A stretch of 64,000 bases of DNA from Polytrichum commune (Eukaryota; Streptophyta; Polytrichopsida; Polytrichales; Polytrichaceae): assembly GCA_950295325.1 (NCBI GenBank), contig OX485805.1:19331501-19395500 (forward strand). The letters run 5' to 3'. Shown in pieces: positions 1 through 64,000 of the stretch. The notes under the pieces are model-generated. The model ran no database searches. It was not told the DNA's origin and saw only the letters and a list, made by a program, of their open reading frames with translations. The position numbers and the translations under genes were made by a program. Numbering within the stretch: position 1 is the first letter of the stretch; each line of letters opens with the position of its first letter.

Positions 1-2136
1 GTGGGAATGCTCATACTATCCTTGATTGCAGCATGGTTGCAAGATATGCAGCACCCTTATGTTACAATTTTCTTAATCTGATTCGCCTCCGGAACTCAGA
101 TGGAACAGAACAGTTGACCGTTTTTGAGAGTGTAAGTCTCGCATTGCAAACTTAGAATGTCAGTGTATTATGAGCTATCTCACTCTTGATAGTTTGTCAT
201 TTTGTTACTGTGTTGGAATGATGCATTAGAATGACGTTCCTTTTATTGTTGATGTGTTCTAGGTTTTAAGACCATCTACTTTTTGGAGTCATGTACAGGG
301 TCCTGTGAAGTTGAGACTAGAGGTTTCTGAGAAACTGTTTCATATAGCAGCTTACAGTTGTTAAGGTCTAAATAGACATTCACGTTGAGAATCACATTGC
401 ATCTCAGGATGAATTCACAAGGATGCTTAGAGTGCCTTTGTTCTTCAGACTGAGCAATTGTGACCTTAATTGTCAATTTTTGTTGAGTGCAGAAAATGGG
501 CACAATGACAGAAATTCCCTTTATTGGAGGCCAATTCAACAGAATATATCCAATTTTCATGGTCATATATACTGGCCTGTTAGCCAGCAATGTTCTTAAT
601 CGGGTAATGGATTATTTTGGAAGCTGGGGATATTTTAGGAGCCATGATGCTGAAGATGGTGAAGGGTTTGATCCTTCTGGCCTCATCATTTTACGCAAAG
701 GTACTCCAATTTTCAAAGTGCCTGTTTGCTGGCTTCTATCCCATTGATGATTCTAAGCAGTGATAACTGATCATCAATCAATCATCAATCATCTGCATTG
801 CAATGTTCATTGATCGGTTATTTGAGGTCACATGTAGGCGACAATTTGGTGGTAACATAACTACTTGTTCCCACCTCAATAATTGTCCTAAATTTTTGGT
901 CCAAGGAACAACTAGCATGTACATGTTCCCTTTTGCGTGTGCAATCCACTGCAGTTTCTTTTTGTTTCATAAGATGGTTGACATCCTAACATACTGTGCT
1001 CGATGGACAGAGCGGACTTGGCTTGCTCAAAGTGGTGTAACTGCTGTCTTTTTGTCTTAGAAGATGGTGGTAACAATGGCCGTATCCTAACATACTTTGC
1101 TCAATGGACAGAGCGGACTTGGCTTGACCAAGGTGGTGTGGTAGGAGAAAATGTGGTGCCTTTGGCCCGAAACTTTGGCAGTGCTGAATTGGATATAGAA
1201 GCTGAAGCTATTCTGGGAAAGGTATGCATTTAAATACCGGCATATATATCTTTGATACATTTACAAACTCCACCCTCTGGTTGATCTTTTATGAAGTGTG
1301 AGGCCTTAAATGAATATGAAAAGAGATGGATGCATGCCTGAGTAAGAAATAACCATGAGTATAGTCTCAGATCCATTGCAATTGAGAATCGACTGAAACG
1401 ATTTCTGAGCCAATCAAATTTTCAGAAATGTCTCTGGAGTTGGTAGTGCCAACAATAGGGCCGCAGACCTTATCCTAGTTCGAGTGGAATGGCATGCCAA
1501 GATCAAATAGTTATTTATGTGTTTTGTGTCTTGCTAAAATTGCAGAAGGGCATTCCAGAGAAGGAGGGTCTCCAAAGCAATTCACGCCTGGTCTCTGCAA
1601 GCAGTGCACCCCCAGCTATTCGGGAGGGGCCAGGAAGCCGTCAGTCTGGACGAGGTGAAAAGCCCTCATCCAAGGATGCCATTGTCTCCAAATATTCAAG
1701 CCTTAGGGATACTTCAAAACAGTCGTCCGGGAACATATCAAGAGGAGGGCTGCCCTTACCTCAGTCATTGCACTATGGCAATCCACAGGGCAATGTACAG
1801 GGCTCTTCAAAAGGATCCTTTGGGAACAACCCAAGAGCTCCAGTACCTTCGACACACTCTTCACCGTCATTGATCGACTTGCACACTGCGCCCTCGAGTA
1901 CTCTCCCTCAACAAAGGGATGCAATAGAAGGGTCAGGTGGATTTGCTAAGAATTGGGATACGATGATGTCTGGGATACAGAAAATTGGGACAAAGAGATT
2001 TGCTCCTTTGCGCCAAGACAGGTCCCAACTCCAGCCTACTTCCTCACAAACTCTGGACAGCATATTCCAAGGTCTGCGTACCAAACGAGAGCCGGGCGAT
2101 GAGGAGGATGCCCTTGATTTACGGTTGTTAAGATAG
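1..2136 (+). CDS. LMBR1 domain protein (LMBD2-like), 3' part, 5' end outside window
   Basis: This is the C-terminal part of a multi-pass membrane protein of the LMBR1/LMBD2 family. Exons are <1..131, 493..700, 1112..1221 and 1546..2136, all with GT-AG borders, consistent phases and a TAG stop. Exon 1 encodes a YNFLNLIRL-type segment, exon 2 a membrane stretch (RIYPIFMVIYTGLLASNVL) followed by GFDPSGLIILRK, and exon 3 ERTWLDQGG and VVPLARNF, all of which I recognise from plant LMBR1-like proteins. The last exon gives a low-complexity Ser/Pro/Gln cytosolic tail ending in a SLDSIFQGL-like motif and acidic residues. The family is known as integral membrane proteins linked to receptor or signalling functions; the plant role is unclear. 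The 5' exons lie left of the window. Oddity: the acceptor of the third exon is duplicated upstream. Confidence 0.85.
955..1146 (+). repeat. 101-bp tandem duplication containing a 3' splice site
   Basis: The stretch holding the acceptor and first codons of the LMBR1-gene exon at 1112 (CTAACATACT...GGACAG|AGCGGACTTGGCTTG) is also present 101 bp upstream (acceptor at 1009-1010), with a few mismatches and an 11-bp length difference near the start of the copy. 101 is not a multiple of three: use of the upstream acceptor would shift frame and meet a TAG at 1058-1060. Confidence 0.85.
1340..1470 (-). repeat. MITE family M1, 5' fragment, intronic
   Basis: A partial reverse-strand copy of the M1 element. 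The right end reads ...CAATAGGGCCGCAGACCT followed by TA, the complement of the M1 left terminus. It lies in the last intron of the LMBR1 gene. Confidence 0.6.
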
Positions 2137-2824
2137 CATGGGGTCAAAGTGCCCTCTGATAATTGTGTCATTTTTTGCCTCATTCTTGCATACAAGTATT
2201 TGAGATCTTAGCCTGCAAATGAGAATAGCAACATTCTTTGAAGGGAGATAGATATAATGTCAACTTTCACCCTCTGACTGCAAACCAGCTATGCATCTCA
2301 GAATTGCTCCATGGATGCTAGTGTAGTTCATCATCAACCTGGGCCGAGTAGGTTAATAGACATTTTTGAGTAACATAAATGTGAGAAATCAAGTGTAATT
2401 AATTACAGTATATCCATCTCTCCAGGCATGGATCAACTTACCTGCCGGTTCTGCATTATGATTCCTGAGCAGCAAAATCCAATTCAATATGAATTGGATT
2501 GACACAAATACATCTCTATTTTGGACCACTTCTGAGTATTTTAATACTGAAGGTGCTTCTGGCTCCATTCATAGTGTTGAAATTTCGTAGGGAATGACAT
2601 GTTGTCAACAAATACTTATGTGGCTTTCTTGATCTCACTTTCACAAAGTAACATGTTTACTCCTCTTTGGCTGGCGGTGGTTTCTGTCACAAAGCTTGTG
2701 GTCCACAGCACTTGCCTAAAGGTTTCACTGGCCATAATCTGTGGTGATACTGCTCCCTTAGCTTGAAACAAACTTACTTCCTTGTCCTAGGTGACTGTTC
2801 ACCTCTTGCTTGAGAAGTGTTGTA
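2137..2824. other. 3' flank of LMBR1 gene, no further gene seen
   Basis: The 3' UTR of the LMBR1 gene presumably lies in the first few hundred bases. I see no coding exon, RNA gene or repeat of known type here. Confidence 0.5.
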
Positions 2825-3205
2825 AGGTATGTGGCCCTATTATGGGCAATTCCAACTCCACAGACGATTTTGAAAGTTAGGACGGATCAGGAATGGCCTC
2901 ATCCAGTTAGCAAATATGAGAGGAAGATAGTCAAGTCAAGTTTCAGAATTGCAGTTGAAATGCAATATTCTGAAGAGGTCACAGTGAAGATTCTCTTTCT
3001 CAAATGATTATATAGGTTCTACCAAGTGTATTATCCATTGAAGCTAGAATGGCTGCTATAATTCAATCTCATCGTAACATGCCTCTTTGTAGTGTGTACT
3101 TTAACCAATTAACTATAGACTTTGCTGTAGACCACTCAAATATACGAGAAGTAATATGATATATGGCCAGTCAGAAGAGTGACCGCACAAGTTCAGTTGC
3201 AAATA
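2825..3205 (+). mobile_element. MITE family M1, copy A (TA target site)
   Basis: About 380 bp starting AGGTATGTGGCCCTATTATG after a TA. The body is shared with copies at 4536, 6576, 11475 and, inverted, 8383. The 3' terminus is diverged, so its end is approximate. Terminal inverted repeats with TA target duplications suggest a Tc1/mariner-mobilised non-autonomous element; no coding capacity is seen. Confidence 0.75.
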
Positions 3206-3392
3206 CAATCACACCCCTAAGGTAGGTAACTTATAATAGAATAATGTTCTTACAGAACGAGAGGCACAGAAAAGAACGATCTGTAACAGCTACAGTAGTC
3301 CCTTGTAAAATAGGCTTACAAATGTCACACCTGTAACCTACAACTTGGGAATCAGCCAATTACCCAGGTGCAGGGGGATGATGTCTAATCCA

Positions 3393-6300
3393 TTACACTG
3401 CAACAAAAGCAAACCGCCGCTGTTCATAATCAAATACTACCTTTGCTCTAGTAAGCAAATCTCCACACAGAAGACCAGCGGTATATTCAGATGTGTCCAG
3501 CTCACCGGTGTTTGTGAGCAATGCATTCACCTAGTACAACATGTTCCAAGGATCAGTTAAGTGAAAACGCTGGGCTCTATACTGATTCAATATATTCTGC
3601 ATGCACACCTTGCAGATCCAAACCTGGGTACCTACTCCCAACTCTGATCTTAAAACTCCAGTAGGAGGTGACGGCTACGCTATATATACGATTTATTGTG
3701 GGCCACACTCTTCATAATCGACAACAACAATGAAAAATGGACTATTTTTCCTATAACACCTTTTCTCACTAATGTTTATAATTGTAGCCGGTGTATTTTA
3801 CTATGCATTTACAATAACATAAAAAATAATTCCTACTGTGACAAGAGGCTTGAATAATCTTCAACAATACAACACATCAGTTTTCCAGTTTAAACAATAA
3901 TGTTGCTCACAATAAACATGCGGCACATTATTTCTAATACCACATTACATCAGAAAAATATAAGGAAATCATGAGCCCTTTGTGTCTGACGGCGGCAGAA
4001 CTGTTCCGGATGGAAAAGATTAAAGTGCTTCGCCGAACAATAACTGTCTGTTCCCACACAGTGAATGTCTAGAAATAATAGAATAGATCTGACTGAGATT
4101 TTGTTGACAACTTGTTGAAACTCAATACATATCTAAATTCATCATAGCAGTATGTTTGATAAAAGTCTTCTTTTGACACGTGTGCCATGAGATAAGCTCA
4201 CCTGATAAAATACATGCATGGCCACCTCCAGTTTGTCCAGCACTGCATATTTCACCTGTCACAAAACCTTTTCACTTCAAAACATAATCTGGAGGATTCT
4301 TGTGCTGACACTTCTGACCAATATATTATACGAGCACACAAATATCCTTGAAGCAGTTGGAGTTGTCACAAGTTCTCATCATGGGTTTCCATATACTACA
4401 ATGGTGAAGTAGGACAGGAAATTGGTCAAATCGGGAAGCCCCTCACTGTGGCTGAATATCAATCATCTGTCAGGCAACTCATGACAGACTCCCTAAAGCA
4501 CAAATTAATGTTAAGTTTTATGCAATTGCTTTGTAAGGTACCAGGTGAGCATGCCTCGGCAAGGTGTGGACCTTTTGTAGGCACTTCCAACTCTGGAGAC
4601 ATTTCGGGCCATTGGGTCAGCTTAGGTATTGTCTCATCCAGTTAGCAATTCTGAATCAAAAAGACTGTCATCTCAAGTTTCAGAGTTGAGTAGAGATGCG
4701 AAGGTTGTAGGAGATCAAAGTGAAGATTCTCTTCCTCTTAAAATGATCACAGAGGCCCTTCCAATTGTATATTCACTATTAAACCTAGAGTAGTGTCTAT
4801 ATTGTGAGTAGTCATCCAATCTCCATGTGACATGTGTCTTTTTGGTGTCCATTTTTCACAGAAGCCTTGCCATTATTCACTCAAATAAGCGTCCAATTAA
4901 GAGTGACCAGATAAGGCCCATATACCTTGTTACTCATGTCATCAACTAACACGAGGTTGCAAAGACATGTCCACAGCAGAGACACATTGGTGAACCATTT
5001 GAAGACATTCAGGATTACAGAGTGGCTTTACCTGGAGACCAGGTCCAGGCGTGCCTACGCCCATAAGATCAGCAAGGCTTTCCGGTTGTAAAACATTGAG
5101 GAGGTCAAACTCGTTCACAGAACGGCCATTAAATATGACATCGACACCACCAGCTCCGACATCAAACATGAAGAGAGCAGTGCGGCCATTGAAAGTAGCC
5201 GACACATGGGGCACATTCTCAATGAATTCCATGGTCTGAAACACAGAAGGGATTGAAATAAAGAGAATTGCTGAGAATCACTTAAGAGGATAAAGAAGGT
5301 TTTTCAACAGGAATACGCATAAATGTACAGATGTAAGTATATGTAAGAGCTCATGTACCCACATGCCATTGCAAAGCTTGACCGCACAATGGCCTGTACA
5401 TTACAGGATCAAAGAGTGAGAGTGTGCCCTCTCCATGCGCCATCTGTCAGAACAAAAGATGACAAGCAGTTAATCCTGTCAAGAAAAGATTCAACTTAGT
5501 GCACTCTTAGATGATGTGAGTAATTGCAGTCCAGACTTACCTCGACCACACAGTGACAGAAGATGTCATAACCGCAGATACCTGCCAATGCTGGTGATGC
5601 TCCATTCTCAAGTCTTGCAAGAGGCACCTTCACATCCCATATAAGTAAAGTTCTGAACACATGGACATGATTTCAAACATATACCTCCTGAGCGAGCTGA
5701 TCTATCTTGATAAAATGGAGGATAAATGATGGCTGGGCACTAATTCTTTGCACCAAATTTGCCAATCATAGTATAGATAATCTTCCAAAGGCAAGAAACA
5801 CACCACAAAAGAGGTTTGCAATGGTGAGGAGCTCCTTGCAGTCAAATAAACCAAACATAGTAATGAAGTGACTGAAGTCAGGCTAAAGAATGTCAATTGC
5901 ACGTGACAACACCTATTTTGTTGCATAATTAAAAGATATCTGACCTCCATAAACATTGGATTTTGAATTCGTAATGGCCCCAGCTGAAAGCTATCTGCTC
6001 GGCAGTACTGCGATTTTGCCTAAAGCACACATCAACAGCTCTTTCAAATGAAATTTCCATTCTCGAGATTGACTTCATATTGAACACTCAGATTGAGATT
6101 GACATTAATAGCATAATTTGCACATGTTGTATTTTCTCCATGAGCCCTAGGGGTAAACTCAAAATCGAAAGTCAGAGTCACAACAACTCAAAACTTGGTG
6201 AAACAAGGGACATTGAGGACAAATAAAATATGGACTCGAACCCCATCAGTCCTACCTTACCCTCGGCACATGTGAGGTGCACTTCTCCAAATGCGTTCAG

Positions 6301-9300
6301 TCCAAGCTCCCTTGCCTGCACAGCTACCATCGTTTAATTTAATAAATTCCAGGATATGGAGCATCCACTTGACCACTTGCAGTACATGCTGGAAACAAGT
6401 GATCTATGTGCTAACTGTGCATAGTCAAGAATCCTAAGTGCAGGTCATTGCAGGTTTACTGAAGGTCCCTGACGTGGCAAATAAACAGAATTCAGAACAT
6501 ACAAGAACATTTTCCATTCTGACTCGCTCTTTGTTCCTTGCCATAGCAATACCGCTATTGCATCATGTGGTGTTAAGATATGCGACCCTATTATGGACAC
6601 TTGCAATTCCAGGGATATGTTTGGCTATTGGATTGGCTTGGGAGTTTATTTATCCAGTTCGCAATTGTGAATAACACAGATTCTCAGTTCAAGTTCAAAA
6701 TCAGTGCTGAGATGCATAACTTATAATAGGTCAAAGTGAAGATTCTCTTTCTCTTGAAGTGGTCATATAGGCACTCACAATTGCGCCTACCATTGAACCT
6801 AGAATGGCTGATATAATTGAGCACATAGTCCAATCTCATTGTAACATGTGTCTTTGTAGTGTCTATACTTAACCACAAACCTCGTCATATACCATACCAT
6901 TAAGAAGAATGACCACATAAGGGCCACACACCGTAACTCTTGTCTACAAAGTACTGGGGTAGTTCCCTCAACATTATGGATCTGTATTGGCAGCCCCATA
7001 GTCCACTAGAAACAGGAGCCAATAATATTGCCAGACATACACAGGTTCCTCAATATACAAAAGTAAGAAGGAACACTACCTTTTGTGGCACAATGGTGAG
7101 GCTGCTGGCCCCGGTGTCCAACATGAAGTATCTGAACATAACATTCCCTATGTTAGAAAGATTAAAAAATCTAAATCTACGAATGCAATCTGACATCTTT
7201 GGCTTGAAATTCACCATGACTATGCACCTACCCTATATCTTCTCCATTCACAAGGGGGCGCACCAGGTAATGGCCATTGTCTGCTCTTATCATCTGTAAA
7301 ATGCATACAATGAAAGGGTCAGTTACATGCAAACGCCGGAATGCATAGGTGTAGGTCTTTAATAAATGATCTGCATAGGATGGCTTTTTCAAGAAACATG
7401 AGCCAGCCATATTTGTGAATAATTGGAATAATAAAATAATAAATGTACTGAAGCATGACAATCTACCTGTACAGAAGGCATACAATTGGAATCAATGTGG
7501 GTGCAAGGATGGTTGTGTTGTGGCCGAAAAACCGTCATAGATTCTGGCAAGTGGTATCTAGAATGCATGTCCTCCTCCAGTACTCGATCTAAAGAATGAT
7601 GTACTAAGTACACTTCCTTGTTTCCTGAAGCTTGTGTGTGAATGCTTGAGAATGGGAAAAAGCGCCCTTGCCCTCTCTGCATAAACCCAGAATCCCTGGT
7701 GATATAAGCCCAGGTGAGACTTTCGTGGTAAAAGGAAGGTAAAAACATCAAGCATATCAGTTAATTGTACTCAAGCTTTGTAGTTTTCAATACTTGTGCA
7801 ATTTGTATGAAATCAACAAAATTATTGCATATCAGTTCATCCTTACATGAGCTTCCAGAAATTCTAATTTAGATTAGAGAACTAAGGAGTTTCTGATAAT
7901 TTCGTTTCTTTTTCAAGGAATTTGTTGAGGAATGGCTCACCAGGAGAGGTTGCCAGTCAGAATACTGCCACTTGCACCAGCCTCCAAATGCTTTAATACT
8001 TGCTCGCAGTGGATGCCATGTCTTATTGTCAACTATGACATATGCCACTACCTACATGGTTGAGTTGAACACAACTGGTCATTTGCAACAAGCCCACCAT
8101 TTCTCTCCAAATCCAGGTGATATGATCATCTCGTCCAATACAATTTTCTCAAGCAAAATTGCAGTTAGTCCATTTTTGAACCTAAGCCCATGCAAACCTT
8201 AAACCCCTGAGGTTTACAATAAATGGATTTCTCATGATTCGTTACATATTGTATCATGAGCTGAATACAGGGAGAGGACTACATGCTTGGTATTATGTAC
8301 CAGTTTGAGGTTATTACAAGAGTCTTAATCAGTTTGTGTCTCCTGCTCTTCATGGAGTATAAGGATTTGGGTATTGGGTATAAGGTAGGTGGGCCTTTAT
8401 GTAGCCATTCTTCTTCATTGGACATCTATATTTGAGTGGTAGATAGCAAGCTTGTAGTTAAGAACGGACACCAAAAAGACAGGTGTTACCATGAGATTGG
8501 ACTATGTGCACAAACTATATTAACCATTCTAGGTTTAATAACAAACCCTATTGGGTGGACCCATGCGACTGTTTAAAGAGAAAGAGGTACTTAGCATCCC
8601 AACCGACAATCTTTGTGATTCACAATTGCTAATCAGATGAGACGATTCCTGAGTGGATCTTACAGTCATGAATGTCTGTGGAGTTGGAGGTGCCTACAAT
8701 AGGGGCATATTCCTTAGAACCTCCGTCGTGTATGTGACAAAAGCAAAGACGGGGTAACAATACATAATTAAGAAGATGGGACACAAATGCGTTCTTTTTG
8801 TGATCAATGGTGTACTTGGCACCACTCTAGAGCTTTTATAGAGTGGTGCACAATCAGCTCGTAATCTTGAAAATGAAAGTAAATACAAATAAAACATAAC
8901 CAACGAGTTTTGAAAATGTTGTGAAGGTTATTCTGCACCTTGCATTCCCTCAATTTTACTGCTAGGATCATCTCTGAAGAGGACCTCTCCATGTCAAGAA
9001 CTTCGCCTCCTTCGACACAGATATGCAGCTGCTCTTGGCCCCCCTGTGTCACCCAAAAGCCTGTCCGAATCCATGCCGCCAATAAGCAGACCTGCATTGC
9101 CAGAAACAAGTGAACGTGGTACCCTGGAAACGCATTGCACATTGAAAAGATTCAAAGATTGTAACTCAGCCAGTTAGTGAAAATCTCCATTTAGCCAACC
9201 TTATGATCAACTGCGTGATTGCACATACTGAATGACAGAGGCTCAGGTATTTCATTACAACTCCAGAGAAGATGCATGTTGATGTAAGAAGGCTTTCCAA

Positions 9301-11321
9301 ATTCACATGATTCCCTTCCCTACACTTCAAATGATCATCGAATGATCAATCATACACTTCAAACAAACTTCAAAATTCGTAGAGAACTCATACAAACTAG
9401 GTAATGGATGCGAGGAGCCCAGCCAGTCTGTAGTAGGCACCCAGCCTACCGAGCTGCAGGGGCAACGAGTTAAGTACTGGGTGCCTACTACAACCGATGG
9501 TAGGGCAACGCATGTCCATTACTGGATGTAGTAGTCATGGTCATCAATTAAAGGTGATAGTGTGCCCCATTACATTCAATCAGGAATAGACAAGTCAACA
9601 AAATCACTTGGCCTGACCTCTACAATCTTCGAATGGTGCAGAGCTTAAACTGTTTGCTAAATTAAACCTACATACCTTACCTCACGGTCATCAAGCTCCA
9701 GGGTGGATACACGGCCGGCTGCATCAACAGCCCATGACGCATTCCTCCCATCATACGCCCATTCCAAGGTCATTTCGCTACCATCAAATTGCTCCCAAAA
9801 TTGACCCTTGCTGGTCCATGTCATCCGCCATTGCCCTTCCATTCCCAACAAGGTTTGAGTTCCTGCGCGCAGCATAATTCATGAGGTACTGTCTTAGGAG
9901 AATTTTTTCTTCAAGCAAATACAGGAACCACTTCTTAGCACGACATGCTTGTAACGTATTATCTGTAGCACCCGCAGGGGCCAGCATTGTTAGAACTGGT
10001 GTGGAGTTAGAAAACTTTTTTAGAAAGCACAATTGTGGAGCTGCTTTCACATAAAAGCATTTTCAAGACTACAAATTCTAAAAAAATTCTAAATTCACTC
10101 GGAAGTGAAAATACACACCTAGTGGGTCTGTCGGATGGTGACCCCTGCTTTGGAAAAATTGCTTCCAAATAATTCTAAATACGACATTTGAAAGTGTTAA
10201 ACCTTTCTAGTCTGGACATAAATGGTATCAATGGACTTCACCTCTCTGACCTCTTTCTAAGCATGTTGCTCCTCTTAGTGAAATTAGAAATCATCAATTC
10301 TCCAGAATCATTAGAAGTGATTCAGAAACAGTTGTTTCAGAGGAGAGAGTTGGCTCTGGGGGCGTCCCAGCGGACTACTATGTCAACAGCGAGTGACAAA
10401 TTCTGGAACCTCAACATCTTCAGCCACAACAATTAAATCCAACATTGATACAAAACTGTTTTAAGAACTAGCTTACAGAATACAAACAGGAAAAGCACGA
10501 TTGACTCCGTAAGGTATGTGTTTGGAGAGTGCTTCTTCACCTGACACTTAAGCAGCCATGGCCATGGCCGGGGAACACTTCACTTTTATGTGTTATGATG
10601 TGGATCTCTTGTTGCTGTTTTTCCCTTTTGCTAAATCCTTTTGGCATGGAAGAGGGGTCCAACTGCTAATAAATCAAGTTCCACTCGTGCCAACATATAT
10701 AGTGAGGTATGTGTTTGAAGAATGTTTGTTAACCTGAGACACTAAAGCGGCCATGGCCATGCCCGGGGAAAACTTCAGTTATATCATGTCATGATGTGGA
10801 TCCCTCGTTGTTGTTTTCCCTTTTGCTTAATTTTTTTGGAATGGAAGAGAGGTCCAAGCGCTAACGAAGTTTCACTCATGCCAACATGTATTCAAACATA
10901 TATTCGAACTTACACCATGAGGTGCATGTGATTGGAGAGTGTTTTCTTCACCTGAGACACTAAAGCGGCCATGGCCATTGACACAAGCTTCAGCACCGAG
11001 AGCCTCGCGAATCCTCCGAATGTAATAGCGGACATCACCATCACCATTCCCGCCATTTTCTGCACCAACATCATTCAAATGTAAGGCACCATCACTCGAC
11101 CTGGACTTGTTGCAAAAGCGTCTTTGAGCTGCTTCCTGCTGCTTTCCCAAACAACGCAGGTGACGGCTCTTCGTGAAATCCCGGGAGTTTTCGAGTACTC
11201 TCACTCCGAATTCTCGAACCACTTTTTGTGCAGGTGAATGTGAGATGCTGACGAAACGCAGTGGATGTCGCTCGTGTTCCAGCAGGAGAAGCCCCGAAGA
11301 GAATCCCAGAAGAGCCTTCAT
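3393..11321 (-). CDS. Tandem retropepsin-like aspartic protease family protein
   Basis: Fourteen exons on the minus strand join in one frame of 608 codons: 11321..10952, 9862..9681, 9091..8939, 8051..7941, 7676..7467, 7293..7232, 7131..7080, 6315..6256, 6007..5945, 5627..5541, 5443..5363, 5235..5032, 4255..4202 and 3530..3393, stop TAA. The N-terminal ~340 residues (GMEGQWRMTWTSKG, AYVIVDNKTWHPL, KWQYSDWQP) resemble the beta-rich domain preceding aspartyl protease domains in bacterial proteins. A first protease core has GYFMLDTGASSLTI (Asp near residue 368). A second has TALFMFDVGAGGVDVIF (Asp near 502) and ends with LLCGDLLTRAKVVFDYEQRR. The second core has Val where the active-site Thr/Ser is usual. 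Donors at 5945 (GTCAGA) and 5363 (GTGGGT) and the acceptor at 5627 are weak and were chosen by frame and family fit. The start at 11321 is the first Met; an MKALLGFSSGLLLL stretch is weakly hydrophobic. Substrate unknown. Confidence 0.8.
4536..4927 (+). mobile_element. MITE family M1, copy B, intronic
   Basis: M1 copy in the intron between the last two internal exons of the aspartic protease gene. The 3' end reads AAGGCCCATATACCT, the inverted complement of the M1 5' end. The 5' terminus appears interrupted by about 24 bp (AAGGTA ... TGTGGACC). Confidence 0.75.
6576..6933 (+). mobile_element. MITE family M1, copy C, intronic
   Basis: M1 copy with TA on both sides: 5' AGATATGCGACCCTATTATG and 3' ATAAGGGCCACACACCG. 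It lies in the aspartic protease intron between the exons at 6315 and 7080. Confidence 0.8.
8383..8714 (-). mobile_element. MITE family M1, copy E (inverted), intronic
   Basis: Reverse-strand M1 copy, TA on both sides. Left end AGGTAGGTGGGCCTTTATG, right end CAATAGGGGCATATTCCT. It lies in the aspartic protease intron between the exons at 8051 and 8939. Confidence 0.8.
9401..9522. repeat. Intronic hairpin with 16-bp perfect inner inverted repeat
   Basis: TGTAGTAGGCACCCAG (about 9430) is followed about 30 bp later by its exact reverse complement CTGGGTGCCTACTACA. An outer pair (GTAATGGATGCG / CGCATGTCCATTAC) extends the fold to 9401-9522. It lies in the aspartic protease intron between the exons at 9091 and 9681. 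It may be a small MITE. Confidence 0.75.
10510..10979. repeat. About 205-bp tandem repeat overlapping the end of protease exon 1
   Basis: Two full units (about 10510-10712 and 10713-10919) and a partial third (10920-10979) share GGTATGTGTTTGGAGAGTG-like, CACCTGAGACACTAAAGCGG and GGCCATGGCCATG segments. The partial third unit overlaps the coding end and splice donor (10952) of exon 1 of the minus-strand protease gene, so donor-like sites recur in the other units. A weaker single copy lies at about 12815-12915. Confidence 0.8.
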
Positions 11322-11474
11322 TTTCAGAGTTCGCGGTTTCTACCAACGAGCCTTTCTTTCATTCAAAACACATCTGGTGAATTTTAATGGAAAGAAGACT
11401 TGCAATCACCATCACTCGGTGTTTTATTCGGCAAGAATACTGGTGTTGGTCTCAAAATTGTGAGCAGTGTATTA

Positions 11475-11858
11475 AGGAATGTGGCCATTTTGTGGGCATT
11501 TCCAACTCCACATATAAATTTGGCTGTTGGATCAGATCGGGAATTGAATCATCCGGTTACTAGTTGCAAATTACGCAGATTGTCACTTTAAGAGTTAGAA
11601 TTGGAATTAGCATGCAAAACATAAGAGGGACCGAAGTGAAGATTTTTTTCGGTTATTAACTTATCATATGAAGCCTTCCAATTGTGTTACCTACTGAACC
11701 TAGAATTGTGTCGATGTTTCAAATACAAAGTCTGCTCTCATTGTAACACGTGTCTTTTGGAGTTTGTTCTTAAGTACTCTAAACCTTAAAATTATATATC
11801 ATTGAAACACTTATCAGTGTCCAATTAAGAAGAGGGGCCACACAAGGCCCATACATCT
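11475..11858 (+). mobile_element. MITE family M1, copy D, upstream of the protease gene
   Basis: M1 copy between TA dinucleotides: 5' AGGAATGTGGCCATTTTGTG, 3' AAGGCCCATACATCT. It sits about 150 bp upstream of the start codon of the minus-strand aspartic protease gene, so it may lie in its promoter or 5' UTR. Confidence 0.8.
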
Positions 11859-12058
11859 TAACCCCTACAAGGCATAGGAAACATGGATTCTCATAGCTTT
11901 TTAGTGTGAAGATCTCATTCGTTTACTTCATTTCTTTTATGCCGAAACATATAACATAAATGGCTTTCTACAAGAATTCCAATCCATAACAATTCTAGGC
12001 TGATCATTTTGTCCAGATGAGCAGTCTAAGTGAACTATCATATTTAGAGTAAGAAAGA

Positions 12059-12284
12059 ACTACATTGAATATGATATTTAGTGTCACCTACTATTTGGAT
12101 TTACACAGTGCTCTATATTTTTATTATTGATGTAATTTTCTACCAGGTAAAGTTGTTGCTATTCTTTAATGTCCAAACAACCAATTAAACATTTGTTGGT
12201 AAAATATGACATATACAATAAATAAACATATGATTGCGTAATTCCAAATAATAAGTGACTCTAAATATTGAATTTAGTGTAGTG
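12059..12284. mobile_element. CACTA-like MITE (family M3)
   Basis: About 226 bp with inverted ends: left ACTACATTGAATATGATATT followed by TAGTGTCAC, right end the complement of CACTACACTAAATTCAATAT. The termini match a second element at 44397-44776. CACTA-type ends are typical of En/Spm elements. No coding capacity. Confidence 0.65.
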
Positions 12285-13383
12285 TAATGCCATGTCCATA
12301 GTAGGGCTAGTCACTACTCTTTGGATAGTAAGAGGAGTCCCTCTTGATAGGGAAAATTCATCTTTTTATGAAATTCACTACTATCAACAACGATTTTTCG
12401 TCCCACTCATTATAACGTTACTAGATGTAGTATACATACAAGAAATGAACTTCTATCAAGATGGAAAATCTTGCATTATTGTGGGCCAATTGTTGGTCCA
12501 AGTGTGGACATGCTATAGACCATATTCAACCTAAATACATGGGGGATCACCACTTGCAAGTAACTTGAACAAACACGTGGATGTTTGTCTATAGCAAGTA
12601 GGGAAAAGAACTCCCATGTATGTTGACCACCAAAATACTCTAATGCTTGAGAATGGTAGACAATCACCAAGTAAGTTACATAATAGTTGCAACACTTAAG
12701 ATGCTCAAGATTTTTTTTTTAAATTATACACATGTACCACAAAAACAAACAAACAAACAAACACACACACCTTCTTCAAAAGGACTTCTCCTTGCAATAG
12801 TGTGATCACACAAAGTTTACACTTGAGCCATGTGCCCGGGAAATACTTTACTTTGGTCATGACGTGGATCCTTTGTTGGTCTTGTGTTGCTCTTTTGGAA
12901 GAAAAAGAAAGGCATATGAGAGGGGTGCAATCATCAGTTGGTGTGTTGTCTCCATTTTCTGAGATCCAAATTCAAATAGCGCAACATATGCCATGATTTC
13001 ATCCATCCATGTTGGACGAGGGACCGGCTGTGTAAGTGCTGGAAATGGATGATAAGTTTGCCCACATCCTATCCAAAGTCCAATGAGGTAGGTGCGTAGA
13101 AGGCAGTCGGGCGGGTACGTACGTACGTAGGAAGTTAGGTAGGTAGGTAGGTAGGTAGCACGCCTACCGTCCATGGACATTCCTGCTGAGGTCCAATGGG
13201 GCGTCGCCACGTATCTTCCTCCCCCCCCCCTCTCGGGAATCGGCCCCTCGGAGGGGCACACAGTTTTCCTTCGGAGCCAGCCAGCACCCCCTTTACACTT
13301 GGGGCACCAAAATCCCTTGCAATACTTCGGAAACCTCTTCGGATATTTCAATCTCTCGATAGAGATTTTCGGGGCTTACGAGG
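12285..13383. other. Intergenic: simple repeats and an old repeat copy, 5' flank of thioredoxin z
   Basis: No gene seen. It holds a (CAAA)n/(CA)n tract at about 12744-12770, a weak copy of the 10510 tandem unit at about 12815-12915, and a (GTAC)n/(GTAG)n microsatellite at about 13115-13158. The GC-richer stretch from about 13180 probably holds the promoter and 5' UTR of the next gene. Confidence 0.6.
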
Positions 13384-15319
13384 ATGTTGTCCATGGCGTC
13401 CTCGACGTCCATGAATTTGCTTCCTCACCATGGAGCTGCCGCTCAAGAGCAAGCTCTGGTGAAGCGGAGTGTTGTAGTAGGGTGCCATTCGAGGAGGCGA
13501 AGGGTGGTGGAAAATAGAATCCAGATTGCGACTCCTTCCAGCTTCGTCGGAGTGCAAATCACGCCGTCGCGTCTCGCACGGGCCGAATCGAAGCGAGCAA
13601 CTGCAGGCTACTCGCCCCGAGTTTCTGCTGCTCTTGTGGTACTTCCGCTCTTCCTCCTCGTCTCCCTCACATTAGAAGCTCCTGGAGATGTAAATGCTCT
13701 GGCGTTTCCCGATGCGTGGGCAGGGCAAGGCATGTCTGGCCATGGGCAGAGGCGAGAGAAAGAAAATTCTCGCATATGAACCAGCGTATCTCTCATCCAT
13801 CGAACATAAAAAGTTTTTTTTTATTTGGATTGATTTGACACCGGAATTAGCTCTAAAAACCACGAATTCGTGTAGTCCAAGTCATTTGAGATGATTCACA
13901 CATGTACACCTATAGGGGGTCAAATTTTTATGTGAGATAGATGAGAGGTCTGCACGTATGCGAGATTTTTCTCTTGCCTCTATTTGCCCCTGCCCACACA
14001 TTGGGACGCGCGAGAGGGTTCTAATGTGAGGGCTTCTCTTTTAATCCTTGGTTCTTTTCCCAGAATTTTCTGGATTTTATGTGGATTTTATGTGGATTTG
14101 TTTTTCCTCTCCCATTGGTTCCGGCCTGGTGATGACGAAGGGTTTGGCGGGATGCAGCAAAAAGTGTCAGCTCGTGAATTGGACGATATTCTTGCCAACG
14201 AGCGGACATCACCTATGGTGGTAGATTTTTACGCAACGTGGTGTGGCCCTTGCATTTTGCTAGCTCAAGAGCTGGAGCAGGTAGGTCACCTATGGCGCCT
14301 TTTTCTGGTTTGTTTATGTAATTTCTTATATACATGGCCGAGTGTAGGCCTAACTCTTCGCATAACACCAATGTGGAATGTCAATACCACTGATTGAGTG
14401 GGTGCCCTATTCGTGGTACTAGGGTAGATGGGGCTAATATTGAGCATTGAGCGTCAAGTCTAGGTACTTTCGATGTGTTGACGGAAATTTAGATGATTCT
14501 TGTTTGTGAGCATTTCAATACTTTGGTGCAGAATTCCATGTGGCACTCGTTAATAGAGGATTCCACTGCACCAAAGTATGTTTTTGGATTTTTATGCAGA
14601 AGTTGTAAGGGTTTGAAGTTTCATTGGTACGGGAGCTTGATGTTAAGGTGGTGGACATTCACAACATAAATATGTACTCATTGTGTATTGGTTTTGGTTG
14701 AAGTCATGATGGTTTTAGCATGCTCTGCCTTTGTGTCCAGTAGGAGGGAGACTTGTTCAATGTTGATAGTATATACAAGCATATCCGAATCTTGCAAATT
14801 GAACTCACAAATCTGATTATTGTAATATCCATGACTGCAGGCAGAATTAATTATGAGAAGTAAGTGGTGGATGATTGACAGAGAGGTTTTGGATTTTGCA
14901 GCTAGCGGTAGAATATGGTGACAGGGTTCGGTTTCTGAAGATTGATACCGACGAAGAGCATGAGCTTGCCAATCAAATGGAGGTTTTACTCTTCACCTTC
15001 ACCTTCTTTTCTTTGTCATTCTTGATTGCGAACATGAGATTGTTTCTGTCCTATTTATCACCTCTACGTTCTTTGAACCAATTATAAACCACGCTTTGGG
15101 TTGTGAAATCAATTTTTTGGACATTTTACATTTTGGACATTGAATTTGGAAATAATAGGATTTCTTCTCGTGACCGAAGGCCAATGCATGTCCTGTCTGC
15201 AGATCCGAGGCCTGCCCACTATGGTGTTTGTGAGCCCGGATACAGAGAAACTTGCCATTCGCACTGAAGGGTTGCTAGCTACAAATGTCATTCGGGACAT
15301 AATTGAGAAGGAACTCTGA
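13384..15319 (+). CDS. CITRX: Thioredoxin z (CITRX), chloroplastic
   Basis: This is a plastid thioredoxin with exons 13384..about 13638, 14158..14280, 14902..14982 and 15203..15319 (TGA). Exon 1 encodes an Arg/Ser-rich, acid-poor N-terminus fitting a transit peptide. Exon 2 carries VVDFYATWCGPCILLAQELE with the redox-active CGPC pair. Exon 3 gives LAVEYGDRVRFLKIDTDEE and exon 4 RGLPTMVFVSPDTEKLAIRTEG, with the cis-Pro of the thioredoxin fold. WCGPCILxAQELE and the AIRTEGL ending are what I recognise as Trx z. In Arabidopsis Trx z belongs to the plastid-encoded RNA polymerase complex and interacts with fructokinase-like proteins. The exon 1 donor is uncertain: GTACTT after 13638 or GTAAAT after 13689; both keep phase 0. 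A second Met at 13393 is an alternative start. Confidence 0.88.
14518..14580. repeat. Small hairpin in thioredoxin z intron 2
   Basis: ATACTTTGGTGCAG is followed about 35 bp later by its complement CTGCACCAAAGTAT, with additional partial pairing inside. It is probably a miniature inverted-repeat remnant. Confidence 0.65.
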
Positions 15320-17048
15320 GGCCATTTTATTCCCTAATTGTTGATGAAGAGAGACAGTTGGCGGTTGTCAGCAGGCACACACACTGCTACCTTGTCCTGT
15401 ATTTTCTGAAGGACAGTGGTTCATATTGATATCCAGGTGTGGACTCTAGGACTTTACATTCTTAAACAGACCCTTAGGATTAAAACATCATTCACATTAG
15501 GTTTGAAGTCTTTGGGGTTTATCCTCTTTTGTGACGCCAATATGTATGCAGAATGGTGTTTCTTGTGGCCAACTTTGACTTCACTTCTATTTTGGCGCAA
15601 TTGGGGCCAATTGAAACAATCATTTTTGCAATTTGACAAAATTTTGCAACTTGATGCAACTGGAGTGCTGACCTCCACCACTAGAAATATAATTTGCAAG
15701 GGTCACTAGAGCTCAATACAAAACACCAGAGTTGTTTTCTGGATTGACTCAAAATTTGCAAAGCTATGCATACCAGGCTGATCTCAATTGGAAATTCTGT
15801 ATTCAAATTGGTTGCAGAGGTTTGTAAACTCCTCTATGACACAATAATGTAGTGCAATTGTTGTAGGTATATGGTTTCAAATGCAGACTAGTGAGACCAA
15901 GAAATTCAATGTATTATGTGCACAGAACCCCAGTATTTTCTGAGGTGCAAAACTGATATTATTTGGTTGTTTTAGTGCGGTACTCCAAGGGTTTGTGGGT
16001 TTGCAGTAATATAAGTAGTGGCCATCATTGAACTGTCAGAATTCAGGTGATCAACATGTTCACTTTCATCTGAACATACAGATATATACACAATTGTGGT
16101 CCTATGTTTGTGGCAATAGCTGGTTGTCACAGTAGGTCGTAATGCACTAATTCTCAGGCTACCTACTTCATGAAGCAAACTAGAACCTTGCTCATCATAC
16201 ATGCTCTGGGAGGTGGTCAAAATTTCAAAATGAAAAGAATATCTATCAGGCGATAAATCCAGGTAATACCAGGAAGAATACTGCACTGAGATTCTTAGTT
16301 ACAACCAATACATGGCCAGCATGGAACCGAGGGACCAGAATGAACAGGGTTTATAGTGTAATGTATTAGAAGTTGACAAATGGTGGGGCAGGGGAGGGCG
16401 AATGCTGGACTCCTGAATTGAGCAGCATCTCTTTTTTCAGTTGTGTCATCCTGCATAAGAAATTTTTCTGTCAAATGCATAAATACATCAAGTTCTCAAC
16501 ACAATCCTTTGCATCACAAAACATTCAAATCGGCTACATTCTATTTGTGATCAACTACTAATCGCTGCAGAGAGGATGCATCTAGATATCTGTCTTAATT
16601 GAACATTTTGCAAGCAGATTTTTAATCCCTATGTGGCAGACAAACATGAACATCTGATGACAGCATCTTGTAACTATATCCACAAATCCTTCAGAAAGTA
16701 CAGTGTTGTATGCAAAACTTAATTGGAGTAACTTAACAGAAACTTCAATAACTTTAGTGCCACCATTTCATAGATATTGTATCGGCACCCATTATATCAT
16801 CTCTATCCTGGACTCTGAATGCTCTTATCCGGATTATGTGCACCAGTCTTCAGGTAGTTTACTCATGACTGACATTTCTGGATGAAAGGTTTGAAAGTTT
16901 GCCACAAACTACCAAGAGAATGCACAGGCTTTCAAATATTTACCACTTCCGCTATACTGACAAGACTCCAACATTAATACTCTTGATGATTATTTCGAGA
17001 TTCTTCAGCACAATAAGTAAAGGCCGTGAATAGGCCTTTCGAAAATAT
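15320..17048. other. Intergenic, no gene seen
   Basis: After the thioredoxin z 3' UTR I see only short, non-conserved open frames and AT-rich sequence. No supported gene, RNA or repeat. Confidence 0.5.
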
Positions 17049-17055
17049 TTATATA
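17049..17055 (+). promoter_or_regulatory. Possible TATA box of the 17115 gene model
   Basis: TATATAA lies about 60 bp upstream of the ATG at 17115, within ATTTATATAAACC. Assigned by position and sequence only. Confidence 0.35.
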
Positions 17056-17114
17056 AACCATAGACAGAGATTCCGCTTTTCGACGAAACACATCTCGTAG
17101 AAGAATTAGAATAC

Positions 17115-18026
17115 ATGGTAGCCAGCGACTACCTAACAGCAATGAGGGAAGAGATGGTGGGCCGGGAGAATCGGCTGGTAAGGGTGCCAGGCATGAGGGT
17201 TTGTTCTCTGATCAAGCACACACGCACGCACACACACAAAGTATCAGCATCCGAATGTAAAGAAGAATTAGTATGTTTAAATTTGAATTCAGTTAAAAGG
17301 AATTGGACATAAGAAAGGCAACATTAACACATCTGAACTAAGACAGATTGGATGGATTTTACATTGCTTTGGAAGTCAAGGATCCACTGACATGGATGGA
17401 CCATGACTCCAAAAACAATTTGAAGGTGTAATTCTGATCTCTGTAGAGAATTCCTAGGTTATCCAATTTAGTGGATTGGTTTTTTTGAAAGGCTCGCCAT
17501 CGCCGGGCATCAAACCTGCCTGTGGTGTGTGGTTACAACACCTGTGTTAAACAAGGCATGCTTTCCTCGTGTCTTACGGTATGAATAGTGAAGGAAGTAA
17601 GCTGGGAAATCGACGTCAATTCTCTCAAATGACAATCCGACAACTTTCTCGGATTGTGGTGTCCAGAATTGAGTAGGGAGCAGTAGTTGGTTGCAGAGGA
17701 ACATCTTGGATTACCCCTCGTCCGTGTTGCAATTATTTCGAACGCCACGAGGACTACGCGATGGACTACCGTTCGCACTGCCACATGCATCTTCAGGACT
17801 GCAGCATCGGACCCTGGTGTTACCGTCCTTTCCCATTTTAATGTTCAACTTCATACCGCTACCGGGCATGCAGAGCTGCATCCAAAAACCCAGGTTACTC
17901 GCTTTCTGTCACCTGAACTACAAAATAGAGACTCTTCGTCACGATTTCAGAGTGTCTGATTTCGAATCAGATGAAGAATCTGGAGGAAGGACAGGAGACT
18001 ACGTTGGAATTAATTTCTGGAGATGA
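17115..18026 (+). CDS. Candidate two-exon gene, unrecognised product
   Basis: I do not recognise this protein. Exon 1 (17115..17177) encodes MVASDYLTAMREEMVGREN and ends at a good GTAAGG donor. Exon 2 (17697..18026) follows a TTGCAG acceptor, keeps phase 0 and stays open to TGA, giving about 131 residues that end in an acidic stretch (VSDFESDEESGG). In favour are a TATA-like box 60 bp upstream, in-frame splice sites and moderate GC in exon 2. Against it: no known domain, and the opposite strand is also open and part of another model. At most one of the two models is likely right across 17.7-17.9 kb. Confidence 0.35.
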
Positions 18027-19443
18027 CAATGGGAAGGTTTGGCGATGATTGATTTTCACTTGGGAAGAGATCAAATCGTCCAGTGTCACTCACAACAACA
18101 TCGCAGACTCATAATACAGACTCTAGTGGTATTTCGGGACTGAGCTTCCGATTGCACTCCTGGATAACGATGCATGGATCGGAGTCGAAGCCTGACCAGG
18201 ACCGAGGAAGCCATACGGAATCATTTCCACGAGGAGCAACGTACCTTGACAGCATTTTTGCCACCAGAGGGACAGTTCTGGGCGCTGGGGCTACATCTCT
18301 GCTGCGATCTGCAATTGACAACCGCCTAACCGTAAACTCGTGTACCAAAAATCGTTAATTACAGCGTTCACACCCTGTCTTGAAACTATTGCACACAAGA
18401 AGCTTCAGACGAAACCGTGGAACGCACACAGCATTAACCTAGAGGTAGAAATTCACATCCAAGCTTATGTTTCTGGCCTACCCTGGGATTCCTGGAAGTA
18501 GGATCAGGCAGCTTCATCACCAAGAACGTAATGCAGCCGGGTTGTGATGATAATCAGCAATGGTATTTCAGGAATCATCCTGGTGAACAAATCATTATAT
18601 TCGGGGTAGGTACCGAGTCCTAGCGATAGTTCGTTCGCAGTTTCACGGGAAAAGTACTAATAACTCATCATCGTCATTTTCATTCATTATGAATCTGCAC
18701 TTCCTCAACTTCCTAGAGGCGTGCCATTTTGAGTTTTTGAAAGAGGCGAAACCACCGATGCAAGGAAGGGAAACACTCCTGCAAACGTGCCTTATTACAA
18801 ATTTTCTCATAAGAGAAGAATTGGTCCAAGAAAGCCGAAATTAATAAATCCTGATTCGCCATTCATTCAGAAGCATAAAACAATGAGATGTGAAAAGAAG
18901 AATGAATGAATACCTGGGCGATTCACACCGGCCGCCACCTTTGAGCAGCATCTTCTGGTTGTAGGGACGCGGCTCTCCAAGGGTCTCCATCAAGGAGTCA
19001 CCCACCAGTTTGATCCTCAAGTTGTTGGATGGCGAGTGAATTCTGTAGCTCATCTTATCTCGGACCGACTGCACCACCGCCGCGGATTTCCTATCAGCTA
19101 GAGACTTAAATGCCGGGTGCACCGATATGCTAGTCTTGGGCGACGAGTGGATGACTATGGACATGGGCCGATCGTTACAGCCCTTGGAAGTTGACAATGT
19201 GATCCCATTAGGGTTGCCACTTGTAAACCCCCCCTGCTGATGATCTGTCGATATCATGGTATTCTTCCCGGGGCTCATTGAGATGGTGAACTCCTTCCCT
19301 CCAACTTGCTTCACGCATATGTTGTTACACCCCGTCTTCACGAATTTGACAGCCTCGGTGCAACGAGATGCCGCAGGAGAGGATGGCTGTTGTTGCCCTC
19401 CCGAACATGCGACAAGTCGCTGATCATGGCGGCAGCACGTCAT
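17715..19443 (-). CDS. Candidate multi-exon gene, unrecognised Cys-containing product, 3' end unresolved
   Basis: I do not recognise this protein. Exon 1 (19443..18914) is a 177-codon open frame starting at ATG, with scattered Cys (TGCNNICVKQVGG, STSKGCNDRP) and a Gly-rich end (LLKGGGRCESP) before a GTATTC donor. A 64-bp exon (18308..18245; RCSPSAQNCPSGGKNAV) and a third of 161 bp (17875..17715; MKLNIKMGKDGNTRVRCC) follow in consistent phase with AG/GT borders. I could not find a convincing last exon. There is no signal peptide or membrane segment in exon 1. It could be a lineage-specific protein or a chance open frame in GC-richer DNA; it overlaps the plus-strand model. Confidence 0.35.
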
Positions 19444-20411
19444 GATAGATGATGACGACGATGCAGGCAGAATATTGAACTTCTTATGCTGATGACAATG
19501 AGGAATTTATTGTCTTCGCTGCATAAACAATTCATTCAGTACCGGAAACCGCATGATAAGCCCCTCTACCCCTCGCCTCGGCGACTGATCTGCCTGCGCT
19601 CTCGTTCGCCTAATCTTGCTCGCCTTGTAAACGCCACCAGCCTGCAACTCATATGTGCGACTCTTCACTGCCGTCCTTCCGTCGTAATGATCTATTTCCT
19701 CCAACATGCCTCCTTCCCTCCTTCCTCCCTCCCTTTCCCCCACCTACCTCATCAAAATCAAACGAAACATCGGAGTCTCGTGCAACGTTGTGAATTGGAG
19801 AACGTTCTCCTTACACTTTTCATGTGTTACCAAGTTTCGGCGTAACGATATCGTCGTTCCTTTCGGAAGGTGGTCTCCATAGCCTTGATCCTTACACTTA
19901 GTACTTCACATGCATGCATGTTGCAAAACTCAAACTCAACCGAAGGATAGACTCCGAGTCTCTTTGTACTCTCCTCTCTAAATTCTCTAAATTCTCACTA
20001 GCGGACCTCTACACAATGTGTGCTTAATTGAGAAATTGCTTTAATCTACAATGCATACCACAACAATATTAGAATATCAAAGTCTACTTCTTGGATCCAC
20101 TTTCTGTTACAGCGGGGATATATTCAACACTAATGCTTTCAAATGTCTAACCTCCTCGCTCCTCAAATCTGCACACAGACTCTACTTTCAACTTAGGTAT
20201 ATGGAGCAACCGGAGTCCACGTTTCCTCTTGGATTCCTTGCAACCAACTCAATGTGCTTAGTTTCATCCACCACCATGAGCATCACAATGCTTGCAAAAT
20301 GCCTAACCTCCTCATCCCCAAATCTGCATACCTAGGGTGGCAACTCCTTTGTATTAGAAATATGCGTATTTTTTTGTTTTAGACATTGTAGAGTAATTGT
20401 TATATATGTTC
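19444..20411. other. Intergenic with CT-rich tract
   Basis: It holds a polypyrimidine stretch at about 19708-19742 (CCTCCTTCCCTCCTTCC type). Short open frames here show no family signal. It is possibly the 5' flank of the minus-strand 19443 model. Confidence 0.4.
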
Positions 20412-20512
20412 ATAAGGTTTTAACTTTTAAATGCTCATGCAACCCAAAATGGGTCGCCACCTAATATTCTGATGGGTTTAGGATCCACGAGGTGACAATC
20501 TACATGTATGGA
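20412..20512 (-). repeat. About 100-bp dispersed repeat, partner at 37990-38100
   Basis: The reverse complement shares CATGTAGATTG(C/T)CACCT, ATATTAGGTGG(C/T)GA and GGGTTGC(A/T)TGAGCATTTAA with 37990-38100, where it interrupts a LINE remnant. Probably a short transposon. Confidence 0.6.
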
Positions 20513-20675
20513 AGGTTTCTTTTGATGTAGGGCTTGTCCACTATCAGGGAACAAAAAATTTCATAACTTTTTCTAGTTGCCCCCCGGATGAAGGCCATGT
20601 TCATATGTCAAATTAACTTAACAAACGTCGTCTAATTGACTTCAATTTTTCTCAACAAGAATATATGGTAGTCTA

Positions 20676-21060
20676 GGGGTGAGTTTCCATGTAGGTTGCT
20701 TGCCCACCGTATTCTAGTGTGAATAAGGGCAAACCCGCCCAAATGTAGAGGGAATCTAATAGAGTAGGGTTCGTATGTACCAACTAGCTATTGCCATCTT
20801 CTCAAATTCAGGCCCACCTACTAACCTCCTCCTCCTCCTCCTAAAAGTGGTATTCGATGACCACACTTGTAGGTTTAAGATTCTTTAGTGAGCGCATGGA
20901 AATCTTGCAGCTCGTGTTCATGGCTCTCCACATTCTAGCATAATCCCAAAATGTGGTTGGATAGTAGCTTGTGCTTAACTACATGCCAACCCACTATTAT
21001 CTAGACTTCGTTGGACCAAACAAATCTAGTGGATGCGAAACCTACATGCAAACTCACCCT
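20676..21060. mobile_element. MITE family M2 (GGGTGAGTTTCCATGTAG ends)
   Basis: About 385 bp. The left end GGGGTGAGTTTCCATGTAGG and the right end (complement of GGTGAGTTTGCATGTAGG) are inverted repeats flanked by CTA on both sides. The same terminal motif ends the 120-bp element at 38770-38889. A 3-bp target site of the TTA/CTA type suggests PIF/Harbinger mobilisation; inferred. Confidence 0.6.
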
Positions 21061-21313
21061 AGTTCACATCCATACGGTTGAATTTCAAAAACACAAAGTT
21101 TATTTTGCTACACAACATAATTTTTTAGCATTGGTGCTAGAAATGCCCAAAAATGGAATGTGAAGGTTTGAGTGTTTAGGAATTAATTTGACATTTTCTT
21201 GTAGGCCAAAGATACTAGAAGATTTCAAACTATTTCACTTTATCTTAGTTTATGAGTCATGTTAGTTAAATATGATGATATACTTTTGAATTTGCTATTT
21301 AAAATAAGTTGAA

Positions 21314-23100
21314 TTACATGTATCCCAGACAAGAAGATACTTGAAGCCATAATCAAAATGTTACAATCCCGAACACAAATCACTACACTACGTACATAAA
21401 GTTAAAGCCCATACGAATATAAGCGGTAACGAACAAGCGGACAAGTTAGCCAAAATGGGATGTGAACTAGACCATAGAGATGCCATAGCCACACATGAAC
21501 ATGCACACCCCACACCGTACTACCTCCAAAAAGGTTGGTGGCACTCAATGCAAGAAACACCCGACAAAGGCCCCATCCGACACCTTGGTAAATATATCAC
21601 TAAATATGACAAAAAACACAACCTAGCCCTCATAGCTACCCAAACACACCAATTACACAAGTGGCTCGACAACAAAGATATTGACAAAGTATTATCAAAT
21701 GACTTTTGGAATAATCCAATCATCACGGACAGACAAAAAACATGTCTAGTAAAATTCCGTACTGGACAATATATGGGACACGCTAGGAAACAACTCTTCT
21801 TTGGTAGAATCACATACCCGTCCTACACATGCCCCATATGTAACTCACCAGAAGCAGATACATGGTTACACGTACTCCTAAAATGCAAACAACAACACAT
21901 CCACGCGCTCATAACAAATAGACATAACAGAGCGGTATGGGAAATACGCAAGCTTCTCGTCTCAAACAAAGTAACAAGAAACTACATACTTATGAATGCA
22001 GGCACATACAATGAACTACCCCAAGAAAACACAGTCCCAACATGGTTACTACCATGCACATGCAACACCCAAAGATGCTCCTGCAACGCTAGGCTCAAAC
22101 CCGACATAATATGCTTGCTTGGCCACCCATACAACTCCCCACCCCCAGAAGCACCTACGCCAACAATTACCATACAATTTATTGAATTTACATACTGTAA
22201 CGATAGATTCTCTGTAGAAACAAGGGAGAGGAAAATCACAAAATATCAACCACTCATTGACAATATCATAGCAAGAGGTTGGAACGTAGCCCCACTTATC
22301 GTACTAGCATCAGGAGCCAGAGCCACAACTCACATCCCCTCGATGAATGAACTTGAAACACAACTTAAACTCCCTACATCCCAAATTAGAAGCACATTCA
22401 AACAAATAAATATAATCGCTACACAATATGCGCATGCATTCAATATTGATTCATAAAAGACGAATAGAAAACAACCAATCCATCACAAATCTACAAAACC
22501 ACAATATAAACCCATGAACCCAACACAACATCTTTCTTCCCCCCCCCCCGATCAAAAGAGGGGTAGTGGTAAGACCACTAGTTATTAAGTTACCACCTAT
22601 AGCTCAGAAAGGCGGGGAGTAGCCGGTTGGTTGGCATAACTTTCCTGCCTATGATTACCTCACTTGCAGCACCAAGTCAAAGTGTATTACACTAACACGC
22701 TCAGACGGATTCAACGCGAATCGAACCCGGACCGTATTAATATAACACGCACGTCCTTATCCAACCAACCTTGGAACCATGACTTGGTGACCAACTATAC
22801 AACCAACTTCCTCTTATACCCCAAACAAATACGCACGCTTTTCGTCTCAAACAAAGTAGCAAGACCCACAAAACTCTAAACTAAAACCCATACACCCTAC
22901 ACACACCCCCCTCCCCCCCCCCCCCCCCCCCGGTTCAACCGGTTAAAACATCAGTTACTAACATAGTGTCTACTCCCTGCAAAGGGTGAAGTAGTATTAC
23001 ACCCAACGCCGCTACCCTGGGGTACGGCCACGGTTGTCCTACGAACAGACACTTTATTCACTCCGGTCCCTAGTAGGGACCGGAGTTCTTCTTCTTCTTC
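21314..23100 (+). mobile_element. 5'-truncated LINE copy 1 (RNase H + Cys/His C-terminal domain)
   Basis: A non-LTR retrotransposon 3' portion: RNase H C-terminal part, C-terminal domain, then about 640 bp of 3' sequence with two poly-C tracts (about 22535 and 22905), a perfect 12-bp hairpin near 23060 and a (TTC)n tail. The 5' boundary is approximate. Confidence 0.7.
21400..22456 (+). pseudogene. LINE ORF2 C-terminal region: RNase H end and zinc-binding domain
   Basis: The frame open from just before 21455 to TAA at 22456 begins with HKVKAHTNISGNEQADKLAK, the RNase H motif with the catalytic His and GNExAD. A domain with CPICNSPEADTWLHVLLKC follows, a CxxC...HxxxxC zinc-binding pattern found downstream of reverse transcriptases. 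Next come a WLLPCTCNTQRCSC cysteine cluster and a conserved IEFTYCNDRF block. A frameshift separates it from sequence upstream of 21400. The minus-strand copy at 41631-43035 is homologous through all these blocks. The reverse transcriptase is missing here, so this copy is dead. Confidence 0.75.
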
Positions 23101-23102
23101 TC
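23058..23102 (+). repeat. LINE 3'-terminal hairpin and TTC tail
   Basis: ACTCCGGTCCCT and AGGGACCGGAGT pair perfectly over 12 bp around an AGT loop, directly followed by TTCTTCTTCTTCTTC. A 3' stem-loop plus short-repeat tail is usual for LINEs whose reverse transcriptase recognises the 3' RNA end. Confidence 0.6.
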
Positions 23103-23269
23103 CTAGCGCAAGCTCCTCCAAACATTTATCATTTTATTAAAACTAAAAATATATATACACAATGGAAATAAAGAAAATTTAATTTGTTAAGTTCACATCT
23201 GCCTAGGGCTAGGGCATGCCTCCTACACTACCCAGATGAAGCCCGTGCGCCTTGCCCACTCTGCCCAAC

Positions 23270-23465
23270 TTTGAAAAATAAAATTGCCCTTGCACTCTTG
23301 AATGCCGCTTGTCCGTATAACCCATATTGAGTGTACTTCATCTTCAAGGTCCAAAATCCAATATATATGTTCACTTCCATTGAGTAAATAAGCAATTAAT
23401 TGGGATTTCATTTTCGAAAAGAAACCGTCAATAAAGCATGTAATTGACTTGGAAGTCAAAAATAT
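23270..23465 (-). repeat. About 190-bp dispersed repeat, partner at 62812-62995
   Basis: The reverse complement shares with 62812-62995: GACTTCCAAGTCAATTACAT, GCTTTATTGAC, GGAAGTGAACATATATATTGG and CTTTGCCCTTGCA-like blocks. No coding signal. Probably a MITE. Confidence 0.65.
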
Positions 23466-24138
23466 CACAGAACCATCATTAGCACTGAGGTGACAATTAT
23501 TGTGACTTACCATTGAAAGGGTCTTTGTTGAGTACGATATGTGTTAGGTGCCTAATGGTGATTTGGGAGAAGGATTCCATTAATTTATGGATATTACGGG
23601 TGGTTAACGCTGAGCTCTTTGAGGTATTTGGTGGTTTGGGTACGAATAGTTCTTCTAATTCTTGTAGTAATAATGATTGGTGGTTGCACTTCCCATCCAT
23701 GTTGGGTTAGAAGTGGTGGGAGTATGGTATATTTATCAAGTTTATGTGCTATGGCAACCATGGGGAATTTGTCATTACAATAGGTGAATTATAGTATTTG
23801 AACTTTTAGGTTGGGGTACTTGGGGGTGAAGGGTGGTTTGGCTCTGGGCATTGTTGCACTTAGAATACACAATATATTTGAGTGTAGCTTGGCACGGCAT
23901 TTGCATAACGAAAGGATGCATGTGCATGGGAGTAGCCAAGAGCATGCAAATGGTGTTGTCAAGGGTGTGGTTATTAAATTTGCCAATGTTTATTAGTGTG
24001 TAACAATGTGTCGTAGAGTGGGCTAGTAGTATTTTGGCTAGGGTTTATATTGCTTTGTTATGGCGGTTTGTACGTAAGTTGTTTATGTGCTTATTCTAAT
24101 AGTAGGATTGTAAGTGGAGACATATGTTGTTTTGTCTA

Positions 24139-24744
24139 CAGTCCACCCTCTATAAATGTTACACCTATAAGTGTTAACCCTCTCTAAATGTTAACTTTCT
24201 TCTACTCCTCACATATTGCACACTATAAATGTTAAACGTGTTAACTGTTAACAAAATGGTACTCCCTTCTTTGTAAATTTGACTCTATAAATGTTAACGA
24301 ATGAAATACAACCATAATATGGATGATAAAAACCATTATAATAAGGTGGAACCCATTCCATCTTATAGTGACTTGCAATCTAGTTTTGGTACCATTAGAA
24401 GGTACATGGAATCACGTTCATGTGATGTGTCCAAGTATGTGGGTTTGTTGGTGCAGATTGAGAAATATTTGCAAGTTGTGCATGCAAATGAATCTCACCA
24501 AAGAACCATTGATTCATACTTCACCCGTGATTTGTAAACTTGATATTGAATAAAGTTTTGATTGGGTTTGCAATTTTATGAATGGTATTCTCTCACAAGG
24601 ACTCTTCACAATTGCTTATATTTATAAATGTTAAGATTTGTATATTGCTCGAAAAAGTAATTTTATAATTGTTAATTGTTAACACCTCTATAAATGTTAA
24701 CTTTGATCCACTCCCGAGGGTTAACATTTATAGAGGGTAGACTG
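24139..24744 (+). mobile_element. Pogo-like DNA transposon, internally deleted, TA target site
   Basis: 606 bp between TA dinucleotides. Left terminus CAGTCCACCCTCTATAAATG; right terminus its complement (AACATTTATAGAGGGTAGACTG). CAGT...CCTCTATAAAT ends are those of Lemi1/Emigrant pogo elements in plants. Inner TATAAATGTTAAC repeats occur near both ends. It carries the 3' end of a transposase gene. Confidence 0.85.
24301..24537 (+). pseudogene. C-terminal fragment of pogo/Tigger-type transposase
   Basis: 78 codons ending ...TIDSYFTRDL. The pattern of a short helix (SSFGTIRRYME), a second (VGLLVQIEKYLQVV) and a terminal TIDSYF is the C-terminal tail typical of pogo/Tigger/jerky transposases, which end in a similar TKIxDFF motif. 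The helix-turn-helix and DDE domains are missing, so the protein is non-functional. Confidence 0.65.
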
Positions 24745-25040
24745 TAGTTGTGCATAAGTTGTAGAGTGAGTTCTACGGTATTGGGATGATGAATGTCTAA
24801 CATTCAAGGTTTAGAAGTAGGTAGATGTTGTCAAGGTAGAGATAAACATGTTTGTGGTGAGTAGTTTAGTGTGTTTGATTGCGAGTAATAATGTGTATAA
24901 TGTAGCTTTGAGAATGTTTGGGTATCCAAGTAGTTTGGCTTCAATGTTTGTATTCAATGGTCCATTGAATACACTAGAACTTGCGATATTGCCTTTGCCA
25001 ACACTATCTAGAGGGGTAAACGCACCGTTCATGTAAGTTA

Positions 25041-25734
25041 GTATGAGTGGGCATGTGGGAAATGTGGAGGTAGGAAGTTAGTTGCAATTGGTGGGAGTGG
25101 ATGTTAATTTTGAGCTAATATGCCAATTGACATTTAATGGTAGCATAAACCACACAATAAACTGACAAATTTTGGAATAGATCACTGTCTTGTTGAGAGT
25201 AGTTTAAGTATGTGAGAGCAATGCATTCGGATTTGAATTTCAATTGGCTAATGGTGTTGACAGTAGACCTAAACTTCTTTAAGGCTTGCACATGATATTT
25301 AGGGAGGCAATGTTATGTAAATTGTGCAAAATGACAGTGAACATTCCCAATAGTTTTCTAAATGCTTCATGCTTTATTCAAACACATGATACAAATTTCA
25401 ATTGTGTACACAAACAATTAAATGTGGCCTTGTAGGTGTCATGAAGTTAAATTATCTAGAACTAAACTTGATTCGTTTTTTTTAAATTACTTTTCACGCA
25501 CACACATACACACGCAATTATGATTGTAATTATTTACTTGAAGAACTCCATGATTTCCTAAGGTAGATGTGCCTAATATTGTTATTTGTCTTTACTAGAC
25601 ACATGTAATTGAGTGGTATGTGATCATGTGTAGCTCTAAGGATGGATACGAAGAAGACACATGTAAAAAAATGATTGGACTATGTGCACAAAATTTAACA
25701 ACCTTTCAAGACTCAATACATTGTAACCTCCCTA
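25041..25734. other. AT-rich intergenic with an M1-like fragment
   Basis: No gene. About 25590-25725 resembles the inner part of the M1 MITE (GACACATGTAA ... ATGATTGGACTATGTGCACA). A short CA-rich tract lies at about 25499-25515. Confidence 0.4.
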
Positions 25735-26790
25735 ACATCACGCCGTGCATCACGCTAGTGGCAACCAAAGTGCACATGATATTAAGGAGGATTGTAGTGT
25801 TAACATGGATGCGTGATAATAAAGAATCAATGTAGCATGTGCCATCATGGAATAACACAAAGTCAACATTGCAATACTAACAATGATAACAACGTGATGC
25901 ATGCGAATGTGTGGTTTGAATTCTTTGGTAATTATTTTAATGTCAAAACCCATTATGTTTGAAAGGGAAATGTGACAACAAGGAGGGAGATTTAAATTGA
26001 GCACATATGTTCCTTGGGGCTTCAGGATATCTGAGAAGAAGTGACAATACAAAGATTGGCATTATAGAGGTCAGGGTGTAGTCAACATGATTGAATCAAA
26101 TCTATATAACAACTTTATGAACACAAGAATTTTCACTTTGAAAATGGAATAAGATATTCACATGAGCTCCAACATTTATGACGATTTGGATTTGCTAACC
26201 ATCTCTTACTAATTGTATGCTTCACATCCTAGGAGAAGTGGGCTGGTTAGGAAAAGTAAGCATTTAGGATCCATCTACCTTACTTTAAACATATGGAAGT
26301 AGTAATCCGTCAACTCCATATACACCCTAAACTCCGTAATATCAACCCCCATAATGTCACTCACTCTCTAATATCCCGAAACCCTAGGGAATGGATGTTT
26401 GTAGTTCAAATCTCACTCCTTATTGTCACATTTCTCTCCTTTATATCATGAATTTTGTCATTAATGCAAACCACCAAAGAAGTCAACCCACACACTCGCA
26501 TTGCACCATGTGTCAATATGTGGAGTGTCACCTTCTTATTCTTATTCTTCTTCTTCTTCTTCTTCTGCCACCTGTTGAATGTTGGTGCATGCATATGCCA
26601 CATCGTCCGGGAAGGCCAAGTGGAGTGGACCACACCACATCATTTAAATGTTGCACTTTGTGTTATTCCATAGTATCACATGCTACAATAATTCTACAGT
26701 ATCACGCATCCATGTTAACACTATAGAACTCCGTAATATCACGTGCACTTTGGTTGCTACAGGTGTGATACTACAGCGTTTAGAGTGTAA
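25735..26790. mobile_element. Long-inverted-repeat (foldback-like) element, about 1.05 kb
   Basis: The left arm (about 25735-26000) and right arm (about 26390-26790) are inverted copies: GCAACCAAAGTGCAC, GTGTTAACATGGATGCGTGAT, GTAGCATGTG and GGAATAACACAAAGT recur as complements in the same order. The arms differ by many substitutions and one CT-rich insertion. There is no open frame between them. Ends and target duplication are unclear. Confidence 0.7.
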
Positions 26791-27284
26791 TGGTCAGCCG
26801 GAAGAATCGGTAATACCTTTCCGGCCAACCTGCTATTGGCCGGAGACAAGGTTTCGACGACCTGCAACAGCAGGTTTCAAAGTAAGTCAAGCATAATTCT
26901 TTATAAATTGGAGCCGAAATACGAAGTGGCATAGTAGTATGTACTCCATGGAAACTCCAAAAGATGCTCAAGATATTTCATTTATACAAAACATGAAACC
27001 CTAACCCTAATTCTGGGAACCACGAAGTGCACGTGATGGCATTTGGGATTGCGATGCTTCGGAGACACCCTTGAATTCGAGTGTCGATGGAGTCCCGGGC
27101 ATGATGATTTCGAATTTGATATACCGGAAACTGAATCATTTGCAGATAGACTCAAATGTTTGAGAATTAGTAGGTAGTGTTGTTGTTGAGAGAGATCGAT
27201 GCTTTTGGTTTGGAGTCATCAGCGCTTGTATATTTGTTGCAGGAGGTATTTGAATCCTTGGTGTTCGTTGTATTTTTCGTGGCT

Positions 27285-30200
27285 ATGAGCACCACCGGGA
27301 AGAAGCCTGCGAGGCATGTGTATAAGACTGGAGCTGCTGGATGCGGTGGCAAAGCTGCCCCGACCTCTGCCAAGAATGCTGGCCAGGTGAGAAAAGAGCT
27401 CTCTCATTTCAACTCCTTTCAGCTAACGTAAGTGGCCTTAATTGGAAATGTTTAGCTCTGGACCCGCTTCTTGTAGGGCATGAAATACATCGCAATTACT
27501 GCTAGATGATTGACAATTTCAAACCGGTGTAATGAAATCGGTGTGGATTCTCTGTACCATGTATGCCTTGGAAGTCCTTATAATTCCATCCTTTTTGATG
27601 ACCGACGGGATCGGTAAGGTGTTCACAAATTTGAGAAATTACGTGGATGCATTTCAATTTCCAAGCAATCAAGCTGGAAATTGCAAGCGACAGTTAACCT
27701 AATGAGAGACAATGAGGAATAGCTTGTAACTATTGCCAGAACTATGGCACAATCAATTTGGAGATTGACTCTGATAGTAAATAGTGGTACTGGCTGCTTC
27801 TTGAACTCACTTGAAGATGTGAACTATGTAAGATTGAATGGCCAGCTGGATATCCAGATGCTTGTTGAAATTCCGATGTCACCTTTAAGTTACTTGTTGA
27901 TGCAATTATCAAAGCCCATGTCGCAATCTGCAAGCGGGTAGATTCCATCTAAACCGATTCAGTACTTCTTGCGCTCTTTCCTCCTAACAAGTGGAAAGGA
28001 AAAAGATGCATGCAAAAGAGAAGCTTTAAAATACACATTGAAAATAGCAGCCTTGTGCACTCTTCCGGATACACACTATGATTGAGGAAAGTATCCTTAG
28101 TGTTTCACTTTAAATATCAGGGGGGATTTCACTGTAGCTTCAATAGGAGCTTTTGTCAATATTCCTACAAACATCCACAGCGAATTTTCATTGCGAGAAT
28201 GACAAGTGAAACTGGGGAGTATTTGGTTTCTTTACATAGAGGACAGTCACCCCTGGAGCTGCACTTTGTGAGGAATTACGCAGAATTTTACCTTTACTAA
28301 GGCACAATCCCACATATGTGCCATGAGCATGAAGCCTTATCATATACGGATTGGTGGTATTCACAACTTCAATGGCTACACAAAATCAACTTTTTTTCTT
28401 TGTGCTGTTCAACATCTCTGTCATGGGGTTTCTGTGTGACACAAGGCATCGTTAGTCCAATCCAGGAGTGATTTCTCTCTCCTTTCTTATTGGACGATCT
28501 CTGTTCTATATCAAATGTTGATGAACATCTTACATGCAAAGGGGTATCAGTATGCTTTAGTATTCATGTCTTATAGCTGATTAAGTGGCAAAGGAGCTGG
28601 CAAGCAAAAATTCCAGCTCGATTGTAGAGTGTTTTCTCAAGTTCATATAGTGAATGGTCTGGAATTTTGATATAGTTAACAATCCATGCAACCTATAGAA
28701 GCTCCTGTATAGATAATGCTAGATCTCCTGTTATTCAATAGTCATTACATTCAATGGACAAAGAAAACAACTGATCAAATAGTCTCCAGTTACATTTCAA
28801 GAATGGTTCTCTTGACGGACCAATTACTGTCTGGTCATGTTGTGGCAGCCATTGCCGTGTCCATTCTGTGACAGAATTTTCAAACAAGATGGTCGACTCA
28901 AAGAACACTTGAAGAACAAGCATGCTGATGAAGAACTTCAAGAGTCTGTAGTTCTAGAAGACAGTGGACAGGGAGATCAAGCAACTGTCACAACCGAGAA
29001 TGTGCAAAACCCACAACGTGATGAACATGGCTACCCCATCAAATCTCCAAAGACACTGCTTCATGAATGGTGTCAGAAGAATAAGAAGCCTCAACCAAAG
29101 TTCAAGGCCGTGAGTGGACCTTACCTTCAATGTACTGTGTTTGAGATGAAATGAGATTTTGCAAGTTTCTGTGTGACAATTAGGTCCATGACCTCAGAAA
29201 GGGTTCTTTATCTCAAATGAGTACTTTATAACCAAGTGCCAAGGTCTGTCAACCTTGTGATTTACATGTACGATATAAAATGTTTGATACAGGTGGAGAT
29301 GGAAGGAGGAGGATTTCATTGTCGTGTCATATTACCTGATTCCAAGAAAAGTGAGGCTGATGTAATTTTATGGTTCAAGGGCAGTCCAACTCGAACATCA
29401 ATGGAAGCTCAGCATCGTGCTTCTGTTGTTGCACTCCATTATGTAATGGGAAACCGCAGGTAGGAGAATTAAAAAAATTTCTGTATATGTTTTATGCTTT
29501 TTTAATGATGGTTATAATAAACCAAAGATAGATAAAGGGTCATGATATTTGTTACTATCTATCTTAGGACTATAATTAGAGGAAAAGCTCTGGATCCTTT
29601 TTAGGAGAGAGCTTGTTTGGTGACATTTAACAAAGTAGTTCAAAGATCAAACCAATGAACCCAAGTTACTCATAATGACTACTCAAAATTTCTCTCTCAT
29701 TATGAGTAACGCAAGTTCATTGGTTTGATCTTTGCTTGCCAATGTGATATTTTCGAATTCAAAGATTAACTGTTGTGTTGGTGTAGTGGTGGAGGATAAC
29801 CTCTGCAAACTGAAAATTAATTAGAAGCTTACATTACAATTGGTGTTTGATTGAAATTTGGATGGGATTCAGTGGACCTCTTGAGTGGCCGGAATTGATA
29901 TGTAGGATTTCTTCAGCTGGTTCCAGCTTAACATCACTTCACGGTCTGTTAATTTCAGAATATGTATATACATGAGTCTGTGTATGCTGTTAGCAGTGTC
30001 TGTGAGGTGTTGGCACAATTTGTCATTCCTGTGTATGTGGGAGGATACAATCTCAGTCTTTCTGGATGGATTTTCACATGGTTGGGGTGGCTCTCACACT
30101 GTGATGATTACTGTTGGAGTCTGGTCCTCATATAAGATTGTTAATGTCTGTTTCAGAATTGGTTTGATTGGAATGCACGAAGTTGAGCAGTATATATTCA

Positions 30201-33200
30201 GATGTTGTTGATGATTGATAAATTCAGATTTGGGATGGTTTTGTTGGATCTTTGTGACGAGTTTTACCTATCTTGTAAGTTGAGTACCATGATTTGCTGT
30301 TCCTCATCATTTAGAGCTTGTAGCCCCTCACAAAAAAAATTCCACTATCTTTCTGGGATTCAAGAGACTGATGAAAATGAACAAATTATGAAAGTTGTGG
30401 TCTTAAATTTGCTTGCATAGGTTTGTGAGGTGCAGCTCGCATGACTGTGGTTGGCATATTGGATATGCACACACAATTTTTTCAGGAGATTTGAGATCTG
30501 TTGGTATGTTACACTTGAGCAATAATTATCTGCTCCTCTTGCTATAAGCTGCCTAATTTTGTATTCAGAGAACTACTTTAAGCCTTAAGTTGTCAGTTGT
30601 GTGGTGTGGAATATTTCTGTGCAGTTATGGGTTTTTTAATGTATATTTCAGCTCTAGGCAAGGGAAGGTCAGGTAATTTCTCATTAGATATAGTTCCATG
30701 TATAGAAAATTGGTGGAAAATTGGTTGATCTATATTTGATACTAAGAGAGTTAAATACACAGGCTGGACCGTGTTTTGGGTGAAGACTACAAACAGCTCT
30801 GGTATGACCTTGACACAGCTGCTGAAGAGCGCAAAGCTTATCTTAAGCTACACCCACCACGACCCAAGCCCAAGCCTGCTCCAGTGCAAAATGAGCTGCC
30901 TTCAGTATTCATGAGTGAGGGTAATCGACGTCTTGTTGAGGACATACTTCGAGGTTCTGACATTGGTGATGATGGATCCACTAGTACATTCAATGATCAA
31001 CTCTGGTCGACAAATGAAGATTTGGAGCAGCATCTGGAAGACGACTCTGCAGATACATGGGAGGGCATGGCCGACACTGGGGTGAGTGGGCAGGAGGATG
31101 TCCATCCCCAGTCACATATTACTTTTAAGGTAAGTCTGTCCTTCAATAACAGTTTGGCATTAGTGTAGTACTCCAGAACTTTAGTTCTCCCAATAGGAGA
31201 TTTAGTGTGTAATTCAGAATTATTGTGCACCAAAGTATTTTTCAAAAAATTCATCGTAGAATTAAAGTGTACTACAGTAATTGACAAGATTCACATTCAG
31301 ATACAGAGTGAATAGGTTCATTATGAGAAGATTTCATTCACTTAAACTTGAAAATTATATTGCAGGGTGTGCCAAAGGTGTTCGGAAAAAAGAATCCTTT
31401 AAGAAAACATGCATCAGGGGCAACAACAACCAGAGAGTTGGTGGATGCATCCCCTAAAGATCGAATGCGGTCTCAGCTGGAACGATACGGATTTAAGAGT
31501 CACCATGTAAATGCAGCCCTTACTGAGCGGGATGACCTCTCAAGAGCACTTGATTGGCTGGTCCTTAATGTCCCAGAGAGTGAACTGCCTGCAAAATTTG
31601 CTGCAGAATCTTCAAAAGCTTCAGTCCAGGTGCTTGTGAGGGGGAAACAATTACCCGACAAATTTCCAGGTGGTTTTGCAGATGTGTCAAGCCAAAGTAT
31701 AGGACGCCTGCAAGAGTATGGGTATCCTGATTCTGATTGCTTGGCAGCCTTAGTTGAGACTAATGGTGATGAATCGATGGCATTGAGTAGTCTATTTAAG
31801 GCACTACTACTTGACTCTGAGAGTGGTATGAGCAAAGGTGGGGAAGATGTGTCGGTTGAGGTGATCATGGAGATGAGGAAAGAAGAAGTTGTGGCTCTCC
31901 AATCTATTTTTGAGGAGGAAGCAGTCTCCTTGTCAGAGAGCTTCATGATGTTTGAGTTGTCTTTGAGAGACGACATTGACATATCCCTGGACATGGAGGT
32001 ATGTCTGTCATGCTTTACTTGTGAAGTTACAAAACAGTCCATTGACATGTTTAAATGATGCCTTGATCTGTATGAATAATCAAGAGTCAAAAATATTTTT
32101 TGTATGGCTGGAAGCTGATTATTTTTAATGTTTTTGCAGATACGAATACCTAGTGGATGTCGTTATCCTTATGACATCCCAGTTCTTGCATTCCGGAGCA
32201 GCAAACTGCCCCCAGACTTTCTGCTAGATCTGACAAGGCAGGTTGGTGCATTTGCCCTTCAGATGGATGGACCTATGATATTTGACCTGGTTTCCACGGC
32301 AACTGAACTTGCACAGGCATTACTCATAAATTACTCAAGTTTGGATGAAGACGTGCCAAGAGACACTAGGGGTTTAGACGATTCTCATCCAGAATTTGAG
32401 GCACACTCTGACTTAGAAACCATAGATATGACAGCTCCAGGTAGTAATAATAGTCTAACAAATATCACTCAGAAAGCAAGTACCACAGTTAACGCATCAA
32501 CAACATACATACCTCCTGCATTGAGACAATCCCAGGACATTCGATCCACTAATTCCACTTCACAACAACCTGACGAAAGAGGGCGAAGGGAGCAGAGGAA
32601 CAGGCAAGGTGCAATCAGATTTTCAGGAGAACGCTCTCATACGAACAAAAATGCACTTCAAAATTCAGGAATTGAAGATTTCAAAAGAAATGATGCTGAT
32701 ATACGACTGGAGAGTGAGAGAATGAAGGAGGAGTGGGAGGATTGGCATAAGGCACATAAGCATTCAGAGCTCCGTAATATCAGGGCCAAGTTGCCGGCAT
32801 ACAAGGCACGAAGTGAGCTTCTGCGAGCAATTAACAGTTGTTGTGTTACCATTGTGTGTGGTCAAACAGGATGTGGCAAGAGTACACAGGTACATGTCAA
32901 TTTTGACTCCTCGGTCTTTCAAACTCAATTATTAAATAGCTGAAGTGAATTGATTGCCTGTGTGAGAGAGTGAACAATACTTCTTGGGGTTTCCTGTAAG
33001 CTTCTTAAAGAGTTTATTCTGATGAACAGGTACCTCAATATGTACTGGAAGATTTTATTGAAATGAACAAAGGTGGAGAGTGTAATATAATATGCACACA
33101 ACCAAGGAGGATTTCAGCCATTGGATTGGCTGATCGTGTAGCAAAGGAACGAGGCCAGGCTGTTGGTGCAACTGTGAGTTTCCTACCATTGCTCTTTTCA

Positions 33201-36200
33201 CTTAAAGATGCATGTCAGATTTGGCCTGTTGCAGAATGGCATTTCAAGGTGTTTGTCAGTTAAGTCCTCTAGTGCTGAGGATCAGAAAAACAAATAGATA
33301 TCTGGTGAAGCTTACTTAAATATGTGTGTTTTTCTTTGCTCAGGTTGGTTACTCAGTTCGCTTAGATAGTCGTCGGTCAATTCGCACAAGACTTCTTTTC
33401 TGCACAACTGGTATTTTATTGCGACGGTTATTATCAGATCCTGAGTTGATTGGTGTAAGTCACGTAATAGTTGATGAAGTTCATGAGCGCTCTCTGGAGA
33501 GCGACCTTCTCCTTCTCCTCCTTTGGCAGTTATTGCAAAGGTAGTGCATTCTGAACCTTATGTTAATGGCTCATGCAGCTCTTTACGTGTCAGACATCCC
33601 TCTAAGTGTAGCCATGTCATTTCAATGAAGTTAGCAAAGGCATAGCTGAAGCACAGGTGTGCAGTTTTAGATCTAGTCATTGAGATGATCAGCCATAGTG
33701 CAGTTATTCAAAATAAATCACGTACTGTCCTTGAGTAGAAGTTGTTTGTCTCATGTTTTGGGGCTACTTTGGTTGAGCACTTTTGATTATTTCAAGAATG
33801 TCGATGACCACAACATATGTACCCAATTAATTTCCTGTTAGGTCTGATTTGTGGTCTGTGTGATGACTGTCATGTGAAGGCCTCAGAACACTCTTCATGT
33901 GATACTGATGTCAGCAACAGTGGACTCTGGCACGTTTGCTGATTACTTCAGAAAAAATCTAGGTCACAAACCTCCTATCATGAACATCCCTGGTTTCACG
34001 TTTCCTGTTCGAGAACTGTACTTGGAGGATGCATTTGAACTTACTGGGTACAGAGTTGGGCGAAATTCACGCTACGCTCAACGTAAAAAATCAGCCCCTA
34101 CAGAAGACCACTCTGATGCAGCTGGAAGGTCTGAAAGTCATGGGATTCTCTCTCTTACAGGAGACATAGACAGCTGGGAAAATGGGTTGGATGAGCAAGA
34201 AAGCCCAGACTGTTCAGGCATAGAATCTTACAGTGAGATAACCCAACAATCTCTAAGTATTGTAGATCAGAACATTATCAATTTTGAGCTGATTGAGACA
34301 CTAGTATGTTCCATAATGCAACAGGAAGTAGATCCTTCCACAAAGTATGGGAAACTTACAGCTTCTGGTGAAGATCATGAGAGGAGAGAGGGAAAAGCTG
34401 TACCTTCTAGCAGTGGGCAAAGAGATGGAGCAGGTGCCATACTTGTCTTCCTTCCAGGTATGCTGGAGATTCGGAAGTTACAGCAGAGACTACAATCATC
34501 AAATCAGATTTCTGGTTTGGGACTAGGAGGTTTATGGGTGGTGGCCCTACATGGCTCATTATCTGGTGAGGATCAAAAGCGTGTTTTTAAGAGGCCTCCA
34601 TCAGGTGTTCGAAAGGTTGTTCTGGCAACAAATATTGCTGAGACCAGTATCACCATTGATGATGTAGTGTAAGCATCTTCTGCCTTCCATATGGGAAAAT
34701 GGTTTGTCTAGGAAGACTTAGCTGGACTGATCATACTGACTCATCATATGTAAGTCTGTACATATGACAAAAATACGTCGACCTAGATGATGGGTTGCTT
34801 TCAGTGTTGGGCTGTGATTAGTAGTTGGAAGTCTACTTAAAGGTGTCTACACTTCTTTTTCTTACAGGTATGTGATTGACACTGGGCGCCACAAGGAAAT
34901 GAGGTATGACCATAACAGAGGTCTTTCATGTCTAGAAGACACTTGGGTGTCAAAAGCAAATGCAAAACAGAGACGTGGACGTGCAGGAAGGGTTCGCCCA
35001 GGATGCTGCTTCCGGTTGTTTAGTCGACAGCAATTTCAGAAGTTCGATGATCAACAACTTCCAGAAATGTTGCGTGTCTCTCTTGAAGGCCTGTGTTTGA
35101 GGGTAAGGCTGACCTAGAAGTTGTTATTGCATATGTTGGCAGAGTCCTTTTCTTGTAGTGCCCAATAGAGGCACCCTAAATAGAGGCACCCAACATGACT
35201 TTTGGTCAGGAGTTAGTTATTTTGCACACAATACCTTCCATATTTGGTAAGTATTTGGTGCATGCATTGAGGTAGTGTGGAGGTTTGAATGAAGAACATT
35301 CTATATTGGTTCATTGAGGGTTGAACTCATTTTGGCATGCCATAAGGTGCTAAAATGAGTTTGGCACTGAGATATGTTGATCTTCATTCAAATTCAAACA
35401 CTAGTTTGAGCATGCACCACAAGAAGAAAGAAATTACTGATTTTGTAAGCAAAACAACCAATAGGAGTTAACAGAGGACCAACCTTTGACAAAAAGTTCT
35501 ATTGAGTTAAAAGGATAACTTTAATGTACTTGTGGTACTTGTTGGTAGGTTTTTATATTGTAAATAGAGAGTTTTCAACAGTTCTCCTTTGGGCTGGTTG
35601 GTTGCTGTGACAGGTGAAATCCTTACTCTCAGGAAAAGTAGAGGAAATTGTTTCCCAAATGCTCACACCACCATCTCTAGAAGCTGTTCGGACGTCGTTG
35701 AAGAGCTTGGAAGATTTGAATGCCCTCGACAAATCAGAGCGGCTGACTCCATTAGGTCAGCATTTGGCACGTATGCCAGTGGATGCACGGGTCGGAAAAA
35801 TGTTGATTTTTGGCTGCATGTTGAAGTGTCTCGACCCAATCCTCACAATTGCCGCATCGTTGAGTGGACGGTCACCGTTTATGTCCCCTATGGAGAAACG
35901 AGAAGAAGCCATGGCTGCGAGATCAAAACTCGCAGGAAACAGCAAGAGTGATCACATGGCAGTCGTTGTGGCCTACAATGGGTGGTTGAATGCAAAAACT
36001 GAAGGGTGGTCTTCAGAGAATGAGTTTTGCTCCGCAAACTTCTTGTCAAGAGAGACACTATTGGGAATTGAAGCAAGCCGAGCGGATTACCTCAAAATAC
36101 TCGTGGATTTAGGGTTTTTGTCAGGGGTTGCTGATTACAATGTTTCCACGAGCCCTGTAAATGCAAATGCAACGAGTGTGCGTGTTGTGAAGGCATTGAT

Positions 36201-36690
36201 ATGTGCAGGCTTTTACCCAAATATTGTACGAGTTCTCCACCCTGAGAAAACCTATGTTCAAACAGAAGGCGGAGCAATGGTGAAAGTTGCTGCGGCCCAC
36301 GAGCTTCGGTTTTTCTCCAAGGAAGATGGTAGGGTGTTCTTACATCCAGCAAGTGTGAATTTTCCTGTGGGTATATTTGAGAGCCCGTGGCTTGTGTTCA
36401 CGGAGAAGGTGAAAACATCAAAGGTGTTTTTAAGAGAGAGCACCATGATTCCTGCGTACGCGCTACTATTATTTGGTGGTGAAATCAAGGTGAAACATGA
36501 GCGGCAAGCTATCACAGTCGATGGGTGGCTTCAATTTGAAGCACCAGCCCGAATCGCGGTGCTCATAAGAGAACTGCGGTTGAAAGTCGACATGATTCTT
36601 TTAGATAAAATTCAGCAGCCAGCAGTAGACATCTCGTCTAGTCCAGTTGTTACTGCCCTTATTCAGCTACTCACTACTGATGGATTTTAG
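27285..36690 (+). CDS. DExH-box ATP-dependent RNA helicase (DHX57/DHX29-like, plant DExH7 type)
   Basis: Eleven exons join in frame to 1573 residues: 27285..27386, 28849..29109, 29293..29459, 30763..31129, 31366..31998, 32140..32889, 33030..33173, 33344..33540, 33880..34668, 34868..35102 and 35614..36690. Domains in order: a basic N-terminus; a C2H2-like finger (C38, C41, H54, H59); a double-strand-RNA-binding-like segment ([20 protein letters not shown] to VALHYVMGN); two UBA-like segments (about 330 and 410); an RWD domain from about 480 over the exon 5/6 join; a linker; then the helicase core with GQTGCGKST (K757), [12 protein letters not shown] (852-855), [19 protein letters not shown] and QRRGRAGR; and the C-terminal winged-helix/ratchet/OB part. 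UBA plus RWD plus DEAH marks the DHX57/DHX29 branch, linked in animals to translation initiation. The exon 9 acceptor (GTGAAG|G) was set by phase. All motifs are intact, so it looks functional. Confidence 0.92.
29641..29734. repeat. Near-perfect 94-nt hairpin in helicase intron 3
   Basis: The 38-base left arm starting CAAAGATCAAACCAATGAAC pairs with the right arm ending GGTTTGATCTTTG over 34 of 38 positions, with one small internal mismatch block and an 18-nt loop. The fold is symmetric for both strands. It could be a miniature transposon or a microRNA-like precursor. Confidence 0.75.
35258..35423. mobile_element. Small MITE in helicase intron 10
   Basis: TTGGTGCATGCATTGAGGTA... and, about 120 bp on, the complement of GGTGCATGCTCAAACTAGTG form inverted ends. 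Inside them the pair GTTTGAATGAAG / CTTCATTCAAA continues the symmetry. No coding content. Confidence 0.55.
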
Positions 36691-37740
36691 ATGTATACAC
36701 AACCATTTGAATGCCACACAGGCGCTTTAGGCACAACAATTGTTTTTGACCATATTTGGTCATTTGTAAGAACTCAAAAGTGATGTAGGCTAGATTGAGA
36801 TTTGTTGGTGGATGCATCAATGTTGGTAGCCTTTACATAATCTATGCAGCTAAAATGTGCATGTGGAGCCAACATCTGAATTATATGAAGATTTAACTAG
36901 AGTTAATCAGTTCAATTTAGTATATGCTTTCTCGCCTTGAGAGGCTTGGAGATGCAGTCCACCCTTGATATCTGTTAACACTTCGGAGCAAGGAATTTGT
37001 AGCATGTATGTAGACGATTTGTAACACTTACATGAATGACACTTGTGTGACTCTGGAAATAACACTTGTATAAATAAAGGAGGAAAATACACAAGATATC
37101 AATGTCATCAGACATTTAAGCGTAATTGAAGAATGAATCTAAAGTAGTCTGATGAGATTCTTGTGCATGTCAAGATCCAGTGTTCAATTGCTCTCATGAG
37201 AGGTGTAACATTAGGAGGATTTTGTTCCAAAATTTGCTTCAAGATCATCAATGTTCTTTTGGCATCCTTCAATCCTACTCTGTTTCCACCACATCACCAA
37301 TTTGCACATTGTAAGCTTTTTCAATAGGTTCATTATCAGCTTCTTCGATGGGTTCATTATCAACTTCATATATTTCATCAAGCATACTTATAATTTCCTC
37401 CTCAATAGGTATACATGGAGTTTTTAGATCAATTTCCAATTCATAATTGAGGAACTCATGTAGTCATAGTGGGTCTAATTCCACTTTGCAAAATTCAAAT
37501 ATATGATGGACCTAATTTAGCTTCATCAAAGTTATAAAATTTCATAGCATTATTTTCATCCAGATTAACACTTATCAAGGTGATTTTATTAGATATGGTA
37601 GAAATCTTTCTCTAAATTTTCTTAACAATTAACAATTAACATTTACTAGTGTATTATTTGGATTTTATTTGGGGAACAGTGGTTGCCAATCTTTGTTATA
37701 TTGACGGTGTTGTTCCACTCTCCTAATCAAGAGGAGGCCT
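36691..37740. other. Helicase 3' UTR and flank
   Basis: 3' UTR after the TAG at 36690 with a canonical AATAAA at 37073, then AT-rich sequence. The stretch 37320-37480 (TTCATTATCAACTTCTTCGATGGG type) is low complexity; no gene is supported. Confidence 0.5.
37073..37078 (+). terminator. Likely polyadenylation signal of the helicase gene
   Basis: AATAAA, 383 bases after the stop codon, in TATAAATAAAGGAGG. Assigned by position only. Confidence 0.4.
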
Positions 37741-38720
37741 ACAAAGACTTTTGAACAAGCTATATGAGTTTTGCACTTCTAGCTTTGAAGTCAACTTATT
37801 TATGACTAAAATCATGATATTTGGCTGCAACAAAAGGAAATTAAACCAAGAGGCATTTTACCTAGATAAGGACCCAATTGAGATCACCCTCGAATACAAA
37901 TACCTTGGGATTGATTTTTATTCACATGGTTACTTTGAGCCATGAGTAAAAGGCAAAGAATTGCAAGCATGAAAGCCTTGATGAGCACTTGAACCTCTAA
38001 ACACTTCCATCCATGTAGATTGCCACCTAGTGGGTCTCAAGCCCCAGTAGAATATTAGGTGGTGATCCATTTCGGGTTGCTTGAGCATTTAAGGGTTAAT
38101 AAGAGAAGCAGTAGTCAGAGTCACATGTTGGGAACTTAGATCCCATCTATTCAAGGTTTTGGTGCTTCCAACTCACATATGGCACTAAAATTTGGGGAAG
38201 CAACTTGAAAAACTCTTATCAGAAGGTCTTCGAGAAGGGCACAAAGATGCATATGATGTCTCACATCAAGTGGGTTCTTCGACTACCTATCATATTTTCT
38301 TGGCCGAATTTGGAGAGCTTCCCATAGAATTACACGCTTTCAAGCTCATCATAGGCTTTCAACAATGGCTTAGTTAGTCAATATCCCACCTCTATCACCC
38401 TTTTGGTTAGTCAATAAAGCAACCTTACTCTCCCAACACTTGGCCGAAGAGGGATTTAACACATGGCACAAATAAACAGCCATGTGGAAGACATCATGGG
38501 GTCTATCTTACTAGGACACCCATGACAACCCAACCAAATTTTTTATTTAAAAAATTAAATTAAATTATAAAAAAAACATATGGTGAAATCAAGGCAGTTT
38601 TCCTTGCTAAAGAATGGAACTCTTTCCATCTCTCAAGGATTTCTCAAATACTTAGTTCTACAATGTAGTTGAAAATGATGCACATTTTGTGTTGGAATGT
38701 CCCCTATATAATCCCATTAG
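37741..38720 (+). pseudogene. LINE reverse transcriptase 3' remnant
   Basis: 37751-37945 encodes YEFCTSSFEVNLFMTKIMIF and LEYKYLGIDFYSHGYFEP, the palm-to-thumb block of LINE reverse transcriptases (NxxKTK...YLG). Downstream frames at 38150-38380 (FGELPIELHAFKLIIGFQQWL) and near 38690 continue the same protein in other frames. It is interrupted by a short repeat at 37990-38100, and no single frame is intact. Confidence 0.6.
37990..38100 (+). repeat. Copy of the 20412 dispersed repeat nested in the LINE remnant
   Basis: Shares CATGTAGATTGCCACCT, AATATTAGGTGGTGAT and GGGTTGCTTGAGCATTTAAG with the complement of 20412-20512, and separates two parts of the reverse transcriptase remnant. Confidence 0.6.
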
Positions 38721-38769
38721 AGATAAGTTTCCATTACTATTTGAGAAATGCAGTCTTAGGTGTCAATTA

Positions 38770-38889
38770 GGGTAGTTTCCAGGTAGGCCGTTTGCCCATC
38801 ATATTACAGTGGAAATGTGGATTCCACCATGTGGCATGTATATTTCCACTAGAATCTGGTGGGCGAGCAATCTACATGGATACTAACCC
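38770..38889. mobile_element. MITE family M2, 120-bp copy with TTA target duplication
   Basis: GGGTAGTTTCCAGGTAGGCC at the left and the complement of GGGTTAGTATCCATGTAGAT at the right, flanked by TTA on both sides. The two arms account for nearly the whole element. Termini match 20676-21060. Confidence 0.75.
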
Positions 38890-39412
38890 TTAGACCACCA
38901 AGTTGACATGAGCCTCTAACTCAAGGAGCCTGTTGAACTCCACTACTCTAAAACATAAGTTGGTTTGGAACCATCATGATGTACTTTTAGTCCCATTAGC
39001 CTTTTCAACTTCTTGGACTTTACAATCAATTTCATTTCATATAGGCAATTTCAACACTTATTGGGGTAACACATATCCAGGGTGGATTGCAATGTGTTGA
39101 AACATAATAGTTTAGTAGTCTATTACAAGGTCTAAAGATTTGCTTTTGTTAGAAATCTTGTGTGACTCGCATATGAGTAATAGCCACAAAACCTCACGTT
39201 TAAGGTTAGTGGGTTGGATACCTATATTTGAGTATTGGGTAGTTCAATGCATATATAAGAACAGACATCATAAAGACATGTTGTAACATAAGTTTATTAA
39301 GCACGTTAAATTGGTCACAATTTCCAGTCTAAAGGCTCACCTCCCAACATGGAGGAGATACACACAAAACATAACACATGTGTTTTCTTCCCAGAGCCTT
39401 ATCCTTATTTAC

Positions 39413-39648
39413 CCATAGTATCTAAGAGATATTTTTAGAAGTCTCAAGTCTTATTAAATGTAGATTAAAACTTTCGTATTTGTGTACAAGAGATCATTTC
39501 ACTTTATAATCCTCTCTCTTATATATGGATAATACTTATCTAACTTCTCATCCATTGACTTGTTTTCATCCACACTCCCTAGCCTTGGACATTCATTCCT
39601 TCTATTTTCATCATCCTCAATATTCCATTTCCCAATTAGTCCATTACA
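39413..39648 (-). repeat. Gypsy 3' LTR (minus-strand element)
   Basis: Matches 63115-63350 through ATCTCTTAGATACTATGG, CACACTCC(C/T)TAGCCTTGGAC and the TGTAATGGAC start. In minus orientation it begins TGTAATGG. Its far end is unclear because similarity stops without a CA. Confidence 0.7.
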
Positions 39649-39662
39649 CTCTTCCCCTCTCC
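39649..39662 (-). other. Polypurine tract of the gypsy element
   Basis: On the minus strand GGAGAGGGGAAGAG lies directly before the TGTAATGG start of the 3' LTR, the usual place of the plus-strand primer in LTR retrotransposons. Confidence 0.7.
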
Positions 39663-39678
39663 AATTAATACATTGCCC

Positions 39679-41000
39679 TCAATGAAAAAATTTGGGGTAA
39701 AATTCTCTATAGTCATTTTCTAGCTCCCACGATGCCTCATCCATAGGATAGTCTTTCCACTTAATAAGAATTCTCATGAATAACCTATTCCTGAGGTGTT
39801 GCAAATCAACCTTCAAAATTATTCGAGGTTCTACCAACATCTCACCCTCAGGAGCTACTTGTGGTAAATCTGAAAGTTTATGATCGGGATCAGACAAATA
39901 TATTCTCAACAAACTTACATAGAAAATATTATAATTTTTCCAGTCACTAGGCAAGTTTGTTGCATATGTCACTTGACCAATTCTCTTAAGAATATGAAAT
40001 GAACCATTAAAACTAGGAGAGACTTTAATTCTCCAAGTTTTAACCTCGAGCATTTAGGTGTTACATTCCAAAATAACTTTTAGCTGATCTCAAATTCTCT
40101 TAGAATTCCTTTTTAGATCGGTATACAACTTGGATCTCTCTTGTGCATCTTGCATACATTGTTTAGCACAATCCAAGACACCATGCAATTCTTGAATCAT
40201 TGATTCAAACTCTTAATTTTGGAGTTAAGAGTTGCTAGATATATGGGTTCGACATGCTTGACCATACGAAAGCATAAAATTGACTCATCCCCATGCTACT
40301 ATAGTATTGTTGGTTATAAGCAAATTTTATCAAATACAACCACTTGTCCCAAGAATCCTATTGTTTTTCTCCAATGTACATTATGATCATGTCTTCAAGA
40401 CTCTTATTGATGGTCTTTATTTGTCCATCTGTTTCCAAATCATATGTAGAAATCATACAAATTTTGGTACTACACAATTCGATCAAAGATTTTAAAAATT
40501 CACTCACGAATTTTCTATCTCTGTCACAAATTATCTCTCAAGGTAACCATAATTCACAAACAACTCAACTACTCCTAAAGCTATCATAGTTGTCTTTGTA
40601 GATATGAATTGAGCCACTGTAGTCAGTCTATCAACAACCACAAAATGCTATCAAAGCCATTTCGGGTCCTAGGAAAGATCCATAATGAAATCCATAGAAA
40701 TAGGCTCTCATTTCCTATTAGGAATTGCCAATGGTTGCAGTAGCCTTGGATGTTTTACTTGTTTCAGTTTGTTTCATTGACACAACAAACATCTTTCGAC
40801 ATAACCTTAGCCAAAAGCAATGTCTTTACCCTTACATATATTTTCTGAAACCATGGTTACCTAAGATAGGAATATCGTGGCAATCATGAAGGATGATTTT
40901 TTTATGATTTACTACATCTGGCACAGAAATTCTAGAGTTAAAATATACAATTCTTGCATCCAGGACATAGGCAATAATATATGAATTTCCTCTTGTGTTC
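39679..41000 (-). pseudogene. Gypsy integrase C-terminus and chromodomain
   Basis: 39679-40053 encodes the integrase C-terminal GPF/Y-like block (FNGSFHILKRIGQVTYATNL, YVSLLRIYL) and then a chromodomain (LFMRILIKWKDYPMDEASWE), placing the element among chromoviruses. 40054-41000 holds decayed integrase core text in several frames. Stops and frameshifts prevent function. Confidence 0.75.
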
Positions 41001-41058
41001 TAGATTTTTTTGACAAACTCCCAAAAGAAATAAAGAAGAATACATCATTCCCATAAAA

Positions 41059-41376
41059 CTACTTGATGTTATCAAGCATAGTATCTCTCACTAAAGATAC
41101 CACATCTACAAATGGTCTACGTGATAAAGAATCTACCACAACATTTTCTTTTCTTGTGATGTATTGGGATCTCAAAACGAGTTCTTGCATGTATTCCAAC
41201 CAACGACTTTGCATGTGGTTTAGCTTGGTTGGTGATGGCAATGGTTGAATTGTATCTCAATCCGAAACTCACTATCCAATAGATAGTCATCTCAAACTTT
41301 TAATGCATGAATTACCATGAACAATCATTTCTCATGAATTGGAAAATTCAACTTTGCATTATTAAGTTTCCATATT
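41059..41376 (-). pseudogene. Gypsy RNase H end
   Basis: 41059-41241 encodes MQSRWLEYMQELVL...ITRKENVVVDSLSRRP, the end of the Ty3/gypsy RNase H domain with its KEN.V.D.LSR motif. The domain is cut at 41376 by the LINE insertion. Confidence 0.75.
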
Positions 41377-41476
41377 CATAAGCAATCACCTTGCCTTCTT
41401 GCATCAAGATAACACCTACAACCATATCATTGGCATTTGTGCACAAGACCAATGTGCCTTGCAAGAGATCAATAAA
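41374..41476. repeat. 103-bp target-site duplication, left copy
   Basis: ATTCATAAGCAATCACC ... GATCAATAAA. Identical to 43036-43138 except for one base (GCAAGAGATC against GCAAGCGATC). The duplicated text is gypsy RT/RNase H sequence, so it is the target of the LINE insertion. Confidence 0.9.
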
Positions 41477-43035
41477 GAAAAGAAAAGAAAAGATAACGCC
41501 CGTGTTATGCATACCGGCGTGAATGTGAGCCCGTTAACCCTATATTGATCTCGAGAATCCGAGATGCAATATTGGGTGTTATGCCTCCTGTGGGAGGTGG
41601 GCTCTGGTGTAGTGCAAGATAGTTTCCACCTTATGGTGGTAAGATAGGGTTTTGTTTGTTGTCAAGTTTCCTTTTATTTAAGACCAAATAGGTAAGGTAT
41701 TTAATGGCATTTTGGTGTATGTTTTTCATGAGGGTTTTGATGTGGGATTTGGGGATTTTCAGGTTGGTTAATTGTTCGATGGAGTTTTCGTGTATAGCAC
41801 CTCTTACTCCTGCGGTGATAGTAATGAGGGGGTTGGTATTCCATCCGTTAGCTCTTAGTGTGGTAATTAGCGGGTCATATTTGTTGTGTTTGTGTGTGCG
41901 GGCTTGTTCAGGGAATCTATCGTGGCAGTAGGTGAATTCAATGAATTGTACGGTGTGGCTTGGGGAGGGTAGTATTGGAGTTTGCGTTTGGTTGGGATCT
42001 CCGATAATGCACATTTTGTATGGTCTTAATTTGGCTTGACAATGACATGGTGCTTGTGTGCATATACATTGGAGGAGCCAGTCGGGAATTGTTTGGTCTT
42101 GGGGTTGGTTTGGTAAGTTGCCCGCATTGGTCAAGGTGAAGAACCTGGTGTTTTTATTGGCTTGTAGGGTTTGGGCAATGAGGTGGGTTGCTTTATTGTG
42201 TCTTGCGATTCGTAGGCCTTTTAGGTATGGGTGTTCGCATGTGGATAGTAGGTGTGGCCATGTGTCTCTATCATTGGTGCGACATAGTGTGCAGTTGGGG
42301 TTTTGGTATTTAAGGGGCCAGAATATATTTTTCCTATGGTTACCCATGTATTGGGCATATCTAAATTTTAGAGTTTGGGTAATTTGTGTGTCGGGTATTT
42401 TATCATGTTTCCAAAAATGGTTGGAGAGTTTTTGATTGATTTCTTCATTCGAGAGCCATTTGGCAACGTATGGGAATTTTTGTTTGGCTAGTGAAGTTTC
42501 TCGATTTTCGTGATCTTTCATTATGAATGTGTGGAGGTTGCGGATGGCTCCATCATGTGTAGCCGTGGGGGAGGTTGCTAGCCAGTAGGGGGTAGCGTGT
42601 GCTACGTGTATGTGTGGCGTGTTTTCCGGTTTGTCTTTGAGTGTCCCTTCGTTGGCTAGTGCATCCGCCATTTCATTGCCTCTAATTCCCGTGTGTGCGT
42701 GTACTTTGTGTATGTGTATCATGTGTGGGGTCCAATATATTTGGTGAACGATGGCTGCGATGAGTAATTTATCAGGGTGGTGGTGTTGAGATGTTGGGTG
42801 TTGGATGTGGTTGTTTATTAGGTAGATGCTGTTGAGGCCGTCTGTGAATATATGTGTGTCTATTTGGGTGGTTTGTATACTTTTTATGGCTATAAGTATG
42901 GCATTGAGCTCGGCTCTTAGAATATTGGGATATCCCGGTAATCTTTCGGCTATTTGGGTATTGTTGTTGGGACTGTATACCCCTGAGCCCGCGATATTGC
43001 CGACTATTTGTCCCTCGGAATTTTTGGAAGGTGGG
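41477..43035 (-). mobile_element. LINE copy 2, 5'-truncated, inserted in gypsy pol
   Basis: 1559 bp between the two 103-bp copies. In minus orientation it starts inside the RNase H domain and ends with about 150 bp of 3' sequence and a (TTTTC)n tail at 41477-41496. It has all LINE insertion hallmarks: 5' truncation, short-repeat tail and a target duplication. Confidence 0.85.
41631..43035 (-). pseudogene. LINE ORF2 end: RNase H and zinc-binding C-terminal domain
   Basis: Minus strand. 43035-42722 gives the RNase H core in one or two frames (LRAELNAILIAIKSI, THIFTDGLNSIYLINN). 42722-41631 is open for 363 codons from VHAHTGIRGNEMADALANEG, through CTLCRTNDRDTWPHLLSTC (CxxC...HxxxxC) and WLLQCICTQAPCHC, to the IEFTYCHDRF block. 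It is homologous to 21400-22456 with clear divergence. Reverse transcriptase is missing through 5' truncation. Confidence 0.8.
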
Positions 43036-43138
43036 ATTCATAAGCAATCACCTTGCCTTCTTGCATCAAGATAACACCTACAACCATATCATTGGCATTT
43101 GTGCACAAGACCAATGTGCCTTGCAAGCGATCAATAAA
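43036..43138. repeat. 103-bp target-site duplication, right copy
   Basis: Second copy of 41374-41476, one mismatch. It lies at the 5' (truncated) side of the LINE. Confidence 0.9.
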
Positions 43139-44003
43139 CCTCAAGATTGGGGCTTCTATTATAGCTTTTCTCAAAGCATGAAAGCTTGCATGACAATCAG
43201 TAGTCCAAGTGATCTTTACAAATTTGCCCAAGTCCATGATAGGGGTTGCAATCTTGGCAAAATTCCTTACATACTTCCTCATGTAGATAGTCCACCTCAA
43301 ACAATGTCTGAACTCAATTTTATTCTTTGGCATGAGCCAGCTAACCACAATCTCAATCTTTTTAGAATCAAGTGAGACAGGTCCATCAAACAACACATAT
43401 CCAATGTATTCAATTAGGATACAAAAAATTGGTTTTTGCTTTCTTAGCATACAAATTATGTTTTCTCAAAACCTTAAACACCTTCTCAAGATGTCCCTTA
43501 TGTTCTTTCTTATTTTTGTAAAACAACAATATGTCATCCATGAAAACAAGGAGAGTGTTCATGGGATTCATAAATGTGTCAAGTTCGTTGGTGAGTCCAA
43601 AAGGCATAACCAAGTATTCATAATGAGCAAAATGACTACAAATGGCCGTTCTGAAATATCACATTCTTTGATTCTAATTTGATTGTATCTAGTCTTCAAA
43701 TCAATTTTTTTTAAACTTCTTAGCTCTACTAAGTTGATCAACCGATTCATCAAATATATGCAGTAGATACTTGTTATTGATGGTAGATTTGTTTGGACCT
43801 CTATAATCCACACAAAGTCTCAAACTACCATCTTTCTTGTTCTGAAATAACACTGGAGTACTCCACGGAGATTTGCTAGGTCTAATGTATTGTAGTTGAG
43901 TGTCCAATTCAACCTTCTCCTTAAAAGAATGTCTATAGGGTGCTCTAACCATCATTGTCACACCAAGCATCAATTTGATAGCTTGATCTACCCCTCTATT
44001 AAC
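43139..44003 (-). pseudogene. Gypsy reverse transcriptase
   Basis: Minus strand, in four overlapping frames: RAPYRHSFKEKVELD and RLCVDYRGPNKSTINNKYLL (43973-43701); KKIDLKTRYNQIRI (43813); MPFGLTNE with the catalytic FMDD (43613-43410); IGYVLFDGP and LRKAIIEAPILRF (43450 onward). Several frameshifts and stops. Upstream it is cut at about 44003. Confidence 0.8.
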
Positions 44004-44396
44004 AATAAATTAGTGTTCTTATAGTAGTGGTAAAAGTAAGAAGGAAGTAGATCAAAATTAGGAAGAAAGGATTAGATTAGGCTAGTAAGATGGAAGGTTC
44101 CATTGAAAACGGACCACAATTTTTAAGGAGTGGTTAGGAACAAAGAAGAGAGGATTAGGCACTAGGACTCAAGGTAGATTTACGATGAAGAGGAGCAATA
44201 TTTTAATGTGGAAGGTTTTTGTGGAACGTTGATGCTATGTCATTTTCTTAGAATAGATGGGTGTGATGGTTTTCATTAGATTGGTTGGCCCTAAGTGTGG
44301 AATGGTTACAAGGTATCATCCGGCCTATAGTGCAAGTATTTTGATTGATATGGATGTTACAAATAACTAGTGTATTGCTTGTTCTATAGATTCTAG

Positions 44397-44776
44397 CTAT
44401 ACTAAACATGATATTTAATGTCATATGGTGTTTTATGTCACTATGTTAACTTTTCAGATGACACTTCTTATGAATTAGTGAACAAATATTGTCATGGATG
44501 ATGGAAGAGTCCATCCATTGGCCAAAACCCTACGTTCTCTTGTCAACAACTTGGTATGAAATATTGTCATGGATGATTGACATTCGAATGAAAAATCACT
44601 TGGTAAGTGAGAGTAAATGCAACACTGTAAATCTGTAATCCCCCCTAAAAATTACAAGGAATGACAAATAATGTTAGGTTAACATTTAGTGTTGGCGACA
44701 CTACACGGTATTTTACAATTAGTATTGAGGAAGACAATTAGAATTGGTGACACTAAATATCATATTTAGTGTAGTG
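44397..44776. mobile_element. CACTA-like MITE (family M3), second copy
   Basis: Left end TATACTAAACATGATATTTA, right end the complement of CACTACACTAAATATGATAT; same terminal motif as 12059-12284. About 380 bp, no coding content. Confidence 0.65.
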
Positions 44777-44939
44777 TTCGTGGATCACATTCGGTAGTAA
44801 AAGAAGGTCTCTGAGTAGTCGCAGGGGCTTTTGAGAAGAACTATTCAAGGAGTAAGACCTGAAAATAGTCCTCTAGCGTAATTAAAGGTATTAGTACATA
44901 ACTAATTAGTTGGACTGGTATCAAGTACTCGATAAGCTA

Positions 44940-46530
44940 TTAATGGACAAGGGTAGCTGGAAGCAATGCCCGGGAAGCACAGTCCGGGGAGTTCTGTAGA
45001 GAAACTGGCTAATTGCCGAGGTTTATGGAGGTGGCTCGGATTTTACAAATTTTACCCGGAAGTGGCCTAAAGAGTGCAAAATTTATCGGTTGATAGCCCC
45101 CATTTCCTAATGTGTTTAGGCAATTAGCCGGCAATTTTTTTTTCATTTATGCAATTTCCGGAAGGTCTAAAGTGTGGCCGGTTTTATATTTTGGTGGTGG
45201 ATGTGTCATGATCATTTATTCAATTTTTTTTGAATTAATGTGGATTAATTCAATGTGGGCATTCACTCTCCATTTATTGTCATCTAAATAGTATCCTTAG
45301 CATGATTTGAACCTGGAAAAGCCCCTACCATATTAGGGCTAAGGATTTAGCCTTCGAAAAATACAAGCACCACAAAAGGGTCCAAGTATTATTCGGAGGC
45401 TACTTAGTATTGAAAAGTCACGAGATTTGCGTACCATTGCCGTTAGTATCAATTGCCCCAAACGAACAAGGCACATCACTCATACTCACTATATTAGGAG
45501 AATTCAAATAAGAAGAAGGATTAGCGTACAAAAAACGGTACTTACTGTCTTTCTTCCAAAGTGGGATAGCATCACAAATTATGTCATCTACCTCTTCATC
45601 TGGCCCTTCCAAGGCATAGTCTCCAACTATGCATAGTATTGAAAACCTTACCTAAAATATATATATTTGGTCGGTTGCCCGCCGTGAAAATAATTTCTCA
45701 ATCGGCAAGTTGCCGTGGATACTCTAAGGCAGCTTGCCGAAATGCCGGCATTTTATTTTTCTAATCGGCCCATTTCCGTAAACCTTCATTTTCTTCCGGA
45801 ACCCCTTCCTAAACTTTCCAATTGCATTCGGAAATTCTCAAAATCAACCGGCTAGCTCGTAACTAACTGCCGGCACTACCCGTTCATTGCCGGGAAGTTT
45901 TTGGGCATAAGGTAGAAATACCATAACCCGTGAAAATAAGGTGATTCGCATTGAAGATCCGGTTTGACAATCATGAGATAACTCTTCAAGATAGACGAGA
46001 AGGATTCATGAAGAAGGCAAGTTGTTTCATATTTTTCTGCTCCATACAAAAAATGCTACAATTTTTCAAAGTGGAAAGTTGTCCAACCCTCTACTCGTTC
46101 ACTAGATTCTCCCTACACCGAACACGGTAATCCGCATTTCCATACAGAACATCGCCTAAATCGGTTACCTCATGAGCACATTAACACTTGACTCTCATTG
46201 GCTACACTAAGTGTACACGCATTGAAGTTGCCGCCAAGCCATGATCTGTTCTGACGGCGGTCTAGTGTACGGCTAGAGGGTGGTTAATGGGTTATGGTAT
46301 TTCTACCTTAGTCAGTCAAGCTTCTAGTGATTCTAAACCCAACCGGTTACATGTTGACATCTTCCGGTTTTGCTGCTTTCATTCATTCATTTGAGGTATA
46401 TTCTTCTATAGATTCCTCTAGAATGACCCGTAATTCTCCTGAAGACTTGAACTTCAACCGGTTATTACTCAAACTCAACCGGTTCATCTGTAACTAACCA
46501 CCGGTTCTTCCCGGACATAGGCTGGAAGAA
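44940..46530. repeat. CCGG/GCCGG-rich block
   Basis: Unlike its AT-rich surroundings, this block carries about twenty scattered CCGG motifs (TTGCCGG, AACCGGTT, TTCCGG) on both strands. Dense short subterminal motifs are usual for CACTA or other transposase-bound ends, but no ends were found. Confidence 0.45.
45910..46308. mobile_element. MITE family M4, 399 bp, perfect 20-bp terminal repeats
   Basis: Begins AGGTAGAAATACCATAACCC and ends with its exact complement, with TA on both sides. Tc1/mariner-like target site. The termini share the AGGTA start with M1, but the bodies differ. Confidence 0.85.
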
Positions 46531-47537
46531 TGGAACTAATTTTGAACGTAAGATAATATTAATGTCACGACGAAGAATGACGAAGAATGTTTGTGTTACT
46601 GGTAAACAATGTGAATCTCAACCAAGAGGGGGCTGAGAACAAAGTCCAGTAGCTCAAAGTATTACAGAGGCATGTAAAGGCCGACTCTCCTTGAAAGTTA
46701 GAAACTACGTGTGGGTCAAATATAGGGTCTTTGTTAACGATGGCATTGAAAAAATTGAAGTGGTTTCAAAAGAAAATAGGCCTCACAATATCTGACTTTG
46801 AGTTTAAATAATGTAGGGTGTTATAAATTCCATGAAATTAGTTTATAGGTTACTTCTAAGATACTATGGTATAAAAATATTGCAAAAAAGTTATAGTATA
46901 TATATAGTATATATATATATTTTCCCCTGCCCTGTCTGTAGTGGATAAAAGTTTGAGGCTAAACCACATTGCAATGACTTATTGGCTCTGCCTTTTGAGA
47001 TGCGCCAAAGTTTGGTCTTGGTCAAACAACTAACTAGAATTGGCCACATGTGGAGGATAATCATAGGGCAAAACACTCTTCCAACCATCCACTTATGGTA
47101 CATGAATATGATCAACCCCAACCTTTCAAAGTAGTTGAAAGGTACTACAAAATGTGCACAATTAGAAAATAACCTAATTGAATGGGTCGTTTAATTGCTT
47201 GTGAGCAAGATAATAGTCCCGAACAATTATGTCCTTGCCACATGTGGTTTCCCTAAGTCGCACTAAGTGTCAACCCCATGTACCCGGGAAGTATCACAAA
47301 GGAAGGATGGTGTCAACTACCGAAAGGACAAGTAGATGACGTCACCTACCAATCGTAGAAATAGTATAAGAAAAGGGTGACCTAAGGAGTATTAGATACC
47401 AGATGAGAACGTGGTAGTACTAGGAAAGAAGGGAACCTGGTAGAGAGCATGATTCGGTAGGCAATTTTGGTAGCAAGTACTACCAAGAATGTGATAGTAC
47501 CAGTAGTATAGTAAAATAATAGAACCAAGAGTGGATA

Positions 47538-47547
47538 GAGTTTAGTT
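47538..47547. repeat. 10-bp target-site duplication of the Mutator-like element, left
   Basis: GAGTTTAGTT, repeated exactly at 55065-55074. A 9-11 bp duplication is the Mutator superfamily signature. Confidence 0.75.
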
Positions 47548-47563
47548 GAGGGAAGCTATCTTA

Positions 47564-47636
47564 TGAGCGATGAGCAGTGAGCGGTGAGCGGTGAGCAGTA
47601 ACACATGAGCAATGAGCAATAATATATGAGCAATGA
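47564..47636. repeat. TGAGCRR minisatellite near the left end
   Basis: About eight 7-bp units of TGAGC(G/A)(A/G) type, two of them followed by spacers (AACACA, TAATATA). Inverted counterparts lie near the right end of the element. Confidence 0.8.
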
Positions 47637-47756
47637 ATCCAAATTTAGTAAAGACACACGGGTTTAGGGTACACAACCATAATTTTGACAAATTAATTGC
47701 ATATTTTCAATTGTAAATTGCCAATATTTTATATGAAGCACACGTGAAAGGGCCCT

Positions 47757-48526
47757 ATTACCATGGATCATTTAAAACACTTTCAATCTATTGCTGATTT
47801 TTATTATAATAATCCAAACCAATACATGTTATTTATTGATATCCTTATACATGTAGTTACAACCAACACTTGCACAACTACTCACATTCCACAACACCAG
47901 CAAGTTCAAGTAGGTGCATAACTTCATTATATGTATATGTAGGTGCCATAATTGTGAGCCACTCAAACCGCTCATGGGTTGAGTTAAGGCCCACAATCTA
48001 CAAAAGCAAGGAAATTAGATATTAGAAATAGTCAATATGTAGGTAGCTACTAGGTTTTGAGACATCCGCATGTGGATGCAAGTTGTATAAGAGACTAGTA
48101 TTAGGTCTGGATCAACCCGGGTTCGAATCCGGTTGGTTACATTGACTGGTGCTATCCCAAATCGAGCTAGTGATAAAGTAAGAATAATCTATAGGCGGAT
48201 ACCAAGAAGAGGATACTACGCGGATGTGCATAGAATCTTCTCGATTATTTGTTATTTTTAGAAACTTGTTATTATTTATCCGTGTGAATCAATCAAACCG
48301 TTCACGGTTGGGTCATAGTCTAAATGGAAATGAAGTTACTGAATCATTTGAAATACTTTCAGTCCATTGTTAATTTTTATTATAATAATCCAAACCAAAA
48401 CATGTCATTTATTGACATTCAATTATATGTTGCTTAATAGAACACTTGCAATACTACACACATTCTACAATACCAGCAAGTTCAAGTAGTCGCATGACCT
48501 CATTATATGTATATGTAGGTGCATGA
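47757..48526. repeat. Duplicated 3' end of the transposase gene with an inserted spacer
   Basis: About 195 bp at 47757-47950 recur at 48333-48526 (TTTTTATTATAATAATCC, ACCAGCAAGTTCAAGTAG, TTATATGTATATGTAGGTGC). The right copy is the real end of the transposase frame, including its stop at 48454. Short blocks at 47953-47995 and 48280-48325 (CAAACCG(C/T)TCA) face the spacer from both sides. Confidence 0.7.
48060..48270 (+). repeat. Possible tRNA-derived SINE
   Basis: GGGTTCGAATCC at about 48118 is a perfect RNA polymerase III B-box, and a loose A-box-like stretch lies about 45 bp upstream. It sits in the spacer between the two duplicated transposase ends. No cloverleaf can be drawn, so it is not a tRNA gene. 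Confidence 0.35.
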
Positions 48527-50775
48527 ATGAATTTGTCACTCTCGTAGTCTACCTTGCACAAAAATCTAAACACATAATAAAGATGTTTACAATACACCCA
48601 TTTTCCTTTCTTTTCCAATGCATGAGAGGACATTTTCGTGAAATCCGGGCATGTGCAATGTAGGATGTCGCCAATTATGACATGGTAGGTGATATCCTGC
48701 TTGGAGACAATGCTGATTATCACTCCAAAGCCCGGATATAGAATGGCAGTGACCCCAACCACATAATAACCTTCCATGAGTCTAGCGCTCTCCCATTTAT
48801 TTTTGTGATCCGCCAGCGGTATTGTTGGATTATGACGCACTGTCTTCCCAAACCTGAATGTAGGGTGCGCGTTCAAATTTGGTGGCATACAAAAATGCGA
48901 GCGAGGGATGGGGAGAATTGCGATTGTTGAAAGCCTATGACGAGGGAACAATGTCTCCCTCTGCTATAGTTGAAATCCAACATCTTCAAGTGCCAAAACT
49001 TCCTCTCTCGATAGATTGGTATCTATCTTCACCGGCCACGTGTTGGGTACTATAGGCCAATCCAACACATATTTCTTCTTACTGCCACTCACACAACGCT
49101 TGATGTCGTCAGGGCAAAACCAAAATTCATACTCCATATTGTTGGGAGAGCGAAATTCCTTCCTGAGCCCTTTGTATGTTGGAGCAGGTGTGCCATGTTT
49201 CCCAGTCCTGACTTTGGCATTGCACATAGTCCATGTAATGGCTTGCAGTGCCCAACATCGTTTGGCTGAGTTGGGTGGCAATCTTGCAATATGCCACTTA
49301 GAAGCAAGACAATCAGTCTCTAACACGGATGTAGTATGAGTCACACCATGAATTGCAGAACTCAACGATTCCTCTATGCGTTGACGAGTTGCTCGGGTGT
49401 TGGGACGAGGAATGGAATAGTTCACTTTGTCGGATCGATGAGAGTCACAATCAACACCCGGTGGTAGGTTGACTTTGCGTTTGGTGGAACCAAAAAGCTC
49501 TGACCCTTCCAATGCACAATCTCTAGTGTTAATGTTTTTTGCCCCTGAATAAGACTTCATGGCATCAGCCAACATTTTTGGATCTCCACACCTGGCAACC
49601 GCTTTAAGTTTCAAGGATGCCGAATCAGGACATTTACCATCAGATCTCCCTTTCAACTATGTCCGGTAATTTACAATTTGCATGAAGGCACGAATCATGT
49701 CGTCCACTGTAGCTTCATATAAATAAGTCATCTTATTGCGGATTGTTGGAGCCATTTGTTGTGAAAGTCTCTGCAAGATTGCATATTGGCATTTTCGCAC
49801 GTTCTTCTATTGTCATATTCTATGGACAACACACAAATATGAGGATAAGAAAAATATAAGATATATATAACAATGGAAGAAAAATGAATGACATTGAATA
49901 ATGAATTTTGATATGTACGTACAAATAGCATATGACTACCCCATTGTCTTTGACGAAAGTGTCAAAAACCCAACCACTCTGAAAGGCCAAGGATGCCTTC
50001 TTCTGAGGCAGCTCCGGATGACAACTACCAACAACGAATCACATGATATTTAGTCTCGGCGTCGTTCATTGTTTTTGCGTCTTTGTAATCCTTGCATATT
50101 TGCTTGTGTTAAAACTGCAAGGATGGTTTGATATACTTTTGGGTCACCTTATCCAAACTCGCAAACCAATGGAAAAGACATGTACGCTCACGTGCAACCA
50201 TGGGTAGACTTGGGTCACCATCCCCATAAATCGTCCTCACCTCATTCCAATTAATTTGAGCACTATCAACCATAAACCGTTTGAAATTTACGTTTGGTAC
50301 ACTATTTTTTGCCATGACAGAATTCAAATTCTACCAAAAGAAAATTTGTGTTGCACCATCTTCAGATTGCATGTCACAACACGCAATGGTTAACACTTTA
50401 CAATATCGATTGTCGTACACATGACAAGTCATTGTCGTCCAGTGTTTCAAACGTTTAACATGATCAAACATAATTCATGAATTCTTCATATCCCCCCGAC
50501 TTGCATCTTCTTCACAAGTTCCACACCACTACTTGGAAGGTTTACAGACATGTTGAAAACAAACACTTTATCTTTTGATTGCCCTGGGAACCGACTACCA
50601 TGAACGAACTTAAAAGCAGAGTGGTTTTTAAGTGCCATAATACTATCCATAGGTCCCATTCCACTATGCAAAAAACGCTTTGAATACTATATTGTGCATG
50701 CCGAGAGTACGATTCCAACGGTATATAGCATGAACAAAATGATTTTGTTTTGCATGTTTTAGAGCCAAAAAACAA
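48454..50775 (-). pseudogene. MULE-type transposase with SWIM zinc finger
   Basis: Minus strand, several frames. 50327-50109 encodes FKRFMVDSAQINWNEVRTIY and RERTCLFHWFASLDKVTQKY, part of the MULE transposase core. 50671-50486 holds N-terminal text (KKMQVGG). 49656-48964 is an open C-terminal region of unknown role. 48951-48454 ends with the SWIM finger: CTCPDF...WVYCKHLYYVFRFL (CxC...CxH). In-frame stops (for example a TAG just upstream of 50327) and intron-like gaps break it. SWIM fingers are usual in Mutator transposases. The degree of decay is moderate, as most blocks remain readable. Confidence 0.7.
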
Positions 50776-51031
50776 TTAGAGCATCTTAGATTCTTCTAAA
50801 ATCTTCAAAAAATGAAGATTTTATGAAGGAAATCTAACCATATTAATTTCAGTAGACTTTAACGATTTATGTAAAATTGATATCATCTCCAAATATTCTG
50901 AAATTTTTTGAAGTAAATGGCAAGGCTATAATCTATGCACTTGATTTTTTGTGGAAATAAATTAGAATATTTGAAAAAGTTATAGCTCAAATAAAAAACA
51001 ACTCAAATCAAGGTGCATTTCTCTTCTAAAT

Positions 51032-51591
51032 GGGTAGCCGTTAACGGCCACCCTTTCTATAATGCCAATTTTTGTGTTCTAGTTTAGGACGGCCGTCAAC
51101 GGCCACCCTTTGTATGATGCTATCTTCTCTGTTCTAGTTTAGGACAGCCGTTAACGACCACCCTTCTTGGGTTTCATTCTTCATTTAATAACATAATTTC
51201 TTTGAAATAAAATCACATATATACATATATTTCTTATGTCAGTTCCATCTAAAAGTGTGGTCGTTAACGGCCATCCTTGGTTGCATCTCATATTTTTCAG
51301 TATATGTGTTTCTTTCTTCATGTATACACCCATTTCCGTCATTTTTTGTCCTTCAACAAGGGTAGCCGTTAACGGCCACCTTTATTGAAATTTCATATTC
51401 TTTTCTATATATGTTTATTTCTTCATATATACACTCATTTCTTTCATTTTTTTTCTTTCAACAAGGGTGGCCATTAACGACCACCGTTATTGAAATTTCA
51501 GATTATTTTCTATATGTGTTTATTTCTTCATTTATACATTCATTTTCATAATGTTTTATCCTCCAACAAGGATGGCCGTTAACGGCCATCC
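51032..51591. repeat. Array of seven GGCCGTTAACGGCC palindromes
   Basis: About 22-bp palindromes centred on GTTAAC start near 51032, 51088, 51142, 51255, 51360, 51465 and 51570, so the spacing is 56, 54, 113, 105, 105 and 105 bp. The last is a perfect 22-bp palindrome; the others have one to three changes. The last three units carry the shared tail TTATTGAAATTTCA and a CAACAAGG lead, forming 105-bp tandem repeats. The array lies between the divergent transposase and methyltransferase-like genes. Confidence 0.9.
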
Positions 51592-51763
51592 TTATTGAAA
51601 TTTCAAATTCTTTTGCATATGTTGTTTTCCCTTATGTATACTCTCACTTTCATAAATATTTTTGCATATTATTTTAGTTTGCATATGTGATTTCTTTCAT
51701 ATGTATATATTTATTTTAATTTGTTCTTGTATTTTATATGGGTGATATTTTTGTGCTTTAGAT

Positions 51764-54232
51764 ATGGAAGTTGTACATCTTTCTGAAGATCAATTGGAGT
51801 TGCGATTGCATGCATTTTTCAAGAAAGAAACTGTCAACACATCTTCCCGTCTTGAACGGTTGAGGTATCAACCAAGGATGAGAATCCTGAGATGATTCAA
51901 AAAAAACTTTGGATGTTAGCAATTTTGGCAATGAATACATCTATGAAGATTAGGTGGCTTGAGAGATGAAACAGTTTACCTTCTCTTCGTGAGGCTCTCA
52001 AGTTTCCGAAACCAAAATTCAATAATATAAAGTTTTCTAAGTGGCTTCATAAAGCTACTTGGTGGGCTCAAGTGATAATTTTTTGTCTATGTTTTTTATT
52101 TTATTTTAACATTTTTTTAATCATTCAATTTTTCTAATCTTTATTTTGTATTTGGCAGTTGGCTATTGAGACCGAGAAGCTCTTTGATGCTACTGTGGCT
52201 GATATGCATGTGTCCATTAAGTATCTTCCAGATGGTATGGATCCTTTGCCCACTATTTTTTATTATGTGGAGGCAATGCGCATATCATTGTGGGATACTT
52301 CATTTTTTCATGAATTCAGTGTAGATAAGGAAGTTCATAAAAATCATAACATTGACACACAACTCAATTTCAATCCATCCATGCGAAGGGTGTTTTATAG
52401 GTACTTCAAATATGTTCTATTTCCTGCTAAAGCCATTTCCAAATTTCCCACTTTTTTGGATAATTATTTGGATATCGAAAGTGAAGAATTCATGTTCAGA
52501 GAGGGGATCATGAAATCTTCGGATCCTATGCATTTTAAAAATGTAGGTGGTATTTGGATTTTCTTCTTAAATCACCTCTCACTTTTGATATTGCCCTTTG
52601 AGTTTCTATTCAACCCGCCCTCAAGGGTGCAACTAAAATTGCTCCCTTCATAATGGATGAGGATATAGCCAAGATGCCAAAAAAAAGTCTAAGCCTAAAA
52701 GACCAATCCTCTTAATTCATGATAGCGATGACGATGCTCCAATTTAAAGTAGTCTCAACAACCTTGTAGTTACTGAACCTTCTTTTTCAAATCTAGAAGC
52801 AATGTTTCATACTTGAAAGCGGCTGAAAAAAACCCCTTCTCCTACCTTCAATATGCCTCCCAAGCTTAGAGGTATGATGGATATCTTGCCTTCTTTACTT
52901 GCAAATCATACATTTTCGGATTTAATCTTGAATGATTCTTTTGTGAGGATTATCGAGGATAAGAAGCAAACATGTACATTTTGTGCACCATATCACGACA
53001 TTGTGGTTTATTTCGTGCACCAAAGGTGAGTTCATTTTATTTTATAGTTTTTAATTTATTTCATGTTTTATAAAGTTTCATTTATGTTTTATCACCTTAT
53101 TTCATTGTTTGCTTTTAATTGTCGTCTTCATTAATGAATTGTAATATTTATATTTTATCTTTGTAGGTTGGTGAAGGTAGATAATTTTTTTTTTATGGCC
53201 AATTGCAAAAGAAACCTGTTGTGGACCTCATTATTGCAGATTACCCAGATGGTCTTCGGGTTCCAAGAGTCTCGGATCCGCCATCTCAAATTCTCCCTTG
53301 GAATGCCAACATTCCAAGTTTTCTCAACATATTGATGGCATTTGGTCTTACCTATCTTCATGATGATGGAACATTTTTTTGTAGGATTCTTCAAGAACTA
53401 TAAGTTCAAGATCAAGGATGAGTGGATTATCATTAATTGCTTGCACTTGGCAAATCTTATGAATCCGTCCAAAAATGTAAGTAGCAATTATAGCTTTGAA
53501 GTTCAAGGCTTTGTTATTGGTTCGATCATTTTTTATTTCCCATTGCGAGGCAACCTCAAGAACTTCTGATGACTATGGATCCTTCAATCTAGAGGTTGAT
53601 TTAGCCACAGATGACGTTCTCTTCAACTCTATTACTACGGAAACTCAATTATGTAGACAAAGAGATGGCAAGCCATGGAGGGGTGCAAAGGAGAAGTCTG
53701 AAGTTTTAATGAAGTTATTTGTTCATGGTTTCAGTCATGTAGGCGGTATTGTGGCAGACATGACTGCTTCTATATGTATTGTATTTTACAGTATCCAATT
53801 ATTAGTTCATATGTTTTTTAATTCATACTTCAATGTTCGTATTTTCCTTATTAATATTGTGCTTCATCCCGGTTCTTCTATTAGAGCGGCTCATTCATCC
53901 AATCGTCATATTCTAGCATTAGAAAGTGATGCCGAACTCTTTGATGAGGTACTAAAGCCTCTTCAAATACCTACAACTGATATCTCAAACGATGGTATGG
54001 ACTTTGATGATGATACTCCAATAGAAAACGCCGCACTACTTATCTTATACGAGTGAGTATTTTCCTTGTTTTTTTTTCAACAACTTCAGTTACAAATTCT
54101 AGATTTTGTATTCAAATTTGTTGTTACATATTCTAATACATGGTTTGTTGTTTGCAGTTGGATGATTCCATCGCCGATACAAACCTCGTCATTTTATCGG
54201 CACCGTGGATTATTGAGAAGCCCCTCTCTTAG
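51764..54232 (+). pseudogene. Beta-class DNA N4/N6 amino-methyltransferase-like gene, multi-exon, decayed
   Basis: Plus strand. It starts ATG at 51764 (MEVVHLSEDQLELRLHAFF). Exons seem to lie at 51764-51895, 51990-52070, 52159-52555, 52860-53025, 53200-53400, 53480-53760, 53878-54052 and 54158-54232. The catalytic part reads KKPVVDLIIADYPDGLRVPR, resembling motif IV (DPPY), here D-Y-P-D. Much later come LVHGFSHVGGIVADMTAS and SSIRAAHSSNRHILALESDA, resembling the SAM-binding motif I region and its acidic strand end. Motif IV before motif I is the beta-class order. The N-terminal 250 residues are unrecognised. Frameshifts and the altered DPPY motif suggest it is inactive. The alternative is an unrelated transposon protein. 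Confidence 0.5.
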
Positions 54233-55064
54233 TCCTCATAGCCTCCCTGTGTATGCTGAGGCTTTAGCTGAAGCTTATGCTAATGCTTCATCTATTTCAT
54301 CTTCAATTTCACCTTCACCTCGTACATATTACGATACTAGAGTATGTGCTAATTTTGAACTCAGTGCATCTGAGTCTGTCGATATTTAAGTTTATATCCA
54401 TGATTTGATTTTTGATTTTTGATATTTGATTTCCAAGAACTTCAACAATTTAAACCTACTACCCGATTTATATTTATAATCCACTTTTGTTGTTCTTTAT
54501 GTTTTGGACTTCGTAAATGTCACCCTCATGATGGTGTTATGATGTATTCAAATTTTACATTGATGTGTATTCTAGTGAGACATTCTAACATGCTACACTT
54601 GTTTTCAACATGAGTTTGCTTATACATTGTCTCCAATTACATTATTATTATCTCAACAGTTGAATGTATATTAGTTCATCTTTAGTACAAAATTGTTATA
54701 GCAACATTCTCATTTGTTGTTCACTTGGACTATAGACCCTTACATGTAATTCCATAGTCATAGGCCCCCAACCGATTTACAAACCATAACCGGGAAAAAA
54801 TTGAAGGCTCACAGGTTCATGCTCACATGCTCACATACTAGCAACCCCGAGTCGTGTACATATTGGTTTTTTTCATTGCTCACTACTTGCAATCTAGCAT
54901 TCATATTGTTTGTCCTCCCCAATCTTCTTATTATTGAATCCTAAAAAATTATTTCTTTAGGCCACGGTTATAGGACACTAGGGGTCCTATTACCAAATAT
55001 TTTGTTTTCTTCACCGCTCAAAAATTACCACTCATCGCTCACTGCTCACAAGATAGCACTCCCT

Positions 55065-55074
55065 GAGTTTAGTT
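55065..55074. repeat. 10-bp target-site duplication of the Mutator-like element, right
   Basis: GAGTTTAGTT, identical to 47538-47547. Confidence 0.75.
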
Positions 55075-55126
55075 AGCATGTTGGTTCTACTAGAGGTTAG
55101 CATAAAACATTCTTTAACACTCTCTT

Positions 55127-55918
55127 TCATGTGGCATCCCTGGCAACTCTTTAGGGAGTATATCCTAATGATTTATAATAAAATTAAAAAAAAATCCTCA
55201 ACAACTATTGGTTCTTTGCAATTTGGTTCAGATTCATTTGAAACCTTACAAATATCAATTGCAAAGACATCTTGTTTCTTTCTTAAAAATATTTTCCACT
55301 GTGTAGCAGAAATAAAGCACTTTAGGTTGAGCTCTATTACCTTTGATCTTGAAAGGCTTGCCATTTATAAGGCTATCATGAACCTATCCTTGTTTGCAAG
55401 CAATCACATGTATCCACAATTTTGAGCCATGACATTCCCAATATGACATTGTATTGACTGGAGATTGACTCCATGTCCAAACGTCAAAGTTTGCGATGGT
55501 TTGCGTTCCTTGCAATACCACATGGACTTTCGATAATTGACATTCAATTGGGCTCGACTCACCATTGGATAAGAAACCTTGCAAGGTTCTATCTTGGTGA
55601 CCGGCAATCCTAACTTTGATGCAAACTTTGACAACATAAAGTTATGGGTTGACCTTAAATCAATCAACATAAAAGTCGATTAATTACCAATGGTCCCTTG
55701 AACGTAGAGCTATAGGTTCACTCACTACCTGCTCCTCACAAACTTCAACAAACACACAAACCACCTCTTTGCCCTTAAACATGATTGGAATTTCTACCTC
55801 CACCACCAAAGCCGTTGATAGTTTAGGGCATTTGCTAGCTAGTCACAAGCAATCATTTCTCGATGTTCTATTTGGTCTTTGTAGCTAAGTTTTTTGCCTT
55901 TCAGTCATTGTTTTGTAA
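55127..55918 (-). pseudogene. Gypsy protease and protease-RT linker
   Basis: Minus strand. 55670-55404 encodes a retropepsin start (MLIDLRSTHNFMLSKFASKL) where the expected D-S/T-G is altered to D-L-R, then in another frame a VHVVLQGTQTIANFDVW block. 55364-55173 holds linker text. It closes with DILPKELPGMPHERE before the break at 55127. The copia element inserts at its upstream end, 55919. Confidence 0.7.
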
Positions 55919-56263
55919 TGCAAGTAGAATGTTATTCACAAGTATCTGTGAGATTAACTCTGCACTGTAATGAGAATTTTATTATCCTCAATTCAAACAC
56001 CTTACAGAACTTCTACCTCTAGATGTTCCTATGCGTGGTGGATCTTATACATAGCCATATCTAGACTTAGCCTATCTGATACATTGTGCACACAAAAGAT
56101 AAACTATTGTATTCCTATTTCTGTATATAAAGAATTGCTTCTATCAATCTGTCTAGATGCTTCGGCACTAGAATGTTCTACATGAATTCTACCTTGTTGG
56201 AATACTACGTTTCTAGAATGTTCATTAGTAGGATGAATGTAACTGGATGAACGTATACATCCA
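55919..56263 (-). repeat. Copia 3' LTR
   Basis: 345 bp, TGCAAGTAGAATG...TATACATCCA in plus reading. It matches 61565-61910 with changes at about 55965 (1-bp indel), 56026-56029 (two substitutions) and 56196 (one substitution). Confidence 0.9.
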
Positions 56264-56912
56264 GTACTCCCACTCGTTCATCGAGTTACAGTGATGATGT
56301 AAACCCTAACCCTAGGTTAAAATCTAACTATTAGGTTCCTCCTAAAATCTACAAATACTGAGATAGATCTACATGTTGTCCTAGTAATATCAATCTTCAC
56401 ATTCTAACTAATGATGGTGAATATCTTTCTATCCTAATCTCTAACCCTAGCCTGAATGATGACGACGCATGGTAACCCTAGCCTAAATGATGACGACGCA
56501 TGGTGCTCACGTTCGCGTTGCTTTCTTTGTGCGCTTTTTCACCTTTTGGCGACGGCGTGATGATCCTCTGATGTTTCGTCGTGAAGTTCTCCTTCAACCA
56601 TTCTCTTCTGCTCTTTCTTCACTCTTGTGTACATCTATTTAGTATATATCTGCTTCCTTTTTGGCATCGTCACTTTGTCAGAGTGCTTCCTCTCTTATCT
56701 TGCGAGTGAGCTGTTCTTTTCCTGTCTTCTTTCCTATCTTGTTCATATCTTTCTTCTGCTCATATGTGCAAGTATCAACTCCCTCTCTTATCCTGTGAGC
56801 GAGCTATCTCTTTTCCAAATCTTGTTTATCTAAAGCTAGAAGTTTTCTTGGTACTCACTATACAAATCATTGCAATGTCTTTCTAATCCTTCTGTTGTCC
56901 TATCCTGCTTCA

Positions 56913-59900
56913 TCACACCTTATGTCGTGTTACCTTGTTGTTATCGCTCTGACTCCGTTGTGTTTCTGTCTTCTGTGTTTGTTGTGTTACCTTGTTGTTA
57001 TCGCTCTGACTCCGTTGTGCTTCTGTCTTCTGTGTTTGTTGTGTTACCTTGTTGTTATCGCTCTGACTCCGTTGTGCTTCTGTCTTCTGTGTTCGTTGGT
57101 CTTCTGCGAGGACGTTATCACTCAATCTCCCACTTGTTCGAGAAGGAGGAGCAACGAGGCCGTGAAGATGGCGGAGATGCTGAAAAGCATCTTTGGTAAG
57201 CGCTTTGGTGAGAATATCTGCGAGTTGTTGCTTGGTGTTGACATAAGAAACTGTAATTTCCTGTTGATCGTATTTTTCATGAATAAGATAATATTTAGTT
57301 TCAATGTGCTTGGTTCGCTTGTGATACCTGGGATTTTTGACAAGTTGAATGGCGCCTTGGTTGTCAGATAGGATCTGTGTAGGTTGAGAAGAAGGAAATC
57401 CCAGGTTGTGGAGAAGGCGTCGTAGCTAGATGGCTTCCTTCACGGATTCAGCCATAGCAACGAACTCAGCTTCAGTTGTAGAATCTGCAGTGCAGCCCTG
57501 ACGCTTACTACACCACGCAATAGCACCATTTGCGAGGAGAAACAAATACCCTGTTCGAGACTTACGATCATCGTGGTCACCTGCGTAGTCCGCATCACAA
57601 TACCCCTGGAGAATAAGATCTGGTGTAGAACCATAGTAAGAAAGACCCATGTCTTGTGTACCGCAAAGATAACGAAAAATTCGCTTGACTGTAGTCCAGT
57701 GAGATTGGCGAGGCTTGCTGGTATATTTCGCAACCCTACTGACGGCATAAGCAATGTCAGGCCGGGTGAGAACCATGGCATACATTAGGCAGCCAACGGC
57801 TTCCCTGTAAGGTATGGAAGGTGGGAGGAGAGTATCATCAGGTCCTAATGACTCCTGAAGAGGTACGTGAGTGTCTGCTGGAGTAGAAATAGGATTTGCA
57901 TTTTCAAGTTGAAAACGATGAAGGATGTCGGAAATATATCTGGTTTGATTGATAAAAATGGTGTGAGTTTGTATGTCACGATGAACTTGAAATCCCACAT
58001 AATAATCCATAGGACCATGGGTTACTTTAAACATGTTGGCGAGATGTTGGATAACAACATCGAGGTCTTGTGCATTAGTAACGCACACAATGCCATCGTC
58101 CACGAAAATCCCAACAATAAGATGAACAGATTTAGAAGTTGTTGGTCGATAATAAACACATGAATCAACATCACTTGTTAACAAGTTATAGAGCTTCAGG
58201 AAAGAATCAAAGGTATGATTCCAGAGTCGACCTGATTGTTTGAGCCCGTATAAACTCTTAAGAAGTAAACAAACATGTTTTGGAAGTTTGAGATTGATAA
58301 AACCTTCAGGTTGACGCATATAGATGCGTGTGGTGAGGTCGTTGTCGAGGTAAGCAGTACCAATATCAAATTGACGCATATGCATGCGTAGGACAGCTAC
58401 AATTGCAAATATCACCCTGATGGAGTCGTGTTTGATAACCGGACTAAACGTTTCTGTATAGTCGATGCCATGAACTTGGCTGTAACCTTTTGCGACGAGT
58501 CTGGCTTTGTACTTATCAACAACACCAGTGGAGGTGTATTTGATTTTGTACACCCATTTACATTGAACAATATTTCGACCAGGAGGAGGAGGAACTAAAA
58601 TCCAGGTATGATTGTCCATCAATGAATTGTATTCCCTGTTCATTGCCTCCTTCCATAGTTGAGCTTGAGGTGACATGGTGGCCTGTTGATATGTTACAGG
58701 TTCACGGTAAGACTCAGCGGATGAAATCATATTCGCAAATGATGAAGTCGATGAGACCGAAGGAGCATCAGATTGAGGAGGATCTTAATACAAATCGGTA
58801 AGACTTTTGAACTTTGGTTGAAGAGGTTCATCAGTTGGAATCGGGGTAGAATAAGGAATGTTAAAATCATAGGGATCAGAATGGGGAGAAGAAGGGATAG
58901 ATGGATCTGGAGAAATTGGTAGTGAAGAATGAGATGAGGTGAGAGAAGCCTCATCGAGATGAGGGACTGAGACAGATGAATCCGAAACTCCCACTGGTTC
59001 TGTTATTTCTTCTCCCACTGGATCAATGACGGGGTCTCCCACTGGAGGTATAGGTAAAGGAAGAGGAGTAGAAGAAGGAAAGTTAGAATGAAAGTAGAGA
59101 TGAGCGGGTATACTGACAGAGGATGTCTGTGTAGAGGTAAAAGAAGAATAACCAGTGTGTTCGTCAAAAATAACATCCGAACTCTCAGCTATCTTATCAG
59201 TAGAAGGGTTCCAGAAGCGCCATCCTTTGCTTGTATCGTTGTAGCCAATGAAAATAACCTTATGACCTTTAGCTTGAAATTTTGTGCGTAATGACTTGTC
59301 AATGAAGATGTATGCAATAGTACCGAAGATACGGTAATGAGATACACCGGGTTTAGTGTGAAACCATAATTCATATGGTGTGGTGAAGCCGACTTGAGTG
59401 TTGATGGTCCTGTTGAGGAGATATACGGCAGTATGAATGGCTTCTGCCCAGAGCTTCAGAGGAATGTTGTGATAATGAAGCATGCTGCGGGCGGCTTCAC
59501 ACAGGGTGCGATTATCGCACTCAATATAACCAATCTGCTGCGGTGTATAAGGTGTACTAGTTTCGCGTAGAATTCCTTCACGCTCAAGAAGTAAGTTGAA
59601 ATCATCATTGCAAAACTCTGTACCCCGATCTGTGCGAAGAACTTTGACATGATTTCCTGTTGTGCGTTCAATATAACGGATAATTTTGTTGAAGAACCGA
59701 AGAGCATCATTCTTTGCTTTAAGAAACGCAACAAACCTGTATGAGGTACAGTAATCTTTGATCAGCATGTAGTAAGATGCCCCTCCTAAAGACAGTTGTG
59801 ACATCTTCCCGCAAAGATCGGCATGTAGAATCTCTCCATGTATGTCAGATCTCTCCTTCAGTGGTCGTGAGGCATATGATGCTTTATGTTGTTTGCCGAG

Positions 59901-61498
59901 AGCGCATCCTTGGCAAATAGAAAGTAGTTTACCATGAAATGATATGGTAAAGTCTTGTAAACTGTTGTGTGTACTCATCTGTTTGAGAACGTGAATATTG
60001 ACATGCCCCATCTTGATATGCCAGAGTGTGAGGTCTGTATCAGATTTATTTGTAACAACAAGAGCGGTGGATAACTCATGTTGTTCTGTATTCGGTGGTG
60101 GTACAGGATCGATGGAGAGTTTGTATAACGTCCCGGATCGAGTTCCTTCCATGACTTTGGGACCCTTGCCGAGGTCTTGATAGATAACACACATGTCACC
60201 AAGGGTTTGAAAGGATAACCCTGATTTAGATGCAAGACCAATTGAGAAGAGGTTTCGCCTTAATTCAGGTATGTATAACACTCGTTTGAGTATTCCTTTC
60301 TTTGTTGTTCCATCAACACGCCTTGTGATATGAATGTCTCCAAGTCCTCGCACCCAGAGATTATGATCATCAGCAACAGACACGGACCAAGTACCTGAGG
60401 GTATTCCTTGAATGTTGTGAACCAATCTCTGTGTTCGGTCATATGCTCTATAGCTCCTGAATCAGCAAACCAGGCCGTCTTGTCTAAATTAACACTTAAT
60501 GCCTGTGAATGACGACTTACTGTCATGAATGCACAAGACTCGGTATCTGATTCTGAAGGATGAGGACTACAGTCAGAAGTAGTTTGCTCGGTTGCTACAC
60601 ACACTTCACTTCGTTTGTTGTTGCTATCTCTGTGTGATCGTTTCTGATGATTCGAATGCTTGACCCGGTTTTGTCGTGGTCGAGGACACTCGGCAGTCCA
60701 GTGATATGGTCCTCCACAGTTGAAACATCGTGTACGACTCTTCAGATCTCAGATGCAATCTGTGTTGTGTTCGTGTTGTGGTTTCTTGCCTTTCGTGGTC
60801 GATCTGTTGGACTGGTCATTGTACCGGTCATTGGAGCGGTCATGAGATCGATTATTGCTGAAGCGGCCATTGCTGGAGCGAGTGAAGAATGCCGCATCGC
60901 CATTGTTTTCAGCACTCTGTAGTGCTAGGACACTTTCCAACTGAAGCAGCCTAACCTTGAGTTTAGCGACAGTTTGGTCCTGAACGTCAAGATTTGCCCA
61001 TGATGTTATGATGTTGTTGTAGCTGGCTGGAAGACTACAAATAATTTTGGTGATCAACATTTTCTCAATAAATAGTTCTCCCATTTCTTTGAGTAAGTTC
61101 CCCATACTCATTATCTTGTTTACATGTGTATTGATGGAATCGCCTGCATGCATCTTGTAATTGAAGAAAGTACTCTGAAGTAGGTAAATATTCTCGCTAG
61201 ACTTCTGTTGGTAGAACGAACAAAGTGTTGCCCACATGCAGGCAGCAGTAGTACAATTGACTAAGTTTTCAAGAACTGGAAGAGATACTAAAGAACTTAT
61301 CATCCTTTTTGCTCGTGAGTCTGTTTTTTCCCAGGCGAGTTGCTCTTCTTCGGTAGCGGTCTCTGGTGGCTTTGGAAGGGTGTTGTTGACAACCGGCATA
61401 GTACCTGTGTCTCCGAAGCAGATTTCCATTTGAAATCGCCAGACGGGAAACTTTTCTCCATCAAAAACCTTGCGGGGCTTGAAATCTCGCTTATCCAT
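56913..61498 (-). pseudogene. Copia gag-pol polyprotein with three stops and one frameshift
   Basis: Minus strand. The gag starts ATG at 61498 and runs 249 codons to a TGA at 60749, just upstream of the zinc knuckle CFNCGGPYHWTAEC. The same frame continues through the protease (WFADSG) and shifts frame at about 60405. Integrase follows (zinc-binding H/C block, HADLCG, RTDRGTEF, a PTP-like block) to a TAA at 58785. The same frame resumes into RT (QFDIGTAYLD, FVDD at about 58095) and RNase H (DADYAGDHDD, STTEAEF) to a TAG at 57426. It then runs on, still open, to 56913 with a tail of three 19-residue repeats. All catalytic motifs remain readable, so only a few point changes disable it. Confidence 0.88.
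56927..57097. repeat. 57-bp tandem repeat, three copies
   Basis: Three nearly identical 57-bp units (GTGTTACCTTGTTGTTATCG ...), a multiple of three. In the copia pol frame (minus) each unit encodes 19 residues of the QRSQSDNNKVTQQTQKTE type. Confidence 0.92.
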
Positions 61499-61564
61499 TG
61501 GAGCGAATCAGATTGAAGCATAGAATTGCATAATTAATCTAGTGGTAGTGGGCCCATAACCTAA

Positions 61565-61910
61565 TGCAAGTAGAATGTTATTCACAAGTATCTGTGAGAT
61601 TAACTCTGCACTGTAATGAGAAATTTTATTATCCTCAATTCAAACACCTTACAGAACTTCTACCTCTAGATGTTCCTACGCCTGGTGGATCTTATACATA
61701 GCCATATCTAGACTTAGCCTATCTGATACATTGTGCACACAAAAGATAAACTATTGTATTCCTATTTCTGTATATAAAGAATTGCTTCTATCAATCTGTC
61801 TAGATGCTTCGGCACTAGAATGTTCTACATGAATTCTACCTTGCTGGAATACTACGTTTCTAGAATGTTCATTAGTAGGATGAATGTAACTGGATGAACG
61901 TATACATCCA
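61565..61910 (-). repeat. Copia 5' LTR
   Basis: 346 bp, partner of 55919-56263. On the minus strand it is followed by TTAGGTTATGGGCCCACTAC, where the primer-binding site would lie, then by the gag start at 61498. Confidence 0.9.
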
Positions 61911-62321
61911 ATATTTTGTCCTTCCAAATGCGAAAACCTTTGGAATTTCTTCCAATTCCCAGGGTTTTTTTCACTATTATTATCTCTACAAGAGACAACA
62001 AAAGAAGATTTCTTCTTTTTTGGCTAACTCAACATTTTTAGCCTCAAATGTTAAGGCCATGTTATAGGCCTTTCCGAGCATATATTAAGGCTTCAAAGCC
62101 TTGACATCATATTTGATAGAACTATGAAGACCCTTAACAAAGAAGATAAAGTTGTCTTTGTCATATAAATTTGGGAAATATTCAACCAATTTGTGGAACC
62201 TATCTTTGTACACTTGAATTGTCAACGCACCTTGTCTAAGGTCTTTCAAGCATTCTTTCATATTTTGAATATGATCATGTGATAAAGAATGTTCTAAAAA
62301 AAACTTCATAAATTTGACCAT
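61911..62321 (-). pseudogene. Gypsy gag fragment
   Basis: 62321-62085 encodes MKFFLEHSLSHDHIQNMKEC and LRQGALTIQVYKDRFHKLVEYFP, a retrotransposon gag domain. It is truncated downstream by the copia insertion at 61910. Confidence 0.7.
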
Positions 62322-62811
62322 ATTTCCATTGGACCTTTGATGGTATCCTCTTTGTCAGGTTTAACACAAGTTCATCAGAGATGGGCTCGTTCTCTCTATT
62401 AAATTTTTTTAATTAAAAAAATAGTATATCACTATATTGATAAATTAAAAAAACTAATAAACAAACCGCCCCAAAAAAAACAAAAAAAAAACAAAGAAAG
62501 AAAGAAATGCCATTTTAAATATTTTTAATCATATTTTTAATCATTTGATTTGGTAAGCATACTTTCTAATTTATTTGGGATTAATTAGGAAAAATAAAGA
62601 TTAATTAGACTTAATTACATTCAATCACACTTAATTAGTTTGAATGCGTATGAATACATGGGAAAGTACACAACATTTCCTAAAATATTATAAAATATAC
62701 ATACTAAATCAACACACTAATTTAAGTATCAATTTAGAATGACAAAGACAATTTCAAATTGTAAGTCACAAAAATTATAACCTCAATGCTAGTGAGGGTT
62801 TTGTAATATTT
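62322..62811. other. AT-rich region, decayed gypsy 5' internal sequence
   Basis: Poly-A and AT-rich sequence (about 62400-62520 nearly pure A/T) with no coding signal. It lies between the gag fragment and the 5' LTR of the gypsy element. Confidence 0.45.
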
Positions 62812-62995
62812 TTGACTTCCAAGTCAATTACATGCTTTATTGACAATTTCACTTTGATAATGAATTCCCAGTCAATTGCTTATTTACTCGATGGAAGTGA
62901 ACATATATATTGGATTTTGGACCTTGAAGGTGAAGTGCACTCAACATGGGATTTGTAGTCAAGTGGTCTTCAAAAATGCAAGGGCAAAGTTTTTT
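62812..62995 (+). repeat. Copy of the 23270 dispersed repeat
   Basis: Shares GACTTCCAAGTCAATTACAT and GAAGTGAACATATATATTGG with the complement of 23270-23465. It appears to be inserted near the 5' LTR of the gypsy element. Confidence 0.65.
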
Positions 62996-63114
62996 TCGAA
63001 GTTGGGCGGGGCGTGCAGCAGTTTTCGGTCGGGTTCGAAAATTTCCCAGGAGGGTTGCCCCCGCCAGGATCTGACACCCCCAGAAGTTTGTACAGGGGTG
63101 TTCAATGTCTGCCA

Positions 63115-63350
63115 TCCATAGTATCTAAGAGATACTTTTAGAAGTTTGCAATCTTACTAAATATAAACTACACCTTCTTAATCTATATACATAGATCATT
63201 TCAATTTGTGATTCTCTCTCTTCTATATGGATAATACTTAACTAACTTCTCATCCATCACCTTGTTTTCATCCACACTCCTTAGCCTTGGACATCCAATC
63301 TTGCAATTTTCATCATCCTCAATATTCCATTTCCCAATTTGTCCATTACA
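63115..63350 (-). repeat. Gypsy 5' LTR
   Basis: Partner of 39413-39648, with many substitutions between the two and thus much older than the copia insertion. The inner end is followed (minus) by GGTGTCAGATCCTGGCG-like sequence, possibly a primer-binding site. Confidence 0.65.
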
Positions 63351-64000
63351 ATTGTGTTTAAAGAGATTGGACTAAGTGCACAAAAATTGTTGACTATCTA
63401 GAATCAATAGTAACATAATTGGGGGAACAACATGGCCTTCTTGGGATGCACAAGATGGATCCACCAGTCATACCGTGCAGGTGGGTTATTCTTCCATCAA
63501 CATCCTGAGTTTCACTTAGATTTCATGGCTATCGGAAGTCATGTCACTGATCCTAAAACTAGTGCCACCCAAACCTATTACAATCTGTCTATTTTTCTGA
63601 ATTAAAGCTTAATTCTCTGCTTGTTTTAGTAGTAAATGACGAATTATTGAGAAATTCAAACTCACCCTGATGTAGCAAGAGTAGACCAAAAAATGGTTAT
63701 TTGACAATGCTCATGATGAACTGTACAGTAACCTACACTATGATACTTTTGTCAATGACGAAGCCATACTGGTGATAACACAAGGCCAGAAAATAATTAC
63801 AAATATATGGGAAGTCCTGAAGCCCCCTTTGTACAATTAAGGCGTAAACTGATCTCAGCCTCCACACCCGCTTGTCACCGGAATCGGTACATTCTTGGTG
63901 AAGCAAGTTGCCTGACAGCTATACCAAACTTAGCAGAAAGCGCAGAAATGGACATCCAATTATCTGCTCATGTAACCTATATTACATGATACAACATTCT
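63351..64000. other. Right end of window, no gene supported
   Basis: About 63360-63410 contains a short piece resembling the M1 MITE (GATTGGACTAAGTGCACA). Remaining open frames are short and without family signal. Confidence 0.45.

Follow-up and report, generated by a model that had tools for sequence, protein, structure and literature searches.

A Decayed DNA Transposon of Polytrichum commune with a Divergent, Putatively Methyltransferase-Derived Second Gene and a Palindrome Array

Mutator-like elements (MULEs) generate target duplications of 8–11 bp (PMC6446971). Terminal inverted repeats are absent in some, and a SWIM or other zinc finger near the C-terminus is common without being universal. 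Second genes of MULEs are often antisense and include PMD, Ulp1 and others, with SET in Phytophthora elements (PMC6446971, PMC13317346). In Arabidopsis, the VANC protein of VANDAL elements binds arrays of short motifs and induces the loss of silencing marks there (PMC10398659). DIRS retrotransposons carry Dam-like adenine methyltransferases (PMC3266345), and dinoflagellate and charophyte retrotransposons carry 5mC enzymes (PMC5890265, in which DNA transposons of marine viruses that bear a 5mC methyltransferase are also cited). Retroelements with modification enzymes and Arabidopsis Mutator-type elements with anti-silencing genes are known; among the results of open-access full-text searches, no title or abstract described the combination of the two in a DNA transposon.

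In the 64,000-nucleotide stretch of Polytrichum commune DNA analyzed here (the window), the unit at 47548–55064 is a DNA transposon whose inverted ends match imperfectly and which is flanked by an exact 10-bp duplication (Table 1). Alignment of the first 40 bp of each end gave 31 identities in 41 columns and a score of 19, which was reached by none of 2000 shuffles and none of 5000 random window pairs (maximum 8 in each). The inverted ends, exact flanking duplication and two divergent genes described in the initial annotation were all confirmed. Both genes of this copy are broken by stops and frameshifts, a point that annotation did not mention. Elsewhere in the window, blastn revealed no second copy, only matches of 23–29 bases. 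The second gene, hereafter the cargo gene, was also considered as a nested second element; its flanks share only two 10-mer inverted matches, and it is therefore not an obvious separate insertion.

Table 1. Positions of the element's features in the window.
Feature	Position	Strand	Basis
Left copy of 10-bp target duplication, GAGTTTAGTT	47538–47547		Exact match to 55065–55074
Left end, with inverted repeat GAGGGAAGCTATCTTATGAGC followed by TGAGCR heptads	47548–47636		31/41 columns identical to right end
Transposase gene, broken	48457–50683	−	110 relatives at E≤0.001; tblastn; stops, frame changes
SWIM-like CxC...CxH stretch of transposase	48568–48687	−	PF04434 E=0.21 in window copy
Array of seven GGTGGCCGTTAACGGCCACC-like palindromes separating the transposase and cargo genes	51033–51590		≤4 mismatches each
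Cargo gene, broken	51764–54389	+	Read across introns, frameshifts and stops; exon path supported by relatives
Conserved N-terminal region of cargo, fold without assignment	51865–52617	+	P0001 E=1.1e-63; P0022, P0026
Motif IV position, VDLIIADYPDG	53221–53253	+	Sequence reading, profile placement
Motifs X (WRGAKEK), I (IVADMTAS, intron, GSSIRAA), II (NRHILALESD)	53676–53930	+	Profile matches
Right end, inverted repeat of left	55011–55064		Same right end in 15/20 fetched copies
Right copy of 10-bp target duplication, GAGTTTAGTT	55065–55074		Exact match to 47538–47547

Searching the genome from which the window comes with a cargo probe yielded 40 scored matches, counting the window itself; 20 of the others were fetched. 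Both genes, divergently oriented, occur in 18 of these 20 copies; presence of the cargo gene follows from the design of the probe, that of the transposase gene does not. Four of these 18, 7.9–12.5 kb long, have both ends as well as target duplications (11, 11, 10 and 9 bp), which, like the 10 bp in the window, lie in the MULE range. Terminal inverted repeats are likewise present in the window copy, with the same ends in other copies. The search for relatives proposed in the initial annotation did recover elements sharing these ends and both genes. In most of the fetched copies the reading is interrupted by stops or frame breaks. The window copy is, with high confidence, a decayed member of a multicopy DNA transposon family consisting of a transposase gene, a divergent second gene and a palindrome array between them.

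The array had been missed in the initial annotation. GTTAAC-centered palindromes lie upstream of the cargo gene in all 20 fetched copies (5–46 in each, mostly about 105 bp apart), which is the type of array that characterizes VANDAL elements; within the window, no further GGTGGCCGTTAACGGCCACC-like palindromes (≤4 mismatches) were found outside it. The observed/expected CpG ratio falls from 0.93 within the array to 0.63 over the element and 0.51 over the window, a weak hint only. As in the VANDAL/VANC system, a Mutator-like element combines an extra gene with a short noncoding motif repeated in tandem (PMC10398659). Unlike VANDAL elements, the ends of which are described as degenerate in that paper, the Polytrichum commune element has clear ends, and unlike VANC its extra protein appears to be methyltransferase-derived; the likeness rests on the extra gene and the array.

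The transposase was initially annotated as a SWIM-bearing MULE transposase. Relatives of the transposase and a weak SWIM match were found, but no Pfam MULE domain was matched in any of 33 full-length relatives, and PF10551 was absent from the matches at E≤1. PF04434 (SWIM) matched 10 of the 22 relatives searched (0.0078 at best), below the Pfam cut-off wherever shown, and the CxC...CxH pattern is discernible in the alignment. PF00872 (Transposase_mut) matched weakly in 2 of the 33 relatives (best 0.034), and no PDB relative was found. The window copy lacks the part encoding the first ~440 residues of relative P0041, the tblastn alignment starting at residue 442. The element resembles MULEs with accessory genes in its duplications of 8–11 bp and in a second gene on the opposite strand (PMC6446971, PMC13317346), the transposase of those elements being SWIM-bearing where the match here is weak. 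It differs from them in matching no Pfam MULE domain and in its cargo, since the word "methyltransferase" is absent from the main text of PMC6446971 and PMC13317346.

The cargo gene has its own introns, and its product has 25 diverse relatives in other sequence sources. None was found in viral contigs or prokaryote genome contigs, where a plant element is not expected, so this result says little beyond the lack of a recent viral or bacterial source among the contigs scanned. The conserved N-terminal region matched no Pfam family. The motifs quoted in the initial annotation, DLIIADYPDG and VADMTAS..., were located within VDLIIADYPDG at 53221 and IVADMTAS at 53748, with WRGAKEK starting at 53676, GSSIRAAHS at 53871 and NRHILALESD at 53901. 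In relatives, the SAM-binding motif I reads DLTASTG, DLTAGTG or DMTASTG, and it was detected by pattern in 15 of the 20 fetched copies, with variable last letters.

Searched singly, the broken frames of the window gave no methyltransferase match, nor did the joined protein match any Pfam family at E≤10, and relatives were consequently needed. PF01555 matched three of four intron-cut relatives (E=9.9e-5, 0.0048 and 0.0043), below its curated cut-off; the Pfam N6_N4_Mtase comparison initially suggested gave matches for relatives and none for the window's own protein. A PHROG DNA methyltransferase profile matched 6 of 13 members (best 1e-5), and the window's own joined sequence at 1.4e-4, while NCBIfam methyltransferase matches were weak (0.054–0.085). 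With hhalign, motifs X-I-II gave 92% and a score of 52 (the highest of 100 column shuffles was 26); the IV–V half by itself reached 21, a value exceeded by 1 of 100 shuffles. In hmmsearch, 9 of 13 sequences scored above every one of 200 shuffles, and on P0011 motif IV was followed by X-I in order, with weak scores. The permuted beta-class order (IV...X-I-II) was in this way borne out, with the IV half near the shuffle limit. A chance resemblance, in a domain unrelated to methyltransferases, could account for the unmatched joined protein, for PDB searches that returned no methyltransferase (the profile-to-PDB search was empty), for the low-confidence AlphaFold model (pLDDT 37.4, from a relative with intron read-through, ending near motif I) and for the two unrelated families that outscored PF01555 in uncut relatives, in one member each. 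It is nevertheless very improbable given that Pfam and PHROG profiles concur, with E values near 1e-4 to 1e-5, that the motif order is right and that shuffles fail to reproduce the scores. Of the searches that the initial annotation named as a possible refutation, those with profiles favored an amino-methyltransferase-like domain (PF01555 and phage profiles, comparison of profile with profile, and shuffled controls), and the cargo domain most probably descends from beta-order N6/N4 amino-methyltransferases, with a recognizable SAM-binding motif.

The cargo protein shares the order IV...X-I-II and PF01555/PHROG similarity with beta-class amino-methyltransferases (CcrM, YhdJ and phage families) and the eukaryotic N4CMT (PMC8885841), from which it is set apart by a rewritten tetrapeptide, a long N-terminal region, introns and its location in a transposon. 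Motif IV had been called DPPY-like; it is in fact DYPDG or EYPDG, mostly [D/E/N]-Y-P-[D/N]-G as opposed to the catalytic [D/N/S]-P-P-[Y/F/W] of the beta class, and DPPY, SPPY or NPPY was found at this position in no cargo sequence examined. In all 11 sequences readable outside the fetched copies the motif is [D/E/N]Y[P/L][D/N]. Because motif IV is not DPPY, catalysis is doubtful and the protein may methylate nothing; as it lacks the catalytic tetrapeptide, we label it "methyltransferase-derived" rather than "methyltransferase". An active self-marking enzyme, the idea of the initial annotation, that methylates A or C in copies of its own element, perhaps within the palindromes, thereby blocking 5mC silencing or guiding the transposase, would fit the beta order, the preserved motif I and the precedent of retrotransposons with methyltransferases (PMC5890265, PMC3266345). 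It is unlikely in view of the replacement of the tetrapeptide in those 11 sequences and of the loss of activity when SPPY of bdelloid N4CMT is changed to APPA (PMC8885841). Real base methylation by the cargo protein is likewise rather doubtful. A pseudo-enzyme, no longer catalytic and acting only as a module that binds DNA or a partner (to bring in the transposase or host factors at the array, for instance), is a substantial possibility that falls short of an even chance: relatives with just 35–60% identity still share the rewritten motif as YP[DN]G, but the SAM-binding motif seems to be preserved.

Capture, on a single occasion, of a gene from the host or a foreign source that is then carried along without a use, as in Pack-MULEs, would be consistent with the disrupted reading frames of most fetched copies and with dN/dS ratios of 1.17–2.79 for the sequence preceding motif I and, among young copies, 0.88 in the N-terminal exon. 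Against this stand the retention of both genes in 18 of the 20 fetched copies, the introns of the cargo gene, its diverse relatives in other sources and a dN/dS of 0.44 for the N-terminal exon between old and young copies, and we consider such a passenger improbable. Between old and young copies, exon divergence is also lower than that of three of the four introns, with exon indels at about one third of intron indels; within the old copies the order is reversed, three of the four introns being less diverged than most exons. Tests of selection on the cargo gene are thus mixed.

We propose that the cargo protein would be an element-encoded regulator that binds the palindrome array in a regulatory region shared by the two genes. 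Base modification, or binding alone, would then keep the element's promoters accessible or tune them, much like VANC on VANDAL arrays. Action of the cargo protein through the array may be put at an even chance, and the explanation as a whole, a decayed family member whose methyltransferase-derived regulator acts on the array, at slightly less than even. The family may possess a self-marking or anti-silencing device. A more specific reading, that in a Mutator-type family a methyltransferase-derived protein with a new motif (D/E-Y-P-D) marks or occupies the GTTAAC array, possibly through a non-5mC mark, and shields the element from silencing, is speculative and on balance unlikely.

The element resembles DIRS and the dinoflagellate and charophyte retroelements as a mobile element with a DNA-modification domain (PMC3266345, PMC5890265), and differs from them in being a DNA transposon, in which a separate gene encodes the beta-order PF01555-type domain. 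If the protein neither marks nor binds the array, a rewritten methyltransferase motif kept throughout the family would present a puzzle in enzyme evolution. If it does mark or bind the array, the family would offer a countable, copy-specific test of how a plant transposon escapes silencing. A sequence-addressed epigenetic device of this kind, if real, would give DNA transposons a counterpart to VANC with an amino-methyltransferase as its starting material.

The unit reported in the initial annotation is bounded by imperfect inverted repeats (31 identities over 41 columns), whose score was matched by none of 2000 shuffles and none of 5000 random window pairs. TGAGCR heptads come after the inverted repeats at the element termini. 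The copia-type LTR retrotransposon beside the element is a recent insertion, with two 292-nt repeats that are 99% identical. Judged by eye, this retrotransposon, the introns and a DEAH-helicase-like gene point to a plant genome.

Features of the element and of the surrounding window
Feature	Position	Strand	Remarks
Window copy of the element	47548-55064		both flanks GAGTTTAGTT
Transposase gene	48457-50683	-	broken, stops present
Duplicated 183-bp transposase tail	47764-47946 and 48340-48522		83% identical
Cargo gene	51764-54389	+	reading crosses introns, frameshifts and stops
Copia-type LTR retrotransposon	55975-61913		by eye; immediately right of the element
Its long open frames	57426-61507	-	
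57-bp tandem repeat	56923-57098		3.1 copies, 97%; inside an open frame of the retrotransposon interval
Two related long open frames	21353-22456 and 41631-43037	+ and -	resemble LINE-type RNase H and C-terminal parts (by eye)
Open frames resembling DEAH-box RNA helicase exons	31327-36690	+	by eye

A 581-base stretch of the second, or cargo, gene was searched against the window's own genome (407.8 Mb in 64 contigs), and at least 40 of 140 candidates were scored as cargo matches, the window's own among them. Twenty of the other 39 were retrieved as 10-kb stretches, three of which were then extended; choosing copies by this probe guarantees the cargo but not the transposase, ends or arrays. Both genes are present and divergent in 18 of the 20 copies, and in the remaining two (L036 and L038) palindromes extend to no more than 270 bases from an end of the retrieved stretch. 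The right end is seen in 15 of 20 copies, the left end in four of the initial 10-kb stretches and in two of the three extended ones. Four copies have both ends, with duplications of 11, 11, 10 and 9 bp and lengths of 7.9, 9.3, 12.5 and 12.3 kb. The unit of the initial annotation is real and unusual; its anatomy (ends, duplications and two genes) is confirmed, and it proves to be a family.

Mutator-like elements are described as having duplications of 8-11 bp (PMC6446971), and the 9-11 bp duplications and inverted ends found here fit with such elements. The Pfam SWIM model matches 10 of 22 C-terminal transposase relatives (best 0.0078). Among 33 full-length relatives, Transposase_mut (PF00872) matches two (best 0.034), and PF10551 is absent from the Pfam matches. 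The element is best termed Mutator-like, with no firm filing among the MULEs, because its duplications and ends fit but the Pfam transposase and SWIM matches are weak.

The minus-strand gene has 110 relatives at E≤0.001. Its alignment to one of them, P0041 (734 aa), begins only at residue 442, so the window copy lacks the front of the transposase, besides carrying stops; in both 12-kb genomic copies the alignment starts at residue 1. The duplicated tail comes from the 3′ end of this gene, and its two copies are separated by a piece that contains a tRNA-type B-box-like GGTTCGAATCC and is, by eye, perhaps a SINE. The duplication is also found near the left end of genomic copies L020, L023 and L037 and therefore predates the insertion of the window copy.

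The exon path of the cargo gene agrees with its relatives. In two of these (P0022 and P0026) the N-terminal region is continuous with the linker, and in two others (P0019 and P0025) the linker is continuous with motif IV, so the cargo is a single gene. The N-terminal region matched no Pfam family and, in a whole-protein search, has one relative (P0001, E=1.1e-63). In genomic copies L028 and L033 an open frame (RKFYEKYPD...WTSS.VDEFVSKVVERVRL) lies at about 6176-6450 of the oriented stretch, upstream of the cargo start assumed in the window, so that in other copies the gene probably starts earlier than was placed there.

The single frames and joined protein of the window matched nothing relevant in Pfam or PDB sequences, and the cargo family profile had no match in the PDB. 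At E≤10, a 288-residue query covering the domain retrieved 25 proteins, all of them at 9.4e-12 or better. When introns were removed by hand from four relatives, PF01555 was the top Pfam match in three (E=9.9e-5, 0.0048 and 0.0043) and was absent from the fourth; of 20 uncut relatives it matched two (best 0.03), and it was outscored in one member each by two unrelated families. Every PF01555 match lies under the Pfam cut-off. PHROG has a family named DNA methyltransferase (3008), which matches the sequence of the window itself at 1.4e-4 and 6 of the 13 members, with a best value of 1e-5. Weak NCBIfam matches were to CcrM in 4 of 13 members (best 0.071), to two further methyltransferase models, each in a single member (0.054 and 0.085), and to citryl-CoA lyase in two members (0.06). 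With hhalign, a reference profile built from nine phage methyltransferases together with YhdJ of E. coli aligned across motifs X-I-II at 92% and a score of 52, against a maximum of 26 for 100 column shuffles and 17 for the reversed alignment; the IV-V half scored 21, with one of 100 shuffles higher. In hmmsearch, 9 of 13 sequences, including that of the window, outscored all 200 residue shuffles; of the four failures, three terminate before motif X and one at motif I. An AlphaFold model of relative P0011 (pLDDT 37; input with intron read-through, stopping near motif I) was left out of the argument. From these profile comparisons we conclude that the cargo domain descends from methyltransferases, and we count this ancestry with the observed anatomy of the element.

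DPPY is taken as the catalytic motif. In the cargo family, [D/E/N]-Y-P-[D/N]-G occupies the DPPY/SPPY/NPPY position. In the 11 sequences compared (that of the window and those of ten relatives), this motif begins with E in six, D in four and N in one; Y and G are found in all 11, and P and a fourth-place D in 10 each. A pattern search of the 20 genomic copies found motif IV in 16 (15 DYPDG and one DYPYG), the four missed being possibly mutated or out of frame, and found motifs I, X and II in 15, 12 and 17, respectively, although such patterns partly fix their own outcome. The SAM site looks retained and the catalytic site rewritten. In the bdelloid N4CMT, a change of SPPY to APPA is reported to inactivate the enzyme (PMC8885841). 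Because of motif IV, we would sooner expect that the cargo protein does not methylate bases, and the enzyme of the initial annotation is reduced to a methyltransferase-derived protein, its ancestry upheld by the profile matches.

Selection was estimated by a simple Nei-Gojobori count of dN/dS between non-independent pairs, many copies being dead, with old and young copies grouped by us according to identity. For the N-terminal cargo exon the old-young value is 0.44, and the values within the old and the young group are 0.59 and 0.88; the segment of 70 codons up to motif I gives 1.17, 1.19 and 2.79 in the same order. The first part of the transposase gives 0.26 (old-young) and 0.78 (young), and the last part 0.64 (old). 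Old-young divergence is 0.046-0.083 in exons versus 0.073-0.133 in introns, and exon indels are about one third as frequent as those of introns; within the old group, however, three of four introns (0.045-0.053) are less diverged than most exons. These mixed figures make past constraint on the cargo gene likely but show none for its catalytic half.

The window copy has seven palindromes near GGTGGCCGTTAACGGCCACC between its two genes, and each of the 20 others has 5 to 46 (≤4 mismatches), mostly spaced at about 105 bp. They form the top-scoring tandem array of the window and occur nowhere else within it; three shuffled windows combined gave one match at the looser limit of five mismatches. The arrays of L036 and L038 comprise 44 and 46 units across about 4.7-4.8 kb, and those of the other 18 copies are far shorter (5-16 units).

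We infer that the cargo protein would act on this array, which is located between the 5′ ends of both genes. The closest working model is the anti-silencing protein VANC of VANDAL elements, which is described as binding tandem short-motif arrays in their noncoding parts and causing silencing marks to be lost (PMC10398659). That elements are able to carry methyltransferases is shown by retrotransposons, for which enzymes of adenine type or 5mC type are reported (PMC3266345, PMC5890265). The hypothesis that the element family marks itself is sharpened by the palindrome array.
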